Source: Natronobiforma cellulositropha (lineage in GTDB: Archaea; Halobacteriota; Halobacteria; Halobacteriales; Natrialbaceae). From it: 47,933 bases of DNA. The stretch covers positions 1 through 47,933 of the forward strand of contig NZ_JANZXN010000057.1 in the NCBI RefSeq assembly GCF_025629245.1. Reading direction: 5' to 3'. Below the pieces are notes generated by a model. That model was not told where the DNA came from and did not search any database. It worked only from the letters and a program-made list of their open reading frames with translations. Positions within the stretch are counted from its first letter, which is position 1. Each line of letters opens with the position of its first letter. Positions 1 through 47,933 of the stretch are shown here, piece by piece. Made by a program: the position numbers and the translations under genes.

Positions 1-1
1 A

Positions 2-91
2 CTGATCGACGACGCACAGAAGATCCACCAGCAACGGCCAGTGTTACAAGAGACGCTCGCTACCGCTACGCAACCGAGGTGTGAGTCTTAG
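2..91 (+). CDS. C-terminal fragment of an upstream gene (partial)
   Basis: An open frame enters from the left edge and ends at a TAG at 89-91, giving 29 residues that end in ATQPRCES. Third codon positions are mostly G or C early in the frame, as expected of coding sequence here. A second frame (1-84, ending in YATEV) is also open but has poorer third-position GC, so the choice is not secure. The fragment is too short to assign a family. Confidence 0.3.
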   Translation: MIDDAQKIHQQRPVLQETLATATQPRCES

Positions 92-121
92 CTAAAGACG
101 AATAATCCCTAGATTAAAGCG

Positions 122-143
122 GCCCGACTGTCTCGAGTCGGGC
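122..143 (+). other. 8-bp hairpin just upstream of the first complete gene
   Basis: gcccgact (122-129) and agtcgggc (136-143) form a perfect 8-bp stem with a 6-nt loop, ending 3 nt before the ATG at 147. An AT-rich segment (104-119, containing gattaaag) could be the TATA element. The hairpin might end transcription of the gene entering from the left, or mask the start of the next one. The sequence does not decide between these. Confidence 0.4.
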
Positions 144-146
144 TGA

Positions 147-1448
147 ATGCGCCGATCGATCGTCATCGCGGCCGTCGTGCTCACGCTCGCGTTCGTCTTC
201 GTCGGCGGCCCGTCGCTGTTGACCTCGCCGTCGACCAGCGACGTCGCCCCGGAGGAAGAAGAGACGCTGCCCGACGTGGTCTCGTTCGACGACGCAGCGA
301 GTGGCTTCTGGCCCTATTTGAACGCCCGCGAGAGCCACGAGAAACGGAGTCCGATCAACGTGATCGTCCGCGGCGAGACCGACGAGGTGGTCCGCGCCCT
401 CGCGGAGGAGACCGACGGCGAGTGGGACGAACTGGCCGAGGAACACGAGGACGCTGAGCCGGATACCTACGCGTTCCTGGCCGAAGAGCGCCACCACGCC
501 ACCGGCATCGAGTGGGGGGAGGCAGCGGGGACGACCCGCTACGCCTGGGTCGACCCCGGTGGCGACGACGACCCGCGCTGGGTGACCGAGACGCTCCAGC
601 TCGAGGACGGCGACTACTACGGCCAGCGCTATCACATCCGGCTCTACGAGACGCCGAACCCCGACGACCGGTGGGTCGCGATGCAGGGCCACACCGAACA
701 CTTCGACTGGTTCACCTTACGCCACCGCGTCGACGGTGTCGAGGCAGCCCAGTTGCGCATCGAATCCGACTTCATGTCGCTGCCCCAGGTCGACAACCAG
801 ACCAACGTCAGCCGGATCAACCTCGAGAACAGCGGCCCCTCCGACGCCGACGGCTGGGCGACGCTCGTCGACCTGACGGCGCTCGCCGTGATTCCGGCGA
901 CGCTCTCCCTCGCGGCGAGTCGCGGTGTCAGAGGGCGTGTCGAGGACCGCGCCGACGACCACCTGACCGAGGCCGACCGCGCCCGTCTCGCTGCGGCTGC
1001 CGACCGACTCGAGGCCGGCCACCTCGTGCTCGCGGCGACGATCCTGACGCTCTTCCTCGGCGTCCGCGTCGTCGGCGTCGCCTTAGAGCGGGGTGCCGAC
1101 TTCCTGACGATGCACGTGATCGCCGCCATCCTCTACCCGGTGATCACACTGGGGATTCCGATCGCGACCTACCTGATCGCACGCGGTCTCGAGCGGCGGA
1201 TGGACGCGGCGGTCGCGGCCTCGCTCTCGCTCGCGGTGGCCATCTGGATCGACTACGGACTGCTCGGGGTCGACTCGCTGCCGGTCGACGTCGTCGTCCA
1301 GCGGATCCTCGTCGTGGTCGCCCTCGGCCTGATCGCCGGCGGGGCGGCCAAACGTGCTACGCGTGACTCGAGTCTGAACGACATGGTGATCGCGGGGGTC
1401 GTCCTCTGGGCGCTCGTGCTCGTCGGGACGCTCTTCGGCTATCTCTAG
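147..1448 (+). CDS. conserved haloarchaeal multi-pass membrane protein with large N-terminal outer domain
   Basis: The protein has 433 residues and I do not recognise a named family. An N-terminal hydrophobic segment (about residues 3-21) acts as signal anchor. It is followed by an acidic soluble region (about 25-235) rich in Trp, Tyr and His, which includes the phrase SPINVIVRGETDEVVRAL. The C-terminal half carries about six membrane spans, near 237-258, 291-313, 321-345, 355-375, 383-400 and 414-432. The outer domain therefore probably faces the exterior and the rest sits in the membrane. The ATG at 147 gives the signal anchor directly, so the start is plausible. The gene stands alone; the next gene has its own operator. 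Coding is supported by strong GC3 and an acidic composition. Confidence 0.8.
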   Translation: MRRSIVIAAVVLTLAFVFVGGPSLLTSPSTSDVAPEEEETLPDVVSFDDAASGFWPYLNARESHEKRSPINVIVRGETDEVVRALAEETDGEWDELAEEHEDAEPDTYAFLAEERHHATGIEWGEAAGTTRYAWVDPGGDDDPRWVTETLQLEDGDYYGQRYHIRLYETPNPDDRWVAMQGHTEHFDWFTLRHRVDGVEAAQLRIESDFMSLPQVDNQTNVSRINLENSGPSDADGWATLVDLTALAVIPATLSLAASRGVRGRVEDRADDHLTEADRARLAAAADRLEAGHLVLAATILTLFLGVRVVGVALERGADFLTMHVIAAILYPVITLGIPIATYLIARGLERRMDAAVAASLSLAVAIWIDYGLLGVDSLPVDVVVQRILVVVALGLIAGGAAKRATRDSSLNDMVIAGVVLWALVLVGTLFGYL

Positions 1449-1521
1449 CGGCCGGTACGAGCCCCGACAGCACGCAACCCCCCTCGTTCGAACTCGCTGA
1501 CGGACCCGGCGGACGAAGCGT

Positions 1522-1548
1522 TTGTATACATTGAATACGTTGTATACA
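1522..1548 (+). promoter_or_regulatory. operator of three tandem 9-bp repeats in the toxin-antitoxin promoter
   Basis: Three consecutive 9-mers, ttgtataca (1522-1530), ttgaatacg (1531-1539) and ttgtataca (1540-1548), lie end to end and stop 2 nt before the antitoxin ATG at 1551. The outer two also form a perfect inverted repeat, GTATACA (1524-1530) and TGTATAC (1541-1547), with a 10-bp spacer. This geometry suits binding by ribbon-helix-helix or HTH antitoxin dimers and autorepression. The position over the expected TATA/start region is inferred to block transcription. Confidence 0.65.
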
Positions 1549-1550
1549 CT

Positions 1551-1841
1551 ATGGGCACGATCTCGGCGCGCGTTCCGGACGAACTCGAGGACGAACTCGA
1601 GCGCTACCTCGAAGACGAACGACTCGATCGGAGTACTGGCGTCAGAAAGCTCCTCGCGGACGGTCTCGAGTCCTGGCGGCGTGAGCGCGCACTCGAGCGC
1701 TTCACTGCGGGTGAGGTCACACTCACGAAGGCGGCGGCCGTAGCCGGGGTGTCGGTCTGGGAGTTCAGACAGCTCGTCCGCGAGCGAGAGGCCGCCTGGG
1801 TCTCCAGTGCAGACCTCGAGACAGATCTCGAGGACCTCTGA
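1551..1841 (+). CDS. UPF0175-type antitoxin (RHH/HTH DNA-binding protein)
   Basis: A protein of 96 residues. The first half (TISARVPDELEDELERYLED) looks like a ribbon-helix-helix strand-helix unit. The second half (about residues 50-80, FTAGEVTLTKAAAVAGVSVW) matches the helix-turn-helix core typical of UPF0175 proteins, which pair with PIN toxins in archaea. The stop at 1839-1841 is directly followed by the ATG of the PIN gene, so the two are translated from one message. By analogy it should bind and neutralise the PIN toxin and repress its own promoter through the repeats at 1522-1548. The start is well fixed because the ATG lies 2 nt after the operator and the N-terminus begins with the DNA-binding strand. 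Confidence 0.8.
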   Translation: MGTISARVPDELEDELERYLEDERLDRSTGVRKLLADGLESWRRERALERFTAGEVTLTKAAAVAGVSVWEFRQLVREREAAWVSSADLETDLEDL

Positions 1842-2348
1842 ATGTGGGTGTTCGATGCGACACCGCTGATCTATCTGGCGACGGTAGACCGGGTGGGCTA
1901 CGTTCGACAGCTCCGCGGGCGTCGGGTGATTCCCGCCCGCGTCTACGACGAGGTCGTCACCCGCGGACTCGAGGAGGGCTACCCCGATGCGAGACGCCTC
2001 GAGCGGGCCGTCGAGAACAGTGAGTTCGAGGTTCAGACCGTCGAGGAGACGGCGCTCACCGACCGGCTCCAACAGAACCCGACGCTCAGCGATGCAGATA
2101 TTGCGGTGCTCACCTGTGCGGCGACCAAGGACGGAACGGCCGTAATGGACGAAGCCGCTGGCCGGAGCGCGGCCGCGGTCGAGGGGATCGAGACGCGCGC
2201 GACGGCGTACCTCGTCTGTTCACTCGCGAAGCAGGGCAAGATCGAGACGGCTGCGGCACGCGAGACGGTCGACGCGATGGTCGACGCGGGGTGGTACTGT
2301 GCGCCCGATCTCTACGCGAAGATCGTCCGGACGCTCGAGTCACTCTGA
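1842..2348 (+). CDS. PIN-domain ribonuclease toxin (DUF3368-like)
   Basis: A protein of 168 residues starting immediately after the antitoxin stop. The PIN acidic set is visible: D5 (VFDATPLIYL), E37 (VYDEVV), D84 or D86 (TLSDADIAVL) and D103 (VMDEAAGR). These residues hold the catalytic Mg/Mn ions in VapC-like RNases. Length and motifs fit the DUF3368 branch, which is usually encoded downstream of UPF0175. The gene appears intact. The expected role is a growth-modulating endoribonuclease restrained by the upstream antitoxin; its RNA target cannot be read from sequence. A direct repeat tied to the neighbouring island begins only 7 nt after the stop codon. Confidence 0.8.
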   Translation: MWVFDATPLIYLATVDRVGYVRQLRGRRVIPARVYDEVVTRGLEEGYPDARRLERAVENSEFEVQTVEETALTDRLQQNPTLSDADIAVLTCAATKDGTAVMDEAAGRSAAAVEGIETRATAYLVCSLAKQGKIETAAARETVDAMVDAGWYCAPDLYAKIVRTLESL

Positions 2349-2354
2349 CGCGCG

Positions 2355-2384
2355 TCTCACTCGCGGCCGTGTCGCGTCACACAC
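2355..2384. repeat. left 30-bp direct repeat (putative attachment-site copy)
   Basis: This 30-bp segment matches 3830-3859 with 2 mismatches, including an uninterrupted 18-bp run (ccgtgtcgcgtcacacac, 2367-2384). The right copy is the 3' end of herA, coding for its last residues CVTRHGRE plus stop. Read on the minus strand this left copy spells the same CVTRHGRE-stop. Similarity ends at the repeat edges. Outer arms ccgtgt/acacgg (2367-2372 and 2379-2386 region) give a small dyad. The arrangement resembles the duplicated gene 3' end left by site-specific integration. Confidence 0.55.
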
Positions 2385-2445
2385 GGCGAATCAAACGCGC
2401 CGTGATTCCAAAAAGATTTCAGCCCGGAAGAACGATCCGGCGGAT

Positions 2446-2658
2446 ATGGTCCTCTCAACGAATTCGATATGGGACGAAGTCGCAGGAGATATCTCGGATA
2501 AATTGGTGATCGAGTACGAAGATGCGACTGTTTACGGCGATTTTGAACAGGAGCAGACACTTCACCGAGGCAAGGTTCGTATTCTCCCAAATGGTTGGGT
2601 TGCATTGCCTACTGACCGGCTACTGTCTCCCGAAGCAGTACACCATATCGATCCGTAG
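2446..2658 (+). CDS. hypothetical protein, 70 aa, inside the short island
   Basis: The ATG at 2446 opens a 70-residue frame (VLSTNSIWDEVAGDISDK near the start, ending SPEAVHHIDP). The frame upstream of this ATG is low-quality sequence running back into the direct repeat, so 2446 is preferred. Base composition is clearly lower in GC than the flanking genes. The pattern of short beta-strand-like stretches (KLVIEYEDATVYGDF, KVRILPNGWVALP) suggests a small beta-rich protein. No family is recognised. It is the first gene inside the interval framed by the 30-bp repeats. Confidence 0.5.
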   Translation: MVLSTNSIWDEVAGDISDKLVIEYEDATVYGDFEQEQTLHRGKVRILPNGWVALPTDRLLSPEAVHHIDP

Positions 2659-2888
2659 AGCCTCCGAGTCGATTGGACGAGTACCGCGGACCGGCCCGAG
2701 CAACTCGCCACTCCATCTCTCGTGGAGCGGTTTTCGGGTGAGAGATGGCGAGGTGTGTTCCGATCAGTCTACCTGCATATTGTGCACTGTAGTGGATGGT
2801 TCGATTTGGGAAATTCGAGAGAGACTTTGAGGAAGCGATGGGTGCATGAATCAACCATGGTACAATCATGCTGGGTTCATGACCAAGT

Positions 2889-2895
2889 CTTTAAG
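2889..2895 (+). promoter_or_regulatory. TATA element of the 2922 gene
   Basis: ctttaag is centred about 30 nt before the ATG at 2922, the spacing expected for a leaderless haloarchaeal transcript. It argues for that ATG over an earlier GTG at 2895 that overlaps the element. Confidence 0.45.
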
Positions 2896-2921
2896 TGATT
2901 ACAGCCCAAATAATCGACCAG

Positions 2922-3290
2922 ATGGCGAAATACAAGACACTCTGGGAGGCTGAGATTGAATCGACACACAAGGAAGCAGATGACTCTGGAAAGATGATTC
3001 AAGTGCTTGTGCGTACAGATGATAAACCTCATATCTCTATCAGAGATGCTTACAAAGGACCAGCAGGGAACTTCCTGAATAATCCTCCAACATACAACCC
3101 TGATGAAGAGGTCGAAGAGGAACTAATCGAGATTCTTCCTCAGGCTTTCAGGAAGGGTCGGATCTACAAGGAGGCTTTGAAGCAGTTCCAAGACTGTGAC
3201 GAGATTAGCGATGAACGGGCGATAGGGCTCCTTGACCTTATAGATGAATACGATGACATAACACAAATACTTGAACTGGTCGAGGCCTGA
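2922..3290 (+). CDS. hypothetical acidic protein with low-GC codon use
   Basis: The protein has 122 residues and begins MAKYKTLWEAEIEST. It is acidic and probably mostly helical in the second half (DEEVEEELIEILPQAFRKG onward), with no membrane segment or signal. Its codons use many A/T third positions, unlike the surrounding GC3-rich genes, which suggests recent transfer. I recognise no family. It may be cargo of the element framed by the 30-bp repeats. With only one other small gene there and no visible integrase, a function cannot be inferred. Confidence 0.65.
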   Translation: MAKYKTLWEAEIESTHKEADDSGKMIQVLVRTDDKPHISIRDAYKGPAGNFLNNPPTYNPDEEVEEELIEILPQAFRKGRIYKEALKQFQDCDEISDERAIGLLDLIDEYDDITQILELVEA

Positions 3291-3829
3291 AAGCGGTGTC
3301 CAGTGCCTAAAGTCACCTGCGTATTGCGCTGAAGATAGCAACCAGCGCTGAATCTACACTCTATATTCAGTAGGTTGTTTCTGAGCCTATCGGAGAGGTC
3401 GATAGCTGCTCCGGTAACGCCTTCGCCTGCGTTGTCCGCTACGAACCACCTGCGAACTGTGGTCCCCCACAATCGCAGCTCGCAGTTTTCGACGGCCGCG
3501 ATGCTCAACCCACTGGCCGTGGCGCGTGCTGGCGGCACGCCCGAGCATTGCGAGGGTGTGCCGACGACGCTGCGCGAGGGGCGAGTGAGCGACCAGCGGG
3601 AGCGAACGAGTCGGCTGGGGAGGGTGAGGCTGCGGTGGGTGGGACTTCGGAAGGGGCCGGGCGCTCGAGGGGCGTCGCGACGTGAGAACCGGAGCGAAGC
3701 GAGGACCGCAACGAGCGAGGTCCCTCGAGCGTCCGGGGGCTTCCGGCAGCAGTGTTCGCGACGACCGAACCGGCCGCAACACCGCTCAGGGACACACGGT
3801 CAGGCAGCGGTATGGGAACAAACTGACCC
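3291..3829. other. gene-free segment: purine-rich intergenic sequence inside the island
   Basis: No frame here has believable protein features; the open frames are Arg/Pro/Ser-rich products of GC skew. From about 3540 to 3740 the plus strand is strongly purine-rich, with tandem gagcga/gagcgaacgag-like words and a ggtgggtgggacttcggaa stretch (about 3634-3655). From memory similar stretches recur between genes in many haloarchaea. It could be a decayed repeat element; I see no inverted termini. Confidence 0.4.
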
Positions 3830-3859
3830 TCTCACTCCCGACCGTGTCGCGTCACACAC
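3830..3859. repeat. right 30-bp direct repeat at the herA 3' end
   Basis: This is the partner of 2355-2384 (28 of 30 identical). It contains the herA stop codon (3832-3834) and the codons for CVTRHGRE. Because it lies inside a conserved gene end, it is more likely the original sequence and the left copy the duplicate. The interval between repeat starts is 1,475 bp. Confidence 0.55.
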
Positions 3860-5721
3860 TGCGGGAGACCGATCAACTCGACGGGTTCTGAGTTGTCCGG
3901 CGAGTAGACGACCATCTGGCCTTTCTCCATGTAGGGGACTTTCGACTCGAGCGTCCGCGGGATGTTGACGCTCTTGATGGCGTCCTCGTCACCGAGGTTG
4001 AGGACGACCGTGGTGTTGATCTGTTTGAAGACGGGGTCGGCGATGTCCTGGGGGTCCTGGGTGATGAGAAACAGCCCGAGGCGCTCTTTCCGGCCCTGTT
4101 TCGCCGCGTCGGTGAACGTCGAGATGACCTTCCCGGCCTGGACGCTCTCGGCGTCAGCGAGGAAGTTGTGTGCCTCGTCCATCCCCAGGATGAGCGGCGT
4201 CTCCTTGATCCGGTCGTAGTCCGGGTCGTTCGAGAGTTTCTGGTCGATCAGCAGACTCGAGAGTGCGAGGACGACCGTCTCGGTCGCCCGGGTGTCGCTG
4301 ACGTGGTAGGTGGGGACGACGCTGAGACCGCCGGGGCGGACGAACGAATCGATGAGGTCGGTGATCGGCCGGGCGTCCTGGTCGAAGACGTGGCCGAAGC
4401 CGAGCGCCCGGCGGCGGACGGCGTCGAAGGTCGCCTCGTGGACGCGGCCGGACTCGTCGAGTTCCTCGCGGAGGGCGGGATCGTCGAGGAACGCCCGGAA
4501 CTCCTCGTAGGTGCCGCTCGAGCCGTACTGGCGGCGGAATCGCGGCAGGAGGACGCTCACCAGCGCGCCGTACTGGTTGTCGTTCAGGCCGCTGCCCGCG
4601 ACGAGCCACGGGTCGTCGTGGACCATCGAGAAGGGGATGGTGAACTCGAGACACTCCGCGCGGTGGTGGCTCGCCGCGTAGGTGGCGTCGCCGACTTTCG
4701 GGACGAACACCGTCGTCTCCTCGTGGCCGCCGTAGGCGATACCCTCGCGCTCGAGGCGGCGGGCGAACTCGCCGTCGAGGTCGGGGTTGTCGTCGTGCAT
4801 CTGGGCGTACTCGTCCTGGGGGTCGAACTGGACGACGGCGGGGGTCACCGTCCGGCCGTCGCTCATCGGGTAGCGCCGGTCGTCGCTCAGGTACTGCCGG
4901 AGGACGTTCTTCGCCGCGTGGGTCTTCCCGGAGCCGGTCCCGCCCGCGATCAGGGTGTGGCGAAACACCAGCGGGTCGCCCGCCTCGTAGTCGTCTTTGA
5001 CCCGGTAGTCGATCGTCGGCGGCGAGGCGGCCGTCCGCACCTTCTCGCCACCGACCGAGAGGTGCCCCAGGAAGACGCCCTCGTCGGGAATCTTGAGTCC
5101 GGTCTTGATCTCGTCGGTCTCGCTCGCCTGGCGGATAATCGTCCGGGGTTTGGGCACTCGGTCGGTCATCCGCCGCTTGAGGTCGTCGCCGTCCTCGTAG
5201 AGCACCGCCACCGGCTCGAGTTCGGCGACGAACTTGTAGTCGGTCTCGTCGCGCTCGTCGAAGCCGCTCGAGCGCATCGCCCGGCGGGCGTGGATCTCGG
5301 TTGCGTCGTCGGCGTGGTACTGCTGGGCGTACTCGAGGGCGGTGACGCGACAGAACAGCATCTCTCCGCGGGCGCGCCCGGCGGGCGTCGCCTCGTCGGG
5401 ATACGGCGCGAGCAGGTAGGTGCCGAGGCGCACCTCCGACCGGTGCTCCCGCGTCACGTAGGCGCGAAGCGCCGTCTCCTCGCCGTCTTCGCTCACGCGC
5501 AGCCCCTGTGAGACACAGAGCGCGCCGATGCCCACGTCCGTCCCCTGTGGCTCGACGCGCGTCGTCTCGAAGCCGTCGTCGCTCGCGTCCGTACTCGAGG
5601 CGCTCGCGTCGGCCGACGAGGTGCTCGCCTCCGCCGACGGCTCGCTCGAGGCGTCGGTGTCGGTGGTCTCGTCACCGCCATCGTCGGCGGAGAAGGTGCT
5701 GAAATCTCCCAGATCGGTCAT
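3832..5721 (-). CDS. herA: HerA-type DNA translocase/helicase
   Basis: A protein of 629 residues from the ATG at 5721; an in-frame ATG 18 codons upstream would add a non-conserved leader. HerA is a hexameric ATP-driven DNA pump that works with the NurA nuclease to resect double-strand breaks for recombination. Residues about 11-50 are a Ser/Asp/Ala-rich acidic linker. A beta-barrel-like region (about 60-235) follows. The ATPase core has Walker A GGTGSGKT (260-267), a Walker B strand LILGMDEAH (about 511-519) and a C-terminal segment LFLITQDPQDIADPVF typical of the family. The nurA gene lies 0.47 kb upstream on the same strand, separated by an oppositely oriented gene. The last codons form part of the 30-bp direct repeat. 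Confidence 0.9.
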   Translation of the reverse strand: MTDLGDFSTFSADDGGDETTDTDASSEPSAEASTSSADASASSTDASDDGFETTRVEPQGTDVGIGALCVSQGLRVSEDGEETALRAYVTREHRSEVRLGTYLLAPYPDEATPAGRARGEMLFCRVTALEYAQQYHADDATEIHARRAMRSSGFDERDETDYKFVAELEPVAVLYEDGDDLKRRMTDRVPKPRTIIRQASETDEIKTGLKIPDEGVFLGHLSVGGEKVRTAASPPTIDYRVKDDYEAGDPLVFRHTLIAGGTGSGKTHAAKNVLRQYLSDDRRYPMSDGRTVTPAVVQFDPQDEYAQMHDDNPDLDGEFARRLEREGIAYGGHEETTVFVPKVGDATYAASHHRAECLEFTIPFSMVHDDPWLVAGSGLNDNQYGALVSVLLPRFRRQYGSSGTYEEFRAFLDDPALREELDESGRVHEATFDAVRRRALGFGHVFDQDARPITDLIDSFVRPGGLSVVPTYHVSDTRATETVVLALSSLLIDQKLSNDPDYDRIKETPLILGMDEAHNFLADAESVQAGKVISTFTDAAKQGRKERLGLFLITQDPQDIADPVFKQINTTVVLNLGDEDAIKSVNIPRTLESKVPYMEKGQMVVYSPDNSEPVELIGLPQCVTRHGRE

Positions 5722-5819
5722 ACACACGTTATCCCAGTCGACCCACAAACCCGTTTCCCCTCGAGTACCCGGCAACGCCCCTCCACTGACCTTTTCCCTC
5801 TCCGGCCCGTACTGTAACT

Positions 5820-6176
5820 ATGCTCTTCGTACGCGGTCGCGCGAGAGGGACGGAGTTGACCGGCACGCTGTACGAACGAGGCGAGCGCGCCCCGACGTTC
5901 CGGGGCGCACCCGACGAGGACGCCGCCTACGTCTGGGTCTGTGACGAGTTCTACGAAGTCGACAGCGGTGGCTCGGTCCAGCGCCTCGACGACCGCGAGG
6001 TCCGGCTGGCCTTCGAGTCGCCGATGCCCCGGGGCTTCGACACCAAGACGCAGGCGCTCGAGGCCGCCGAGGATCACGTCCGGACGCAGTTCGCCCGCAT
6101 CGGCATCGGCTCGTCGGCGGTCGACATCGAGGTGGAGTCGGCCGACCACGACGCGGCAGTCGACTTGCCGAGCTAG
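5820..6176 (+). CDS. conserved haloarchaeal protein between herA and nurA
   Basis: A protein of 118 residues, beginning MLFVRGRARGTELTGTLYER. It contains alternating beta-strands, an aromatic patch AYVWVCDEFYEVD (about residues 36-48) and an acidic C-terminal half. No signal or membrane span is present. I believe it corresponds to a haloarchaeal domain of unknown function (DUF7113-like, from memory). It is transcribed opposite to herA and nurA, starting 98 nt from the herA ATG, so it shares a divergent promoter region with herA. Its stop lies 12 nt from the nurA stop. Placement inside the herA-nurA pair hints at a DNA-end-processing link, but that is association only. Confidence 0.75.
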   Translation: MLFVRGRARGTELTGTLYERGERAPTFRGAPDEDAAYVWVCDEFYEVDSGGSVQRLDDREVRLAFESPMPRGFDTKTQALEAAEDHVRTQFARIGIGSSAVDIEVESADHDAAVDLPS

Positions 6177-6188
6177 GCTCTCGAGCGA

Positions 6189-7466
6189 CTAGAAGCCCTC
6201 TTCGCCCCAGCGGTGGTCGTCGTAGGTGCGGCGCTCGGTGGTGTCGAAGCGCTCCTCGAGCGTCCGGCGGAGCGAGGCCTTCTCCGCGGCGCTGATCCGG
6301 GCGAGTTCGTCGGCCTTGGCGACGATCGTCGGTGGGCCGTGGGCGACGGCGACCTCCTGCAGGAGCTGCCGGGTGAGCGCCTCGCGCGTCTCCTCCTCGC
6401 GCGTGAACGCGTAGGGGGCTTCGATCCGGTAACAGAGGTCGTCGCGCGGGTCGTAGAGGACGAAGAAGGTGACCTCGTAGGCCTCGAGCGGGAGACGGCG
6501 CTCGACACCCAGTGCGTCGCCGTCGACCGAGAGCGGGCGGTCGACGCCGCCACGCGAGCGGAACCAGCCGGTGTAGGTCAGCGCGTCGGTCTCGCGCTCC
6601 CAGCGGGTCCCCTCCACGTCGTCGACGTACTCGCCACACTCGAGGATGCGCGTGAAGAAGGCCGAATCGTCGCCCCAGGGGGTTTCGATGCCCGCCTCCC
6701 GTTTCGCCTTGAGCGTCCGACAGAGGACGCGCGTCGCCGGATTCTTCACGAAGCCGACGAGCGGGACCTCCCGCTCGACGAACGTCTCGACGAGGCGGAC
6801 GTAGTTCTCGAGGACGGTCGTCGGCCGGGGGTCCTCGAGGAGGAAGTTCTCGAGGTCGGGGTGCTGGTCGGCCCACCGGAGCAGGCCGCGCGGGTAGAGC
6901 GGGCCGTCGAGGACGAGGAGGTCGCGCACGTCTTCGGCGTGGGCGAGGGCGTGTTCGCTCTCGGCGAGGTAGAGTGCGAGTGCGTGGACGACGCCCTCGG
7001 CGAAGCGTGGCAGCGGCGGCACCTTCACGACGCGCGAGCGACTGTAGCCCTCGTCGAAGCGGTCCCACTGGTCGTGGACGGTCATCGTCTCGTCGTTCGA
7101 GTGGGCCGTCGCCACCACCGTCCGCCCGCGGTGTACGTCCAGGTCGCTCGGGGTGGCGCTCATCGCCGCCTGCGCGATGTCGATCACCAGGCCGTTCTTG
7201 AACGTCGTCGGGTTGATCGTCCCCGCGTCGAGGCCGTGGCAGGTCGGAAACGGTGGCTCACAGAGGGCGATACTCTCGAGGTCGACCCGGTGGCGCGAGA
7301 CCGTCTCGACCGGCTCGAGGACTACCCGTCCGTCGTGGCTCAGCGGGTCGAGAAAGCGCTCCCAGACGGTTTCGGCGAACGCCCGGTGGTCGCGTTCGTC
7401 GACGCCGTGGTCGATCCGTCCCGCGAGTCGCGCGATGCCGTCGAAGTGAACCGGATCGAGTGTCAT
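6189..7466 (-). CDS. nurA: NurA 5'-3' nuclease, HerA partner
   Basis: A protein of 425 residues from the ATG at 7466 (MTLDPVHFDGIARLAGRIDH). NurA is a Mn-dependent nuclease that degrades 5' strands while held on the HerA hexamer. The NurA domain is recognisable: the metal-binding Asp in HGLDAGT (D80), a helix with acidic residues ALYLAESEHAL (about 163-173), the second Asp in LLVLDGPLYP (D187), and a late PPTIVAKADELARIS motif. The length is normal for haloarchaeal NurA. In many archaea herA and nurA flank mre11-rad50; neither of those genes is present here. A longer frame reaching 7523 is rejected because it adds a basic, unconserved leader. Confidence 0.85.
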   Translation of the reverse strand: MTLDPVHFDGIARLAGRIDHGVDERDHRAFAETVWERFLDPLSHDGRVVLEPVETVSRHRVDLESIALCEPPFPTCHGLDAGTINPTTFKNGLVIDIAQAAMSATPSDLDVHRGRTVVATAHSNDETMTVHDQWDRFDEGYSRSRVVKVPPLPRFAEGVVHALALYLAESEHALAHAEDVRDLLVLDGPLYPRGLLRWADQHPDLENFLLEDPRPTTVLENYVRLVETFVEREVPLVGFVKNPATRVLCRTLKAKREAGIETPWGDDSAFFTRILECGEYVDDVEGTRWERETDALTYTGWFRSRGGVDRPLSVDGDALGVERRLPLEAYEVTFFVLYDPRDDLCYRIEAPYAFTREEETREALTRQLLQEVAVAHGPPTIVAKADELARISAAEKASLRRTLEERFDTTERRTYDDHRWGEEGF

Positions 7467-7586
7467 ACCGGTTCTCACAGAGGGCACCGAGAAAAATCGT
7501 GGTGGTTCTCGCCCTCGTCTCACCGTGCGAACGATCGATCACGTTCGAACCAATGGTATGACGCGTCTCGGGCACCCAGCGGAACC

Positions 7587-7855
7587 ATGCTCGAACGCGA
7601 CGACGTCTCGATTCGAGACGAGATTCCGGGGTGGGTCGAGCTCGACTTCTCCGTCGTCCTGGTGCGCTCCGGGTTTCGATCCTGGGCTCGACGTTGAGCC
7701 GCCGGTTCTCCTCGACGCACGCGACGGTGCCCGAAGTGTTCGGCTTCGGCGCGATCGAACCGGTCGGTACGCTCGCGTTGATCGCACTCGGCCTCGCACT
7801 GATCGCCCTCGGCTGCTGGCGAGTCTACTTGTTTCGGCGATTGCGAGCGGCGTGA
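7587..7855 (+). pseudogene. small membrane protein gene apparently broken by a frameshift
   Basis: The ATG at 7587 starts a convincing acidic N-terminus (MLERDDVSIRDEIPGWVELD...) that stops early at 7697 after 36 residues. A second frame, open from about 7631 to 7855, supplies a C-terminus with one strong membrane span (VGTLALIALGLALIALGCW) and a basic tail (RVYLFRRLRAA). Joining the two by a one- or two-base shift between about 7660 and 7690 would give a protein of roughly 85-90 residues with one span. It could also be two tiny overlapping genes or a sequencing error. No function is recognised. Confidence 0.4.
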
Positions 7856-8049
7856 TCGACACAGCAGACGGCGGTTTTCAGTTCACGACCGACTCAACTC
7901 GACCGTCGCACCGCCCCATCGGTCTTCATCACGGCGACACCGATCCACGAAGTTCTTCGAGCCCCCGCTGGTACGTCTGCAACGTCGCGTCGGACTCGTC
8001 TCCAGGTCCAGCTCGACAGAATTGCTGGCCGGTGTACCCCCAACTCGGT

Positions 8050-8667
8050 TCAGTCTTCCCGTTCCCAGCGGAGAAATACGGCGATCAGGTGATCGTCGTA
8101 CTCGATACACGGGATCGTTCCACCCGTCACGTCTCCCGCCCCGCTTGCCGCCGTTGCGGTGCGTACCATCGACCGCGGAAGGTCGCCGCGAACGCCGCCG
8201 TCGTCCTCGTAGAGTGATTTGTACGCGGCGGCGGCTTCCTCGCCGTCGGACGAGTCCGGACTGACGGTGGCGGCGATCCGTTCTTCTTCGATTTCTCCTC
8301 CGTAGTACCAGCTATCTGGTGGATGTTCCTCAAGGTCGTCGAACGCCTCCTGGAACAACCGAACGCCGTCGATGCGCTCATCCTCCCGCGAAAGGCTGCC
8401 GTCACACTCGGTTTCTTCGGGGTCGGCGAGGTAGAAGATTAGGTCCAGGTATTCAGTGTACTGGTCGTCATCCTCGCCTGCATCGTCGCTCGGGTCGTAA
8501 ACAGAGTCGTCATCGTCGGTGCCATCGTTGCCATTCACTTCGGTATCATCGCCGCCATTCATCTCGGTGTCTTCGTCTGTCGACCCTGAATCGTCGTCGA
8601 GACAGCCCGCGAGGGCGGCGAGCGGGAGGGCGAGCATTGATCGACGAGATTGGGGATGGGGGTCCAT
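8050..8667 (-). CDS. Tat-exported acidic lipoprotein of unknown function
   Basis: Starting at the ATG at 8667 the protein has 205 residues. It opens with a twin-arginine signal (QSRRSMLALPLAALAGC) ending in a lipobox whose Cys (residue 22) would be lipidated, so it should be anchored outside the membrane. The signal is followed by a low-complexity Asp/Gly/Asn/Thr linker (about 23-70), the usual spacer of haloarchaeal lipoproteins, then a soluble domain (about 75-205). That domain includes EEAAAAYKSLYEDDG and a conserved-looking C-terminal strand LIAVFLRWERED. Two earlier ATGs (8691 and 8706) would lengthen the signal; 8667 gives the standard signal length. The domain family is not recognised. 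Confidence 0.75.
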   Translation of the reverse strand: MDPHPQSRRSMLALPLAALAGCLDDDSGSTDEDTEMNGGDDTEVNGNDGTDDDDSVYDPSDDAGEDDDQYTEYLDLIFYLADPEETECDGSLSREDERIDGVRLFQEAFDDLEEHPPDSWYYGGEIEEERIAATVSPDSSDGEEAAAAYKSLYEDDGGVRGDLPRSMVRTATAASGAGDVTGGTIPCIEYDDHLIAVFLRWERED

Positions 8668-9059
8668 ATTTTCAAGATTTAAATCCTGCATGATAAGGCT
8701 TCTCATTCTAACACCCGGGGCAGTTTGGCGACAGTTCGTGTATCATTTTCTTACTTTCGGGTAAGGGAACTAACTCGACAATCACCACCCGACATGTTGT
8801 CCTGATGGGCGGTGCCGAATCCGATCGCTGGAAACGCGATGGTCATATTCGACAGTGTAGGGGGACAGTCAAAACCGTTCCCTGAACCACGATCCTGTTG
8901 ACGACATGTCACACGATCGGATAGTGAGGCACTCCCGACACTCGAGCGGGACGCAGCACGCGAGGGGGGTGACGACGAATCTACGGGACACGAGTCGTGG
9001 CGTCGCCCCCGGGTTCTCGATCGACGCCGCCATCCGTCGTCGGCCAATCGCCGCTCGAC
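8668..9059. other. gene-free segment
   Basis: This 392-bp region separates the start of the lipoprotein gene from the end of the hydrolase gene, both on the minus strand. It should hold the lipoprotein promoter (AT-rich sequence at about 8680-8700). The frames present (for example 8906-9076 plus) are Arg/Ser-rich with no conserved look. I see no repeat or RNA structure. Confidence 0.4.
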
Positions 9060-9710
9060 TCACGCACCCGGCGTGAGCCACTCGAGTGCCTCGTCGGTCT
9101 CCATCACCGAGACGCCGATTCCCTCGAGTTCCTCGAGGCCGCGCTCGTAGGTCCCGGAGGTGGCGTCGGCGACGAAGACGACCCGGTAGTCGCGCTTGCT
9201 CGCCTCGTAGACGGTCGTCCGCGGACAGTTCGGGAAGTTACAGCCGCAGACGACGAGCGTGTCGACGCCGAGGGCGTCGAGGTGGCTCTCGAGCGGCGTC
9301 TCGTAGAACGCCCCCCAGCGCGGTTTGTACAGCGCCCACTCGAGCGGGCCGAGTTCGTCGAGGTCGCCCGCGAGCAGCGCGTCGGCGTCGAGGTCGCTCG
9401 CACCCTCGGGGCGGAGTTCGTCGACCAGTTCGCTGCCCGTCGAGCCGGGACGGGCGATCGCCGCGCCGTCTTCGATGGCCGCGCGCCGACAGGCGTCGAC
9501 GTTCGAGCCGTCGGGGCGGTAGAGCCTGACGACGTGGACGATGGGGCGCTCGAGCGCGCGCAAGCGCTCGAGGAGACGGGCGATGTCGGGCACCACCGCC
9601 GCGGTTCCGGGAATCTCGGCGGGGGCACCCGGTAGCGAGAAGTCCCGCTGGGTGTCGATCGTCAGGAGGGCGGCGCGCTCCGGGTTCGGCCGCGTGTACT
9701 CGTTCATCAC
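9060..9710 (-). CDS. cysteine hydrolase, isochorismatase family
   Basis: A protein of 216 residues; the start could also be the second Met at 9707. The isochorismatase-like catalytic triad is visible: Asp in LLTIDTQRDFSLPG (D19), Lys in ALYKPRWGAFYETPL (about K129) and the nucleophile in VVCGCNFPNCPRTTVYEA (Cys at about 155-161). The family hydrolyses amides or esters such as nicotinamide, N-carbamoylsarcosine and isochorismate. The unusual CGCNFPNC spacing does not by itself give the substrate. A nicotinamidase role would fit with the nad genes 10 kb away, but nothing links them. It is divergent from gpmI with an 87-bp shared promoter region. Confidence 0.85.
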   Translation of the reverse strand: MMNEYTRPNPERAALLTIDTQRDFSLPGAPAEIPGTAAVVPDIARLLERLRALERPIVHVVRLYRPDGSNVDACRRAAIEDGAAIARPGSTGSELVDELRPEGASDLDADALLAGDLDELGPLEWALYKPRWGAFYETPLESHLDALGVDTLVVCGCNFPNCPRTTVYEASKRDYRVVFVADATSGTYERGLEELEGIGVSVMETDEALEWLTPGA

Positions 9711-9797
9711 GAAATACGTCAGCGAGAAACAACGTGCGCGTTTCGGTTTCGCACCCGTAACGACAGCTAATTAGGCGATCCGACCGACCCGTCGGAC

Positions 9798-11330
9798 ATG
9801 GAGGGTGCACTCATTATTCTCGACGGCTGGGGTCTCGGTGACGAGTCCGCAGGCGACGAGGCGGGACGGAACGCGATCGAAGCGGCGCACACCCCGGTGT
9901 TCGATCGGCTCTCGAGGACGGGCGCGGCAGGCCGACTCGAGGTCGCGGGTCGACGTGTCGGGTTGCCCGACGGCCAGATGGGCAACAGCGAGGTCGGCCA
10001 CCTCAACATCGGGGCTGGCCGCGTCGTCCTCCAGGAGTACACCCGGATCTCCGACTCGGTCGCAGACGGGAGCTTCCGTGAGAACGCCGCCTTCGACGCG
10101 GCCTTCGAGTACGCCCGCGAGAACGGCGGCCGGGTCCACTTCCTGGGCCTGGTCAGTGACGGCGGCGTCCACGCCGACCACGAACACCTCCACGCACTGA
10201 TCAGACTCGCCGCCGACCGCGAGGTCGAGGCGGTCACCCACGCCTTCACCGACGGCCGGGACACCTCGCCGACCGGGGGTCGCGAGTATCTCGCCACGCT
10301 CGAGTCGGTCGTCGAGGAGGCGGGGACGGGCGACGTCGCGACGGTCATCGGCCGCTACGACGCGATGGACCGCGACCAGAACTGGGAGCGGACGGGCAAG
10401 GCCTACGACGCCATCGTCGACCGCGAGGCCGAGTACACCGCGCCGTCGGCGCTCGAGGCGGTCGAGGCGGCGTACGACCGCGGCGAGACCGACGAGTTCG
10501 TCGAGCCGACGCTGATCGAGGGTGCGCCGGCGCTCACGGCTGGTGACGCCGTCATCTGGTTCAACTACCGCTCGGATCGCGCCCGACAGCTCACCCGGAT
10601 GCTCGCGAACATCCGCCCGGAGTGGCAGCCAGCGCGGACGCCGCCGGCCGTCGAGGTCGTCACGCTCACCGAGTACGACGAGACCTTCGACCTGCCTATC
10701 GCCTACCCGCCGAGCCGGCCCACCCAGGTGCTCGGAGAGGTGCTCGCCGACGCGGGCAAGACGCAGTTGCGCATCGCCGAGTCCGAGAAGTACCCCCACG
10801 TCACCTACTTCTTCAACGGCGGCGACGAGGTCGCCTTCGAGGGCGAGCGTCGCGAAATCGTCGAGAGTCCCGACGTTCCGACCTACGACCGCAAACCGGA
10901 GATGAGCGCGCCCGGTGTCACCGACGCGGCCATCGCCGCCATCGACGGCGAGGAGTCGCCCGACGTGCTCGTCCTCAACTACGCCAACCCGGACATGGTC
11001 GGCCACACCGGCGACTACCGCGCGACCGTCGAAGCCGTCGAAGCCGTCGATACGCAACTCGGCCGCCTCCTCGAGACGCTCGAGACCCGCGGCGCACACG
11101 TCTTCGTCACCGCAGACCACGGCAACGCCGACGACATGGGGACCGACGAGGACCCGCACACGGCTCACACCTACGCCGACGTGCCGTTCGTCTACGTCGC
11201 CCCCGACGGCACCGACGGCGGGAAGGGAGTCCGCGAGGGCGGCACGCTCGCCGACATCGCGCCGACGGTGCTCGAGTGTCTCGGTCTGAGGGGACCACCC
11301 GAGATGACCGGTGAGAATCTGCTCGAGTGA
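9798..11330 (+). CDS. gpmI: 2,3-bisphosphoglycerate-independent phosphoglycerate mutase
   Basis: A protein of 510 residues, normal for the monomeric two-domain enzyme that interconverts 3- and 2-phosphoglycerate in glycolysis and gluconeogenesis. It is cytoplasmic and Mn-dependent. Visible motifs are the metal-binding N-terminus ALIILDGWGLG (D9), the phosphoserine nucleophile S64 in GQMGNSEVGHLNIGAG, the transferase-domain segment FLGLVSDGGVHADHEH, ALTDGRDTSP-like FTDGRDTSP, and the C-terminal metal site VTADHGNADDM. The ATG at 9798 lies about 25 nt after an attaatta-like AT-rich patch (9767-9776), consistent with a leaderless message. The gene is intact. Confidence 0.97.
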   Translation: MEGALIILDGWGLGDESAGDEAGRNAIEAAHTPVFDRLSRTGAAGRLEVAGRRVGLPDGQMGNSEVGHLNIGAGRVVLQEYTRISDSVADGSFRENAAFDAAFEYARENGGRVHFLGLVSDGGVHADHEHLHALIRLAADREVEAVTHAFTDGRDTSPTGGREYLATLESVVEEAGTGDVATVIGRYDAMDRDQNWERTGKAYDAIVDREAEYTAPSALEAVEAAYDRGETDEFVEPTLIEGAPALTAGDAVIWFNYRSDRARQLTRMLANIRPEWQPARTPPAVEVVTLTEYDETFDLPIAYPPSRPTQVLGEVLADAGKTQLRIAESEKYPHVTYFFNGGDEVAFEGERREIVESPDVPTYDRKPEMSAPGVTDAAIAAIDGEESPDVLVLNYANPDMVGHTGDYRATVEAVEAVDTQLGRLLETLETRGAHVFVTADHGNADDMGTDEDPHTAHTYADVPFVYVAPDGTDGGKGVREGGTLADIAPTVLECLGLRGPPEMTGENLLE

Positions 11331-11383
11331 CCTGCTCGTGCTGACCCGATTGGTATATGTCGCCGGAGTCTGAACCACGACAC

Positions 11384-11560
11384 ATGGAACAGGACTCGAG
11401 CTCCAACGAATCGCTCATGGCCGGTGACGACGCCGATTTCGTCGGCGAGGTCGTCAAGATCATGCTCATCTGGATGGTCGTCGTCGTCATCGCAGGTATC
11501 GCTCTCATCATCCTGCGCGAGCCGTTCACGGGGCTGTTCTCGCTCGCCGGACTCTTCTAG
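11384..11560 (+). CDS. small single-span membrane protein
   Basis: From the ATG at 11384 (MEQDSSSNESLMAG) the protein has 58 residues: an acidic N-terminus, then one strong hydrophobic span (about residues 28-47, IMLIWMVVVVIAGIALIILR) and a short hydrophobic tail FTGLFSLAGLF. An in-frame ATG at 11357 would add nine residues. Similar short membrane proteins occur widely in haloarchaea without known function. It lies 53 nt after gpmI and converges with the Nudix gene. Confidence 0.6.
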   Translation: MEQDSSSNESLMAGDDADFVGEVVKIMLIWMVVVVIAGIALIILREPFTGLFSLAGLF

Positions 11561-11577
11561 GCCGGACTCGGGCGTGG

Positions 11578-12054
11578 TTATCGCCCGTCTCGAGCCGCGG
11601 CTATCGCCTCGAGACCGAAACTGACGACGTCGCGCTCGAGGTCCTGCTCGCGGAGGTCGGCCGCCGAGTACCACCGCCAGGCGTCGACGCTCGCCTCGTC
11701 TGCGGGCGGTGCAATCTCCCTGCTCGGGACGGTCGCGTAGTAGATGTGGTCGACGTGCTGGTGGGCGACTCGGCCGTCGTGGACGTCGACGTCGTAGAGC
11801 ATCTGGTGTCTCGGCTGTGGGAGCCGTCGTCCGGTCTCGGTCTCGACGGCGGGTGTCTCGCCCGGAGAGAGGAGCGTCGCCTCGAGACCGGTCTCCTCAC
11901 GACACTCGCGGACGGCGGCTTCGTGGGGGAGTTCATCCCGGTCGATGTGGCCGCCCGGCGGGACGGTGATGCCGAGACGGTCGTGTTCGTGGAGTGCGGT
12001 CGCCCCGTCGTTGACGACGTAGATGGTGGCGGTGAAGTGTCGCGTCGTCTCCAT
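11578..12054 (-). CDS. Nudix hydrolase
   Basis: A protein of 158 residues. The Nudix box (GX5EX7REUXEEXGU) is complete, running from GGHIDRDE through REETGLEA (about residues 34-57), so the Mg-binding Glu residues are in place. The family cleaves nucleoside diphosphates linked to another moiety. Substrate (for example an NDP-sugar, oxidised nucleotide or ADP-ribose) cannot be told from the box. The rest of the fold follows with QMLYDVDVHDG strands and a C-terminal RWYSAADLREQDLE segment. It is divergent from metY (97 bp between starts) and appears intact. Confidence 0.9.
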   Translation of the reverse strand: METTRHFTATIYVVNDGATALHEHDRLGITVPPGGHIDRDELPHEAAVRECREETGLEATLLSPGETPAVETETGRRLPQPRHQMLYDVDVHDGRVAHQHVDHIYYATVPSREIAPPADEASVDAWRWYSAADLREQDLERDVVSFGLEAIAAARDGR

Positions 12055-12151
12055 ACGCTGGGTCGCCGCGACGGTACTATCAGTCTCCCGATCCGGCCCT
12101 GTCGATTGCCTTCGGGTGCACTTTTACAAGCCCTCGAGTGCGTGTAGCCTC

Positions 12152-13441
12152 ATGGCAGAGGATCCAACTGACCACCGATTCGCGACGCGGAGCGTCCACG
12201 CCGGCCAGGACCCCGACGAGTCGACAAACGCGCGCGCACCACCGATCTATCAGACGACCTCCTACGTCTTCGACGACACCGAACACGCCGCGAACCTGTT
12301 CGGTCTCCAGGAGTTCGGCAACATCTACTCGCGGATCATGAACCCGACGAACGCGATGCTCGAGGCACGCCTCGCGAGTCTCGAGGGTGGCGTCGGGGCG
12401 CTCGCGACCGCTTCGGGGATGGCGGCGTTCGACCTGGCGACGTTCATTCTCGCGGACGTCGGCGACAACATCGTCTCGGCCTCGTCGCTCTACGGCGGGA
12501 CCTACACCTACCTCACTCACACCGTCGAGAAACGCGGCGTCACGACCCGCTTCGTCGACACGCTCGACTACGACGCCTACGCCGACGCGATCGACGACGA
12601 CACCGCGTTCGTCCACTTAGAGACGATCGGCAATCCCGCGCTCGTCACCCCCGACATCGAGCGCATCGCCGACATCGCCCACGAACACGACACCCCGCTG
12701 TTCGTCGACAACACGTTCGCGACGCCGTATCTGTGCCGGCCGATCGAACACGGCGCGGACCTGGTCTGGAACTCGACGACGAAGTGGATCCACGGCGCTG
12801 GCTCGACCGTCGGCGGGGTTCTCGTCGACGGCGGCACCTTCCCCTGGGACGAGGGCGACTACCCCGAACTCACGGAGCCGAACCCGGCCTACCACGGCGT
12901 GAACTTCTACGAGACCTTCGGCGAGATGGCATTCTCGGTCGTCGCACGCACCCGCGGCCTGCGCGACCTCGGCAACCAGCAGTCGCCGTTCGACGCCTGG
13001 GTCACGCTCCAGAAACTCGAGAGCCTGCCCCTGCGGATGGAGAAACACTGCGAGAACGCGCTGGCGGTCGCGGAGTACCTCGAGGATAGTTCGGCGGTCT
13101 CGTGGGTGAACTACCCCGGACTCGAGAGCCACGAGACCCACGAGATGGCGACGAAGTACCTCGACGGCGGCTACGGCGGCATCATCACGTTCGGACTCGA
13201 GGGCGGCTACGACGCCGCAGAGACGGTCTGTAACGGCGTCGAACTGACGAGCATGCTCGCGAACGTCGGCGACGCGAAGACGCTCATCATCCATCCGGCG
13301 AGTACGACCCACCAGCAGCTCACCGAGGAGGAACAGCTCGCCAGCGGCGTCACACCCGAACTGATCCGCCTCTCGATCGGTATCGAGGACGTCGACGACG
13401 TGATCGAGGATCTGGACCGGGCGATCGGCGCGCTGGGCTGA
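12152..13441 (+). CDS. metY: O-acetylhomoserine aminocarboxypropyltransferase (sulfhydrylase)
   Basis: A protein of 429 residues in the PLP-dependent Cys/Met metabolism family. It is expected to make homocysteine from O-acetylhomoserine and sulfide for methionine synthesis. The N-terminus RFATRSVHAGQDPD is the family signature. The PLP lysine is K211 in LVWNSTTKWIHGAGSTVGG. SSLYGGTYTY (about 111-120) holds the cofactor-stacking Tyr. The C-terminus HPASTTHQQLTEEE...RLSIGIEDVDD is diagnostic. MetY-type length (about 430) separates it from shorter cystathionine synthases. The ATG at 12152 follows an acttttacaag element (about 12119-12129) at the right distance; the frame extending upstream to 12023 is not coding. 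Confidence 0.93.
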   Translation: MAEDPTDHRFATRSVHAGQDPDESTNARAPPIYQTTSYVFDDTEHAANLFGLQEFGNIYSRIMNPTNAMLEARLASLEGGVGALATASGMAAFDLATFILADVGDNIVSASSLYGGTYTYLTHTVEKRGVTTRFVDTLDYDAYADAIDDDTAFVHLETIGNPALVTPDIERIADIAHEHDTPLFVDNTFATPYLCRPIEHGADLVWNSTTKWIHGAGSTVGGVLVDGGTFPWDEGDYPELTEPNPAYHGVNFYETFGEMAFSVVARTRGLRDLGNQQSPFDAWVTLQKLESLPLRMEKHCENALAVAEYLEDSSAVSWVNYPGLESHETHEMATKYLDGGYGGIITFGLEGGYDAAETVCNGVELTSMLANVGDAKTLIIHPASTTHQQLTEEEQLASGVTPELIRLSIGIEDVDDVIEDLDRAIGALG

Positions 13442-13486
13442 CTCGAGCGGGAGTTCGTACCCCCTGTCAATCCCGCTGGTAGGCCG

Positions 13487-14338
13487 TCACTCCCCGCCGG
13501 TGAGCGATTCCCCTTCCCAGTACCGTGCCTCGACGGTTCCATCCTCGTCGATGCGTACTTCGACACCCCGACACACTGCAGAGAGCGTGAACGACGCCGT
13601 CCGGTCTCCGGCCACGTCGATTCGCACCGTGAACCTGCCCCCGGCTTCGAGCACACCGTCGATGCGCGCACGCTCGCCAGCGCCGACTTCGAGGGTTCGG
13701 TCGGCCGTCTCGCCGTGACAGTCGTCGACGACCTCGACCGCGACCGTCCGTGCGAGACCGTCGTTCGAGAGGAACAGCACCGTGTCGTCGCCCGCGTAAC
13801 AGTCGTACTGTGTATCCCCGATGCCACCGTCGGGTTCGACGTATCCGATCGCGAGTCCTTCGGGGAGAATCGCGAGTCCGTGGCGGTAACACGACGGGCC
13901 GTCCCAGGAGGCGGTGGTGGACTCGCCGTCGATGGTCACGGTTGCGGTGTGCGTCTCGTTTCCGTCGAGTACGTTCGACTCGAGGCGTCGCTCCTGTGCT
14001 GAGAGCCGATACGACCGCTCGAGGACTGTCGAGCCACTCGAGGTGGTGACCGTAACGGCTGCGTCGACCGGGCCGTCCCGTTCGTTCTCGACGGCGAGTG
14101 CCGTCGTCGCCCCGTCGAAACAGGGGTCGCGACTGTGTCTTCCTCGTTCGCGACTCAGCAACGCCGAGAGGGGGTACGCCGCGGGCCCACAGCCGTCGTC
14201 GAGCGGCGGCGTCTCGAGGTCCTCGAGCGGGACGAGCCGTCCGTCGCCCCCACGCCTCGAATCCACCAGGTTCAGACACCCTGCAAGAGGGACACTCACA
14301 CCCGCTGCGGACGCCTGCAGGAGTGATCGTCGCTTCAT
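13487..14338 (-). CDS. Tat-exported lipoprotein of unknown function
   Basis: A protein of 283 residues. The start MKRRSLLQASAAGVSVPLAGC is a twin-arginine lipoprotein signal with lipobox Cys at about residue 21, so the protein is exported folded and lipid-anchored on the outer face. The mature part has two immunoglobulin-like or beta-sandwich-looking halves: TTALAVENERDGPVDAAVTV (about 80-100) and TVLFLSNDGLARTVAVEVVD (about 185-205). Each half describes a strand-rich domain. Several Cys residues (for example in GPSCYRHG and TQYDCYAGDD) may form disulfides. No enzyme motif or known family was recognised. The gene stands alone, convergent with metY. Confidence 0.8.
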   Translation of the reverse strand: MKRRSLLQASAAGVSVPLAGCLNLVDSRRGGDGRLVPLEDLETPPLDDGCGPAAYPLSALLSRERGRHSRDPCFDGATTALAVENERDGPVDAAVTVTTSSGSTVLERSYRLSAQERRLESNVLDGNETHTATVTIDGESTTASWDGPSCYRHGLAILPEGLAIGYVEPDGGIGDTQYDCYAGDDTVLFLSNDGLARTVAVEVVDDCHGETADRTLEVGAGERARIDGVLEAGGRFTVRIDVAGDRTASFTLSAVCRGVEVRIDEDGTVEARYWEGESLTGGE

Positions 14339-14541
14339 AGAAACAACTCAGGACTCTCACAGATAAGTGTTGGTCGGTGTATTGACCAGTCCCACGTATT
14401 CGGGTGTGGAGGGCGCCACTCCGAGGAACTGACACATCCGCTGAGCCGCGACGGTCCCTCGGGTGCGCCGTCGTAGTCCGTACGTGTATTGTCTTTCCCA
14501 GCCTCGGCCAGTACCAGGACGGACGCCGGCGTCAGCGGTCT

Positions 14542-14889
14542 TCAGGCCGACGCCATCTCCCGGCAGGACTCGACGCACTTCGGGAGGACTTCGGCACACT
14601 CCTGGCAGTGGGCGTGGTCGTGGTTCGCACACTCGTCTGCACACTCCTCGCAGGCGTCGGCGCAGATGGCCGCGAGGTCGTCGCTGTAGGCCGAGTTCCG
14701 GGCCATAAAGCGGGCGTGCAGCGCCGTCAGATCCGCGACGTCCCGACAGAGGCGGATACAGCGCGCCATCTCCCCGCCTTCCTCCGCGCAGGCGTCCGCA
14801 CACCACTCACAGACCTGGGCGGCCTCGAGACAGTTGTCGATACACTCCTGCATCTGGTCGTCGGCGTGTTGGAGCGATTGCAGCGCCAT
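14542..14889 (-). CDS. Cys-rich four-helix-bundle copper-binding protein (Csp/DUF326-like)
   Basis: From the ATG at 14889 (MALQSLQHADDQMQECIDNC) the protein has 115 residues with 15 Cys arranged at helical spacings: CIDNC, CEWCADAC, CIRLC, CADACEECADEC, CQECAEVLPKC, CVESC. This matches the DUF326/Csp copper-storage family, in which Cys residues line the core of a four-helix bundle and hold many Cu(I) ions. No signal is seen, so it is probably cytosolic. His residues (HDHAHC) near the third helix could be an entry site. Copper binding is a family-based inference. The upstream in-frame ATG at 14922 would add an unlikely hydrophobic leader. Confidence 0.85.
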   Translation of the reverse strand: MALQSLQHADDQMQECIDNCLEAAQVCEWCADACAEEGGEMARCIRLCRDVADLTALHARFMARNSAYSDDLAAICADACEECADECANHDHAHCQECAEVLPKCVESCREMASA

Positions 14890-14943
14890 AACAGGCCAGA
14901 CTGCGCTCACGAGCGCAATCAACCCGTGGCGTTCGTGTGCAAG

Positions 14944-15402
14944 TCAGCGCTCGAGGTCCGGTTCGCGCTCGTCGTCCACCCGCTCGTCTCGGTCGCCCTC
15001 GTCAGGTGTTCCCGCCTCGGCGCTCGCGTGTGGGCCGTCCGCTCGAGCGTCTCCCCGGCCGTTATCGAAGACCCCCTCGAGCGCGTCGTCGACGCCGAGT
15101 AGACGCTCGAGGCGGTGTTCGAACTCGGCGTCGTCGATCTCGCCGTCGGCGTAGCGGCGTTTGAGTTCCTCGAGCGGGTCGTCTTCGCGCTCGGCGGTCC
15201 CGTCGTTCTCGGCCAGCCACGCGGCGATCTCGTCGCCCCAGAACAGAAAGATCGGTGTCAGCAGGAACCAGCCGACGATCGCGATCGGCCCGGAGAGAAA
15301 GACGAGTCCGAGTTCCGTGACGAGACCGGCGAGCGCGAAGGTGACGAGACCGATCAACAACCAGAGTTCGCTCGCGATGAACCGCCGGGTGCGCTCGTCC
15401 AT
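14944..15402 (-). CDS. two-span membrane protein with SHOCT domain
   Basis: A protein of 152 residues. Two membrane spans lie near residues 13-33 (LWLLIGLVTFALAGLVTELG) and 38-55 (GPIAIVGWFLLTPIFLFWGD). A short linker then leads to a SHOCT motif (about 76-98, DPLEELKRRYADGEIDDAEF), a short C-terminal helical unit common in bacteria and haloarchaea and thought to mediate oligomerisation. The last 45 residues are an acidic disordered tail. It lies 54 nt upstream of the Cys-rich gene on the same strand, so the two may be cotranscribed. No biochemical role is known. Confidence 0.8.
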   Translation of the reverse strand: MDERTRRFIASELWLLIGLVTFALAGLVTELGLVFLSGPIAIVGWFLLTPIFLFWGDEIAAWLAENDGTAEREDDPLEELKRRYADGEIDDAEFEHRLERLLGVDDALEGVFDNGRGDARADGPHASAEAGTPDEGDRDERVDDEREPDLER

Positions 15403-15490
15403 GTCACGTCGGTGCTAGCCGGCGGGGATACGTGGCTGTTTCGACTGCGCTGTGGGTGGGCCGGGACGATGGACGTCCGGACGGACGCAG

Positions 15491-16657
15491 TCACCGCTTC
15501 CCGACGCGCTCGAGTGTCACGGTGACGGCCGTCCCCTGCGGGTAGTTGTTCTCGATGTCGATGCGGCCGCCGATTTCCTCGAGCACCGTCGTCACGAGGT
15601 AGAGACCGACGCCCATGCCCGAGCGGCCGTCGAAGCGCCGCTCCGGATCGACGAGCAGCGCCTTCTGGCGGTCCGGAATGCCGACGCCGTCGTCGGTGAC
15701 GGTGACCGACGCGCTCGCGTCGTCCGCTTCGACCGTCACCGTGATCGTGGGGCGGTCGTTGTCGTTGTGTCTGATCGCGTTCGAGAGCAGGTGTCTGAAC
15801 ACCGAGGCGAGCATCGGCGAGCCAGCGACCGAGAGCGCTTCCCCCGCTCCACCCTCGCGTTCACACTCGAGCGTCAGGTCGACGGTGTGTTCCGCCCGGA
15901 GGCGCGCCACCTCGGTCTCGAGGAGGTCGGTGAGGTCACAGGGCTCGACGGCGACACCTGCCCCTCCGTCAGGACCGGCCGTCACCGCCGGCGTACTCGA
16001 GTCGGCGGCGATGACGTCCATCACCTCCGCGGCGGTGTCGGTCAGGTCGACGACGTGCTGGGTCGCCTCGAGCAGCGCCTCGAGTGCGGTCTCCCCGTCG
16101 GCGTCGACCTGGGTCCGTAGCTGGTCGCCCCAGCCGACGATCATGCTCACGTCGTTTCGGATGTCCTGTCTGACGATCTGGTTCAACAGCGCCAGACGGT
16201 GGTTCCGGTCGACGAGTTCGCGCTGGTTGCGCTTGCGTTCGATGGCGTAGCGGAGCGTCCGGCGGAGCAACGCCGCGGTGATGGTCCCCTTGACGAGGTA
16301 GTCCTGTGCGCCGCGCTGGATGGCTTCGACGCCGACGTCGGTGTCGTTCTGTCCGGTGAGGACGACCACTGGAACCGCTGGCGTGGAGGCGACCATCGTC
16401 TCGACCGTCTCGAGACCGCTGCTGTCGGGTAACTGGAGGTCGAGTAAGATCACGTCGGGGGCGTGCGTCCGGACGTACTCGAGGGCGTCGCCCAGCCGGT
16501 CGACGTGATCGATCGAGGTGATCTCGAGGAGACCGTCACCGCCCTCACCACCGTCGTTCGTGGCAGACTCGTGTATCAGCCGAGAGACGTACCGTGCGTC
16601 GTCCGCGTTGTCTTCGACGATCAACAGGTCGATGTCCCGTTCCCCCGCGCCGCTCAT
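15491..16657 (-). CDS. receiver-histidine kinase hybrid lacking the phospho-accepting His
   Basis: A protein of 388 residues from the ATG at 16657. Residues 8-130 are a receiver: acidic pocket VEDNADD (15-16), phospho-acceptor D73 in VILLDLQLPDSSG, T101 and K123 are all present. A short coiled linker (about 135-160) leads to a DHp-like segment LNQIVRQDIRNDVSMIVGWG. The expected RHD has Gln at 164 instead of His. The ATPase domain is complete: N box RHLLSNAIRHN (about 288-298), G1 DDGVGIPD (322-329) and G2 GMGVGLYLV (347-355). It may be a kinase-dead ATP sensor or act through a partner. It is divergent from the HxlR-receiver gene. Confidence 0.85.
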   Translation of the reverse strand: MSGAGERDIDLLIVEDNADDARYVSRLIHESATNDGGEGGDGLLEITSIDHVDRLGDALEYVRTHAPDVILLDLQLPDSSGLETVETMVASTPAVPVVVLTGQNDTDVGVEAIQRGAQDYLVKGTITAALLRRTLRYAIERKRNQRELVDRNHRLALLNQIVRQDIRNDVSMIVGWGDQLRTQVDADGETALEALLEATQHVVDLTDTAAEVMDVIAADSSTPAVTAGPDGGAGVAVEPCDLTDLLETEVARLRAEHTVDLTLECEREGGAGEALSVAGSPMLASVFRHLLSNAIRHNDNDRPTITVTVEADDASASVTVTDDGVGIPDRQKALLVDPERRFDGRSGMGVGLYLVTTVLEEIGGRIDIENNYPQGTAVTVTLERVGKR

Positions 16658-16788
16658 GGTCCCACCTCGAACGACGGTGCGTACGGAGTGGCGACTCGGA
16701 TTCGGGACGCGTCCCACCCCCCTCCGGTCCTCCGTGGCTGCATGACACGCCGTTTCGGTCCGAAGACACTATGCGTTTTGGTATGCAG

Positions 16789-16806
16789 GGTGACACGGCC
16801 GTCACC
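16789..16806. promoter_or_regulatory. 6-bp inverted repeat in the divergent promoter region
   Basis: GGTGAC (16789-16794) and GTCACC (16801-16806) flank a 6-bp spacer between the divergent starts at 16657 and 16870. It lies about 30 bp upstream of a tatag element (about 16836-16841), which itself is 30 nt before the 16870 ATG. It is a candidate operator for the pair, perhaps bound by the HxlR domain encoded next to it. Confidence 0.35.
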
Positions 16807-16869
16807 TTCTCGGACCGCCACTGTCGTTGGACCCCCTATAGCTATGTCACTCCCGCAGTAACCGCGTGC

Positions 16870-17688
16870 ATGGTCACGAACGGGATCGACGTCCCATCCG
16901 ACGACCAGATGGCACTCGACGTCCTGTCGTTGCTCTCGAAGAAGTGGCATCCCGTCGTCGTGGTCGTCCTCGCCCACGAGGGTCCGCTCGGCTTCAACGA
17001 TCTTCTGGAATCGATCCCCGACATCTCCGGGAAGGTCCTCTCGGGGACGCTCGAGGCGCTCGGCGAGGCGGGCCTGATCGAACGGACGGTCGTGAGCGAG
17101 TCACCGCTTCGCGTCCGCTACGAACTCACGGAGGCGGGGTGGGACCTCGACCCGGTCTTCAGCGCCCTCACGATCTGGGGCGAACGCCACCTCGAGACGA
17201 GCACGCCGACGGTCCTCGTCGCCGACGCAGACCGGAGGATCACCGACATGTACGGGCAGTGGCTGACCGACCGCTACACCATCTCGCGTGCACACAACGG
17301 CGACGAACTCGCCGCAGCGGTCGGTGACGGCTCCGAGGTCGACGTCGTCCTCTTCGACGAGGGGCTGCCCGGCGTCGAGCCGGCCGAGACGCTCACCTCT
17401 CTCGCGAGCACCTGCCGAACGGTCGTCCTCGTCGGCGACCGCCCCGGCTTCGACCTCCTCGAGTTCGACTGTGACGACGTGCTTCGGAAACCGATCGTCC
17501 GCGAGACCGCCCTCGAGTCGGTCGAGGCACAGCTCTCCCGGCGGGGCGAACCCGACTCACAGCGCGAACACGCAGCGCTGTCGGCGAAGTGTTCGCTGCT
17601 CGAGAGTGCCTACCCCCGCGAGACGCTCGCGGCGAACGACGCCTACGTCGCCGCGTGTGAGCGCCTCGCCGCCCTCGAGGACGCGTAG
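16870..17688 (+). CDS. HxlR winged-helix regulator fused to receiver and HalX domains
   Basis: From the ATG at 16870 the protein has 272 residues. Residues about 13-108 are an HxlR-type winged helix: ALDVLSLLSKKWHPVVVVVL, FNDLLESIPDISGKVLSGTL and RVRYELTEAGWDL are the family landmarks. Residues 114-215 form a receiver with acidic residues in VLVADADRR (D119, D121), D163 in VVLFDEGLPG and K207 in LRKPI; the usual Thr/Ser switch position appears to be Gly. Residues about 229-268 resemble a shortened HalX helix pair. The DNA-binding domain is N-terminal, the reverse of most response regulators. A TATA-like element at 16836 supports this start. Its likely partners are the neighbouring kinases. 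Confidence 0.8.
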   Translation: MVTNGIDVPSDDQMALDVLSLLSKKWHPVVVVVLAHEGPLGFNDLLESIPDISGKVLSGTLEALGEAGLIERTVVSESPLRVRYELTEAGWDLDPVFSALTIWGERHLETSTPTVLVADADRRITDMYGQWLTDRYTISRAHNGDELAAAVGDGSEVDVVLFDEGLPGVEPAETLTSLASTCRTVVLVGDRPGFDLLEFDCDDVLRKPIVRETALESVEAQLSRRGEPDSQREHAALSAKCSLLESAYPRETLAANDAYVAACERLAALEDA

Positions 17689-17695
17689 ACCGTCG

Positions 17696-19492
17696 TCACT
17701 CGAACGAACGCTGTCGGTCGGCGGGCAGCGTGACTCGGACGTCCGTGCCGACGCCCGGTGTCGACTCGATGGCGAGCGAGCCGCCGTGGTAGTCGACGAT
17801 CTTCTCACACACCGCGAGTCCGACACCCGAACCGGGAGCGGCATCCGTCCGGTCGGCACGCACGAAGAGTTCGCGGGCGCGTTCGGCTTCACCCGGCGTC
17901 ATCCCCACGCCGTCGTCGCGAACGGTGATCGTCCACTCGTCGCCGGTTCGGTCCGCGAAGACGTGAATCTCCGGCGACCCGTCGGTATACTTCAGCGCGT
18001 TCGACAGCAGGTTCTGAAACAGCCGTCGGAGCAGGTGTTCGACCCCCCACACCGTCGGAAGCGCGTCGACGGTGACCGTCGCCTCGCCCTCCTCGATGTC
18101 GAATCGCACCGTCTCGAGCACGCTCGAGACGACTCGATCACAGTCGACTGGCCCGAACTCGTCGTCGGTCGTCTCGATACGTGCGTACTCGAGGAGATCC
18201 GTGATCATGGTCTGCATCCGCGTACAGTTGCGCCGTGCCGTCTCGAGGAACTCGCGTTCGTCCGCCGTGAGCGTCGAGGCGCTCTCCTCGAGCAACGCCA
18301 GGTAGTTGTCGGTCGTCCGTAACGGCTCACGCAAGTCGTGGCTGGCGACGCTCGTGAACGCCTCCAGTTCGTCGTTCGACCGACGCAGCCGCTCGAGCGT
18401 CGCCTCGACTTCGGCTTCGAGTTCGCGCTCGACCGTCACGTCACGGACGACGATCGATCGGCCGAGCGCCTCCCCACGCCCGTCGAGAACGGGTGCAGAG
18501 ACGACGGTGACGTGACGACGGCCACCGTCGCCGTCGACGACGGTTTCTGTCTCGAGCGTGCCATCGGTCGCCGGCCGGCCGGCCAGGCTGGCTGCCATCG
18601 GTGTGAGCACCCCGAACCTGCGCCCGACCACCTCGGTCGCCTCGAGACCGATGATGGTCGCTGCACGGCCGTTCAGGTCGACGATTCGGCCGTCTCGGTC
18701 GACCACCACGACGCCGTCTTCGAGGGTATCGACGACGAACTCACGGGCGATGGGTGTCAGGTCGAGCAGACGGTACTGAGCGATTGCGACGAGGTACGCC
18801 ACGCCGATGAGCGGAAAACTGAACGGTGTGAGATCGAAGTTGACGATCGGTGAGAGTCCCGCGTGGTGGACCGTATTCGCGACCATCGAGAGCACGGCGC
18901 CGACCAGTAAGAGTCCTGCCTGGCGCTGGTACACTCGCGGTGACCAGAACAGCAGTTGAGCGAGGACGACGACCCCCGCGGTCATCAGCACGTAGCCGTA
19001 GGCGGCGTGTGCCCAGAACACGGGACCGAACACCTGTCTGAAGACGAGCAGCGACTCACTCGCGGCTTCGACGCCGAGCGACTCGCGGACGAGTCCGTGG
19101 TGCTCGTTCGTGTAGACCGCGCCGACGTAGGCCGCGGGCACCACCGCGAGTGCGGCGACCGCTCGCTTCGTCACCCAGTGACCCCGGCCGGTGAACTCGA
19201 GGGTGAAACAGAACCACGCGACGGGGACCGTCGCGACGCCGACGTGGACCAGGTTCGCCCAGAACAGCTTCGTCGACTCGTTCGCCCCCGCTAGCTGGAG
19301 ACTGTAGGCTGTCGCCCACAGGGACATCGCGAGCATCAACACCGCGAACGCGGTGCCTCCGGGCGCGTCACGGTTTCGCCACGCGTACCAGGCGATCACT
19401 CCCGTGAGCGCCGCGGCCACCAGGAGCAACGGCACAAACGGCGTGTAGTACCACTGCCAGTCGAGTATCGACACCACGGGTTTGCTGTTCAA
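17696..19492 (-). CDS. 7TM-PAS sensor histidine kinase
   Basis: A protein of 598 residues. The N-terminal region (about 15-240) has seven hydrophobic spans of the histidine-kinase N-terminal 7TM type (for example PFVPLLLVAAALTGVIAWYA and LLLVGAVLSMVANTVHHAGL). A PAS domain follows (about 247-355, FVVDTLEDGVVVVDRDGRIV), then a coiled helix and the DHp domain with H385 in TSVASHDLREPLRT. The HATPase domain has LLSNALKYTDGSPE, VRDDGVGMTPGEA and GSGVGLAVCEKIV. All catalytic motifs are intact, in contrast with the nearby His-less hybrid. It ends 7 bp from the stop of the HxlR-receiver gene (convergent). The signal sensed is unknown. Confidence 0.92.
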   Translation of the reverse strand: MNSKPVVSILDWQWYYTPFVPLLLVAAALTGVIAWYAWRNRDAPGGTAFAVLMLAMSLWATAYSLQLAGANESTKLFWANLVHVGVATVPVAWFCFTLEFTGRGHWVTKRAVAALAVVPAAYVGAVYTNEHHGLVRESLGVEAASESLLVFRQVFGPVFWAHAAYGYVLMTAGVVVLAQLLFWSPRVYQRQAGLLLVGAVLSMVANTVHHAGLSPIVNFDLTPFSFPLIGVAYLVAIAQYRLLDLTPIAREFVVDTLEDGVVVVDRDGRIVDLNGRAATIIGLEATEVVGRRFGVLTPMAASLAGRPATDGTLETETVVDGDGGRRHVTVVSAPVLDGRGEALGRSIVVRDVTVERELEAEVEATLERLRRSNDELEAFTSVASHDLREPLRTTDNYLALLEESASTLTADEREFLETARRNCTRMQTMITDLLEYARIETTDDEFGPVDCDRVVSSVLETVRFDIEEGEATVTVDALPTVWGVEHLLRRLFQNLLSNALKYTDGSPEIHVFADRTGDEWTITVRDDGVGMTPGEAERARELFVRADRTDAAPGSGVGLAVCEKIVDYHGGSLAIESTPGVGTDVRVTLPADRQRSFE

Positions 19493-19585
19493 CTGCGGGC
19501 GACTGCATTGACCGTTACGGCTCGAGACGCGCCTCGAGCGCCGTCTGTCGCCCCTCTTACACCTGCGGCCCGTTTCCGAGCCGAC

Positions 19586-20401
19586 TCACTCGCCCGTTCG
19601 AAACGAGCAGTCGAGCGAGGTGGCCGAGTGGGTCAGACTCCCCATCGAGATCACGTCGACGCCCGTCGCCGCGTAGGCGGGTACCGACTCGAGCGTGATG
19701 CCGCCGCTGGTCTCGGCGAGCACGTGCGGATAGGTCTCGAGCGCGGCCACCGCGTCGCTCACCGCCTCAGGTGTCATGTTGTCGAGTAAGACGACGTCCG
19801 CGCCCGCCTCGGCCGCACGCGGGGCGTCGGCGACCGACTCGACCTCGACTTCGATCTTCGTCGCGAACGAGACGCGCTCGCGAAAGCGAGCGACCGCGCC
19901 CTCGAGTCCGAGTTCGGCGACGTGGTTGTCCTTCACCATCACCATGTGCGAGAGGTCGAGGCGGTGGGTGTCGCCGCCGCCGGCGACGACGGCGCGCTTC
20001 TCGAGACCGCGCAGGCCGGGCGTGGTCTTGCGCGTCGCGGCGATGCGAACGCTCTCGCTCTCGGAGCGCGCGGCGTCGACCGCCCGGCGGGTCGCCGTCG
20101 CGACTCCCGAGGCGTGGCCGACGAGGTTGACCGCGACGCGCTCGCCACGGAGCACCTCGCGTGCGGGTCCGGAGACGGCGAGAATCTCGTCGCCGAGGTC
20201 GACGCGCTCGCCGTCGTCGAGCCGTGACTCGAGGTCGACGCCGAGGTAGCCGAAGACGGCGCTCGCGGCCTCGAGTCCGGCGACGAGACCGGATTCTTTC
20301 GCGACGAGGCGGCCGACGGTCTCGCCGGGGACCTGGTTGGTCACGTCGTGGTGGCCGACGTCCTCGCGGAGCCAGCGCTCGACGTCCGCGTCGGTGATCA
20401 T
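19586..20401 (-). CDS. nadC: nicotinate-nucleotide pyrophosphorylase (carboxylating)
   Basis: A protein of 271 residues, normal length. It converts quinolinate and PRPP to nicotinate mononucleotide, CO2 and PPi, the third step of this de novo NAD pathway. Landmarks are the N-terminal LREDVGHHDVTNQ, the central RIAATRKTTPGLRGLEKRAV, LSHMVMVKDNH, VEVESVADAP, DVVLLDNMTPEAV and the C-terminal SGGITLESVPAYAATGVDVIS. Its ATG overlaps the nadB stop in an ATGA arrangement (20398-20401), showing translational coupling. It is the last gene of nadABC. Confidence 0.96.
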   Translation of the reverse strand: MITDADVERWLREDVGHHDVTNQVPGETVGRLVAKESGLVAGLEAASAVFGYLGVDLESRLDDGERVDLGDEILAVSGPAREVLRGERVAVNLVGHASGVATATRRAVDAARSESESVRIAATRKTTPGLRGLEKRAVVAGGGDTHRLDLSHMVMVKDNHVAELGLEGAVARFRERVSFATKIEVEVESVADAPRAAEAGADVVLLDNMTPEAVSDAVAALETYPHVLAETSGGITLESVPAYAATGVDVISMGSLTHSATSLDCSFRTGE

Positions 20402-21954
20402 AGTGGATCGGCCGTCGCACCCGCCAGTTCTTCGTCGGACGCCTCGCTGACGACGTAGTGACAGCCCGCAGACTCGGGGTTCTCACTCGCCGCACGCGCG
20501 ATCAGCAGTCCCGTGATCGTCGCGTAGCGAAGTTCGTAGAGGTCGCGTGAGGTCCGCGTCCGCGTGTAGGCGTCGAGTTCGCCCTTCAGCCGCCGGAGGA
20601 CGGCCCCCGCGCGGGCGACCTCGTCGGGGTCGCGGACGAGCCCTAGATACTCGTCCATCGTCCGCTCGAGGCGAACCGCCTTCTCGGCGGCGAACCGCGC
20701 CGGGAGGGCGGGGTCGCTGTCGAGCAAGCGTGGCGCGTCGACGACCCTCGCCTCGGTCTCGCGGCTCGCGGCGTCTTCGCCCGCGCGAAGCCCCCAGACG
20801 AGACCCTCGAGCAGGCTCGTACTCGCCAGGCGGTTCGCGCCGTGGACGCCGGTCCTCGAACACTCGCCGACGGCGTAGAGGCGGTCGAGGCTCGTCCGTC
20901 CGCGGTCGTCGACCGCGATGCCGCCACAGAGGAAGTGCTCGCAGGGGGCGACCGGAATCTCCTCGCCCTCGATGCCGCGCTCGCGGCAGGTCTCGGCGAG
21001 GTCGGGGAACTCGGCTTCGAACGCGAGCGGGGAGACGTCGAGGACGACCTGTCCCGTCTCCGCCCGCTCGCGGGCGACGGCGCGTGCGACGACGTCTCGC
21101 GGGGCGAGTTCGGCGTCGGCGTGGTAATCTGGCATGAAGCGCTCGCCGTCGGCGTTACGCAACAGCGCACCCTCGCCGCGGAGCGCCTCCGAGAGCAAGA
21201 ACGGCTCCTCGTCGTCGTAGGCCGTCGGGTGGAACTGGACGTACTCGAGGTCGGCGACGTCCGCGCCGGCGAGGGCGGCCATCGCGATACCGTCGCCGGT
21301 CGCCTCGGGCGGGTTCGTCGAACGGCTGTAGAGCGCGCCGACGCCGCCGGTCGCGAGAATCGTCGTCCCCGCGTAGATGGGGTGGCCCTCGGCCGACTCG
21401 TCGGAGAGCACGCCGTGGACGCGCCCCTCGTGGGTGAGCAACTCGAGTGCGGCGGTGTCCTGTCTGATCTCGACGCCGTCGGCCGAATCGAGGTGGTGTA
21501 AGAACGGCCGGAGGATGTGCGTTCCCGTCGAGGCGTCGACGTGGAGGATGCGTGGCTCCGAGTGGGCGGCCTCCCGTGCGTAGTCGAACGCCCCGCTCTC
21601 GGTCTTCGGATCCTCGTCGAAGCCGATCTCGAGGGTGTCGACGAGGACGTCCTCGACGGCGTCGTCGGCGTGGCTGACGAGCACGTCGACGGCGGCCGGA
21701 TCGGCGGTGCCGTCGCTCGCCTCGAGAATGTCGCGTTTGAGCGCCTCGGGATCGCCGCGGGTCGTCGAGATGCCGCCTTGCGCCCAGTCGGTGCTCGCGC
21801 CGTCGGGTCTGCTCGCCTTCGTCAGGACGAGTACCTCCGCGCCGCCTCTGGCGGCTGCCAGCGCCGCACCACAGCCGGCGATGCCGCTGCCGACGACGAG
21901 TACGTCGACGGTTTCGGGTTCGCTCGCGTCGCCCGCGTCGGTCGTCGCCCCCAT
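20398..21954 (-). CDS. nadB: L-aspartate oxidase
   Basis: A protein of 518 residues from the ATG at 21954. NadB is a flavoprotein that oxidises aspartate to iminoaspartate for quinolinate synthesis. The FAD Rossmann motif VGSGIAGCGAALAAARGG is at about residues 21-38. KASRPDGASTDWAQGGI is the next cofactor segment. The fumarate-reductase-like core has HFLCGGIAVDD and the C-terminal GVHGANRLASTSLLEGLVWG. The start codon follows the nadA stop by 1 nt (nadA stop at 21956-21958), so the gene is coupled to nadA. A longer frame to 22119 is non-coding overlap with nadA and is rejected. Confidence 0.95.
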   Translation of the reverse strand: MGATTDAGDASEPETVDVLVVGSGIAGCGAALAAARGGAEVLVLTKASRPDGASTDWAQGGISTTRGDPEALKRDILEASDGTADPAAVDVLVSHADDAVEDVLVDTLEIGFDEDPKTESGAFDYAREAAHSEPRILHVDASTGTHILRPFLHHLDSADGVEIRQDTAALELLTHEGRVHGVLSDESAEGHPIYAGTTILATGGVGALYSRSTNPPEATGDGIAMAALAGADVADLEYVQFHPTAYDDEEPFLLSEALRGEGALLRNADGERFMPDYHADAELAPRDVVARAVARERAETGQVVLDVSPLAFEAEFPDLAETCRERGIEGEEIPVAPCEHFLCGGIAVDDRGRTSLDRLYAVGECSRTGVHGANRLASTSLLEGLVWGLRAGEDAASRETEARVVDAPRLLDSDPALPARFAAEKAVRLERTMDEYLGLVRDPDEVARAGAVLRRLKGELDAYTRTRTSRDLYELRYATITGLLIARAASENPESAGCHYVVSEASDEELAGATADPL

Positions 21955-21955
21955 C

Positions 21956-23089
21956 TCAGACCTCCAGCATCCGTTCGAGGGCGACGGCGGCGAGTTCCTT
22001 CTCTTCGGGGGCGACCTGGATGACGTTGTGTTCGCGCCCTTCGACGAGTTCCTCGAGGACCCAGGTGAGGTAGTTGGGGTCGATCTGGCGCATGGCGTTG
22101 CAGTCCATGCAGGCGTCACCGCAGAGCGGCAGGACGTTCACCTCGGGGTGCCAGCGCTCGAGGTGACGGGTGAGGTGGATTTCGGTGCCGATCGCCCAGG
22201 TATCGCCGGGGTCGGCCTCCTCGATCGTCCGGCAGATTTCGGCCGTGCTGCCCGCCTCGTCGGCCGCTTCGACGACCTCGCGGCGGCACTCGGGGTGGAC
22301 GATGACCTTGGCGTCGTCGTGTTCCGCGCGGACGGTCTCGATGTGTTCGACGCGGAAGCGCTCGTGGACCTGACAGTAGCCGTCCCAGAGGATGATGTCC
22401 GCCTCGGCGACCTCCTCGGCGTCTTTCCCCTCGGGGTCCCACGGGTCCCACTCGGCGAGGCTGTCTTCCATGCCGAGGCGGTAGGCGGTGTTCTCGCCGA
22501 GGTGTTTGTCGGGCAGGAACAGCACCTTGTCGCCGCGTTCGAACGCCCACTCGAAGGCGCGGTGGGCGTTCGAGGAGGTGCAGACGAGTCCGCCCTGACT
22601 CGCACAGAACGCCTTCAGATCGGCGTAGGAGTTCATGTACGTGATCGGAATGATGTTCGCGTCCGGCGCTGCCGCCGTGATCTCCGCCCACGCGGCGTCG
22701 ACCTGGAGCGCCTCCGCCATCCCCGCCATCGGACACGAGGCCTCCATGCTCGGGAGGATCACCTGCTGGTCGTCGTCGGTGATGATGTCCGCCGACTCCG
22801 CCATGAACGTCACCCCACCGAAGATGACGTAGCTCGCGTCCGTCTCTGCAGCCTGCACCGAGAGCTGGTAGGAGTCGCCGATGTAATCGGCGTGTTCGAC
22901 GATCTCCCGGCGCTGGTAGTTGTGCCCGAGAATCACGACGTCGTCGCCCAGTTCCTCGAGCGCGGTCTCGATGCGGACCGTTCGCTCGTCGGTCTCGAGG
23001 TTGTGGTACTGCGGCGGCAACTGCTCGAGGTTTCCGTACTTGAAGAGACTCAGATCAGTCTCGAGATCGGCCGTTTCCATTTTGACCAT
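21956..23089 (-). CDS. nadA: quinolinate synthase
   Basis: A protein of 377 residues. NadA condenses iminoaspartate with dihydroxyacetone phosphate to quinolinate on a [4Fe-4S] cluster. Landmarks are VILGHNYQRREIVEHADYIG (about 52-71), GVTFMAESADI, MEASCPMAGM with C119, GYCQVHERF with C239, HPECRREVV and CGDACMDCNAM with C323/C327/C330. The cluster ligands are probably C119, C239 and one of the last three. The ATG at 23089 is preferred over a Met three codons later because AGGTGA, a good match to the anti-Shine-Dalgarno, lies 5 nt upstream. It is the first gene of nadABC and has its own promoter, divergent from the sugar dehydrogenase. Confidence 0.95.
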   Translation of the reverse strand: MVKMETADLETDLSLFKYGNLEQLPPQYHNLETDERTVRIETALEELGDDVVILGHNYQRREIVEHADYIGDSYQLSVQAAETDASYVIFGGVTFMAESADIITDDDQQVILPSMEASCPMAGMAEALQVDAAWAEITAAAPDANIIPITYMNSYADLKAFCASQGGLVCTSSNAHRAFEWAFERGDKVLFLPDKHLGENTAYRLGMEDSLAEWDPWDPEGKDAEEVAEADIILWDGYCQVHERFRVEHIETVRAEHDDAKVIVHPECRREVVEAADEAGSTAEICRTIEEADPGDTWAIGTEIHLTRHLERWHPEVNVLPLCGDACMDCNAMRQIDPNYLTWVLEELVEGREHNVIQVAPEEKELAAVALERMLEV

Positions 23090-23094
23090 TCACG

Positions 23095-23100
23095 TCACCT
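23095..23100 (-). promoter_or_regulatory. Shine-Dalgarno of nadA
   Basis: On the minus strand AGGTGA lies 5 nt before the ATG at 23089. Most genes in this window look leaderless, so a clear SD here decides the start. An AAAATAGTTTT stretch (about 23131-23142) is the likely TATA region, implying a leader of about 25 nt. Confidence 0.55.
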
Positions 23101-23203
23101 GTTGGTACGCTCACCTCATACCCCGACATTGAAAACTATTTTCCTTCAAACTCGCCTATCGGAGGCGTTTCGTCGTTTATTGCCGGTTTCTGTCGGTACC
23201 AGC

Positions 23204-23244
23204 CACTAACACACGTGAGACACTCTCTCGCGTGTGAATTAGTG
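23204..23244. promoter_or_regulatory. 41-bp imperfect palindrome upstream of the sugar dehydrogenase
   Basis: The left arm (23204-23220, CACTAACACACGTGAGA) pairs with the right arm (23226-23244, TCTCGCGTGTGAATTAGTG) around cactc. There is one mismatch and a 2-nt insertion (aa at 23237-23238). It abuts the TATA element at 23246-23252 and lies between divergent genes, so it is not a terminator. It is a strong candidate for the binding site of a dimeric regulator of the downstream gene. Confidence 0.6.
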
Positions 23245-23245
23245 A

Positions 23246-23252
23246 CTTTTAT
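23246..23252 (+). promoter_or_regulatory. TATA element of the sugar dehydrogenase gene
   Basis: ctttttat-like sequence (cttttat) is centred 24 nt before the ATG at 23273, as expected for a leaderless transcript. It supports this start and places the adjacent palindrome at the BRE/activator position. Confidence 0.5.
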
Positions 23253-23272
23253 CGGGCGACCGTAGTGTCCAC

Positions 23273-24343
23273 ATGGCACTCGAGCGTTACTTCGTCGACT
23301 TCACCGAACGCGACTGGGAACGTGAGTCCGTCAGCGGGACGGTCAGGATGGCGGTCGTGGGCGTCGGGGGGTTCGCGCGCGAACGCGCGCTGCCCGCGAT
23401 CGATGCCAGCGCCTATACCGACGCAACCGTCCTCGTCAGCGGCTCACCAGACTCGACTCGCGAGGTCGCAGACGAGTTCGGCGTCGAGCACGTCATCGGC
23501 TACGACGCGTTTCTCGACGGTGTGCTCACCGATACCTACGACGCGGTCTACGTCGCGACGCCGAACGCCTTCCACGGCCGCTACGCCACCGCAGCCGCCG
23601 ACTACGGCAAACACGTCATCTGTGAGAAACCGCTCGAGACCACACCAGCGCGCGCCCGGGAAGTCGTCGACGCCTGTGCGGAGGCGGGTGTGACGCTGAT
23701 GACGGCCTACCGCCTCCAGTGTGAGCCGACCGTCAGGCGGACCCGTGAACTCGTCCGTGACGGTGTTATCGGCGACGTCGTCCAGATTCACGGCGGCTTC
23801 TCGAACCCACTGCTCGCGAACACGACGCCCGACACTTGGCGTCTCGACGCCGATCTCGCCGGTGGCGGTGCGCTCGTCGACCTGGGCGTCTATCCACTGA
23901 ACACCGTCCGGTTCGTCCTCGACACCGACCCGGTCTCCGTCTACGCGTCGACCACCTCGACCGACGACGCCTTCGCTGCCGTCGACCAGCACGTCGCGTT
24001 CCAACTCGAGTTTCCTGGCGGTGCGACGGCCTCGTGTACGGCGAGTTTCGACGCCCACGCCAACAGTCAGCTCCAGCTCATCGGCACCGAGGGATCGGTC
24101 TGGATCGCCTCACCGTTCGGCGGCGTCGTTCCCCACGAAATCGTCGTCGAGAGCGGTGATATGTGCATGGAGTACACCGGCAGGCCGACCGACGAAGTCA
24201 GAGAGGAGTTCGCTTACTTCGGCTACTGCGTCCTGACGGAGACGACACCCGAACCCGATGGCCACGACGGTCTCACCGATGCCGCCATCATCGACGCCGC
24301 CTACGACGCCGCCGGTTCGGACCGACGCGTCGAACTCGTGTGA
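23273..24343 (+). CDS. gfo6: Gfo/Idh/MocA-family sugar dehydrogenase, D-xylose 1-dehydrogenase-like
   Basis: A protein of 356 residues. The N-terminus (ERYFVDFTERDWE) precedes a Rossmann motif MAVVGVGGFARERALPAI (about 26-43). YVATPNAFHG, the catalytic HVICEKPLET (EKP, about 120-123) and AYRLQCEPTVRRTRELV follow. The substrate domain has DLAGGGALVDLGVYPLNT. The order and the haloarchaeal N-terminus match the NADP-dependent D-xylose dehydrogenase group (Gfo6/XacA), which oxidises xylose to xylonolactone. Close relatives act on glucose or other sugars, so the exact substrate is open. It lies opposite nadA and converges across a 0.6-kb gap with the GH3 gene. The upstream palindrome suggests dedicated sugar-responsive control. 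Confidence 0.8.
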   Translation: MALERYFVDFTERDWERESVSGTVRMAVVGVGGFARERALPAIDASAYTDATVLVSGSPDSTREVADEFGVEHVIGYDAFLDGVLTDTYDAVYVATPNAFHGRYATAAADYGKHVICEKPLETTPARAREVVDACAEAGVTLMTAYRLQCEPTVRRTRELVRDGVIGDVVQIHGGFSNPLLANTTPDTWRLDADLAGGGALVDLGVYPLNTVRFVLDTDPVSVYASTTSTDDAFAAVDQHVAFQLEFPGGATASCTASFDAHANSQLQLIGTEGSVWIASPFGGVVPHEIVVESGDMCMEYTGRPTDEVREEFAYFGYCVLTETTPEPDGHDGLTDAAIIDAAYDAAGSDRRVELV

Positions 24344-24945
24344 CGTGCCAGCACACAGCCCCGTCTCGAGTACTGATCACCAACCTATCACCTCACCGTA
24401 CCTCTCCGACGAGCACACACCACTACTGGAGGGTGTGTACGTCCGTGCTGTTCCGGACCACTGTCCGGACCGGCTACAATATGTGGTATCAGGAACCGAT
24501 ACTCGACATCCATGTGTGTTTTTGGCTGCTTTCCTCGAAAGCCCTCGTTTCGATCAGCTGCTCTGCCATCCGCCCCTCCGCTCTAGTCTGAACAGGTGAA
24601 TATATGTGAGAATTATGTCTTCGGATGCGAGTACCCGTTTCTGACGTTTTACGCGTTCTCCGTCACGAAAAGTACTGATATTCTCCCGGACGACAGTTAC
24701 AATCGTACGTTTGTAATACGTGTGGTGGGCATTCACCAACGGCGATTGCTGTTTGTAAATGATTATAGATATGTATTATTTTCTATTACTGTCCCGGTGG
24801 CCGCGTCGCTGTCTTTCGGTTACGCTCTATATTTCCATTCACCTCTTCGTGATACATAATCAGTGTGTAACAATTGTTCACTCCAGCGGGAGACGCAGAC
24901 TCGAACCCACCGCGAAAACCGACTCCGTCGGTCTATTCGCGCCTC
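24344..24945. other. gene-free, AT-rich segment between convergent genes
   Basis: This 602-bp gap lies between the stops of the sugar dehydrogenase and the GH3 gene. From about 24590 to 24870 it is markedly AT-rich for this genome. Frames there (for example 24554-24739 minus, 61 aa) have no conserved look. A perfect hairpin TCCGGAC-cact-GTCCGGA lies at 24452-24469, about 110 nt after the dehydrogenase stop, and a short T-run follows near 24512. No IS termini were recognised. Confidence 0.45.
24452..24469 (+). terminator. possible hairpin terminator after the sugar dehydrogenase
   Basis: A 7-bp perfect stem (TCCGGAC 24452-24458, GTCCGGA 24463-24469) with a cact loop. A gtgtttttgg T-run lies about 40 nt further on. 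Archaeal termination relies mainly on T-runs, so the assignment is tentative; the hairpin may simply protect the mRNA end. Confidence 0.3.
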
Positions 24946-27159
24946 TCAGTCACGGACGTCGAACGTGACGGACTCGTCTTCACACGTGAGTTCGAACGAC
25001 CCCGGTTCGACGGTCTTTCGCCCGTCCGAGTCGGTCACACCGAGTGCCGCGTTCGGAATCTCGACTGTCGCCGTCGTCGTCTCTCCTGGCTCGAGGCTGA
25101 CCTTCGTGAAGGCGACGTGTTCTCTGACGGGGCGAACCCGTGAACTCACTTCGTCGGTCAGGAAGAAGTCGAGCGCCCAGTCTCCTGCCCGCTCGCCGGC
25201 GTTCTCGACCGTAACCGTCGCCTCGAGTGACTGCGCGGGTCCGATGATCTCCGCCGAGACCGTCAGGTCACGGCACTCGAACTCGGTGTAGCTCTCGCCG
25301 TGACCGAAGGCGAACAGCGGGTCGTAGCTGTTCGGGTGCTCGTCGTCACCGATCGGCGTCGGGTGAGCGAAGTAGTTGAACCGTTGCGGTAAGTCGCCCT
25401 CAGAGCGCGGTACGCTGATCGGGAGCTTTCCGGACGGGTTGTACTCCCCGAACAAGACGTCTGCGATCGCCTCGCCGCCCTCGCTCCCCGGATAGTACGA
25501 GAAGAGAATCGACGGGACGTTCTCTGCGGCCCACTCGACCGCGAGCGGCCGGCCACCGATGACGACCAACACGACGGGCGTTCCGGTCTCGTGGACGGTC
25601 TCGAGCAGCTCCTGTTGCGCGTCCGAGAGCGTCAACTGCGAGCGCGTCGGGAACTCGCCGGTCTCGCCGACGAGCTGTTTCGGGCCGAACTCGTGGTAGT
25701 ACCAGTTCTCACCGACGACGACGACCGCGGCGTCGGAGACCTCCGCAGCCTCTTCGACCGCCTCGAGGTCGAGTGTCTCGGTCATCGTCGCTCCCTCTTC
25801 GTAGTGGACGGTCGTCTCCTCGCCGACGGCAGCTTCGATACCGTCGAGCACCGTCGACCCCGCCCCGTCTTCGGGGTGCTGGACGCTCCAGCCACCGAAC
25901 TGGTGGCGCATGGAGTCGGCGTTCGGTCCCGTCACGAGAATCGATCCGAGGTCGGACTCGAGCGGCAGCAGGTCGTCTTCGTTCTGTAACAGCGTCTGTG
26001 ACTCGCGCGCGCTCTGGAGTGCCGCTTCACGGTGGGCCGGTGCGCCGACGACGTCGACGACTTCCTCGACGTCGACGAACGGATCCTCGAAGAGTCCGAG
26101 TCGCTCTTTCACCTCGAGAATGCGTGTCACTGCTTCGTCGACGCGTTCCTCCGAGATCTCGCCGTCTTCGACGAGCGAACGGAAGTGCTCGGCGTACTCC
26201 TCGCGACCGATCGAGACCTGGTCCAGTCCGGCGGTGATCGCCCGCTTGGCCGAGTCGCGCTGGTCGACCGTCACCCGGTGGTCCTCGTGGAGGTGGTCGA
26301 TGCCACCCCAGTCGGAGAGCACCGCTCCCTCGAAGCCGAGACGCTCGCGGAGTAACTCCGTGAGATACCGGTGTGAGCCGTGTGCTGGCTCGCCGTCGAT
26401 CGAGTTGTAACACGGCATCACGATCGAGGCTCCCGCGTCGATCGCCTCGACGAACGGCGGGAGGAAGAGCTGGTGGATCGTACTCGAGGAACGGTCGACG
26501 GCTGCCGCGTCCTCGCCCGCCTCTGGCTCGCCGTAGGCGGGGAAGTGCTTCGCCGTCGCGGCGACGGGGGGACTGTCTGCCCCCGACTCGAGACCGCGGA
26601 TCGCGGCGGCGGCGAACTGTCCACACAGCAGCGGGCTCTCGCCATAGGTCTCGAACGTCCGTCCCCAGCGCGGGTCCCTGGCGACGTCACAGGTCGGGCC
26701 GTAGTTGAGGTTCGCGCCGGTCGCTCGCATCTCGGTGGCCGTGATCTCGCCCCCGGTTTCGGCGTACGATGCGTTTCTCGTCGCCGCCATTCCGAGACCG
26801 TGGGGAAACACCGCCGCCCCGTGGACGTAGGCGTGGCCGTGGACCGCGTCGACCGGCAACAACAGCGGAATGCCGTGTCGCGTCTCCTCGAGCGCCGTCC
26901 GCTGGAGCTCGTTCGAAATTTCGGTGACCTTCTTCGCATCGTGATACTTCGAGACGCCGATTCCGAACGCCGCGATCGTTCCCACGTGCGTGTCGACGAC
27001 GAGTTCCTTTGCGTCTTCGACGCTGATGTCGTGGCCGCCCATAGAACCGATATACGCACCGACGAGTTGCCCGACTTTCTCCTCGAGCGTGAGGTCTGCA
27101 ACGAGACTCGCCACTCGAGTCTCAGAAGTCCCCTCCTCGTGACTTTTTTGCACAGTCAT
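24946..27159 (-). CDS. glycoside hydrolase family 3 beta-glycosidase
   Basis: A protein of 737 residues from the ATG at 27159. It has the N-terminal TIM-barrel GH3 domain, with VDAVHGHAYVHGAAVFPHGL (about 103-121), the KHF motif in ATAKHFPAYGEP (about 204-206) and the nucleophile D283 in GAVLSDWGGIDHLH. The second alpha/beta domain has ILVTGPNADSMRHQFGGWS and the C-terminal fibronectin-III-like domain has VTVENAGERAGDW. No signal peptide is seen, so it works inside the cell. GH3 enzymes remove beta-linked glucose, xylose or GlcNAc from chain ends; this layout fits beta-glucosidase or beta-xylosidase. It follows the ABC importer genes on the same strand but has its own TATA element. Confidence 0.9.
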   Translation of the reverse strand: MTVQKSHEEGTSETRVASLVADLTLEEKVGQLVGAYIGSMGGHDISVEDAKELVVDTHVGTIAAFGIGVSKYHDAKKVTEISNELQRTALEETRHGIPLLLPVDAVHGHAYVHGAAVFPHGLGMAATRNASYAETGGEITATEMRATGANLNYGPTCDVARDPRWGRTFETYGESPLLCGQFAAAAIRGLESGADSPPVAATAKHFPAYGEPEAGEDAAAVDRSSSTIHQLFLPPFVEAIDAGASIVMPCYNSIDGEPAHGSHRYLTELLRERLGFEGAVLSDWGGIDHLHEDHRVTVDQRDSAKRAITAGLDQVSIGREEYAEHFRSLVEDGEISEERVDEAVTRILEVKERLGLFEDPFVDVEEVVDVVGAPAHREAALQSARESQTLLQNEDDLLPLESDLGSILVTGPNADSMRHQFGGWSVQHPEDGAGSTVLDGIEAAVGEETTVHYEEGATMTETLDLEAVEEAAEVSDAAVVVVGENWYYHEFGPKQLVGETGEFPTRSQLTLSDAQQELLETVHETGTPVVLVVIGGRPLAVEWAAENVPSILFSYYPGSEGGEAIADVLFGEYNPSGKLPISVPRSEGDLPQRFNYFAHPTPIGDDEHPNSYDPLFAFGHGESYTEFECRDLTVSAEIIGPAQSLEATVTVENAGERAGDWALDFFLTDEVSSRVRPVREHVAFTKVSLEPGETTTATVEIPNAALGVTDSDGRKTVEPGSFELTCEDESVTFDVRD

Positions 27160-27180
27160 CACACACCGTTTCGCCGGAGA

Positions 27181-27190
27181 GTACTTAAAA
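27181..27190 (-). promoter_or_regulatory. TATA element of the GH3 gene
   Basis: On the minus strand TTTTAAGTAC is centred about 26 nt before the ATG at 27159. This supports that start over an ATG 28 codons upstream whose reading would cross the promoter, and indicates the gene can be expressed apart from the ABC operon. Confidence 0.5.
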
Positions 27191-27205
27191 TTGGAGACTT
27201 CCGGT

Positions 27206-27257
27206 GGGACCGTTCGATCGATCGTGAACGTCGAATCGCTCACTGGGAGCGTTCGAT
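27206..27257. promoter_or_regulatory. two 13-bp direct repeats upstream of the GH3 TATA
   Basis: GGGACCGTTCGAT (27206-27218) and GGGAGCGTTCGAT (27245-27257) differ at one base and lie 39 bp apart, just upstream of the GH3 TATA element. In addition GGACCG (27207-27212) and CGGTCC (27259-27264) are inverted relative to each other. They are candidate sites for a sugar-responsive regulator. Confidence 0.4.
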
Positions 27258-27306
27258 ACGGTCCACACTCGAAGCGGGTGAAAAACGTAAAATTCGCTGA
27301 GACCGC

Positions 27307-28407
27307 TCAGTCGGACGTCGACGGCGCCGTGGCGGATGGCTCGTCTTCGTCGACGAGTTCTGGGCTGTTCCAGTACTCGTGGTCCGGTTCTTCGCGGAAA
27401 CACGAGACGGTGTGGCCCTCCTCGACCGTGACGGGCTCGGGCGAGTTGACCCGGCAGGCCTCTCTCGCTTCCGGACAGCGCGTGTGGAAGCGACAGCCCG
27501 ACGGTGGGTTCTTCGGGTCCGGGATGTCGATCTTTCGGACCGGCGGTTCGCCGCCGTCCTCGTCGATACGGAGGTTCGGCGTCGCCCAGCGAAGCACCTT
27601 CGTGTAGGGGTGTTTCGGGTTGTTGATGACCTCTTCTGCCGGACCGATCTCGACCAGTCGGCCGAGGTACATCACGCCGATGCGTCCGCCACCGTGGCTC
27701 GCGAAGTACCGCGCGTTCGAGAGGTCGTGGGAGACCGCGACGAACGAGGTGTTGAACTGGTCTTGCAACTCGAGCATGAGGTCCATCATCTCGACGCGCA
27801 GCGAGACGTCGAGTGCGGAGATCGCCTCGTCTGCGAGGATGACGTCGGGGTCCATCAACAGCGCACGCACGAGCGCGACGCGCTGTTTCTCGCCACCCGA
27901 CAGCTGGTGTGGGTAGCGGCCCGCGTAGTCGTCCGGTGGCGACATGCCGACGCGCTCGAGCAGTGAGAGGACCTGGGCACGTCGGTCACTGGCGGTCATC
28001 TCCTTGTGCCAGCGCCGCAGCGGTGCCTCGAGAATCTTCATCACACGCCGGTTCGGGTTGAGCGAACTGCCAGGGTCCTGGTGGATGATCTGGAGCGACC
28101 GTCGAATGTCTCCGTACGGAATCTCGACGTTCCCCGTCTTGTCTTTCGCGTCCCAGATGTCCTGGCCGCGGTACTTGACGCTGCCGCCGGTCGGGCGCTG
28201 GAGACCGATCGAGGTCTTTCCGAGCGTCGTCTTTCCACAGCCCGACTCGCCGACGAGACAGACCACGTCGTTCTCTTCGATGTCGAGTGAGACGCCGTCG
28301 ACTGCCTTGACGACCTCGGGGTCCTCGAAGAAGTCGAACATGCCCTTGCTCTGCTCGAAGTGGACTTCGACGTTCTCGAGTGAGATCAGTGGTTCGTCGT
28401 TGCTCAT
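27307..28407 (-). CDS. Opp/Dpp-type ABC importer ATPase (OppF/DppF-like)
   Basis: A protein of 366 residues. It energises import through the two permeases encoded upstream. Walker A is GESGCGKTT (53-61), the Q-loop region is LQIIHQDPGSSLNPNR, the ABC signature is LSGGEKQ (169-175) and Walker B is VILADEA (189-195). The C-terminal extension holds the oligopeptide/dipeptide-type Cys pattern CRFHTRCPEAREAC (about 312-325). In this family the substrate may be peptides or oligosaccharides. The neighbouring GH3 gene favours a sugar. Its ATG overlaps the stop of the companion ATPase (28404-28407), so the two are coupled. Confidence 0.92.
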   Translation of the reverse strand: MSNDEPLISLENVEVHFEQSKGMFDFFEDPEVVKAVDGVSLDIEENDVVCLVGESGCGKTTLGKTSIGLQRPTGGSVKYRGQDIWDAKDKTGNVEIPYGDIRRSLQIIHQDPGSSLNPNRRVMKILEAPLRRWHKEMTASDRRAQVLSLLERVGMSPPDDYAGRYPHQLSGGEKQRVALVRALLMDPDVILADEAISALDVSLRVEMMDLMLELQDQFNTSFVAVSHDLSNARYFASHGGGRIGVMYLGRLVEIGPAEEVINNPKHPYTKVLRWATPNLRIDEDGGEPPVRKIDIPDPKNPPSGCRFHTRCPEAREACRVNSPEPVTVEEGHTVSCFREEPDHEYWNSPELVDEDEPSATAPSTSD

Positions 28408-29477
28408 CGTTCGCCTCCCTGGTTGTCGATGTTGAATGGTATCGCGTCGGCCGCCTGGTCCCAGTGGAAACAGCCGACCTGGTGTTCGTCAGTGAACGTC
28501 GGGCGCCAGTCGGGGTCCTCGGCGACACACTCTTCGTCGGCGAGTGGACACCGTGGGTGGTACGAACAGCCGTCCGGCACGTTCACTGGGTCGGGTGCTG
28601 CACCCTCGATCGCTTTCATCTCCGACAGCGGTGCGTCGAGGTTCGGTGTGGAGTTCAACAGCGACCGCGTGTACGGATGTGCCGCATCACGAAGGATCTC
28701 CTCGGATGGGCCGATCTCGACGAGTTCGAACGCGTACATCACGGCGAGTCTGTCCGCCAGCTCCGCGATCAGCGGCAGGTCGTGTGTGATGAAGACGATC
28801 GATAGCTCGTACTTCTCTTTGAGCGTCTCTAACAGCGAGAGGATCGACCGCTGCATCAGCAAGTCGAGTGCGGCCGTCGGCTCGTCCATGACGAGGACGT
28901 TCGGCTCGAGCACGACCGAGAGCGCGATGAGCGCCCGCTGTTGCATCCCACCGCTGAGCTCGTGTGGGAACGACTCGAGAACGCGTTCGGGCTGGAGATA
29001 GAGGTCCGCGAGCAGTTCTCGCGCTCGCTCCATTCCCTCGCCGACGTCGTAGTCGTGGGCCTTCAGCGTCTCTTCGAAGTGGCCGCCGACTTTCATCGTC
29101 GGGTTGAACGAACTCATCGCTCCCTGGAAGACCATCGAGATCTCCTCCCAGCGAAGCTTCCTGAGTTCGTCCTTGCTCACGCTGAGCACGTCGATGGCGG
29201 TCTCGCTGTCGGGCCGATAGGTGATCGTCCCCTCGAGGATGCCCGGATCGACGACGGCGTCGAGCATCGCCGAGGCGAGCATCGACTTTCCGCTGCCGCT
29301 CTCGCCGACGACGCCGAGAATCTCGTTTCGCTCGATGTCGACCGAGACGTTATCGAGAACGCGCGAGACGCCACGATCCATCTCGAAGTAGACTTCGGCG
29401 TCTCTGATCTCGACGATCGGATCCGGCGTCGTGTACGACGCGGGCTTGCTTCTCTGTGTAGATTCTTGTGAGCTCAT
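28404..29477 (-). CDS. Opp/Dpp-type ABC importer ATPase (OppD/DppD-like)
   Basis: A protein of 357 residues, the first of two non-identical ATPases that form the heterodimeric engine of the importer. Walker A is GESGSGKS (58-65), the signature is LSGGMQQRA and Walker B is VLVMDEPTAALD. The C-terminal Cys-containing extension CSYHPRCPLADEEC is typical of the oligopeptide/dipeptide subfamily. The gene starts within the last codon region of the permease gene (both share base 29477) and ends overlapping the next ATPase, so it sits in a tight operon. It is intact. Confidence 0.92.
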   Translation of the reverse strand: MSSQESTQRSKPASYTTPDPIVEIRDAEVYFEMDRGVSRVLDNVSVDIERNEILGVVGESGSGKSMLASAMLDAVVDPGILEGTITYRPDSETAIDVLSVSKDELRKLRWEEISMVFQGAMSSFNPTMKVGGHFEETLKAHDYDVGEGMERARELLADLYLQPERVLESFPHELSGGMQQRALIALSVVLEPNVLVMDEPTAALDLLMQRSILSLLETLKEKYELSIVFITHDLPLIAELADRLAVMYAFELVEIGPSEEILRDAAHPYTRSLLNSTPNLDAPLSEMKAIEGAAPDPVNVPDGCSYHPRCPLADEECVAEDPDWRPTFTDEHQVGCFHWDQAADAIPFNIDNQGGER

Positions 29478-30556
29478 TATGTGATCGTACTCGTGACCTC
29501 CTCGTCTTTGTCTTCATTTTTCGTCTTCCCCGTTCCACGCTGCCTGACGCGTGGGTTGAACAGTCGGTCGGTACCCTGCGAGCACAGGATGAGTCCGAAC
29601 GACAGCCCAACGATCGCGAACATCGGCATCAGGAGCTGATAGGTGTAATCGGGGTTGAACAGCGCGCCTTGCTGGTAGGCGAACTGCATCGCGACACCCC
29701 AGTTGTCGGCGTAGGAGCCGTGGGCGAGAATACCGAGGAAGTACAACCCGACACCGTTGAAGATCACCTGTCGTGAGGACATCACGAAGTTCACCATGAT
29801 GTACGGCATCAGGTTCGGCAGGATGTCCTTCTGGATGATTCTCGGCGTCGAGATACCCATCGTTCGGGAGGCCTCGACGTAGGAGTGTTCACGGATCGTA
29901 AGCACCTGTGCGCGGATCGTTCGCGCAAGCCCTGCCCACCAGCCGATGACGAGCAGCGGGCCGACGACCCACGGGTTTCGTGGATCGATCATGACCGCTA
30001 ACACGATGACCAGCGGCAGACCGGGAATCGTCATGACGATGTCGGAGATCGTCGTCAGGATCGAATCGGTGAGCCCACCTTTGTATCCCGACACGGTCCC
30101 GACGATGGTCGCGACGACGACGACGTAGACGCCGCCTGCGAACGTCATCTTCAACATCGCTGGCGTCGCGTGGACGATCATCCCGAAGATGTCGTGGCCG
30201 AGTCCGTCAGTGCCCAGCGGATACGCGAGACTCTGGAACGGTCCCTGGTCGTTGTACTCGAAACCGCCGAACTGATTCGCACTGGGCGTCTCGACGATTG
30301 TCACGCTCGAGAGGAACGCGAAGTTCGAACTCGAAACCCAGGCGATCAGCCCCATGAGCACGTATCCGAGGATGAGCAGGATGCCGACTTTCATTCGCCA
30401 GTCGCGCCAGGCCTCCCGCGCCGGGAGGTAGAACGCTTCGTACGCGAACTCGCGGTACTGCTGTGACGTGGTGACCTCTTCGGTCGCCTCGAACGAGAAC
30501 AACTCGCTCGTGCCACCGTCGGTCGACTTCCCTGTCTCGTCGTTAGTAGGACTCAT
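29477..30556 (-). CDS. Opp/Dpp-type ABC importer permease (OppC/DppC-like)
   Basis: A protein of 359 residues from the ATG at 30556, which overlaps the end of the preceding permease gene (stop at 30543-30545). An N-terminal hydrophilic segment (about 1-60) leads to one span (VGILLILGYVLMGLIAWVSS), a large outer loop including YPLGTDGLGHDIFGMIVHAT, then five spans. GTDGLGHDIF is the C-permease landmark. The coupling EAA loop is EASRTMGISTPRIIQKDILPN. The C-terminal cytoplasmic tail is charged. It pairs with the B-type permease to form the membrane channel of the importer. Confidence 0.9.
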   Translation of the reverse strand: MSPTNDETGKSTDGGTSELFSFEATEEVTTSQQYREFAYEAFYLPAREAWRDWRMKVGILLILGYVLMGLIAWVSSSNFAFLSSVTIVETPSANQFGGFEYNDQGPFQSLAYPLGTDGLGHDIFGMIVHATPAMLKMTFAGGVYVVVVATIVGTVSGYKGGLTDSILTTISDIVMTIPGLPLVIVLAVMIDPRNPWVVGPLLVIGWWAGLARTIRAQVLTIREHSYVEASRTMGISTPRIIQKDILPNLMPYIMVNFVMSSRQVIFNGVGLYFLGILAHGSYADNWGVAMQFAYQQGALFNPDYTYQLLMPMFAIVGLSFGLILCSQGTDRLFNPRVRQRGTGKTKNEDKDEEVTSTIT

Positions 30557-31550
30557 CTTTCCCTCCTTCACTGACTCGTGGATCGATCTTACCGTAGGTC
30601 AGGTCGGCGATCAAGACGGAGATCACGACGCTGACCGTGATGACCAGGAACGTCCCCATCATTACTGGGTAGTCCCGCCGATCTATTGAATCGAACATGT
30701 AGAATCCGATCCCACGGTACGAGAAGATTTCCTCTAAGATGATCGATGCACCGAACATGAATCCGATGATGATGAGGAAACTCGTCCACATCGGCAAGAT
30801 CGCGTTCCGTCCTACGTATCGCAGTGCGATCCGCCGGTCGGAGAGTCCGCGCAGTCGTGCGACACGGATGTAATCCTGTCCGAGTACCTGGATACTGTTC
30901 CCCCGCATCCCGAGTGCGAACCCGCCCCAGGCCGTGATGATGAACGACGCAGCGGGCAAGGTGGCGTGGTAGAGCGCACTCGCCATGAACTCGAGTGAGA
31001 ACCCGGGGGTGACATCTCGTGCATACCGTCCGCTCAGTGGGAAGACCGACCACTCCAGCGCCAGTACGTAGATCAGCGCGATCGCCGCGATGTAGTACGG
31101 GACTGAACTGAGGAAGATGGCGACGACACTGGACCCGACGTCGAAGGTCGACCCCTCCTTGTACGCCATGAGTGCCCCCAGACCGATGCCGAGGATGAAC
31201 ATTCCGAGAATGCTGATCGACATCACGAACGCCGTCCAGGGCAGTGACTGGATGATGATCTCGGCGACCGAGTCGCTGTAGAAGGTAGACTCCCCGAGGT
31301 CCCCACGAGCGAGACCAGACATGTAGCTGATGTACGCTTCGGTCAGCGTTTCGTCCGGATCGATGCTGAGCCGTTGCTCGACCATCGCGTTGATCTCGCG
31401 CCTGCTCATGGCCGGATTCTGGGTGGCGATTTCCTGGACCATCCGCTCTACCGGTCCGCCAGGCATCGCCCGTATCATCGCGAAAGTCAGGGTAGCCACT
31501 GCCCACACGGTAAACAGGGCCATTCCGATTCGCTTTATGAACCAGTTCAT
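30543..31550 (-). CDS. Opp/Dpp-type ABC importer permease (OppB/DppB-like)
   Basis: A protein of 335 residues. The N-terminal span (IKRIGMALFTVWAVATLTFAMIR) is followed by the family phrase AMPGGPVERMV, an outer helical region with GLARGDLGESTFY, and five more spans. The EAA coupling loop is VARLRGLSDRRIALRYVGRN. The C-terminal half includes IILEEIFSYRGIGF, typical of the B-type subunit. It starts 29 nt after the binding-protein stop and overlaps the C-type permease by 14 nt. The order (binding protein, B, C, D, F) is the standard one. Confidence 0.92.
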   Translation of the reverse strand: MNWFIKRIGMALFTVWAVATLTFAMIRAMPGGPVERMVQEIATQNPAMSRREINAMVEQRLSIDPDETLTEAYISYMSGLARGDLGESTFYSDSVAEIIIQSLPWTAFVMSISILGMFILGIGLGALMAYKEGSTFDVGSSVVAIFLSSVPYYIAAIALIYVLALEWSVFPLSGRYARDVTPGFSLEFMASALYHATLPAASFIITAWGGFALGMRGNSIQVLGQDYIRVARLRGLSDRRIALRYVGRNAILPMWTSFLIIIGFMFGASIILEEIFSYRGIGFYMFDSIDRRDYPVMMGTFLVITVSVVISVLIADLTYGKIDPRVSEGGKDESY

Positions 31551-31579
31551 AAAATTTTCAAGTACTAGTTAGTCGAGTG

Positions 31580-33466
31580 CTACTCTCGTGCCGCGAGCAG
31601 CCCGCGCTTGGGGAGCCAGAAGAGCGGCCACTGGACCTGCAGGTAGTGCCACTCGTCGCCGCCGCGGCTTGGGTCCGGGTAGTCCCACCGCTCGTTGTTC
31701 AGGAACGACTGCTCGTACTTGTCCTGAATCGGGAGCATCGGGAGGTCCTGGTTGATGACCCACGCGAGCTCCTTGATGATCTCCGAAGCCTCGTCCGGGT
31801 CGTTCGCACTCGCGAGGTCGGCGAGTCGCTCCTCGAAGTTGACGGTTATCTCGCCGCTGCCGTCCATCGCTGGAACGGTTGCTTCCTCCGGGTAGTTGAA
31901 GAACGAGGCTTCCGAGTCGAGCTGGCGGTTGCGCAGCTGGTGTCGGATCGAGTAGTAGGGGTGGTTGAACTGCAGGGCACCCTCGTTCCACTCGAAGCCT
32001 GCAACTTCGAAGTCGCTGTCGCCCAGGTCCGACTCGAGCGTCCCGCGCTCGACACCGTTCAACTCGACGTTGATACCGAAGTTGTTGAGCTGTGAGGCGA
32101 CGGTCTCGATTGCCGACACCCAGTCACTCCAGCCGGCGGGGTACTTGATCTCGAAGCTGAACTCGTCGCCGTCGGGGGTGAGCCACTGGTCGCCCGCGTC
32201 GGTGAGCGTGTAGCCGGAGTCTTCGAGTAAGTCGCTCGCTCGCGCACCGTCCTGAGCGTAGGACTCGTACATGTCGATGTCGTCGCCGAGGTAGTCCTCG
32301 ACGGTCGCCGACGTGATACCCGCGGGCACGGCGGGAACGGCCTTCGACTCGGGGTCCGCGTTGTTCGCTGCGAGCTCCATGTCGCTGGCGAAGCTGATCG
32401 CCTGGCGGACGTTCCGGTCGTCGAACGGCTCGACGTCGTGGTTGAAGATGAGACCGACACCGAAGGTCCCGGGGAACCGGACTTCGTCGACGGTGTCCGG
32501 GAACCGCTGGACGACCGAGCTGGGGACGAACAGGCTCAGCAGGCCGTCGAACTCGTCGCCGAGCATCGACTGCTGGTAGGCCTCGTTGCTCGAGCGCTGG
32601 TACATGTGGTAGCCGTTGAAGTTGATGTAGTCAGCGTCGGGGTGGTCGTCGAAGGCGGGTGCGGCCATGTACTCGTTGGTCGACTCGTCGTCCGAGAAGT
32701 AGAACGGACCACAGGTGACCGGCTCGCGGTCGTCCCACCCGACGAGTTCGCCCATCACGTCGTCCTCGTCCTCGCCGTCCTCCTCGATTCGCTCGAGGTA
32801 CTCGCCGTACACGTGGGCGGGCGAGTTGACGTTCTCCGTGAGAACGATCCACTCGGCGACCTCTTCGTTGACGGGTTCCTCGAGCGTGATGACCACGGTC
32901 GAGTCGCCGTCCGCTTCGACGTCAGATGCGAAGTCCCAGAGCTCTGCGTCCTGGTAGCGGCCCAGGCGCATTCCGACGGCGACGTCCTCTGCGGTGACGT
33001 CTTCGCCGTCGCTCCAGACGAGGTCGTCGCGGAACTCGAGGGTGATCTCCTCGTCGGTGATCTCCCACTCGGTCACGGCGTGTGGGATCCACTCGCCGAG
33101 CTCGAGGTTGTAGTTCGCGAACTCCTCCCAGACGGCGTTCTCCATCTGGCCGCCCTGTGCGGCGGGGTTGAACGGGTTGAACTGGACGTTCGTCGGGTCG
33201 TCCCAGTTTCCGGTCTCGAACCAGATGTCGACGTCGCCGTGGCTGTCTGCGACCTTCTCGTCGGGCTCGACCTGGCGGTCGTCCGGCGCGTCGCCGTTGC
33301 CACCGTTGCCGTTGCCACCGTTGCCGTTGCCGTTGCCACCTTCGTCGTCGTCGCCGTTTCCGCTACAGCCGGCCAGTGCGGCGGCTCCTGCGACTCCTGT
33401 TAGCGCTACGAACTTTCGTCGAGAGACTACGTCGTCGTATTTCTCATGCGATTGGCTATCAACCAT
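31580..33466 (-). CDS. ABC substrate-binding lipoprotein, family 5 (Tat-exported)
   Basis: A protein of 628 residues from the ATG at 33466. It begins with a twin-arginine signal (VSRRKFVALTGVAGAAALAGC) whose lipobox Cys anchors it outside the cell. A low-complexity Gly/Asn run (GNGNGNGGNGNGGNGD) is the tether. The large family-5 domain follows: WETGNWDDP-like FETGNWDDPTNVQFN near its start, DDLVWSDGEDVTAEDVAVGM, and a C-terminal DLPMLPIQDKYEQSFLN. These proteins capture peptides, nickel or oligosaccharides; context with GH3 favours an oligosaccharide. Earlier ATGs (33490, 33535) are rejected because a TATA box lies at 33491-33502. It is the first gene of the importer operon. Confidence 0.9.
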   Translation of the reverse strand: MVDSQSHEKYDDVVSRRKFVALTGVAGAAALAGCSGNGDDDEGGNGNGNGGNGNGGNGDAPDDRQVEPDEKVADSHGDVDIWFETGNWDDPTNVQFNPFNPAAQGGQMENAVWEEFANYNLELGEWIPHAVTEWEITDEEITLEFRDDLVWSDGEDVTAEDVAVGMRLGRYQDAELWDFASDVEADGDSTVVITLEEPVNEEVAEWIVLTENVNSPAHVYGEYLERIEEDGEDEDDVMGELVGWDDREPVTCGPFYFSDDESTNEYMAAPAFDDHPDADYINFNGYHMYQRSSNEAYQQSMLGDEFDGLLSLFVPSSVVQRFPDTVDEVRFPGTFGVGLIFNHDVEPFDDRNVRQAISFASDMELAANNADPESKAVPAVPAGITSATVEDYLGDDIDMYESYAQDGARASDLLEDSGYTLTDAGDQWLTPDGDEFSFEIKYPAGWSDWVSAIETVASQLNNFGINVELNGVERGTLESDLGDSDFEVAGFEWNEGALQFNHPYYSIRHQLRNRQLDSEASFFNYPEEATVPAMDGSGEITVNFEERLADLASANDPDEASEIIKELAWVINQDLPMLPIQDKYEQSFLNNERWDYPDPSRGGDEWHYLQVQWPLFWLPKRGLLAARE

Positions 33467-33490
33467 ACAAGTATTCTCTTCTAAGCCCAT

Positions 33491-33502
33491 GGTATATAAA
33501 TA
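33491..33502 (-). promoter_or_regulatory. TATA box of the ABC importer operon
   Basis: ggtatataaata on the plus strand reads tatttatatacc on the minus strand, about 30 nt before the ATG at 33466. It is the best TATA match in the window and implies a leaderless, strong promoter. Confidence 0.65.
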
Positions 33503-33548
33503 TTCCTTGATTCGAGAGCAACCTTCTCGAGCCACCGATCGTTCCCAA

Positions 33549-33572
33549 TTTCAACGGGGACCTCGGTTGAAA
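33549..33572. promoter_or_regulatory. inverted repeat upstream of the importer promoter
   Basis: TTTCAAC (33549-33555) and GTTGAAA (33566-33572) are perfect 7-bp inverted arms with a 10-bp spacer, about 50 bp upstream of the TATA box. The arm and spacer sizes suit a dimeric winged-helix regulator. A sequence GGGAACGATCG on the minus strand at about 33536-33546 loosely resembles the GH3 upstream repeats. Confidence 0.45.
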
Positions 33573-33680
33573 ACCCTTCCGTTAGCGTTCCACTACCACG
33601 TCTTCTTCTCGAGACGCTGTGATGTGTCGATCGGAGACGCTGTGAATCCCGCCCTCTCTGGGGTGTGGAGAATCGAGTAC

Positions 33681-34586
33681 TTACGCGTTCGCTTCGAGCC
33701 AGTCTGCGGTCTCTGCGGCGAGTTCTCGGAGGTCCTCGTCGTGATCAGACTCCGCGACCGACCGGAGCGGTTCGATCGCCTCCGCTGCTTCCGCGTAGCC
33801 GAGCGCTCGGATCGCTCTCGCACGGACGAAGGTCGTGTCGTCTTCGAGGACGTCGATGAGTGGGTCGACGGCGTCGGTCACGGCGGCGGGGTCAGCTTCG
33901 GCGACGTAGCGGATGACTTCGACAGCACCACCGCGAGTGGGTGCCGTTCGCGCCGATAGCACGGGGAAGAACTTCGGCAGCCGGTCGGCGAACGCTTCGG
34001 GTTCGGCTTTCGCGATTTCGACCAGGACGTTCGCGACGATCTCGTTCGACGCGGCCGAACGCAGCATGTCTGGCTCTCGCCGTTCGCGAAGCTTCTGGTA
34101 GTGTTCTTTGAGCTCCGGGTCGTCCGGTGGTTCCGGCATCGTCGGCTCCGGTCCCTCGGCCAGCACGTCGACGAGCGAGTCGATGTGCTCGACGAACGCT
34201 TCCGGCGTCGACTCGAGCTGCATCGCGATGGCTCGCGCGGCGCGATACTGGTACATCGGTGTCGGATCGTCGAGGTTCGCTACGAGCTGTGGAATTGCGG
34301 GCTCGACGAGGTCGGGCCGATCGCTCGCGACGAGTGAGAGGACGAGCCCTGCGTGGCTCCGGGCGGGTCCGTACGATTCGTCGAGACAGTCGATCACGCG
34401 GTCGACTAACGGGGTGACGCGTTCTGGGTCGTCGAGTGCGAGCCCGGCGAGTACCTTCAACCCCGTGTTGCGAATCTCCTCCCACTCGTCGTCGAAGAGC
34501 TCCTCGATTTCATCGAGATCGATTTCGTCGGGATCCGACTGCGCCGTCTCGATGAGATGGTGAGGTACCTTCCTCGGCTGAACCAT
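33681..34586 (-). CDS. HEAT-repeat protein
   Basis: A protein of 301 residues built of helical HEAT-like repeats: EIRNTGLKVLAGLALDDPER, ARSHAGLVLSLVASDRPDLV, QYRAARAIAMQLESTPEAF, RGGAVEVIRYVAEADPAAV and VRARAIRALGYAEAAEAIEP each form helix pairs. An acidic helix (about 15-35) precedes them. No catalytic motif or signal is seen, so it is probably a cytosolic scaffold for protein interaction. The ATG at 34586 lies about 29 nt after a TTATTTAA element (minus strand, 34611-34620). It sits between the sugar-importer operon and the chemotaxis transducer; adaptor roles for HEAT proteins near transducers are known in haloarchaea but not shown here. Confidence 0.85.
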   Translation of the reverse strand: MVQPRKVPHHLIETAQSDPDEIDLDEIEELFDDEWEEIRNTGLKVLAGLALDDPERVTPLVDRVIDCLDESYGPARSHAGLVLSLVASDRPDLVEPAIPQLVANLDDPTPMYQYRAARAIAMQLESTPEAFVEHIDSLVDVLAEGPEPTMPEPPDDPELKEHYQKLRERREPDMLRSAASNEIVANVLVEIAKAEPEAFADRLPKFFPVLSARTAPTRGGAVEVIRYVAEADPAAVTDAVDPLIDVLEDDTTFVRARAIRALGYAEAAEAIEPLRSVAESDHDEDLRELAAETADWLEANA

Positions 34587-34610
34587 AGGTCCTATTCTAG
34601 AATGTTAGCG

Positions 34611-34620
34611 TTAAATAATC
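34611..34620 (-). promoter_or_regulatory. TATA element of the HEAT-repeat gene
   Basis: GATTATTTAA on the minus strand is centred about 29 nt before the ATG at 34586. The tandem 34-bp duplication begins directly next to it. Confidence 0.5.
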
Positions 34621-34688
34621 CTCGGATTCTTTCTCCCAGGGTATCCGCCCGCTCCTCGGATTCTTTCTCCCGGGGTATCCGCCCGCTC
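34621..34688. repeat. 34-bp tandem duplication
   Basis: Two head-to-tail 34-bp copies (34621-34654 and 34655-34688), each starting ctcggattctttctccc, differ at a single base (a at 34639, g at 34673). The block lies immediately upstream of the HEAT-gene TATA element. It may double a regulator site or be a recent slippage event; the near-identity suggests it is recent. Confidence 0.9.
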
Positions 34689-34713
34689 GACGGGGGATCC
34701 GGATACGTCCCGG

Positions 34714-34929
34714 TCAGGAACACCGCCAGACGAAATAGCCGATGAGGACGAATGCGACGCTGAGAATCCCGATATTGAACGTCGCGATGACGTATTCTTC
34801 CGTCCCCGGTTCCGTGGCGACCCACCCGACGAGGGTCAGTGCGAACAGCGCCACCACTAATGCGAACAGAAACGTCATCTCGGCGTGGTGGTCACAGACG
34901 ATGCGCCAGAACCGTTCTCGCTTACTCAT
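34714..34929 (-). CDS. small two-span membrane protein
   Basis: A protein of 71 residues: a basic N-terminus (MSKRERFWRIVCDHHAEM) and two membrane spans (about 19-37, TFLFALVVALFALTLVGWV; about 48-67, VIATFNIGILSVAFVLIGYF), ending WRCS. It is located divergently from the chemotaxis transducer with a 278-bp shared upstream region. No family is recognised. The composition and hydrophobic pattern support a real gene. Confidence 0.6.
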   Translation of the reverse strand: MSKRERFWRIVCDHHAEMTFLFALVVALFALTLVGWVATEPGTEEYVIATFNIGILSVAFVLIGYFVWRCS

Positions 34930-35060
34930 GCTCTCCGCCTACGCCGGTCGTTGCTACACTGTCCATGTCTCCTGTCACCCGTTCACCGCCAAAAATGTGT
35001 CGAAATAACTATATACTCTCCACCCCTCGACCCATCGGCCCAGCGGTGCTGACCGTGTAC

Positions 35061-35203
35061 GGTACGTGGCGGTCCGTACCTTTCGTGAACCTTTCCTCAA
35101 TATGAAAATAACTGGTGTCGGAACTTTTAATACATGTGAGGTGTATATCCAAACAATTAAACGTGTATGTCCGGTTACAGCGAAGTAACTAAACTACGGG
35201 GGG
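35061..35203 (+). promoter_or_regulatory. upstream region of the transducer gene
   Basis: Between the divergent starts (34929 and 35208) I see an inverted repeat GGTACG (35061-35066) / CGTACC (35075-35080) and AT-rich TATA candidates gaacttttaatac (35121-35133) and aaacaattaaacg (35151-35163). A purine run gggggg (35198-35203) lies 4 nt before the ATG as a weak Shine-Dalgarno. Unlike most neighbours the gene therefore seems to have a leader. Confidence 0.4.
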
Positions 35204-35207
35204 AATA

Positions 35208-37487
35208 ATGATTCACATACCATCGTTTCTACAAGGCACATTCATCACACGCAGCTACCGTGCGAAATTCGTCGTATCGTTCCTCTTCGTCCTCCTCGTG
35301 ATCGCTACCGTCGGCGGCTATGGATACGTGCAAGCGGACTCACTGATCCAGCAGGATACCACAGAGAACCTCGAGTCGTCCGCGTCGCTGCAGGCGGACT
35401 CGCTCGGCCAGTGGGTAAACGGACTCGACGCACAGGCCAGATCCATCGCGAGTTCGGAGACACTCAACGCCGAGAGTGAGACCCAGCTGTACACTGGACT
35501 CCACAGGGAGCGGCGACATCACTCAGACACCACGGCGATTCACTACTTCGACGCCGAGTCGGGAGAGATGATCACCAGCACCCTCAGCGCCTACCGCGAA
35601 GAGGGACTCTCGCTCGAGGAGATCGACCAGCCGTGGGCCGACGCGAGCATTCGCGACGAACTCGTGACCGACCGCACCGTCTGGCGATCGAACACTTCCT
35701 ACGACTCCGCGGACATCGGCAGCCAGGTGATGGCGTTCGCCGTTCGTGACGCGACCGACCCGAACAAGGTGGTCGTCGTCGAGGGGACGATCGACCTCCG
35801 CGTTCGGTACCTCCACCAGCCCGGACTGAACCACTCGACAACCATCGTGAACGTCCACGGCGAGACGGTACTCGGCGCCGAAGACGGAGGGACCGACGTC
35901 CCCGACCAGCGCACCGTTCAAGATGCCGTCGATCGAACCGTTGAGAACGGAACGGTGCAGTTCGTCGAGCACGGTGATACGTTGCGAGCGTACGCGCCAG
36001 TGGTCGGCACCGACTGGGTCGCCGTGACGAGCGTCCCCGCCAGCGACGCCTACGTCGTTCGCGACGCCGTCGGCTGGAACGTCCTGCTCATCGTCATCTC
36101 CGGTCTCGTGACGCTCTCTGCGGTGGGTGTCGTCCTCGGCCGACAGACGGTCACCCCGCTCGCTCGGCTCCGAGAGCGTGCGGACCAGATGCGCCAGGGT
36201 AACCTCGAGGTCGACCTCGAGACGAACCGCGCCGACGAAATCGGGCAACTGTTCGGTGCCTTCGACAGCATGCGTACCTCGCTTCGCGAACGCATCCACG
36301 AGGCCGAAACCGCCCGGGACGAAGTCAACCGGACGAACCGCCACCTCGAGTCGAAGGCGGCGGAGTACAGCGAAGTGATGCGCGCCTGTGCCGACGGCGA
36401 CTTCACCCACCGGATGAACGCGGCGAGTGAGAACGAGGCGATGACCGACATCGCCCGCGAGTTCAACCAGATGATCGCCGAGATCGAACGCACGACCGAA
36501 CAGCTCAAATCGTTCGCCACCGACGTCGCGACCGCGAGCGAACAGGTCACCGCCAGTACCGAGGAGGTCCGCGCGGCGAGCTATCAGGTGTCCGAATCCG
36601 TCCAGGCGATCTCCGACGGCTCTGAGCGCCAGAACGAGAGCCTCCAGTCGGTCGACTTCGAGATCGACAACCTCTCGAGCACCATCGAAGAGATCGCTGC
36701 CTCCTCGAACGAGGTCGCAGACCTCGCCGAGCGTACCGCCCAGACGGGCGAGAGCGGGCGCGAAACCGCCGACACGGCGGTCGAGGGGATGAACGAGATC
36801 GAGCGCGAGTCCGAACGCGCAGTCGAGGAGATCGAAGCGCTCGAAGCCGAGATCGAACGTATCGACGAACTCCTCGAGTTCATCACACAGGTCTCCGACA
36901 AGACCAACATGCTGGCGCTGAACGCCAACATCGAAGCCTCCCGCTCGTCCCAGGGTGGAGACAGCGGCTTCGGCGTCGTCGCCCTCGAGATCAAAGAACT
37001 CGCCGCCGAGACCAAAGACGCAGCGAGCAACATCGAGACGATCACCGGAGAGATCAAAGACCAGACCCACCGAACCGCAGCGGAGGTCCAACAGACCAGC
37101 GAGCAGGTCGCCGCCCAGCGCGAAGCGGTCGAGGAGACGGTCGCCGCACTCGAGGAGATCGCCACCTACGCCCAGGAGACGAACGACGGCGTCCAGGACA
37201 TCTCCGCGGCGACCGAAGAGCAGGCGGCCTCGACCGAAGAGGTCGTCGCGATGGTCGACCAGGCGGCCTCGATCTCGGAGGAGTCGGCCGCCGAAGCCGA
37301 GAACGTCGCCGCCGCCGCCGAAGAGCAGACCAGTTCACTCACCGAGGTCTCTCAGTCCGCGCTCGAACTCGCCCGACAGGCCTCGAACCTCTCGACCGAA
37401 CTCGAGCAGTTCGAGACGGACGCGGGCATCGTCGGCGACGGCGACTCGTCGAACGGAGAGAGTGACCGGGCGGACTCGATGCACTGA
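35208..37487 (+). CDS. methyl-accepting chemotaxis transducer (Htr)
   Basis: A protein of 759 residues. TM1 lies at about 21-43 and TM2 at about 287-309. Between them is an outer sensory domain of about 240 residues, probably dCache/PAS-like (ADSLGQWVNGLDAQARSIAS, VVVEGTIDLRVRYL, ENGTVQFVEHGDTLRAYAPV). HAMP-like segments follow (LARLRERADQMRQGNLEVDL and the AEYSEVMRACADGDFTHRM repeat). The long coiled coil has the signalling tip SDKTNMLALNANIEASR and GFGVVALEIKELAAETK, which contacts CheA/CheW. EEQAAS and EEQTSS sites near the C-terminus are candidate methylation positions. The ligand is unknown. The sugar importer upstream makes a sugar possible, but nothing shows it. Confidence 0.95.
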   Translation: MIHIPSFLQGTFITRSYRAKFVVSFLFVLLVIATVGGYGYVQADSLIQQDTTENLESSASLQADSLGQWVNGLDAQARSIASSETLNAESETQLYTGLHRERRHHSDTTAIHYFDAESGEMITSTLSAYREEGLSLEEIDQPWADASIRDELVTDRTVWRSNTSYDSADIGSQVMAFAVRDATDPNKVVVVEGTIDLRVRYLHQPGLNHSTTIVNVHGETVLGAEDGGTDVPDQRTVQDAVDRTVENGTVQFVEHGDTLRAYAPVVGTDWVAVTSVPASDAYVVRDAVGWNVLLIVISGLVTLSAVGVVLGRQTVTPLARLRERADQMRQGNLEVDLETNRADEIGQLFGAFDSMRTSLRERIHEAETARDEVNRTNRHLESKAAEYSEVMRACADGDFTHRMNAASENEAMTDIAREFNQMIAEIERTTEQLKSFATDVATASEQVTASTEEVRAASYQVSESVQAISDGSERQNESLQSVDFEIDNLSSTIEEIAASSNEVADLAERTAQTGESGRETADTAVEGMNEIERESERAVEEIEALEAEIERIDELLEFITQVSDKTNMLALNANIEASRSSQGGDSGFGVVALEIKELAAETKDAASNIETITGEIKDQTHRTAAEVQQTSEQVAAQREAVEETVAALEEIATYAQETNDGVQDISAATEEQAASTEEVVAMVDQAASISEESAAEAENVAAAAEEQTSSLTEVSQSALELARQASNLSTELEQFETDAGIVGDGDSSNGESDRADSMH

Positions 37488-37813
37488 CCGGCCGCTCGAC
37501 TCGCCTCTCGCGGTCGTCACGACCGCCCTCGCACGCTGTGGCTCGCGGCGCTTTACACACCACTATCGTTTTACTCGAATTTGAATTGTACAGTGGCGTG
37601 GTCGCTGCTGTGTTTCACGCCCCTCGCCGACAGTTCCGGCTGTGGGTCCCACACTTCGTGTTCTCGCACGCCCACAGCGCACTCGACTCGAGGGGTGAAA
37701 CGCCAGACGCGTGACTGCCACAACGTGTAAACACTGATATAGTTGTTTCCCGGCTGTGAGTGGCTGCGCTCGAATCAGCAACTGTTACACGGGCGGACTT
37801 CGACGGGGAGACC
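37488..37813. other. gene-free segment with nested inverted repeats
   Basis: The 326 bp between the transducer and hmgA carry no credible protein frame. AT-rich sequence at 37555-37590 may end the transducer transcript or start a short RNA. The nested hairpin at 37612-37701 follows. The hmgA promoter probably uses a gatatagtt element near 37736-37745, leaving a leader of about 45-50 nt. Confidence 0.5.
37612..37701. ncRNA. possible structured RNA or long hairpin element
   Basis: Outer arms GTTTCACGCCCCTCG (37612-37626) and CGAGGGGTGAAAC (37689-37701) pair apart from a 2-nt bulge. Inside them GCTGTGGG (37639-37646) pairs perfectly with CCCACAGC (37671-37678), and a small acac-ttc-gtgt hairpin (about 37651-37661) caps the centre. 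The internal loops are similar in size (12 and 10 nt). This nested pattern suggests an RNA of about 90 nt. It could equally be a small palindromic element. No known ncRNA family was recognised. Confidence 0.35.
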
Positions 37814-39046
37814 ATGACGAACGCAGATCCGGACGACCTCGCAACCCGTGTTCGAGAGGGCGACCTTCGCCTCCACACACTCGAAGCCCACGCCGACCAC
37901 GAGACGGCCGCCGCTGCACGTCGCCGACTCCTCGCCGAGGAGACGGGCGCCGACCTGACGGCCGTCGGAGCGTACGGGTTCGACGCGGCCGTCGCGGAGT
38001 CGAACATCGAGAACATGGTCGGGGCGGTGCAGATCCCCCTCGGCGTCGCCGGGCCGGTCTCGATCTCGGGTGGGGCGGCCGACGGCGAGTACTACCTGCC
38101 GCTCGCGACGACCGAAGGAGCGTTGCTCGCCTCCGTCAACCGCGGCTTGTCGGTCGTCGACACTGCGGGCGGGGCGAACGCACGCGTCACCAAGACGGGA
38201 ATGACGCGCGCCCCGGTGTTCCGCGTCGACGGCGTCGTCGAAGCTCTGACGGCTGTCGAGTGGGTCGAGGCGAACCTCGAGTCGCTGCGCGAGGCCGCCG
38301 CGGAGACGACGAGCCACGGCGAACTGCTCGGCGTCGAACCCTACGTCGTCGGCGACTCGCTCTACCTCCGGTTCGCCTACGATACCAAGGACGCGATGGG
38401 GATGAACATGGTCACCATCGCCACCGAGCGCGCCTGCGAACTCGTCGAGGCGGAGACGCCCGCCGAACTCGTCGCGCTCTCCGGCAACCTCTGTTCGGAC
38501 AAGAAACCCGCCGCGATCAACGCCGTCGAGGGCCGAGGCCGGTCGGTCACCGCCGACGTCGTCATTCCCGGCGACCTCGTCGAGGAGCGCCTCCACACCA
38601 CTCCGGAGGCCATCGCGGAGGCCAACGTCCGGAAGAACCTGATCGGGAGCGCCAAGGCGGGGAGCCTCGGCTTCAACGCCCACGCCGCGAACGTCGTCGC
38701 CGCCGCGTTCCTCGCGACCGGCCAGGACGAAGCCCAGGTCGTCGAAGGGGCGAACGCGATCACGACGATGGACGCCCGAACCCGAGACGACGGCTCGAGC
38801 GACCTCTACGCCAGCGTGAGCCTCGCGAGTCTCGAGGTCGGCACCGTCGGCGGTGGGACGACCTTGCCGACCCAGCACGAGGCGCTCGAGGTGCTCGGAC
38901 TGGCCGGCGGTGGCGACCCGCCGGGATCGAACGCCGACGCACTCGCGGAAGTGATCGCCGTCGGTGCACTCGCCGGAGAACTCTCGTTGCTCGCCGCGCT
39001 CGCCTCGAGACACCTCGCGAGCGCCCACGCCGACCTCGGCCGGTGA
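37814..39046 (+). CDS. hmgA: hydroxymethylglutaryl-CoA reductase (class I)
   Basis: A protein of 410 residues from the ATG at 37814. It reduces HMG-CoA to mevalonate with two NADPH, the committed step of the archaeal isoprenoid lipid pathway, and is the target of mevinolin. Catalytic landmarks are Glu in ESNIENMVGAVQIPLGVAGP, Asp in AYDTKDAMGMNMVTIA, Lys in GNLCSDKKPAAINAVEGRG and His in GSLGFNAHAANVVAA. TTEGALLASVNRG and ALVEVGTVGGGTTLPTQ-like LEVGTVGGGTTLPTQ are also present. There is no membrane anchor, as usual in archaea. The upstream GTG at 37760 is rejected because it adds an unconserved leader. Confidence 0.96.
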   Translation: MTNADPDDLATRVREGDLRLHTLEAHADHETAAAARRRLLAEETGADLTAVGAYGFDAAVAESNIENMVGAVQIPLGVAGPVSISGGAADGEYYLPLATTEGALLASVNRGLSVVDTAGGANARVTKTGMTRAPVFRVDGVVEALTAVEWVEANLESLREAAAETTSHGELLGVEPYVVGDSLYLRFAYDTKDAMGMNMVTIATERACELVEAETPAELVALSGNLCSDKKPAAINAVEGRGRSVTADVVIPGDLVEERLHTTPEAIAEANVRKNLIGSAKAGSLGFNAHAANVVAAAFLATGQDEAQVVEGANAITTMDARTRDDGSSDLYASVSLASLEVGTVGGGTTLPTQHEALEVLGLAGGGDPPGSNADALAEVIAVGALAGELSLLAALASRHLASAHADLGR

Positions 39047-39262
39047 GCGCGTCCGTTCTCTCGGACCTCGCTTTCGGGGACGACGTTCACTCCCACACCT
39101 CGCGCGTCGTTCTCGCTGTCGGCCGCTCTGTGACCATCTCACGGGGAGAACGGCGCTCGAGACCACTTTCACTTTCACCCCGCGCTGTTGGCGATGGTAT
39201 TTTCCGCCCCGTCCAGTAGCCCTCGTTGCGTCCGTTCGCTGAGACCGGCGGGCGCGTCCACC

Positions 39263-39391
39263 ATGATCGACAACCGCCACCAGCCACCGCTCGAGTCGTC
39301 TCGTACCTACCGCTACGTGCTGGTAATCGAAGCGCTCGCCGCCATCGCCTTCTTCACCGTGTCGACGGCGTCGACACTCGGCGTGCTGTGA
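39263..39391 (+). CDS. very small single-span membrane protein
   Basis: The ATG at 39263 opens a 42-residue frame: a polar start MIDNRHQPPLESSRTYR, then one membrane span (YVLVIEALAAIAFFTVSTAS) and a short end TLGVL. It converges with the next membrane gene, stopping 1 nt before that gene's stop. No family is recognised. The clear span and polar start argue for a real product, but its size leaves doubt. Confidence 0.45.
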   Translation: MIDNRHQPPLESSRTYRYVLVIEALAAIAFFTVSTASTLGVL

Positions 39392-39392
39392 G

Positions 39393-39728
39393 CTAGTCGC
39401 GTTCCCGTACCGTCGTCCGGACGATGTAGATGCCCCCCGCGGCGAGGGCGACGAGTCCGACGGTGACCTGGCCCACGCCGGTCCCGACGAGAATCAGGAC
39501 CCAGCCGACGGCCGCCCCGCCGTGGGCGAGCGCCATATCGCCACGTCCCACGACCGCGTGGAGCAGTGCGACGGTGGCGAACATCGCTGCGAACACCCAC
39601 ATCGCGAGCGTCATCGACTCGACGCCGAAGGGCGTGGGATCGACGACGGTCCCGTAGAGGAGGACGCAGACGACCACCAGCATTCCGAGTCCGATCGTCG
39701 TCGCCTGGGCGTCTACCGTCTCTGCCAT
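39393..39728 (-). CDS. four-span membrane protein
   Basis: From the ATG at 39728 (MAETVDAQATTIG) the protein has 111 residues and four hydrophobic segments, near residues 12-30, 40-57, 66-82 and 85-103, with a basic C-terminal end (RTTVRERD). It belongs to no family I can name. It follows the zinc-ribbon gene on the same strand with a 48-nt gap, so the two may form a small operon. Confidence 0.7.
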   Translation of the reverse strand: MAETVDAQATTIGLGMLVVVCVLLYGTVVDPTPFGVESMTLAMWVFAAMFATVALLHAVVGRGDMALAHGGAAVGWVLILVGTGVGQVTVGLVALAAGGIYIVRTTVRERD

Positions 39729-39776
39729 CGCCCCCTCTTTCGTCCCCGTCACGAAGGGCGCTCCGGTTTCCGCCGC

Positions 39777-40301
39777 TCAGAGCGGGCGATACCGGCCGCC
39801 GCTCTCACTGACCGCACCGCTCCGGGTGAGTTTCTCGAGCGCTCGCTCGACGTACTCGGCCGAGACGCCGCGTTCACCTGCGTACTCGACGATCTGCGCT
39901 TCGGTCGGCCGCTCGAGTTCGGCGAGCGCCCGGTCGACGATTTCGGACTTGCTTCCCCCGCGCGCCGGTTGGCGCGGGTTACGCTCGCCGGCGCTCGCGA
40001 TCTCGTCGGTATCGAGTCCCGACGCTTCGAGGTACTCCTCGTCACTCACGACCCCGTCTGCGACCTGTGTCTCGAGTTCGGCCACCGAGTCGAGACGCGC
40101 GAAGGCGTCGCCGTGACCGCTGCGGTTCGCGAGCATCGAGGCGCGGACCTCGCGGGCGTGGTCTACGTCTTCGGTCTCGACGAACTTCTTTCGTGCCTCG
40201 TAGCGCTTCCGGGTGCCACACCGCGGACACGCGGTCGTCTCCGTCCGCCCCTCGAGTATCCAGAGGTGTGAACACACACTACAGCCGACGACGGCGTACA
40301 T
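39777..40301 (-). CDS. zinc-ribbon protein with C-terminal winged helix (DUF5817-like)
   Basis: A protein of 174 residues. An N-terminal zinc ribbon uses two CxxC pairs, GCSVCSHLW and ACPRCGTRKRY (about residues 7-35). A charged helix (about 36-60, KKFVETEDVDHAREVRASML) follows. The C-terminal 60 residues (KSEIVDRALAELERPTEAQI...VERALEKLTRSGAV) look like a winged helix. The family is widespread in haloarchaea; I recall it as DUF5817. The combination suggests nucleic-acid binding, for example a transcription or replication accessory factor, but the role is not established. Confidence 0.8.
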   Translation of the reverse strand: MYAVVGCSVCSHLWILEGRTETTACPRCGTRKRYEARKKFVETEDVDHAREVRASMLANRSGHGDAFARLDSVAELETQVADGVVSDEEYLEASGLDTDEIASAGERNPRQPARGGSKSEIVDRALAELERPTEAQIVEYAGERGVSAEYVERALEKLTRSGAVSESGGRYRPL

Positions 40302-40412
40302 CTACGCTGTGTTGCGCCCGCGAGGCAGTTCAATGTTTGGCTCGTCGCTCGAGCGCTCACCGGCGCCCGGTGTGACCCTGCCACACCGTGTACGTTTTTC
40401 CGCTCGTCTCCC

Positions 40413-40763
40413 GTGAGTCGGTCCGTGTACCGAGACTCACTCACTACCCACGACGAGACCGAAGCGCTCGCGGGCGTCTTCCTCGCCCAACTCGCCGAAA
40501 CCGACTCGATGAGCCTCCAGCACTTCACGCTCGAGGCGGGCGCGACCATCGAGGAGCACAGCCACGAGAACGAGCAACTCGGCTTTCTCTACGAAGGGGC
40601 GCTCGTGTTCACGACGGCCGAGCGGGAGGTCGTCGTCGAGACGGGGGATGCGTACGCTATCCCCGGCGACGAACCCCACGCCGTCGAGAACCGCGGTGAG
40701 GTGACGGCACGCGGCATCGACGTCTTCGCGCCGCCGCGCGGGCCGCCGGACTGGAGCGAGTGA
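40413..40763 (+). CDS. cupin-domain protein
   Basis: A protein of 116 residues using a GTG start at 40413. The single cupin barrel has motif 1 in GATIEEHSHENEQLGFLYEG (two His and one Glu that bind a metal, about residues 48-55) and motif 2 in VETGDAYAIPGDEPHAVEN (His at about 91). No second domain is present. Such one-domain cupins act as metal-dependent isomerases, dioxygenases or small sensors, and the substrate cannot be predicted here. The gene stands alone between the zinc-ribbon gene (divergent) and the Nramp-like gene. Confidence 0.8.
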   Translation: MSRSVYRDSLTTHDETEALAGVFLAQLAETDSMSLQHFTLEAGATIEEHSHENEQLGFLYEGALVFTTAEREVVVETGDAYAIPGDEPHAVENRGEVTARGIDVFAPPRGPPDWSE

Positions 40764-40850
40764 GCCGACGAGCGGCACGTATCGTCGCCGCCGTCGCCCG
40801 CCTCGAGCGAAATACCACGCGGTTATAGCACCGAGTGACCAACGTGGTGC

Positions 40851-42212
40851 ATGGCAACGGAGACGCAGTCGTGGGGGATCGGGACGCTTCGCTCGTTTCT
40901 CGCCCGCGTGGGACCGACGTGGCTCGCGGGTGCGATCGCGGCGGGCCCGGCGACGATGGCGAGTTTGCTCGTCGCCGGTGCGAGTTTTGGCTACGCGCTG
41001 CTGTGGGTCGTCGTGCTCTCGGCGGTGCTCGGTGCGCTCGGGCAGTATCTGGCGATGCGGCTGGGACTGTTCACCGAGGAGGGCCTGGTTCGCGTCGCAG
41101 AGCGCCACCTCGGGGAGTTCTGGGCCTGGGTGCTCGTCGTCGACGTGGTGCTGGCGGCGGGACTCGCCCAGCTCGTGATCATGAAGACGCTCGCGGACGT
41201 GAGCGCGGCGATGGCAGGCGACCTCGTCGGCGTGGCTGCACTCACCGACCCGCGTGTCTGGGGCGTCACCTGGGCGGTGATTCTCGCGGCCGGACTCGCC
41301 GGCGGGGGCTACCGGGTGGCCGAACTCGGCGCGAAGGTGGTGGTCTCGCTGGTCGTCCTCGCGTTCGTCGCCGCCGCGTTCGTCGTCCCGATCGATCCGT
41401 CGGCGGCGGCGAGCGGACTCGTGCCAACGATTCCGGAGGGCGTCGGCGGTGCCCTCGTCGCCGCGGGCATCCTCGGCGGGGCCGTCCACATCACCCTGCT
41501 GACGATGCAGAGCTACACGATGCGTGCCCGAGGGTGGACCCGGGGCGACCGGGACATCGCGACCCTGGACGTGGGCAGCTCGATGCTGCTGGCCTTCGGC
41601 GCCTACAGCCTCGCCATCTTCCTCGTCGCCGCGAGCGTCCTCCCCGCGCTCGGGGTCGACCCGGGGACCGTCACGGAGCTACAGGCCGCGGAAGCGCTCG
41701 GTCCCGTCGCCGGCGAGTACGCCACCTGGCTGTTCCTCGCCGGACTCCTCGGTGCCGCTGTATCGACGCTCGGCGGGAATACCGTCGTCCCACCCTACGT
41801 GATCGCCGACAAACTCGAGTGGGAGCGCTCGATCGAGGACACGCGCTACCGGGCGCTGCTCGCCGCCGTCGCGCTGCTCTCGGCTGGCGGCGCGTTCATC
41901 GAGGGTGCGTTCTTCCCGCTGCTCGTGCTCGTGCTCGCGTTCGGACTCGTCGGCACGCCGTTCGTCCTGGTCGTGATCCTCCTCCTCTCGAACGACCCCG
42001 ACGTCGTCCCCGAGACGAACCCGCTCGCGCTCAACCTCGCCGGTGTCGCGCTCGTCGCCGTCGCGACCTTCCTCGCCGCGGAGTTCGTCCGCGACGAACT
42101 CGCGACGGTGACCGACCCGCTCTCGGCGTTCGTCGTCGCCTTCGCGCTCGCGATGGCGCTCGCGACGCTCGGCCTGCTCGCGGCGTACGCCCGCAGATTC
42201 CTCGAGCGCTGA
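40851..42212 (+). CDS. Nramp-related transporter with non-canonical metal motifs
   Basis: A protein of 453 residues with about 11 membrane spans. The overall pattern matches Nramp/SLC11: TM1 near residues 18-50 (VGPTWLAGAIAAGPATMASL then FGYALLWVVVLS), the later GLLGAAVSTLGGNTVVPPY and TM10-like segments. The canonical TM1 DPGN is replaced by GPAT (32-35), and the TM6 MPHN region reads AVHITLLTMQS (211-221). The standard Mn/Fe-binding side chains therefore seem absent, and the protein may carry a different substrate or use another mechanism. The next gene begins 3 nt after its stop. Confidence 0.8.
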   Translation: MATETQSWGIGTLRSFLARVGPTWLAGAIAAGPATMASLLVAGASFGYALLWVVVLSAVLGALGQYLAMRLGLFTEEGLVRVAERHLGEFWAWVLVVDVVLAAGLAQLVIMKTLADVSAAMAGDLVGVAALTDPRVWGVTWAVILAAGLAGGGYRVAELGAKVVVSLVVLAFVAAAFVVPIDPSAAASGLVPTIPEGVGGALVAAGILGGAVHITLLTMQSYTMRARGWTRGDRDIATLDVGSSMLLAFGAYSLAIFLVAASVLPALGVDPGTVTELQAAEALGPVAGEYATWLFLAGLLGAAVSTLGGNTVVPPYVIADKLEWERSIEDTRYRALLAAVALLSAGGAFIEGAFFPLLVLVLAFGLVGTPFVLVVILLLSNDPDVVPETNPLALNLAGVALVAVATFLAAEFVRDELATVTDPLSAFVVAFALAMALATLGLLAAYARRFLER

Positions 42213-42215
42213 CCG

Positions 42216-42767
42216 ATGCCTGCACGCATCCCCGAGACCGGCCGCGTCCTCGTCACCGGGCCGTCGAACGTCGGCAAGACGCGCCTCACCGCGCGGGCGC
42301 TCGAGCGCTGGCTCGCCACCCGCGGACCCGACGGCGTGGCCGTCCTCGAGTTCGCCCCGGAACTCGAGCGCGACGGCCGACTACTCGGCGGGCGACTCGA
42401 GCGGTTCACCGAGTATCCACCAGCGGTCTGGGCCGGCGTGCTCGAAGCCCACGCCCCGCGTGCGGCGGCTGCGACGGCCACGGAGGCGCAGGCGCTGGCC
42501 CGCGAGAACGCCCGGCGGGCGACGGCGATACTCGAGTCGGTGCCCGCCGACCCGGCCGCAGTGTTCGTCAACGACGCGACCATCCCGTTTCAGCACGGCT
42601 CCGCCGAGCCGTCGGCGCTCCTGGCGCGGTGTGCGGACGCCGACCTCGTGGTGGCGAACGCCTTCGAGAGCGACGAACTCGGCGTCGACGACCCACTCTC
42701 GAGGCGCGAGCGGCGCGTTCTCGAGACGCTCTCTGCGTGGGCGGACGTCCACGTTCGCCTCGGCTGA
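42216..42767 (+). CDS. P-loop NTPase coupled to the Nramp-like gene
   Basis: A protein of 183 residues. Walker A is VTGPSNVGKTRL (about 13-24). A Walker B-like strand AAVFVNDATIPFQHG lies at about 113-127. A central helix rich in Ala (AAAATATEAQALARENARRA) and a C-terminal strand-helix with DADLVVANAFESDELGVDD follow. It resembles small nucleoside-triphosphatase or cobinamide-kinase-like folds but lacks their full signatures, so no function is assigned. It starts 3 nt after the transporter stop and must be cotranscribed, which suggests a partner or regulator of that transporter. Confidence 0.7.
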   Translation: MPARIPETGRVLVTGPSNVGKTRLTARALERWLATRGPDGVAVLEFAPELERDGRLLGGRLERFTEYPPAVWAGVLEAHAPRAAAATATEAQALARENARRATAILESVPADPAAVFVNDATIPFQHGSAEPSALLARCADADLVVANAFESDELGVDDPLSRRERRVLETLSAWADVHVRLG

Positions 42768-42841
42768 CCCAGCGGTTCTCGACGACCCGAGGACGCTCGA
42801 GGACCCCGAGGTTCTTGGCCACCCCGTCCGTGGGGGTCGGT

Positions 42842-43957
42842 ATGGACGTCGCAGAAGGGCGCTCGAGTGAGTCGGACGACGGGCCAGTACAGGTGCTCTC
42901 GCAGGCGGGTGAGCCACTCGACGGCTACGAACCGACGCTCACAGACGGGACGCTTCGCTCGATGTACGCGGATATGCGGCTGTATCGCCACTTCGACGAG
43001 CGCGCGGTGAGCCTCCAGCGCCAGGGCCGCCTCGGGACCTACGCGCCGCTGGCCGGCCAGGAGGCGACACAGGTCGGCTCGACCTACGCGCTCGAGACCG
43101 ACGATTGGATCGCTTACCAGTATCGCGAACACGGTGCGGTGCTCTCACGCGGCGACGTGGCGGCGTATCTCACCTACTGGCTGGGCCACGAGGCCGGAAA
43201 CGAAGCCATCGCCGACCACAACGTCTTCCCGCTCAACATCTCGATCGCCAGCCAGATTCCCCACGTCACGGGGCTGGGGATGGCCGCGAACTACCGCGGC
43301 GACGAGACGGTCTTCTGCTGTCACTTCGGCGACGGCGCGACCAGCGAGGGCGACTTCCACGAGGGACTCAACTTCGCGGGGGTGTTCGACACGCCGACGG
43401 TGTTCGTCTGCCACAACAACGGCTGGGCGATTTCGACCCCACGCGAGCGCCAGACCCGGAGTGCGACCATCGCCCAGAAGGCGACCGCCTACGGCTTCGA
43501 CGGCATCCAGGTCGACGGCATGGACCCGCTGGCGGTGTACGAAGTCGTCTCACAGGCGGCCGAGAAGGCACGCGACCCCGACACAGCGCAGGCGCGACCC
43601 ACCCTGGTCGAGACGCTGACCTACCGCTACGGCGCGCACACGACCGCCGACGATCCGACCGTCTACCGCGACGAGGCCGAACTCGAGCGCTGGCGCGAGA
43701 AAGATCCGATCGACCGCCTCGAGCGCTACCTCCGAGCCACCGGCCGACTCGACGACGAAGAGATCGACGCCATCGAGACGCGCGTCGAAACGCGGGTCGC
43801 CGACGCGATCGAACGCGCGGAGGCCTTCGAGGGCGATCCCGACCAGTTGTTCGCGTTCGTTTACGACGAGCCGACACCGCGCCTGCACGAGCAACGCGAG
43901 GCGTTCGCCACCTTGCGCGAGCGCCACGGCGACGAGGCGCTGACGCGCCACGAGTGA
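42842..43957 (+). CDS. pdhA: thiamine-dependent 2-oxoacid dehydrogenase E1 alpha subunit (orphan)
   Basis: A protein of 371 residues from the ATG at 42842. The E1-alpha landmarks are present: MRLYRHFDERAVSLQRQG, PLAGQEATQVGSTYAL, YQYREHGAVLSRG and the thiamine-diphosphate motif CCHFGDGATSEGDFHEG with the closing VFVCHNNGWAIS. ETLTYRYGAHTTADDPTVYR contains the phosphorylation-loop region. Oxidative decarboxylation of pyruvate, branched-chain oxoacids or acetoin needs an E1-beta partner, which is usually adjacent. Here the next genes are unrelated, so beta, E2 and E3 must lie elsewhere. The symbol is by family; substrate is uncertain. Longer frames running back to 40835 are overlap with neighbouring genes. 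Confidence 0.85.
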   Translation: MDVAEGRSSESDDGPVQVLSQAGEPLDGYEPTLTDGTLRSMYADMRLYRHFDERAVSLQRQGRLGTYAPLAGQEATQVGSTYALETDDWIAYQYREHGAVLSRGDVAAYLTYWLGHEAGNEAIADHNVFPLNISIASQIPHVTGLGMAANYRGDETVFCCHFGDGATSEGDFHEGLNFAGVFDTPTVFVCHNNGWAISTPRERQTRSATIAQKATAYGFDGIQVDGMDPLAVYEVVSQAAEKARDPDTAQARPTLVETLTYRYGAHTTADDPTVYRDEAELERWREKDPIDRLERYLRATGRLDDEEIDAIETRVETRVADAIERAEAFEGDPDQLFAFVYDEPTPRLHEQREAFATLRERHGDEALTRHE

Positions 43958-44029
43958 CCGGACGCGTGCTGTGCTCGCGTCTCGAGAGCCCGAGTGAGAG
44001 TTATGGGTCTCGCACGCAGAGACGTGGGT

Positions 44030-44869
44030 ATGGTACGCCCACAGTCGGCGCTGGTCCTCGGTCTCTCCGCGTACGTCTTCGGAATCGTGACGACGCTCGC
44101 GTTCGTCGCCACGATGCTCGCCGGTGGCGTCTCCACGCCGCGCTGGCAGCTCGTGACGGTGGGGCTGCTCGCCGCGGCCGTAGCCGCGAGCGCCGTGGGT
44201 CCCCTCTCGGCTCTACTCGAGCGCGCCAGCGCCGTGCGGGACCAGCTCTTCGCGTTCGTTCCGTTCGCCGCGACTGCCATCGTCGTGCTCGTCGTCGCGT
44301 TCGCTCACTCGAGCGCCGTCCTCGCTCCGGCGCTCGTCCTGCTGTCCGTCGCGCTCGGTGGCTGGTCCGTGCTGCACAGCGGTCTCCGAACGCGCCGTGC
44401 GGACCGGCTACTCGGACGCGCCGACTCGCTGGCGTCGCTCCCCGATGTCGACGGACGCCGCCCATCACGCCGCCTCCGCGCGCTCGCTGCCGCGTTCGCC
44501 GCCGTCTCGCTCGCGGGTGCTGCGCTCGGTTACGCCCTCGGTGAGGGGTCGTGGTACGTCTACGTCGCCTTCGCGGGCGGCCCGCTCGCACTCGTGGTCG
44601 TTCCCGAGCGCTCCGTGACGGTCACCGACCGGGGACTCCGCTTCGAGTCGTGGGCCGGACGGCACGCCCTCGAGTGGTCGGCGCTCGAGGGCTACTACCT
44701 CGGCTCGGACCTCGTCCTGTTGCGCTCGCCTGCCTGGCGTCGCGACCTCACCTTCGACCGAGAGGCGGTCGACGAGGAGGCGCTCGCGGCGCTCGAGCGG
44801 TTCCTGCCCCGAGCCACCTCTCCAGGGGTTCCGGCTGGTGGACTCGACGCTGTTCGGCACGGAACCTGA
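44030..44869 (+). CDS. membrane protein with C-terminal PH-like domain
   Basis: From the ATG at 44030 the protein has 279 residues; starts at 44003 (ATG) or 43994 (GTG) are also possible. Six hydrophobic segments occur: four in the first 125 residues (ALVLGLSAYVFGIVTTLAF, QLVTVGLLAAAVAASAVG, FAFVPFAATAIVVLVVAF, SAVLAPALVLLSVALGGW) and two near 150-190. The C-terminal third (SVTVTDRGLRFESWAGRHALEW onward) has the strand pattern of bacterial PH-like domains (WSALEGYYLGSDLVLLRSP). No enzyme motif is visible. The gene is followed by icd in convergent orientation. Confidence 0.65.
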   Translation: MVRPQSALVLGLSAYVFGIVTTLAFVATMLAGGVSTPRWQLVTVGLLAAAVAASAVGPLSALLERASAVRDQLFAFVPFAATAIVVLVVAFAHSSAVLAPALVLLSVALGGWSVLHSGLRTRRADRLLGRADSLASLPDVDGRRPSRRLRALAAAFAAVSLAGAALGYALGEGSWYVYVAFAGGPLALVVVPERSVTVTDRGLRFESWAGRHALEWSALEGYYLGSDLVLLRSPAWRRDLTFDREAVDEEALAALERFLPRATSPGVPAGGLDAVRHGT

Positions 44870-44993
44870 GACGCTGTGTGCTCGAGCAGTCGCTCGAGCG
44901 ATGTGGCACGAAAACGGGTGTGAGTGTCGGTGTGGCGTCGGAGGGCGATTCGATGCCGCCGAGAGTCGGCGGTATCTCCTCGCCCGAAACCGT

Positions 44994-46256
<1,263 letters not shown>

Positions 46257-46282
46257 AGACATTCGTACGGTGTCGCGTACCC

Positions 46283-46290
46283 GGTAAAAG
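46283..46290 (-). promoter_or_regulatory. TATA element of icd
   Basis: CTTTTACC on the minus strand is centred about 25-31 nt before the two possible icd ATGs, indicating a leaderless message. Confidence 0.4.
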
Positions 46291-46414
46291 GGCTACCATT
46301 TGACTCTGTATTCGCTGAAAATAGTTCGCCACCACGAATCACCACCCACCTCGGCCGCGCTCTCGCGGTATTTCGCGAGGGACCCGCGGCCGCCGGCGAC
46401 ACTCGGGAGACGCC

Positions 46415-46687
46415 TCACCAGTGTGTGACTATCATCCACACCCCTGTGACGAGACCCCCAACGCCGACGAGTGCGAGAGCGAGACCCGGACCGACGACCG
46501 TCTCGGTGGCGTCGAGAACGGCCCAGAACGACGCGAGCGCCGTAATCGACCCGACGACGACCGCCGTGCCGACGTCGACGCCGTCGTGGCCCTCCTCGAG
46601 TGCCACGTTGCTCACGGCGACGAGCGTCATGAACGCACAGAAGCCCGCGAGCAACACCGGCGTCATCGTCGGCCGGTACTCGGCCAC
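46415..46687 (-). CDS. three-span membrane protein
   Basis: A protein of 90 residues with three membrane spans: about 10-29 (PVLLAGFCAFMTLVAVSNVA), 38-58 (VGTAVVVGSITALASFWAVLD) and 66-87 (VGPGLALALVGVGGLVTGVWMI). Short polar loops separate them. No known family was recognised. It is on the same strand as icd and map, 93 bp after map's stop and 158 bp before icd's start. Confidence 0.65.
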   Translation of the reverse strand: MAEYRPTMTPVLLAGFCAFMTLVAVSNVALEEGHDGVDVGTAVVVGSITALASFWAVLDATETVVGPGLALALVGVGGLVTGVWMIVTHW

Positions 46688-46780
46688 CCCTGGTAAGTGT
46701 ACAGGGTTCGAACCGTGGGTTCGTCGGCGGCTCTCGGGTCGAGTGTCTCCCCGCCTCGGCTCTGGGACTCCACGCCGGGA

Positions 46781-47674
46781 CTAGCGCGTCGTGACCTCAC
46801 AGCCGTCTTCGGTGACGATGACGGTGTGTTCTTTCTGGCTGACGAGACAGCCGTCGTCCTCCTTGAGGACCGGGTAGCCGTGGACGACTCCCTGGGACTT
46901 GAGCCGGCGCAGCGCCATCTCGGGGCGCGGCGACTCGAGCCAGCGGGTCGCGAACGGGAGGGTGCGGAACTCGTCGGTGATCTGAGCGAGCGCCTCACGC
47001 GCCGCACGGTTTCTGACGGTGCGTTCGTTCTGCAGCGAGAAGATCTCCTCTTTCGACCCCTCTCTGACCTTCCCACCGCCGTCGGTTGCGAACGGCTCGA
47101 GTGCGACGACGTCGCCGACCTCGAGCGTGGTTCCCTGGGAGACCGCGCGGTTCGGAATGTTGGGGCTGGTGTGTTGTTCCCAGTGGCCCAGGCCGTGGCC
47201 GGTCAGGTTGACGACCGGGTTGAAGCCGTAGCCGTCGATGACCGACTCGATCTCCGCGCCGATGTCGCCGGTGTCGACGCCGGGTTCGATCAGGTCGATC
47301 GCCGCCTCGAGCGCCGCGCCGGGTGCCTCGGCGAGGTCGTCGTTGCCGGAGAGGTCGACCGTGATCGCGGTGTCCGCCAGCCAGCCGTCGACGTGGACGC
47401 CGATGTCCAGATTGATCATCTCCTCGCCGAAGGTCGACTCGTCGTCGGCCGCCGGCGTCGCGTGGGCGGCCTCCTCGTCGATCGAGATGTTGACGGGGAA
47501 CGCGGGTGCGCCGCCGAGTTCGCGGATGCGGTCTTCGGCGTACTCGGCGATCTCGAGATGTGAGACACCCACGTCGACGCGTTCGGCGGTCTCCTCGCGC
47601 ACCTGCGAGAGGATCCGCCCCGCCTCGCGGTGTTTCTCGTACTGCTCTGCGTCCAGGTCGACCTCGGTAGCCAT
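46781..47674 (-). CDS. map: methionine aminopeptidase, type II
   Basis: A protein of 297 residues from the ATG at 47674. It removes the initiator Met from nascent proteins. Pita-bread-fold metal ligands are visible: Asp in NLDIGVHVDGWLADTAITVD (two Asp), His in LTGHGLGHWEQHTSPN, Glu in VVALEPFATDGGG and Glu in QKEHTVIVTEDG. The roughly 60-residue insertion between the His and second Glu marks the archaeal/eukaryal type II form. An ATG at 47698 would add eight residues without support. It is a core gene and its presence supports a chromosomal location. Confidence 0.96.
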   Translation of the reverse strand: MATEVDLDAEQYEKHREAGRILSQVREETAERVDVGVSHLEIAEYAEDRIRELGGAPAFPVNISIDEEAAHATPAADDESTFGEEMINLDIGVHVDGWLADTAITVDLSGNDDLAEAPGAALEAAIDLIEPGVDTGDIGAEIESVIDGYGFNPVVNLTGHGLGHWEQHTSPNIPNRAVSQGTTLEVGDVVALEPFATDGGGKVREGSKEEIFSLQNERTVRNRAAREALAQITDEFRTLPFATRWLESPRPEMALRRLKSQGVVHGYPVLKEDDGCLVSQKEHTVIVTEDGCEVTTR

Positions 47675-47846
47675 GCCTCGAGTTGTATCGGTCGGCAAAA
47701 AGAAGTTGCGTCTCTCTGGGCGTCGCCTCTGTGAGGTGGTCAGGTGAGAAGGGGCGTCGTAGGGCGGTATCTGTCTCCGCTGGGGGCGTGGGGACTCGCG
47801 GAGTCGGATGGCCGGATCAGGCGTTGTTCGACGGGTTCCGAAGATG

Positions 47847-47855
47847 AATTATAAT
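47847..47855 (+). promoter_or_regulatory. TATA-like element near the right edge
   Basis: aattataat lies in the spacer after map's upstream region and about 38 nt before an ATG at 47889 on the plus strand. It is the only AT-rich box in the divergent spacer facing right. Confidence 0.35.
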
Positions 47856-47888
47856 GCATAGGTTGAACGGTGACTACTCGCCAGTTTG

Positions 47889-47933
47889 ATGACTATTTCG
47901 CAGCTCGACGAGTCAGTGAATTACGCTATTCTA
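47889..47933 (+). CDS. possible N-terminus of a gene running off the right edge (partial)
   Basis: The ATG at 47889 opens a frame that stays open to the window end, giving MTISQLDESVNYAIL. A TATA-like box lies upstream. Fifteen codons are too few to judge coding quality or family. Confidence 0.3.
   Translation, partial: MTISQLDESVNYAIL

Follow-up and report, generated by a model that had tools for sequence, protein, structure and literature searches.

Integration of mobile DNA at the 3' ends of protein-coding genes, with the reading frame restored, has been described in archaea for 14 of 68 thaumarchaeal elements (PMC6563490), and BJ1 constitutes a further case (PMC8371274). The locus examined here is similar: direct repeats mark the end of a protein-coding gene, the frame is restored, and relatives have empty sites. 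It differs from such att-type elements in its target gene, herA, which is new, and in its cargo: att-type elements typically carry an integrase, whereas the inserts at herA are 1 to 3 kb in length, lack an integrase, and carry toxin-antitoxin pairs or unknown genes. The open literature searched, the coverage of which is incomplete, yielded no paper on herA as an integration target. As no recombinase was found in the window, its insert is not classed as an integrase element, though the outcome looks alike.

Casposons in the elongation factor 2 gene (PMC6563490) are similar in returning to the 3' end of one protein gene and in having flanking direct repeats; however, neither a Cas1-like gene nor terminal inverted repeats were detected in the herA insert, and the herA repeats vary in length and contain the gene tail. 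A casposon was rejected on these grounds (no Cas1 ORF in the 1.4-kb insert and no inverted repeats at its ends), as was an insertion sequence or MITE, given the lack of terminal inverted repeats and of dispersed whole-unit copies. With respect to cargo, the genes inserted at herA in two further genomes (G001 and G016) and the pair neighboring the insert in the window are ordinary members of the HepT-MntA (HEPN-nucleotidyltransferase) and PIN/UPF0175 modules (PMC2701414, PMC3710099). Integron gene cassettes are comparable only in how they work, as small gene units apparently exchanged through recombination in a repeat behind genes; a tyrosine recombinase search found no IntI in the window, and the herA repeat consists of host coding sequence, the 3' end of a gene. 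We know of no toxin-antitoxin modules framed by copies of a host-gene tail.

The window, the whole stretch of 47,933 nucleotides analyzed here, is the entire contig C53 of a Natrialbaceae genome of 3.76 Mb (G000), and its relevant features are collected in Table 1. Two direct repeats, 1,475 bp apart, are identical at 31 of 34 bp. An earlier note on this DNA had described 30-bp repeats (2355-2384 and 3830-3859) matching at 28 of 30 positions around an exact 18-bp core, CCGTGTCGCGTCACACAC; this description held, and the similarity was found to extend further. Its assignment of the right repeat to the 3' end and stop codon of herA was also correct. Both copies read CVTRHGRE-stop on the minus strand, with frame and stop retained in the left copy. 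The two mismatches within the last coding codons are both synonymous, as read from the sequence. Among repeat pairs of this size no more than 5 kb apart in the window, this one ranks at the top, and the best 34-mer pair within 5 kb reached 25 to 27 matches in 20 third-order Markov copies of the window, versus 31 observed, confirming that the repeat pair exceeds chance. When up to three mismatches were allowed, the core was found in its own genome at two exact places, which are the two repeats, and at four sites with three mismatches; the general genomic repeat that the earlier note had weighed against integration is therefore not what is seen. No RNA families were detected in positions 1 to 12000 of the window, and no tRNA genes in the window as a whole.

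Table 1. Features of the herA junction in the window
Feature	Position	Strand	Remarks
LssY_C-like membrane protein gene, ancestral convergent neighbor of herA	147..1448	+	convergence in 12 family genomes
UPF0175 antitoxin-like (1551-1841) and DUF3368 PIN toxin-like (1842-2348) pair	1551..2348	+	Pfam PF03683, PF11848
Distal (stranded) repeat copy	2355..2388	-	CVTRHGRE-stop, stop at 2357-2359; matches herA-end profile positions 67-100
Inserted DNA, 1,441 bp	2389..3829		54.6% GC versus 65.4% in the window; missing from G020 and G010
ORF1, 70 aa	2446..2658	+	widespread haloarchaeal family, no named domain
ORF2, 122 aa	2922..3290	+	ATG at 2922 likelier start than GTG at 2895
GC-rich dispersed repeat with long hairpin (3648-3678/3715-3745)	3509..3760		many copies in Natrialbaceae, not herA specific
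Proximal repeat copy	3830..3863	-	final herA codons, stop, and 2 nt
HerA/DUF87-type ATPase gene, 628 aa, target; 3' end at 3832	3832..5718	-	Pfam PF01935/PF05872

A herA orthologue is present in 123 of 125 family genomes, and in the 12 where it converges on the LssY_C-like gene, the gap between the two ranges from 53 nt to 3.7 kb. The comparison of herA loci proposed in the earlier note yielded near-empty sites in two family members outside the genus of the window, with gaps of 53 nt (G020) and approximately 70 nt (G010). The insert is absent from both, and in none of the relatives compared is the interval found as shared ancestral sequence. The gap in the window spans 2.4 kb and contains, from herA outwards, the insert, the distal herA tail, and the UPF0175/PIN pair, followed by the LssY_C-like gene. 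This layering suggests that the toxin-antitoxin pair, the stop codon of which lies 8 nt from that of the distal herA copy, arrived first and the repeat-flanked insert second; the pair outside the distal copy thus apparently represents an earlier gain at the same junction. In 34 other family genomes, PIN homologues occur at loci elsewhere, and the pair was absent downstream of herA in the other genomes compared. No third, decayed herA-end copy was found beyond the pair. Duplication of gene ends as a general habit of PIN/UPF0175 modules was considered and discarded, being unseen in 19 loci apart from one weak 27/30 pair.

Eight of 10 occupied herA-LssY sites are without any repeat, indicating that other routes also bring DNA into this junction. 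The differing genes gained with no visible repeat in G131 to G135, G046, G024, and G139 point to a general insertion hotspot; in G131 to G135, the gain is an FAD oxidoreductase-like gene (named by eye). At another locus (L003, G003:C133), tandem units of approximately 38 nt resembling the herA end (CCGCCACGGCCGGGACTGATCGGGGACGGTCGATGG) lie right behind the herA stop, giving the impression of a multiplied gene end.

The contents of the insert are a patchwork. GC content is 49% in ORF1, 46% in ORF2, and 71% in positions 3509 to 3829, such that the earlier label of a lower-GC island suits both ORFs and their surroundings but not the latter portion, which includes the dispersed haloarchaeal repeat as one part of the patchwork. 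The many Natrialbaceae copies of this repeat are diverged, and one lies at the start of contig C50 of the same genome, suggesting that such repeats perhaps cause contig breaks. The two genes had been called orphans. This does not apply to ORF1, which has relatives in 71 of 125 family genomes and an 81% identical protein encoded on the second replicon of G015/G079; ORF2 has two relatives, both distant, and no homologues in viral contigs, plasmids, or phages. On the G015 replicon, next to the ORF1 relative, TGCTGAATACAGCGCGCG-type repeats (L002, 695-722, 1067-1094, and 1426-1453) are spaced at intervals of approximately 360 to 370 nt between short open frames. The structure model of ORF2 is a low-confidence beta-beta-beta-helix (pLDDT 66), which together with the sequence pattern may, by eye, resemble a PC4-like single-strand DNA-binding fold. 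Neither terminal inverted repeats at the ends of the insert nor a transposase within it were found, and elsewhere only parts of it (the ORF1 gene and the 3509-3760 repeat) have matches, with no second copy of the whole. With no integrase, terminal inverted repeats, or second copy found, and with patchwork contents, there is little to mark the 1.5-kb interval as the defined tiny element that had been suggested.

Second copies of the herA end were sought by three approaches. When approximately 15 kb beyond herA was examined in 100 family genomes, together with earlier loci, the genome's own herA end was repeated only in G001 and G016, the window aside, and reversed and inverted controls gave no match in 1.49 Mb. 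A degenerate motif, with one mismatch allowed and covering those herA ends that fit it, was found in 173 of 391 whole Halobacteria genomes and occurred twice only in G000, G001, and G016, where the two matches are adjacent and on the same strand; the reversed motif had zero matches in the same genomes. Finally, a profile of the last 100 nt of herA was run over approximately 140 downstream regions and returned exactly three second copies reaching the true herA end (positions 9 to 100 in G001, 55 to 100 in G016, and 67 to 100 in the window), with none from reversed sequence. The window copy is weak in the profile search alone (E = 0.3) and is supported by the direct comparison and the Markov test. 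These distal copies measure approximately 92, 46, and 34 nt, respectively, with right ends 0 to 6 nt beyond the stop codon and variable left edges. The inserts of G001 (1.1 kb) and G016 (2.9 kb) both lie directly 3' of the herA stop, with the same anatomy as in the window. In a sample of 181 loci with 2,134 gene instances, covering the herA neighborhood only, the window herA alone had its last 30 nt repeated, with up to six mismatches, at a downstream distance of over 100 bp but under 5 kb. Sequence comparison thus supports the view that the junction was used independently in at least two lineages besides that of the window, and in three separate lineages the herA 3' end has the look of a docking site for small inserts without an integrase. 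Together, the near-empty sites and the two independent occupied sites support the earlier reading of insertion at a protein-gene 3' end with the frame kept.

The G001 insert carries a HepT-like RNase (PF01934) and a nucleotidyltransferase partner (PF18765/PF01909) on the strand opposite herA. A homologous pair, with the HepT gene interrupted by further DNA, occupies the herA strand in G016. Close relatives of these pairs elsewhere are flanked by unrelated genes, and in L231/L232, similarity runs from approximately 40 nt before the first gene to near the stop of the second, leaving the pair without visible mobile ends. At other HepT-MntA loci, flanking repeats of 29 to 30 of 30 positions were present in 4 of 18, compared to 11 of 400 random segments. 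Three of the four adjoin one multicopy gene, the fourth being a duplicated gene that looks ribbon-helix-helix-like by eye, so that this excess is supporting rather than decisive. None of the models proposed below accounts for the appearance of HepT-MntA behind herA twice in opposite orientations.

Differences between the two tails bear on which of them is native. In G016, the proximal and distal tails have 36 of 46 nt in common, and each matches the herA of another species at 41 to 42. The distal copy carries the family-majority base at positions -28 and -4, where the resident herA has a rare one, and it has decayed at conserved codons. This pattern fits an imported tail on the resident herA, with the native tail left on the distal side; the support for import is indirect and comes from G016. 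In G001, the tails are identical at 87 of 88 nt, a single difference with which import and local duplication of the resident sequence look the same. The earlier proposal that the gene end was rebuilt from incoming DNA is therefore favored by G016, the 30 bp of the window with their three differences being too little to decide.

Overall, we consider that the interval was probably acquired through recombination at the end of herA. The simplest incoming molecule would be a circle or tandem bearing its own copy of the herA 3' end, and a single crossover in the common segment would have placed the new DNA directly 3' of the stop codon. The resident herA would acquire the imported tail and remain intact, and the old tail would be left at the far side of the insert (2355-2388). 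The same junction would have served elsewhere for HepT-MntA cargo and, earlier in the window lineage, for the PIN/UPF0175 pair. As the earlier note had observed, there is no recognizable integrase between the repeats: PF00589 tyrosine recombinases were not matched in the window, in any of the three inserts, or near herA in G001 and G016, where the nearest matches are tens to hundreds of kb away, and Pfam recombinase domains were absent from the insert ORFs. The herA end was also absent from plasmid, phage, and IMG/VR records, which accordingly hold no attP or free attachment site; two IMG/VR matches to the motif, in cyanophage-like contigs, were dismissed as chance. The recombination likely took place in the shared gene tail, through an integrase acting in trans, an integrase since lost, or homologous recombination.

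Of these agents, we slightly prefer a site-specific recombinase, whether lost or supplied in trans, to plain homologous recombination. The latter would involve a circularized or concatemeric haloarchaeal fragment with a chance herA 3' end, inserted by a single crossover of the Campbell type and with no dedicated element; its chance of being right is appreciable though well short of even, and overlaps with that of recombinational gain at herA, of which it is one mechanistic version. It would explain why no recombinase was found and why the left edges of the distal copies vary (34 to 92 nt), and repeat lengths of 34, 46, and approximately 92 nt are unlike one fixed att core. Homologous toxin-antitoxin cargo at one gene in two lineages fits a homology-driven spread, but the opposite orientations of the pairs would be unexpected from it. 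Moreover, a random process should affect many genes, and the sampled loci show herA only. Efficient homologous recombination is poorly served by 34 bp, which is short for such exchange. In its favor, mating and homologous recombination are means by which haloarchaea pass DNA to one another (PMC12814878, PMC5496957).

Two other explanations were weighed. The interval could be what remains, after decay, of a larger provirus or plasmid with an integrase gene, which used herA as attB and eroded to 1.5 kb, as the patchwork insert and the thaumarchaeal precedents (14 of 68 elements, PMC6563490) would allow. We regard this as unlikely, as no larger integrase-bearing occupant of herA with a flanking copy was encountered in family genomes to 15 kb downstream or with the motif in 391 genomes, nor any attP among viral or plasmid records. 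Alternatively, DNA may have been ligated at a staggered break in the end of herA, with fill-in doubling 34 to 92 bp of resident sequence. The near identity of the G001 copies (87/88) and the right ends of the distal copies, all 0 to 6 nt past the stop codon, agree with such a long target-site duplication, yet 10 of 46 positions differ between the G016 copies, each of which is nearer to the herA of another species, the duplicated length varies threefold, and the window insert has no terminal inverted repeats or transposase, all of which render this origin quite improbable.

An arrangement similar in form was observed in three arrays (L275, G131:C1:2350000-2367000, 7420-15113; L276, G134, 5934-9126; L277, G019, 4024-14660). 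In each, a multicopy coiled-coil gene is followed by toxin-antitoxin modules set between diverged copies of the 3' end of that gene plus approximately 184 nt. The modules, several named by eye, comprise MntA-HepT, nucleotidyltransferase-HEPN, DUF433, PIN, AbiE-like, and VapBC types. The right edge of the repeats is constant and the left variable, and a DUF433-like module found in two genomes retains one and the same repeat edge. The coiled-coil family is found in 89 of 125 genomes in up to 14 copies, and arrays of a multicopy family may have a cause of their own. It is a doubtful, rather speculative extension that haloarchaea exchange small integrase-free cassettes, mostly toxin-antitoxin, whose sole mobility signal would be a trailing host-gene 3' end, with herA as a single-slot site and the arrays as many-slot sites.

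The recombinational gain of DNA behind herA would make the end of this conserved DNA-repair-type helicase gene a chromosomal docking site that served on at least three occasions with no visible integrase. If the mechanism is true, the duplicated gene tail would be a simple signature by which to find more such inserts, and toxin-antitoxin and orphan genes would have a testable route of entry into haloarchaeal chromosomes that leaves genes unbroken.

Follow-up and report, generated by a model that had tools for sequence, protein, structure and literature searches.

The window is a stretch of 47,933 nucleotides from the haloarchaeon Natronobiforma cellulositropha (assembly GCF_025629245.1, contig NZ_JANZXN010000057.1, positions 1-47,933 of the forward strand). 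A gene on its forward strand, at 16870-17688, encodes a regulator of 272 amino acids by translation. Three domains follow one another in a single reading frame: an HxlR winged helix-turn-helix (residues 21-110, positions 16930-17199; Pfam 76.1 bits, cut-off 20.8), a receiver (residues 115-216, positions 17212-17517) that scores 21.8 bits with Response_reg and thus falls under the cut-off of 30.2, and HalX helices (residues 225-271, positions 17542-17682; Pfam 26.6 bits, cut-off 23.2).

Both neighbouring genes lie on the reverse strand. Divergent from the regulator gene, at 15491-16657, is the gene of a REC-DHp-HATPase protein of 388 amino acids, called the partner below. Convergent with the regulator gene, at 17696-19492, is the gene of a HisKA_7TM-PAS-HisKA-HATPase kinase, whose start codon is uncertain. 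Both assignments come from Pfam. The 7TM kinase has a complete H box (SHDLREPL) and is the only kinase of the trio with the catalytic His. A sequence-only reading of the locus had described the neighbours as a divergent His-less hybrid and a convergent full kinase, and this description holds.

Other features lie further out on the reverse strand. A Cys-rich DUF326 protein with two Pfam-matched stretches is encoded at 14542-14922. Three consecutive frames at 19586-23089, which by eye read like nadC, nadB and nadA of the quinolinate pathway, adjoin the kinase gene; a tblastn search found no frames of this kind near other regulator loci. At 24946-33535, again by eye, a GH3-type glycosidase-like frame is followed by an ABC peptide/sugar transporter set. 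When the open frames within 7 kb of the regulators were clustered, no convincing conserved target genes emerged, the clusters being chained through shadow frames.

The region upstream of the regulator gene contains a TATA-like core promoter at 16838-16846 on the forward strand, about 24-32 nt 5' of the start codon and of the leaderless type. It matches the BRE/TATA-like element CCGAACAGYTATA, read by eye, that orthologues have in common about 25-32 nt 5' of the start codon; shared motifs were sought in 23 of 29 stretches, near-duplicates being dropped. An operator had been proposed at 16789-16806. An inverted repeat, GGTGAC-N6-GTCACC, is present there. As a conserved operator, however, it was rejected: even the best match among 28 other divergent intergenic stretches has 3 mismatches in the 12 bases of the arms, and block-shuffling of the stretch yields one or more 6-bp repeats of this kind in 56% of the copies, although moving two-base blocks gives only a rough control. 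With divergent intergenic stretches limited to 700 bp in length, 19 of 29 contain a 6-bp inverted repeat, where shuffling gives 12.8 on average (sd 2.5), and none of the repeats in these 29 stretches is common to distant relatives.

The sequence of HxlR, receiver and HalX within one protein is confirmed both by Pfam and by fold. AlphaFold2 models the regulator with high confidence (mean pLDDT 94.6) as a winged helix followed by a complete (beta-alpha)5 receiver and, at the C-terminal end, three helices; in profile and fold searches the matches are YodB/HxlR-type proteins (e.g. YodB, 5hs7) and response-regulator receivers. Among 70 relatives scanned with Pfam, HxlR is found in all 70, Response_reg in 45 and HalX in 43. 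HxlR transcription factors bind DNA as dimers, and it is within the HxlR domain that most invariant columns of the regulator alignment fall (K25, W26, S53, L57, R72, V82, Y84, G90, W103); D202 is the only invariant column outside it.

Placing HxlR first had been regarded as unusual. It is not new: "HxlR-REC-HalX" was printed in a 2018 census of archaeal two-component systems, among the typical HalX architectures (Galperin et al. 2018, PMC5847659), and the same source describes an HTH-REC order for archaeal LtrR and FilR1. A novel domain order was therefore rejected. In domain content and order the regulator of the window agrees with the haloarchaeal response regulators of that census, which, in its account of the architecture, lists the domains only and mentions neither a degenerate receiver nor a linked His-less kinase.

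A canonical response regulator has two acids, the phospho-acceptor Asp, a Thr/Ser and a Lys. In the regulator of the window D119, D163 and K207 are kept, the second acid, which binds Mg, is replaced by A120, and the switch Thr/Ser by V188, so that the protein is not canonical. The sequence-only reading correctly placed the phospho-acceptor at D163 and noted the altered switch position; A120 is absent from it. Pseudo-receivers are defined as domains with a receiver fold that lack at least one of the five catalytic residues (PMC12632262). With its fold kept and with A120 and V188, the receiver of the regulator falls under this definition.

Conservation was followed across 81 loci, namely 80 and the window. 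One of them, L119, lacks HxlR and is outside the regulator counts, yet belongs to the 37 "other" loci in the comparison for the 7TM kinase. Duplicates (L037 = L080, L038 = L048, L039 = L059) are outside the counts. Of the 81 regulators 70 were aligned, and of the 75 partners 60; rows that were near-duplicates, truncated or odd were set aside. The regulator tree splits into the window clade of 44 rows (42 copies from the taxonomic family of the window, and L059 and L061 from other families) and 36 others; the sister clade has at least these 36 rows, six candidates having been scored per genome beyond the family.

Within the window clade the second acid is non-acidic in 41 of 44 regulators and E in the other three. 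Thr/Ser is lost at the switch position in 39 and is T or S in 5. The phospho-Asp position is D in 40, E in 2 (L045, L082), A in 1 (L055) and S in 1 (L059), and all four members without Asp are still linked to a partner. The receiver Lys is kept in all 44. Among the 36 sampled sister rows, the second acid is D in 35 and N in 1, the phospho-Asp D in 31, the switch residue T/S in 36 and the Lys present in 32. Four further regulators (L107, L108, L116, L118) show a separate degeneration, in which the phospho-Asp has become Ala and the Lys Asp; of their partners, those at L108, L116 and L118 have lost the ATPase boxes as well, and the one at L107 is truncated. Because A120 and V188 replace the Mg-binding acid and the switch residue, and these losses extend to nearly the whole clade, the phosphotransfer to D163 suggested by the sequence-only reading is unlikely. 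The retention of D163 in 40 of 44 and of K207 in 44 of 44 is nevertheless not what a pure loss of phosphorylation predicts.

The partner shows the reverse pattern. Its own receiver is intact (E15, D16, D73, T101, K123), these five residues are among the eleven invariant columns of the 60 aligned partners, and the receiver is intact at 73 of 75 loci in both clades, the exceptions being L111 (a split frame) and L117 (an odd sequence). In the DHp domain, by contrast, Q164 replaces the catalytic His, while D165 and N168 and the N and G boxes are kept in the window copy. The His is lost at 38 of 41 loci of the window clade and kept in 33 of 34 sister-clade partners. The N box has its N in 32 of 41 clade partners and the G1 pattern is found in 25 of 41.

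In a structural model the partner has a histidine-kinase fold; the last helix of the receiver runs on into a DHp hairpin, and Q164 lies in the first helix of this hairpin. Its best match in the PDB is LvrB (8vc9), followed by HK853 complexes, ZraS and DivL (4q20), with RetS further down. The REC-DHp-CA layout is that of a Rec-controlled histidine kinase of the LvrB type, but, lacking the catalytic His, the partner cannot act as a kinase that hands phosphate on. From these residues, the partner would appear suited to accepting phosphate rather than to donating it, and the regulator suited to binding and probably not to accepting phosphate. Three loci of the window clade differ: at L063, L066 and L072 the partners keep the His (GHDIQRE, GHDLQRE) and have lost the N and G1 boxes, and the regulators have the acidic pair DED. 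They are possibly a phosphotransfer-only (HPt-like) variant.

Evidence that the regulator and the partner belong together is provided by their distribution. A full-length regulator homologue (E<=1e-40) is found in 36 of 125 genomes of the family, in 42 copies. The partner (E<=1e-42) is present in 36 of these 36 genomes and in 6 of the 89 others (Fisher p 1.7e-25, with relatedness ignored). In four of the six partner-only genomes a diverged full-length regulator lies right beside the partner; of the other two, one is 70% complete with a match at a contig end, and the other has a partial match inside a 748-aa frame. Conversely, in eight genomes all 12 near-full-length partner matches, read by eye, adjoin such a regulator.

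The partner is found inside the fetched stretch at 41 of 44 clade loci, in three gene orders: divergent (31), downstream on the same strand (5) and upstream on the same strand (5). At the three remaining loci the partner lies about 7 kb off (L069), 147 kb off (L058) or only beside another copy of the regulator (L064). A 7TM kinase (>400 bits) is nearby at 24 of 44 clade loci, in four orientations and always together with the partner, and at 0 of 37 others; since the profile was built from kinases at such loci, distant 7TM kinases may escape it. The H box reads SHD in all 24. Some of the fetched stretches at the 20 clade loci without a 7TM kinase are short contigs. As there are only 1-8 HisKA_7TM domains per genome (43 in eight genomes), proximity in half of the loci is not expected by chance.

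The sequence-only reading had proposed the three genes as one signalling unit, a proposal that was to fall if they did not co-occur in other genomes. They do recur together, the pair more strictly than the trio. The linkage suggests that the partner, with its histidine-kinase fold and lost His a putative pseudo-histidine kinase, may be integrated in a two-component network. In a canonical subclade (L079, L094, L096-L101) a large multi-PAS kinase gene lies directly 3' of the regulator gene, before the REC-HATPase gene.

The second acid of the regulator and the His of the partner are kept together or lost together at 73 of 75 loci, with one exception each way (L077, L103). On the tree, these losses reduce to three pairs of independent changes, two of them concordant (one being the set L063, L066 and L072), and a sign test for coevolution of acid and His is not significant. 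When the whole receiver is compared with the whole kinase for competence, 63 of 71 loci are concordant and 8 discordant, four loci with truncated partners being left out. Coevolution as the cause of the joint loss is suggestive only.

Both proteins are under purifying selection, as judged from dN/dS values (Nei-Gojobori, seven close pairs in the clade) of 0.10-0.24 for the receiver part of the regulator and 0.14-0.21 for the partner. Among the receiver helices of the pseudo-receivers in the clade, alpha-1 varies least (mean entropy 1.23); the entropies of alpha-2 and alpha-3 are 2.44 and 2.90, the corresponding sister-clade values being 1.27 and 1.84. R123, W131, D202 and K207 are each present in 44 of 44 clade members. 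Alpha-1 is the usual kinase-docking helix of receivers, and its conservation fits a retained docking function without proving it. The sister clade also conserves R123 and W131, so the conservation of alpha-1 is not special to pseudo-receivers.

The three genes may encode a contact-based chain of signalling that arose from an ordinary two-component pair; we give this reading an even chance of being right. Its fuller form is held more tentatively, at a little under an even chance: the pair would be dead to phosphotransfer from kinase to regulator, kept by selection and rewired under the 7TM kinase, and the signal would reach the pseudo-receiver by contact only. The 7TM kinase would sense at the membrane and autophosphorylate, and the phosphate would pass to D73 in the intact receiver of the partner. 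The DHp/ATPase part of the partner could then serve as a phospho-gated binding platform, like DivL in Caulobacter. The receiver of the regulator would dock on this platform via its first helix, with R123 and W131, and docking would alter the dimerisation or the DNA binding of HxlR. The HalX helices are probably a coiled-coil dimerisation or docking tail.

Several observations count against this chain. The 7TM kinase is missing from 20 of 44 fetched stretches, the joint loss of acid and His amounts to few independent events, and the N box is lost in 9 and the G1 box in 16 of 41 partners. L063, L066 and L072, which keep His and acid and have lost the ATPase boxes of the partner, represent a different wiring.

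Alternatively, the His-less partner may work solely as a transmitter phosphatase, draining from D163 the phosphate that reaches it from the 7TM kinase or from small molecules. The D and N positions of the DHp domain are kept (Q-D-I-R-N), with D at +1 in 36 of 41 clade partners and N or T at +4 in 34 of 41, and HisKA phosphatase activity does not require the His (PMC12632262). However, a receiver without the Mg acid in 41 of 44 members should hardly carry phosphate, and A120 alone would cripple both phosphate uptake and phosphatase chemistry. It is also argued that phosphatase activity is not a general function of His-less kinases (PMC12632262), and DivL itself has neither kinase nor phosphatase activity (PMC4211667). 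We consider this role improbable. If A120 instead mimics an activating substitution in the acid pocket, the regulator would be always on, and a phospho-signal would act on it only via transcription of its gene. One of the fold matches is indeed a PhoB double mutant, "constitutively-active D10A and D53E" (2jb9), expression control is one of the models listed for pseudo-receivers (PMC12632262), and the conserved core promoter and the divergent partner gene allow shared control. Such a regulator is an unlikely solution; it leaves unexplained why a His-less partner is kept in every regulator genome, in three gene orders, and why the pair is under purifying selection.

The retention of D163 and K207 and the fully canonical appearance of sister-clade members could also mean that the system is an ordinary one, in which the 7TM kinase still phosphorylates D163 and the REC-HATPase protein is a side branch. 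Loss of the second acid in 41 and of Thr/Ser in 39 of 44 regulators speaks against this, as do the four members that lack the Asp and are still partner-linked, and we regard it as quite unlikely. Finally, the absence of ATPase boxes in several partners might be read as decay, with both proteins on the way to pseudogenes and a linkage that is merely historical. The open frames, the low dN/dS of both proteins, the three gene orders and the invariant receiver of the partner largely refute this, and its probability is very small.

Parts of the contact-based chain can be found in known systems. LvrB is the prototype of the Rec-controlled histidine kinases and becomes active when its N-terminal receiver is phosphorylated (PMC13269768). 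The partner likewise has the REC-DHp-CA layout, but LvrB has a His (H161) and transfers phosphate to a downstream protein (PMC13269768), whereas the partner has Q164. DivL of Caulobacter has, like the partner, a histidine-kinase fold that has lost the catalytic His; within its two-component network it acts as a platform that binds a phosphorylated receiver made elsewhere (PMC4211667). In the partner, by contrast, pseudokinase and phosphorylatable receiver form one protein, and the receiver proposed to dock is the dead one. We propose that the chain would be a hybrid of the LvrB and DivL logics.

The regulator shares with the pseudo-receiver regulators reviewed by Bourret et al. (2025, PMC12632262) a receiver fold that lacks one or more catalytic residues. 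Those covered in the review are bacterial and mostly orphans, whereas the regulator of the window has a conserved gene partner. A search of the open-licence PMC literature found no report of a pseudo-receiver regulator paired with a His-less REC-HATPase protein. The same review calls the on/off switching of pseudo-receivers a mystery, and its authors were aware of no published functional study of an archaeal one (PMC12632262). At this locus, conservation makes it possible to name an upstream partner for a pseudo-receiver, and a sister clade in which both proteins seem catalytically complete provides a natural before-and-after pair.
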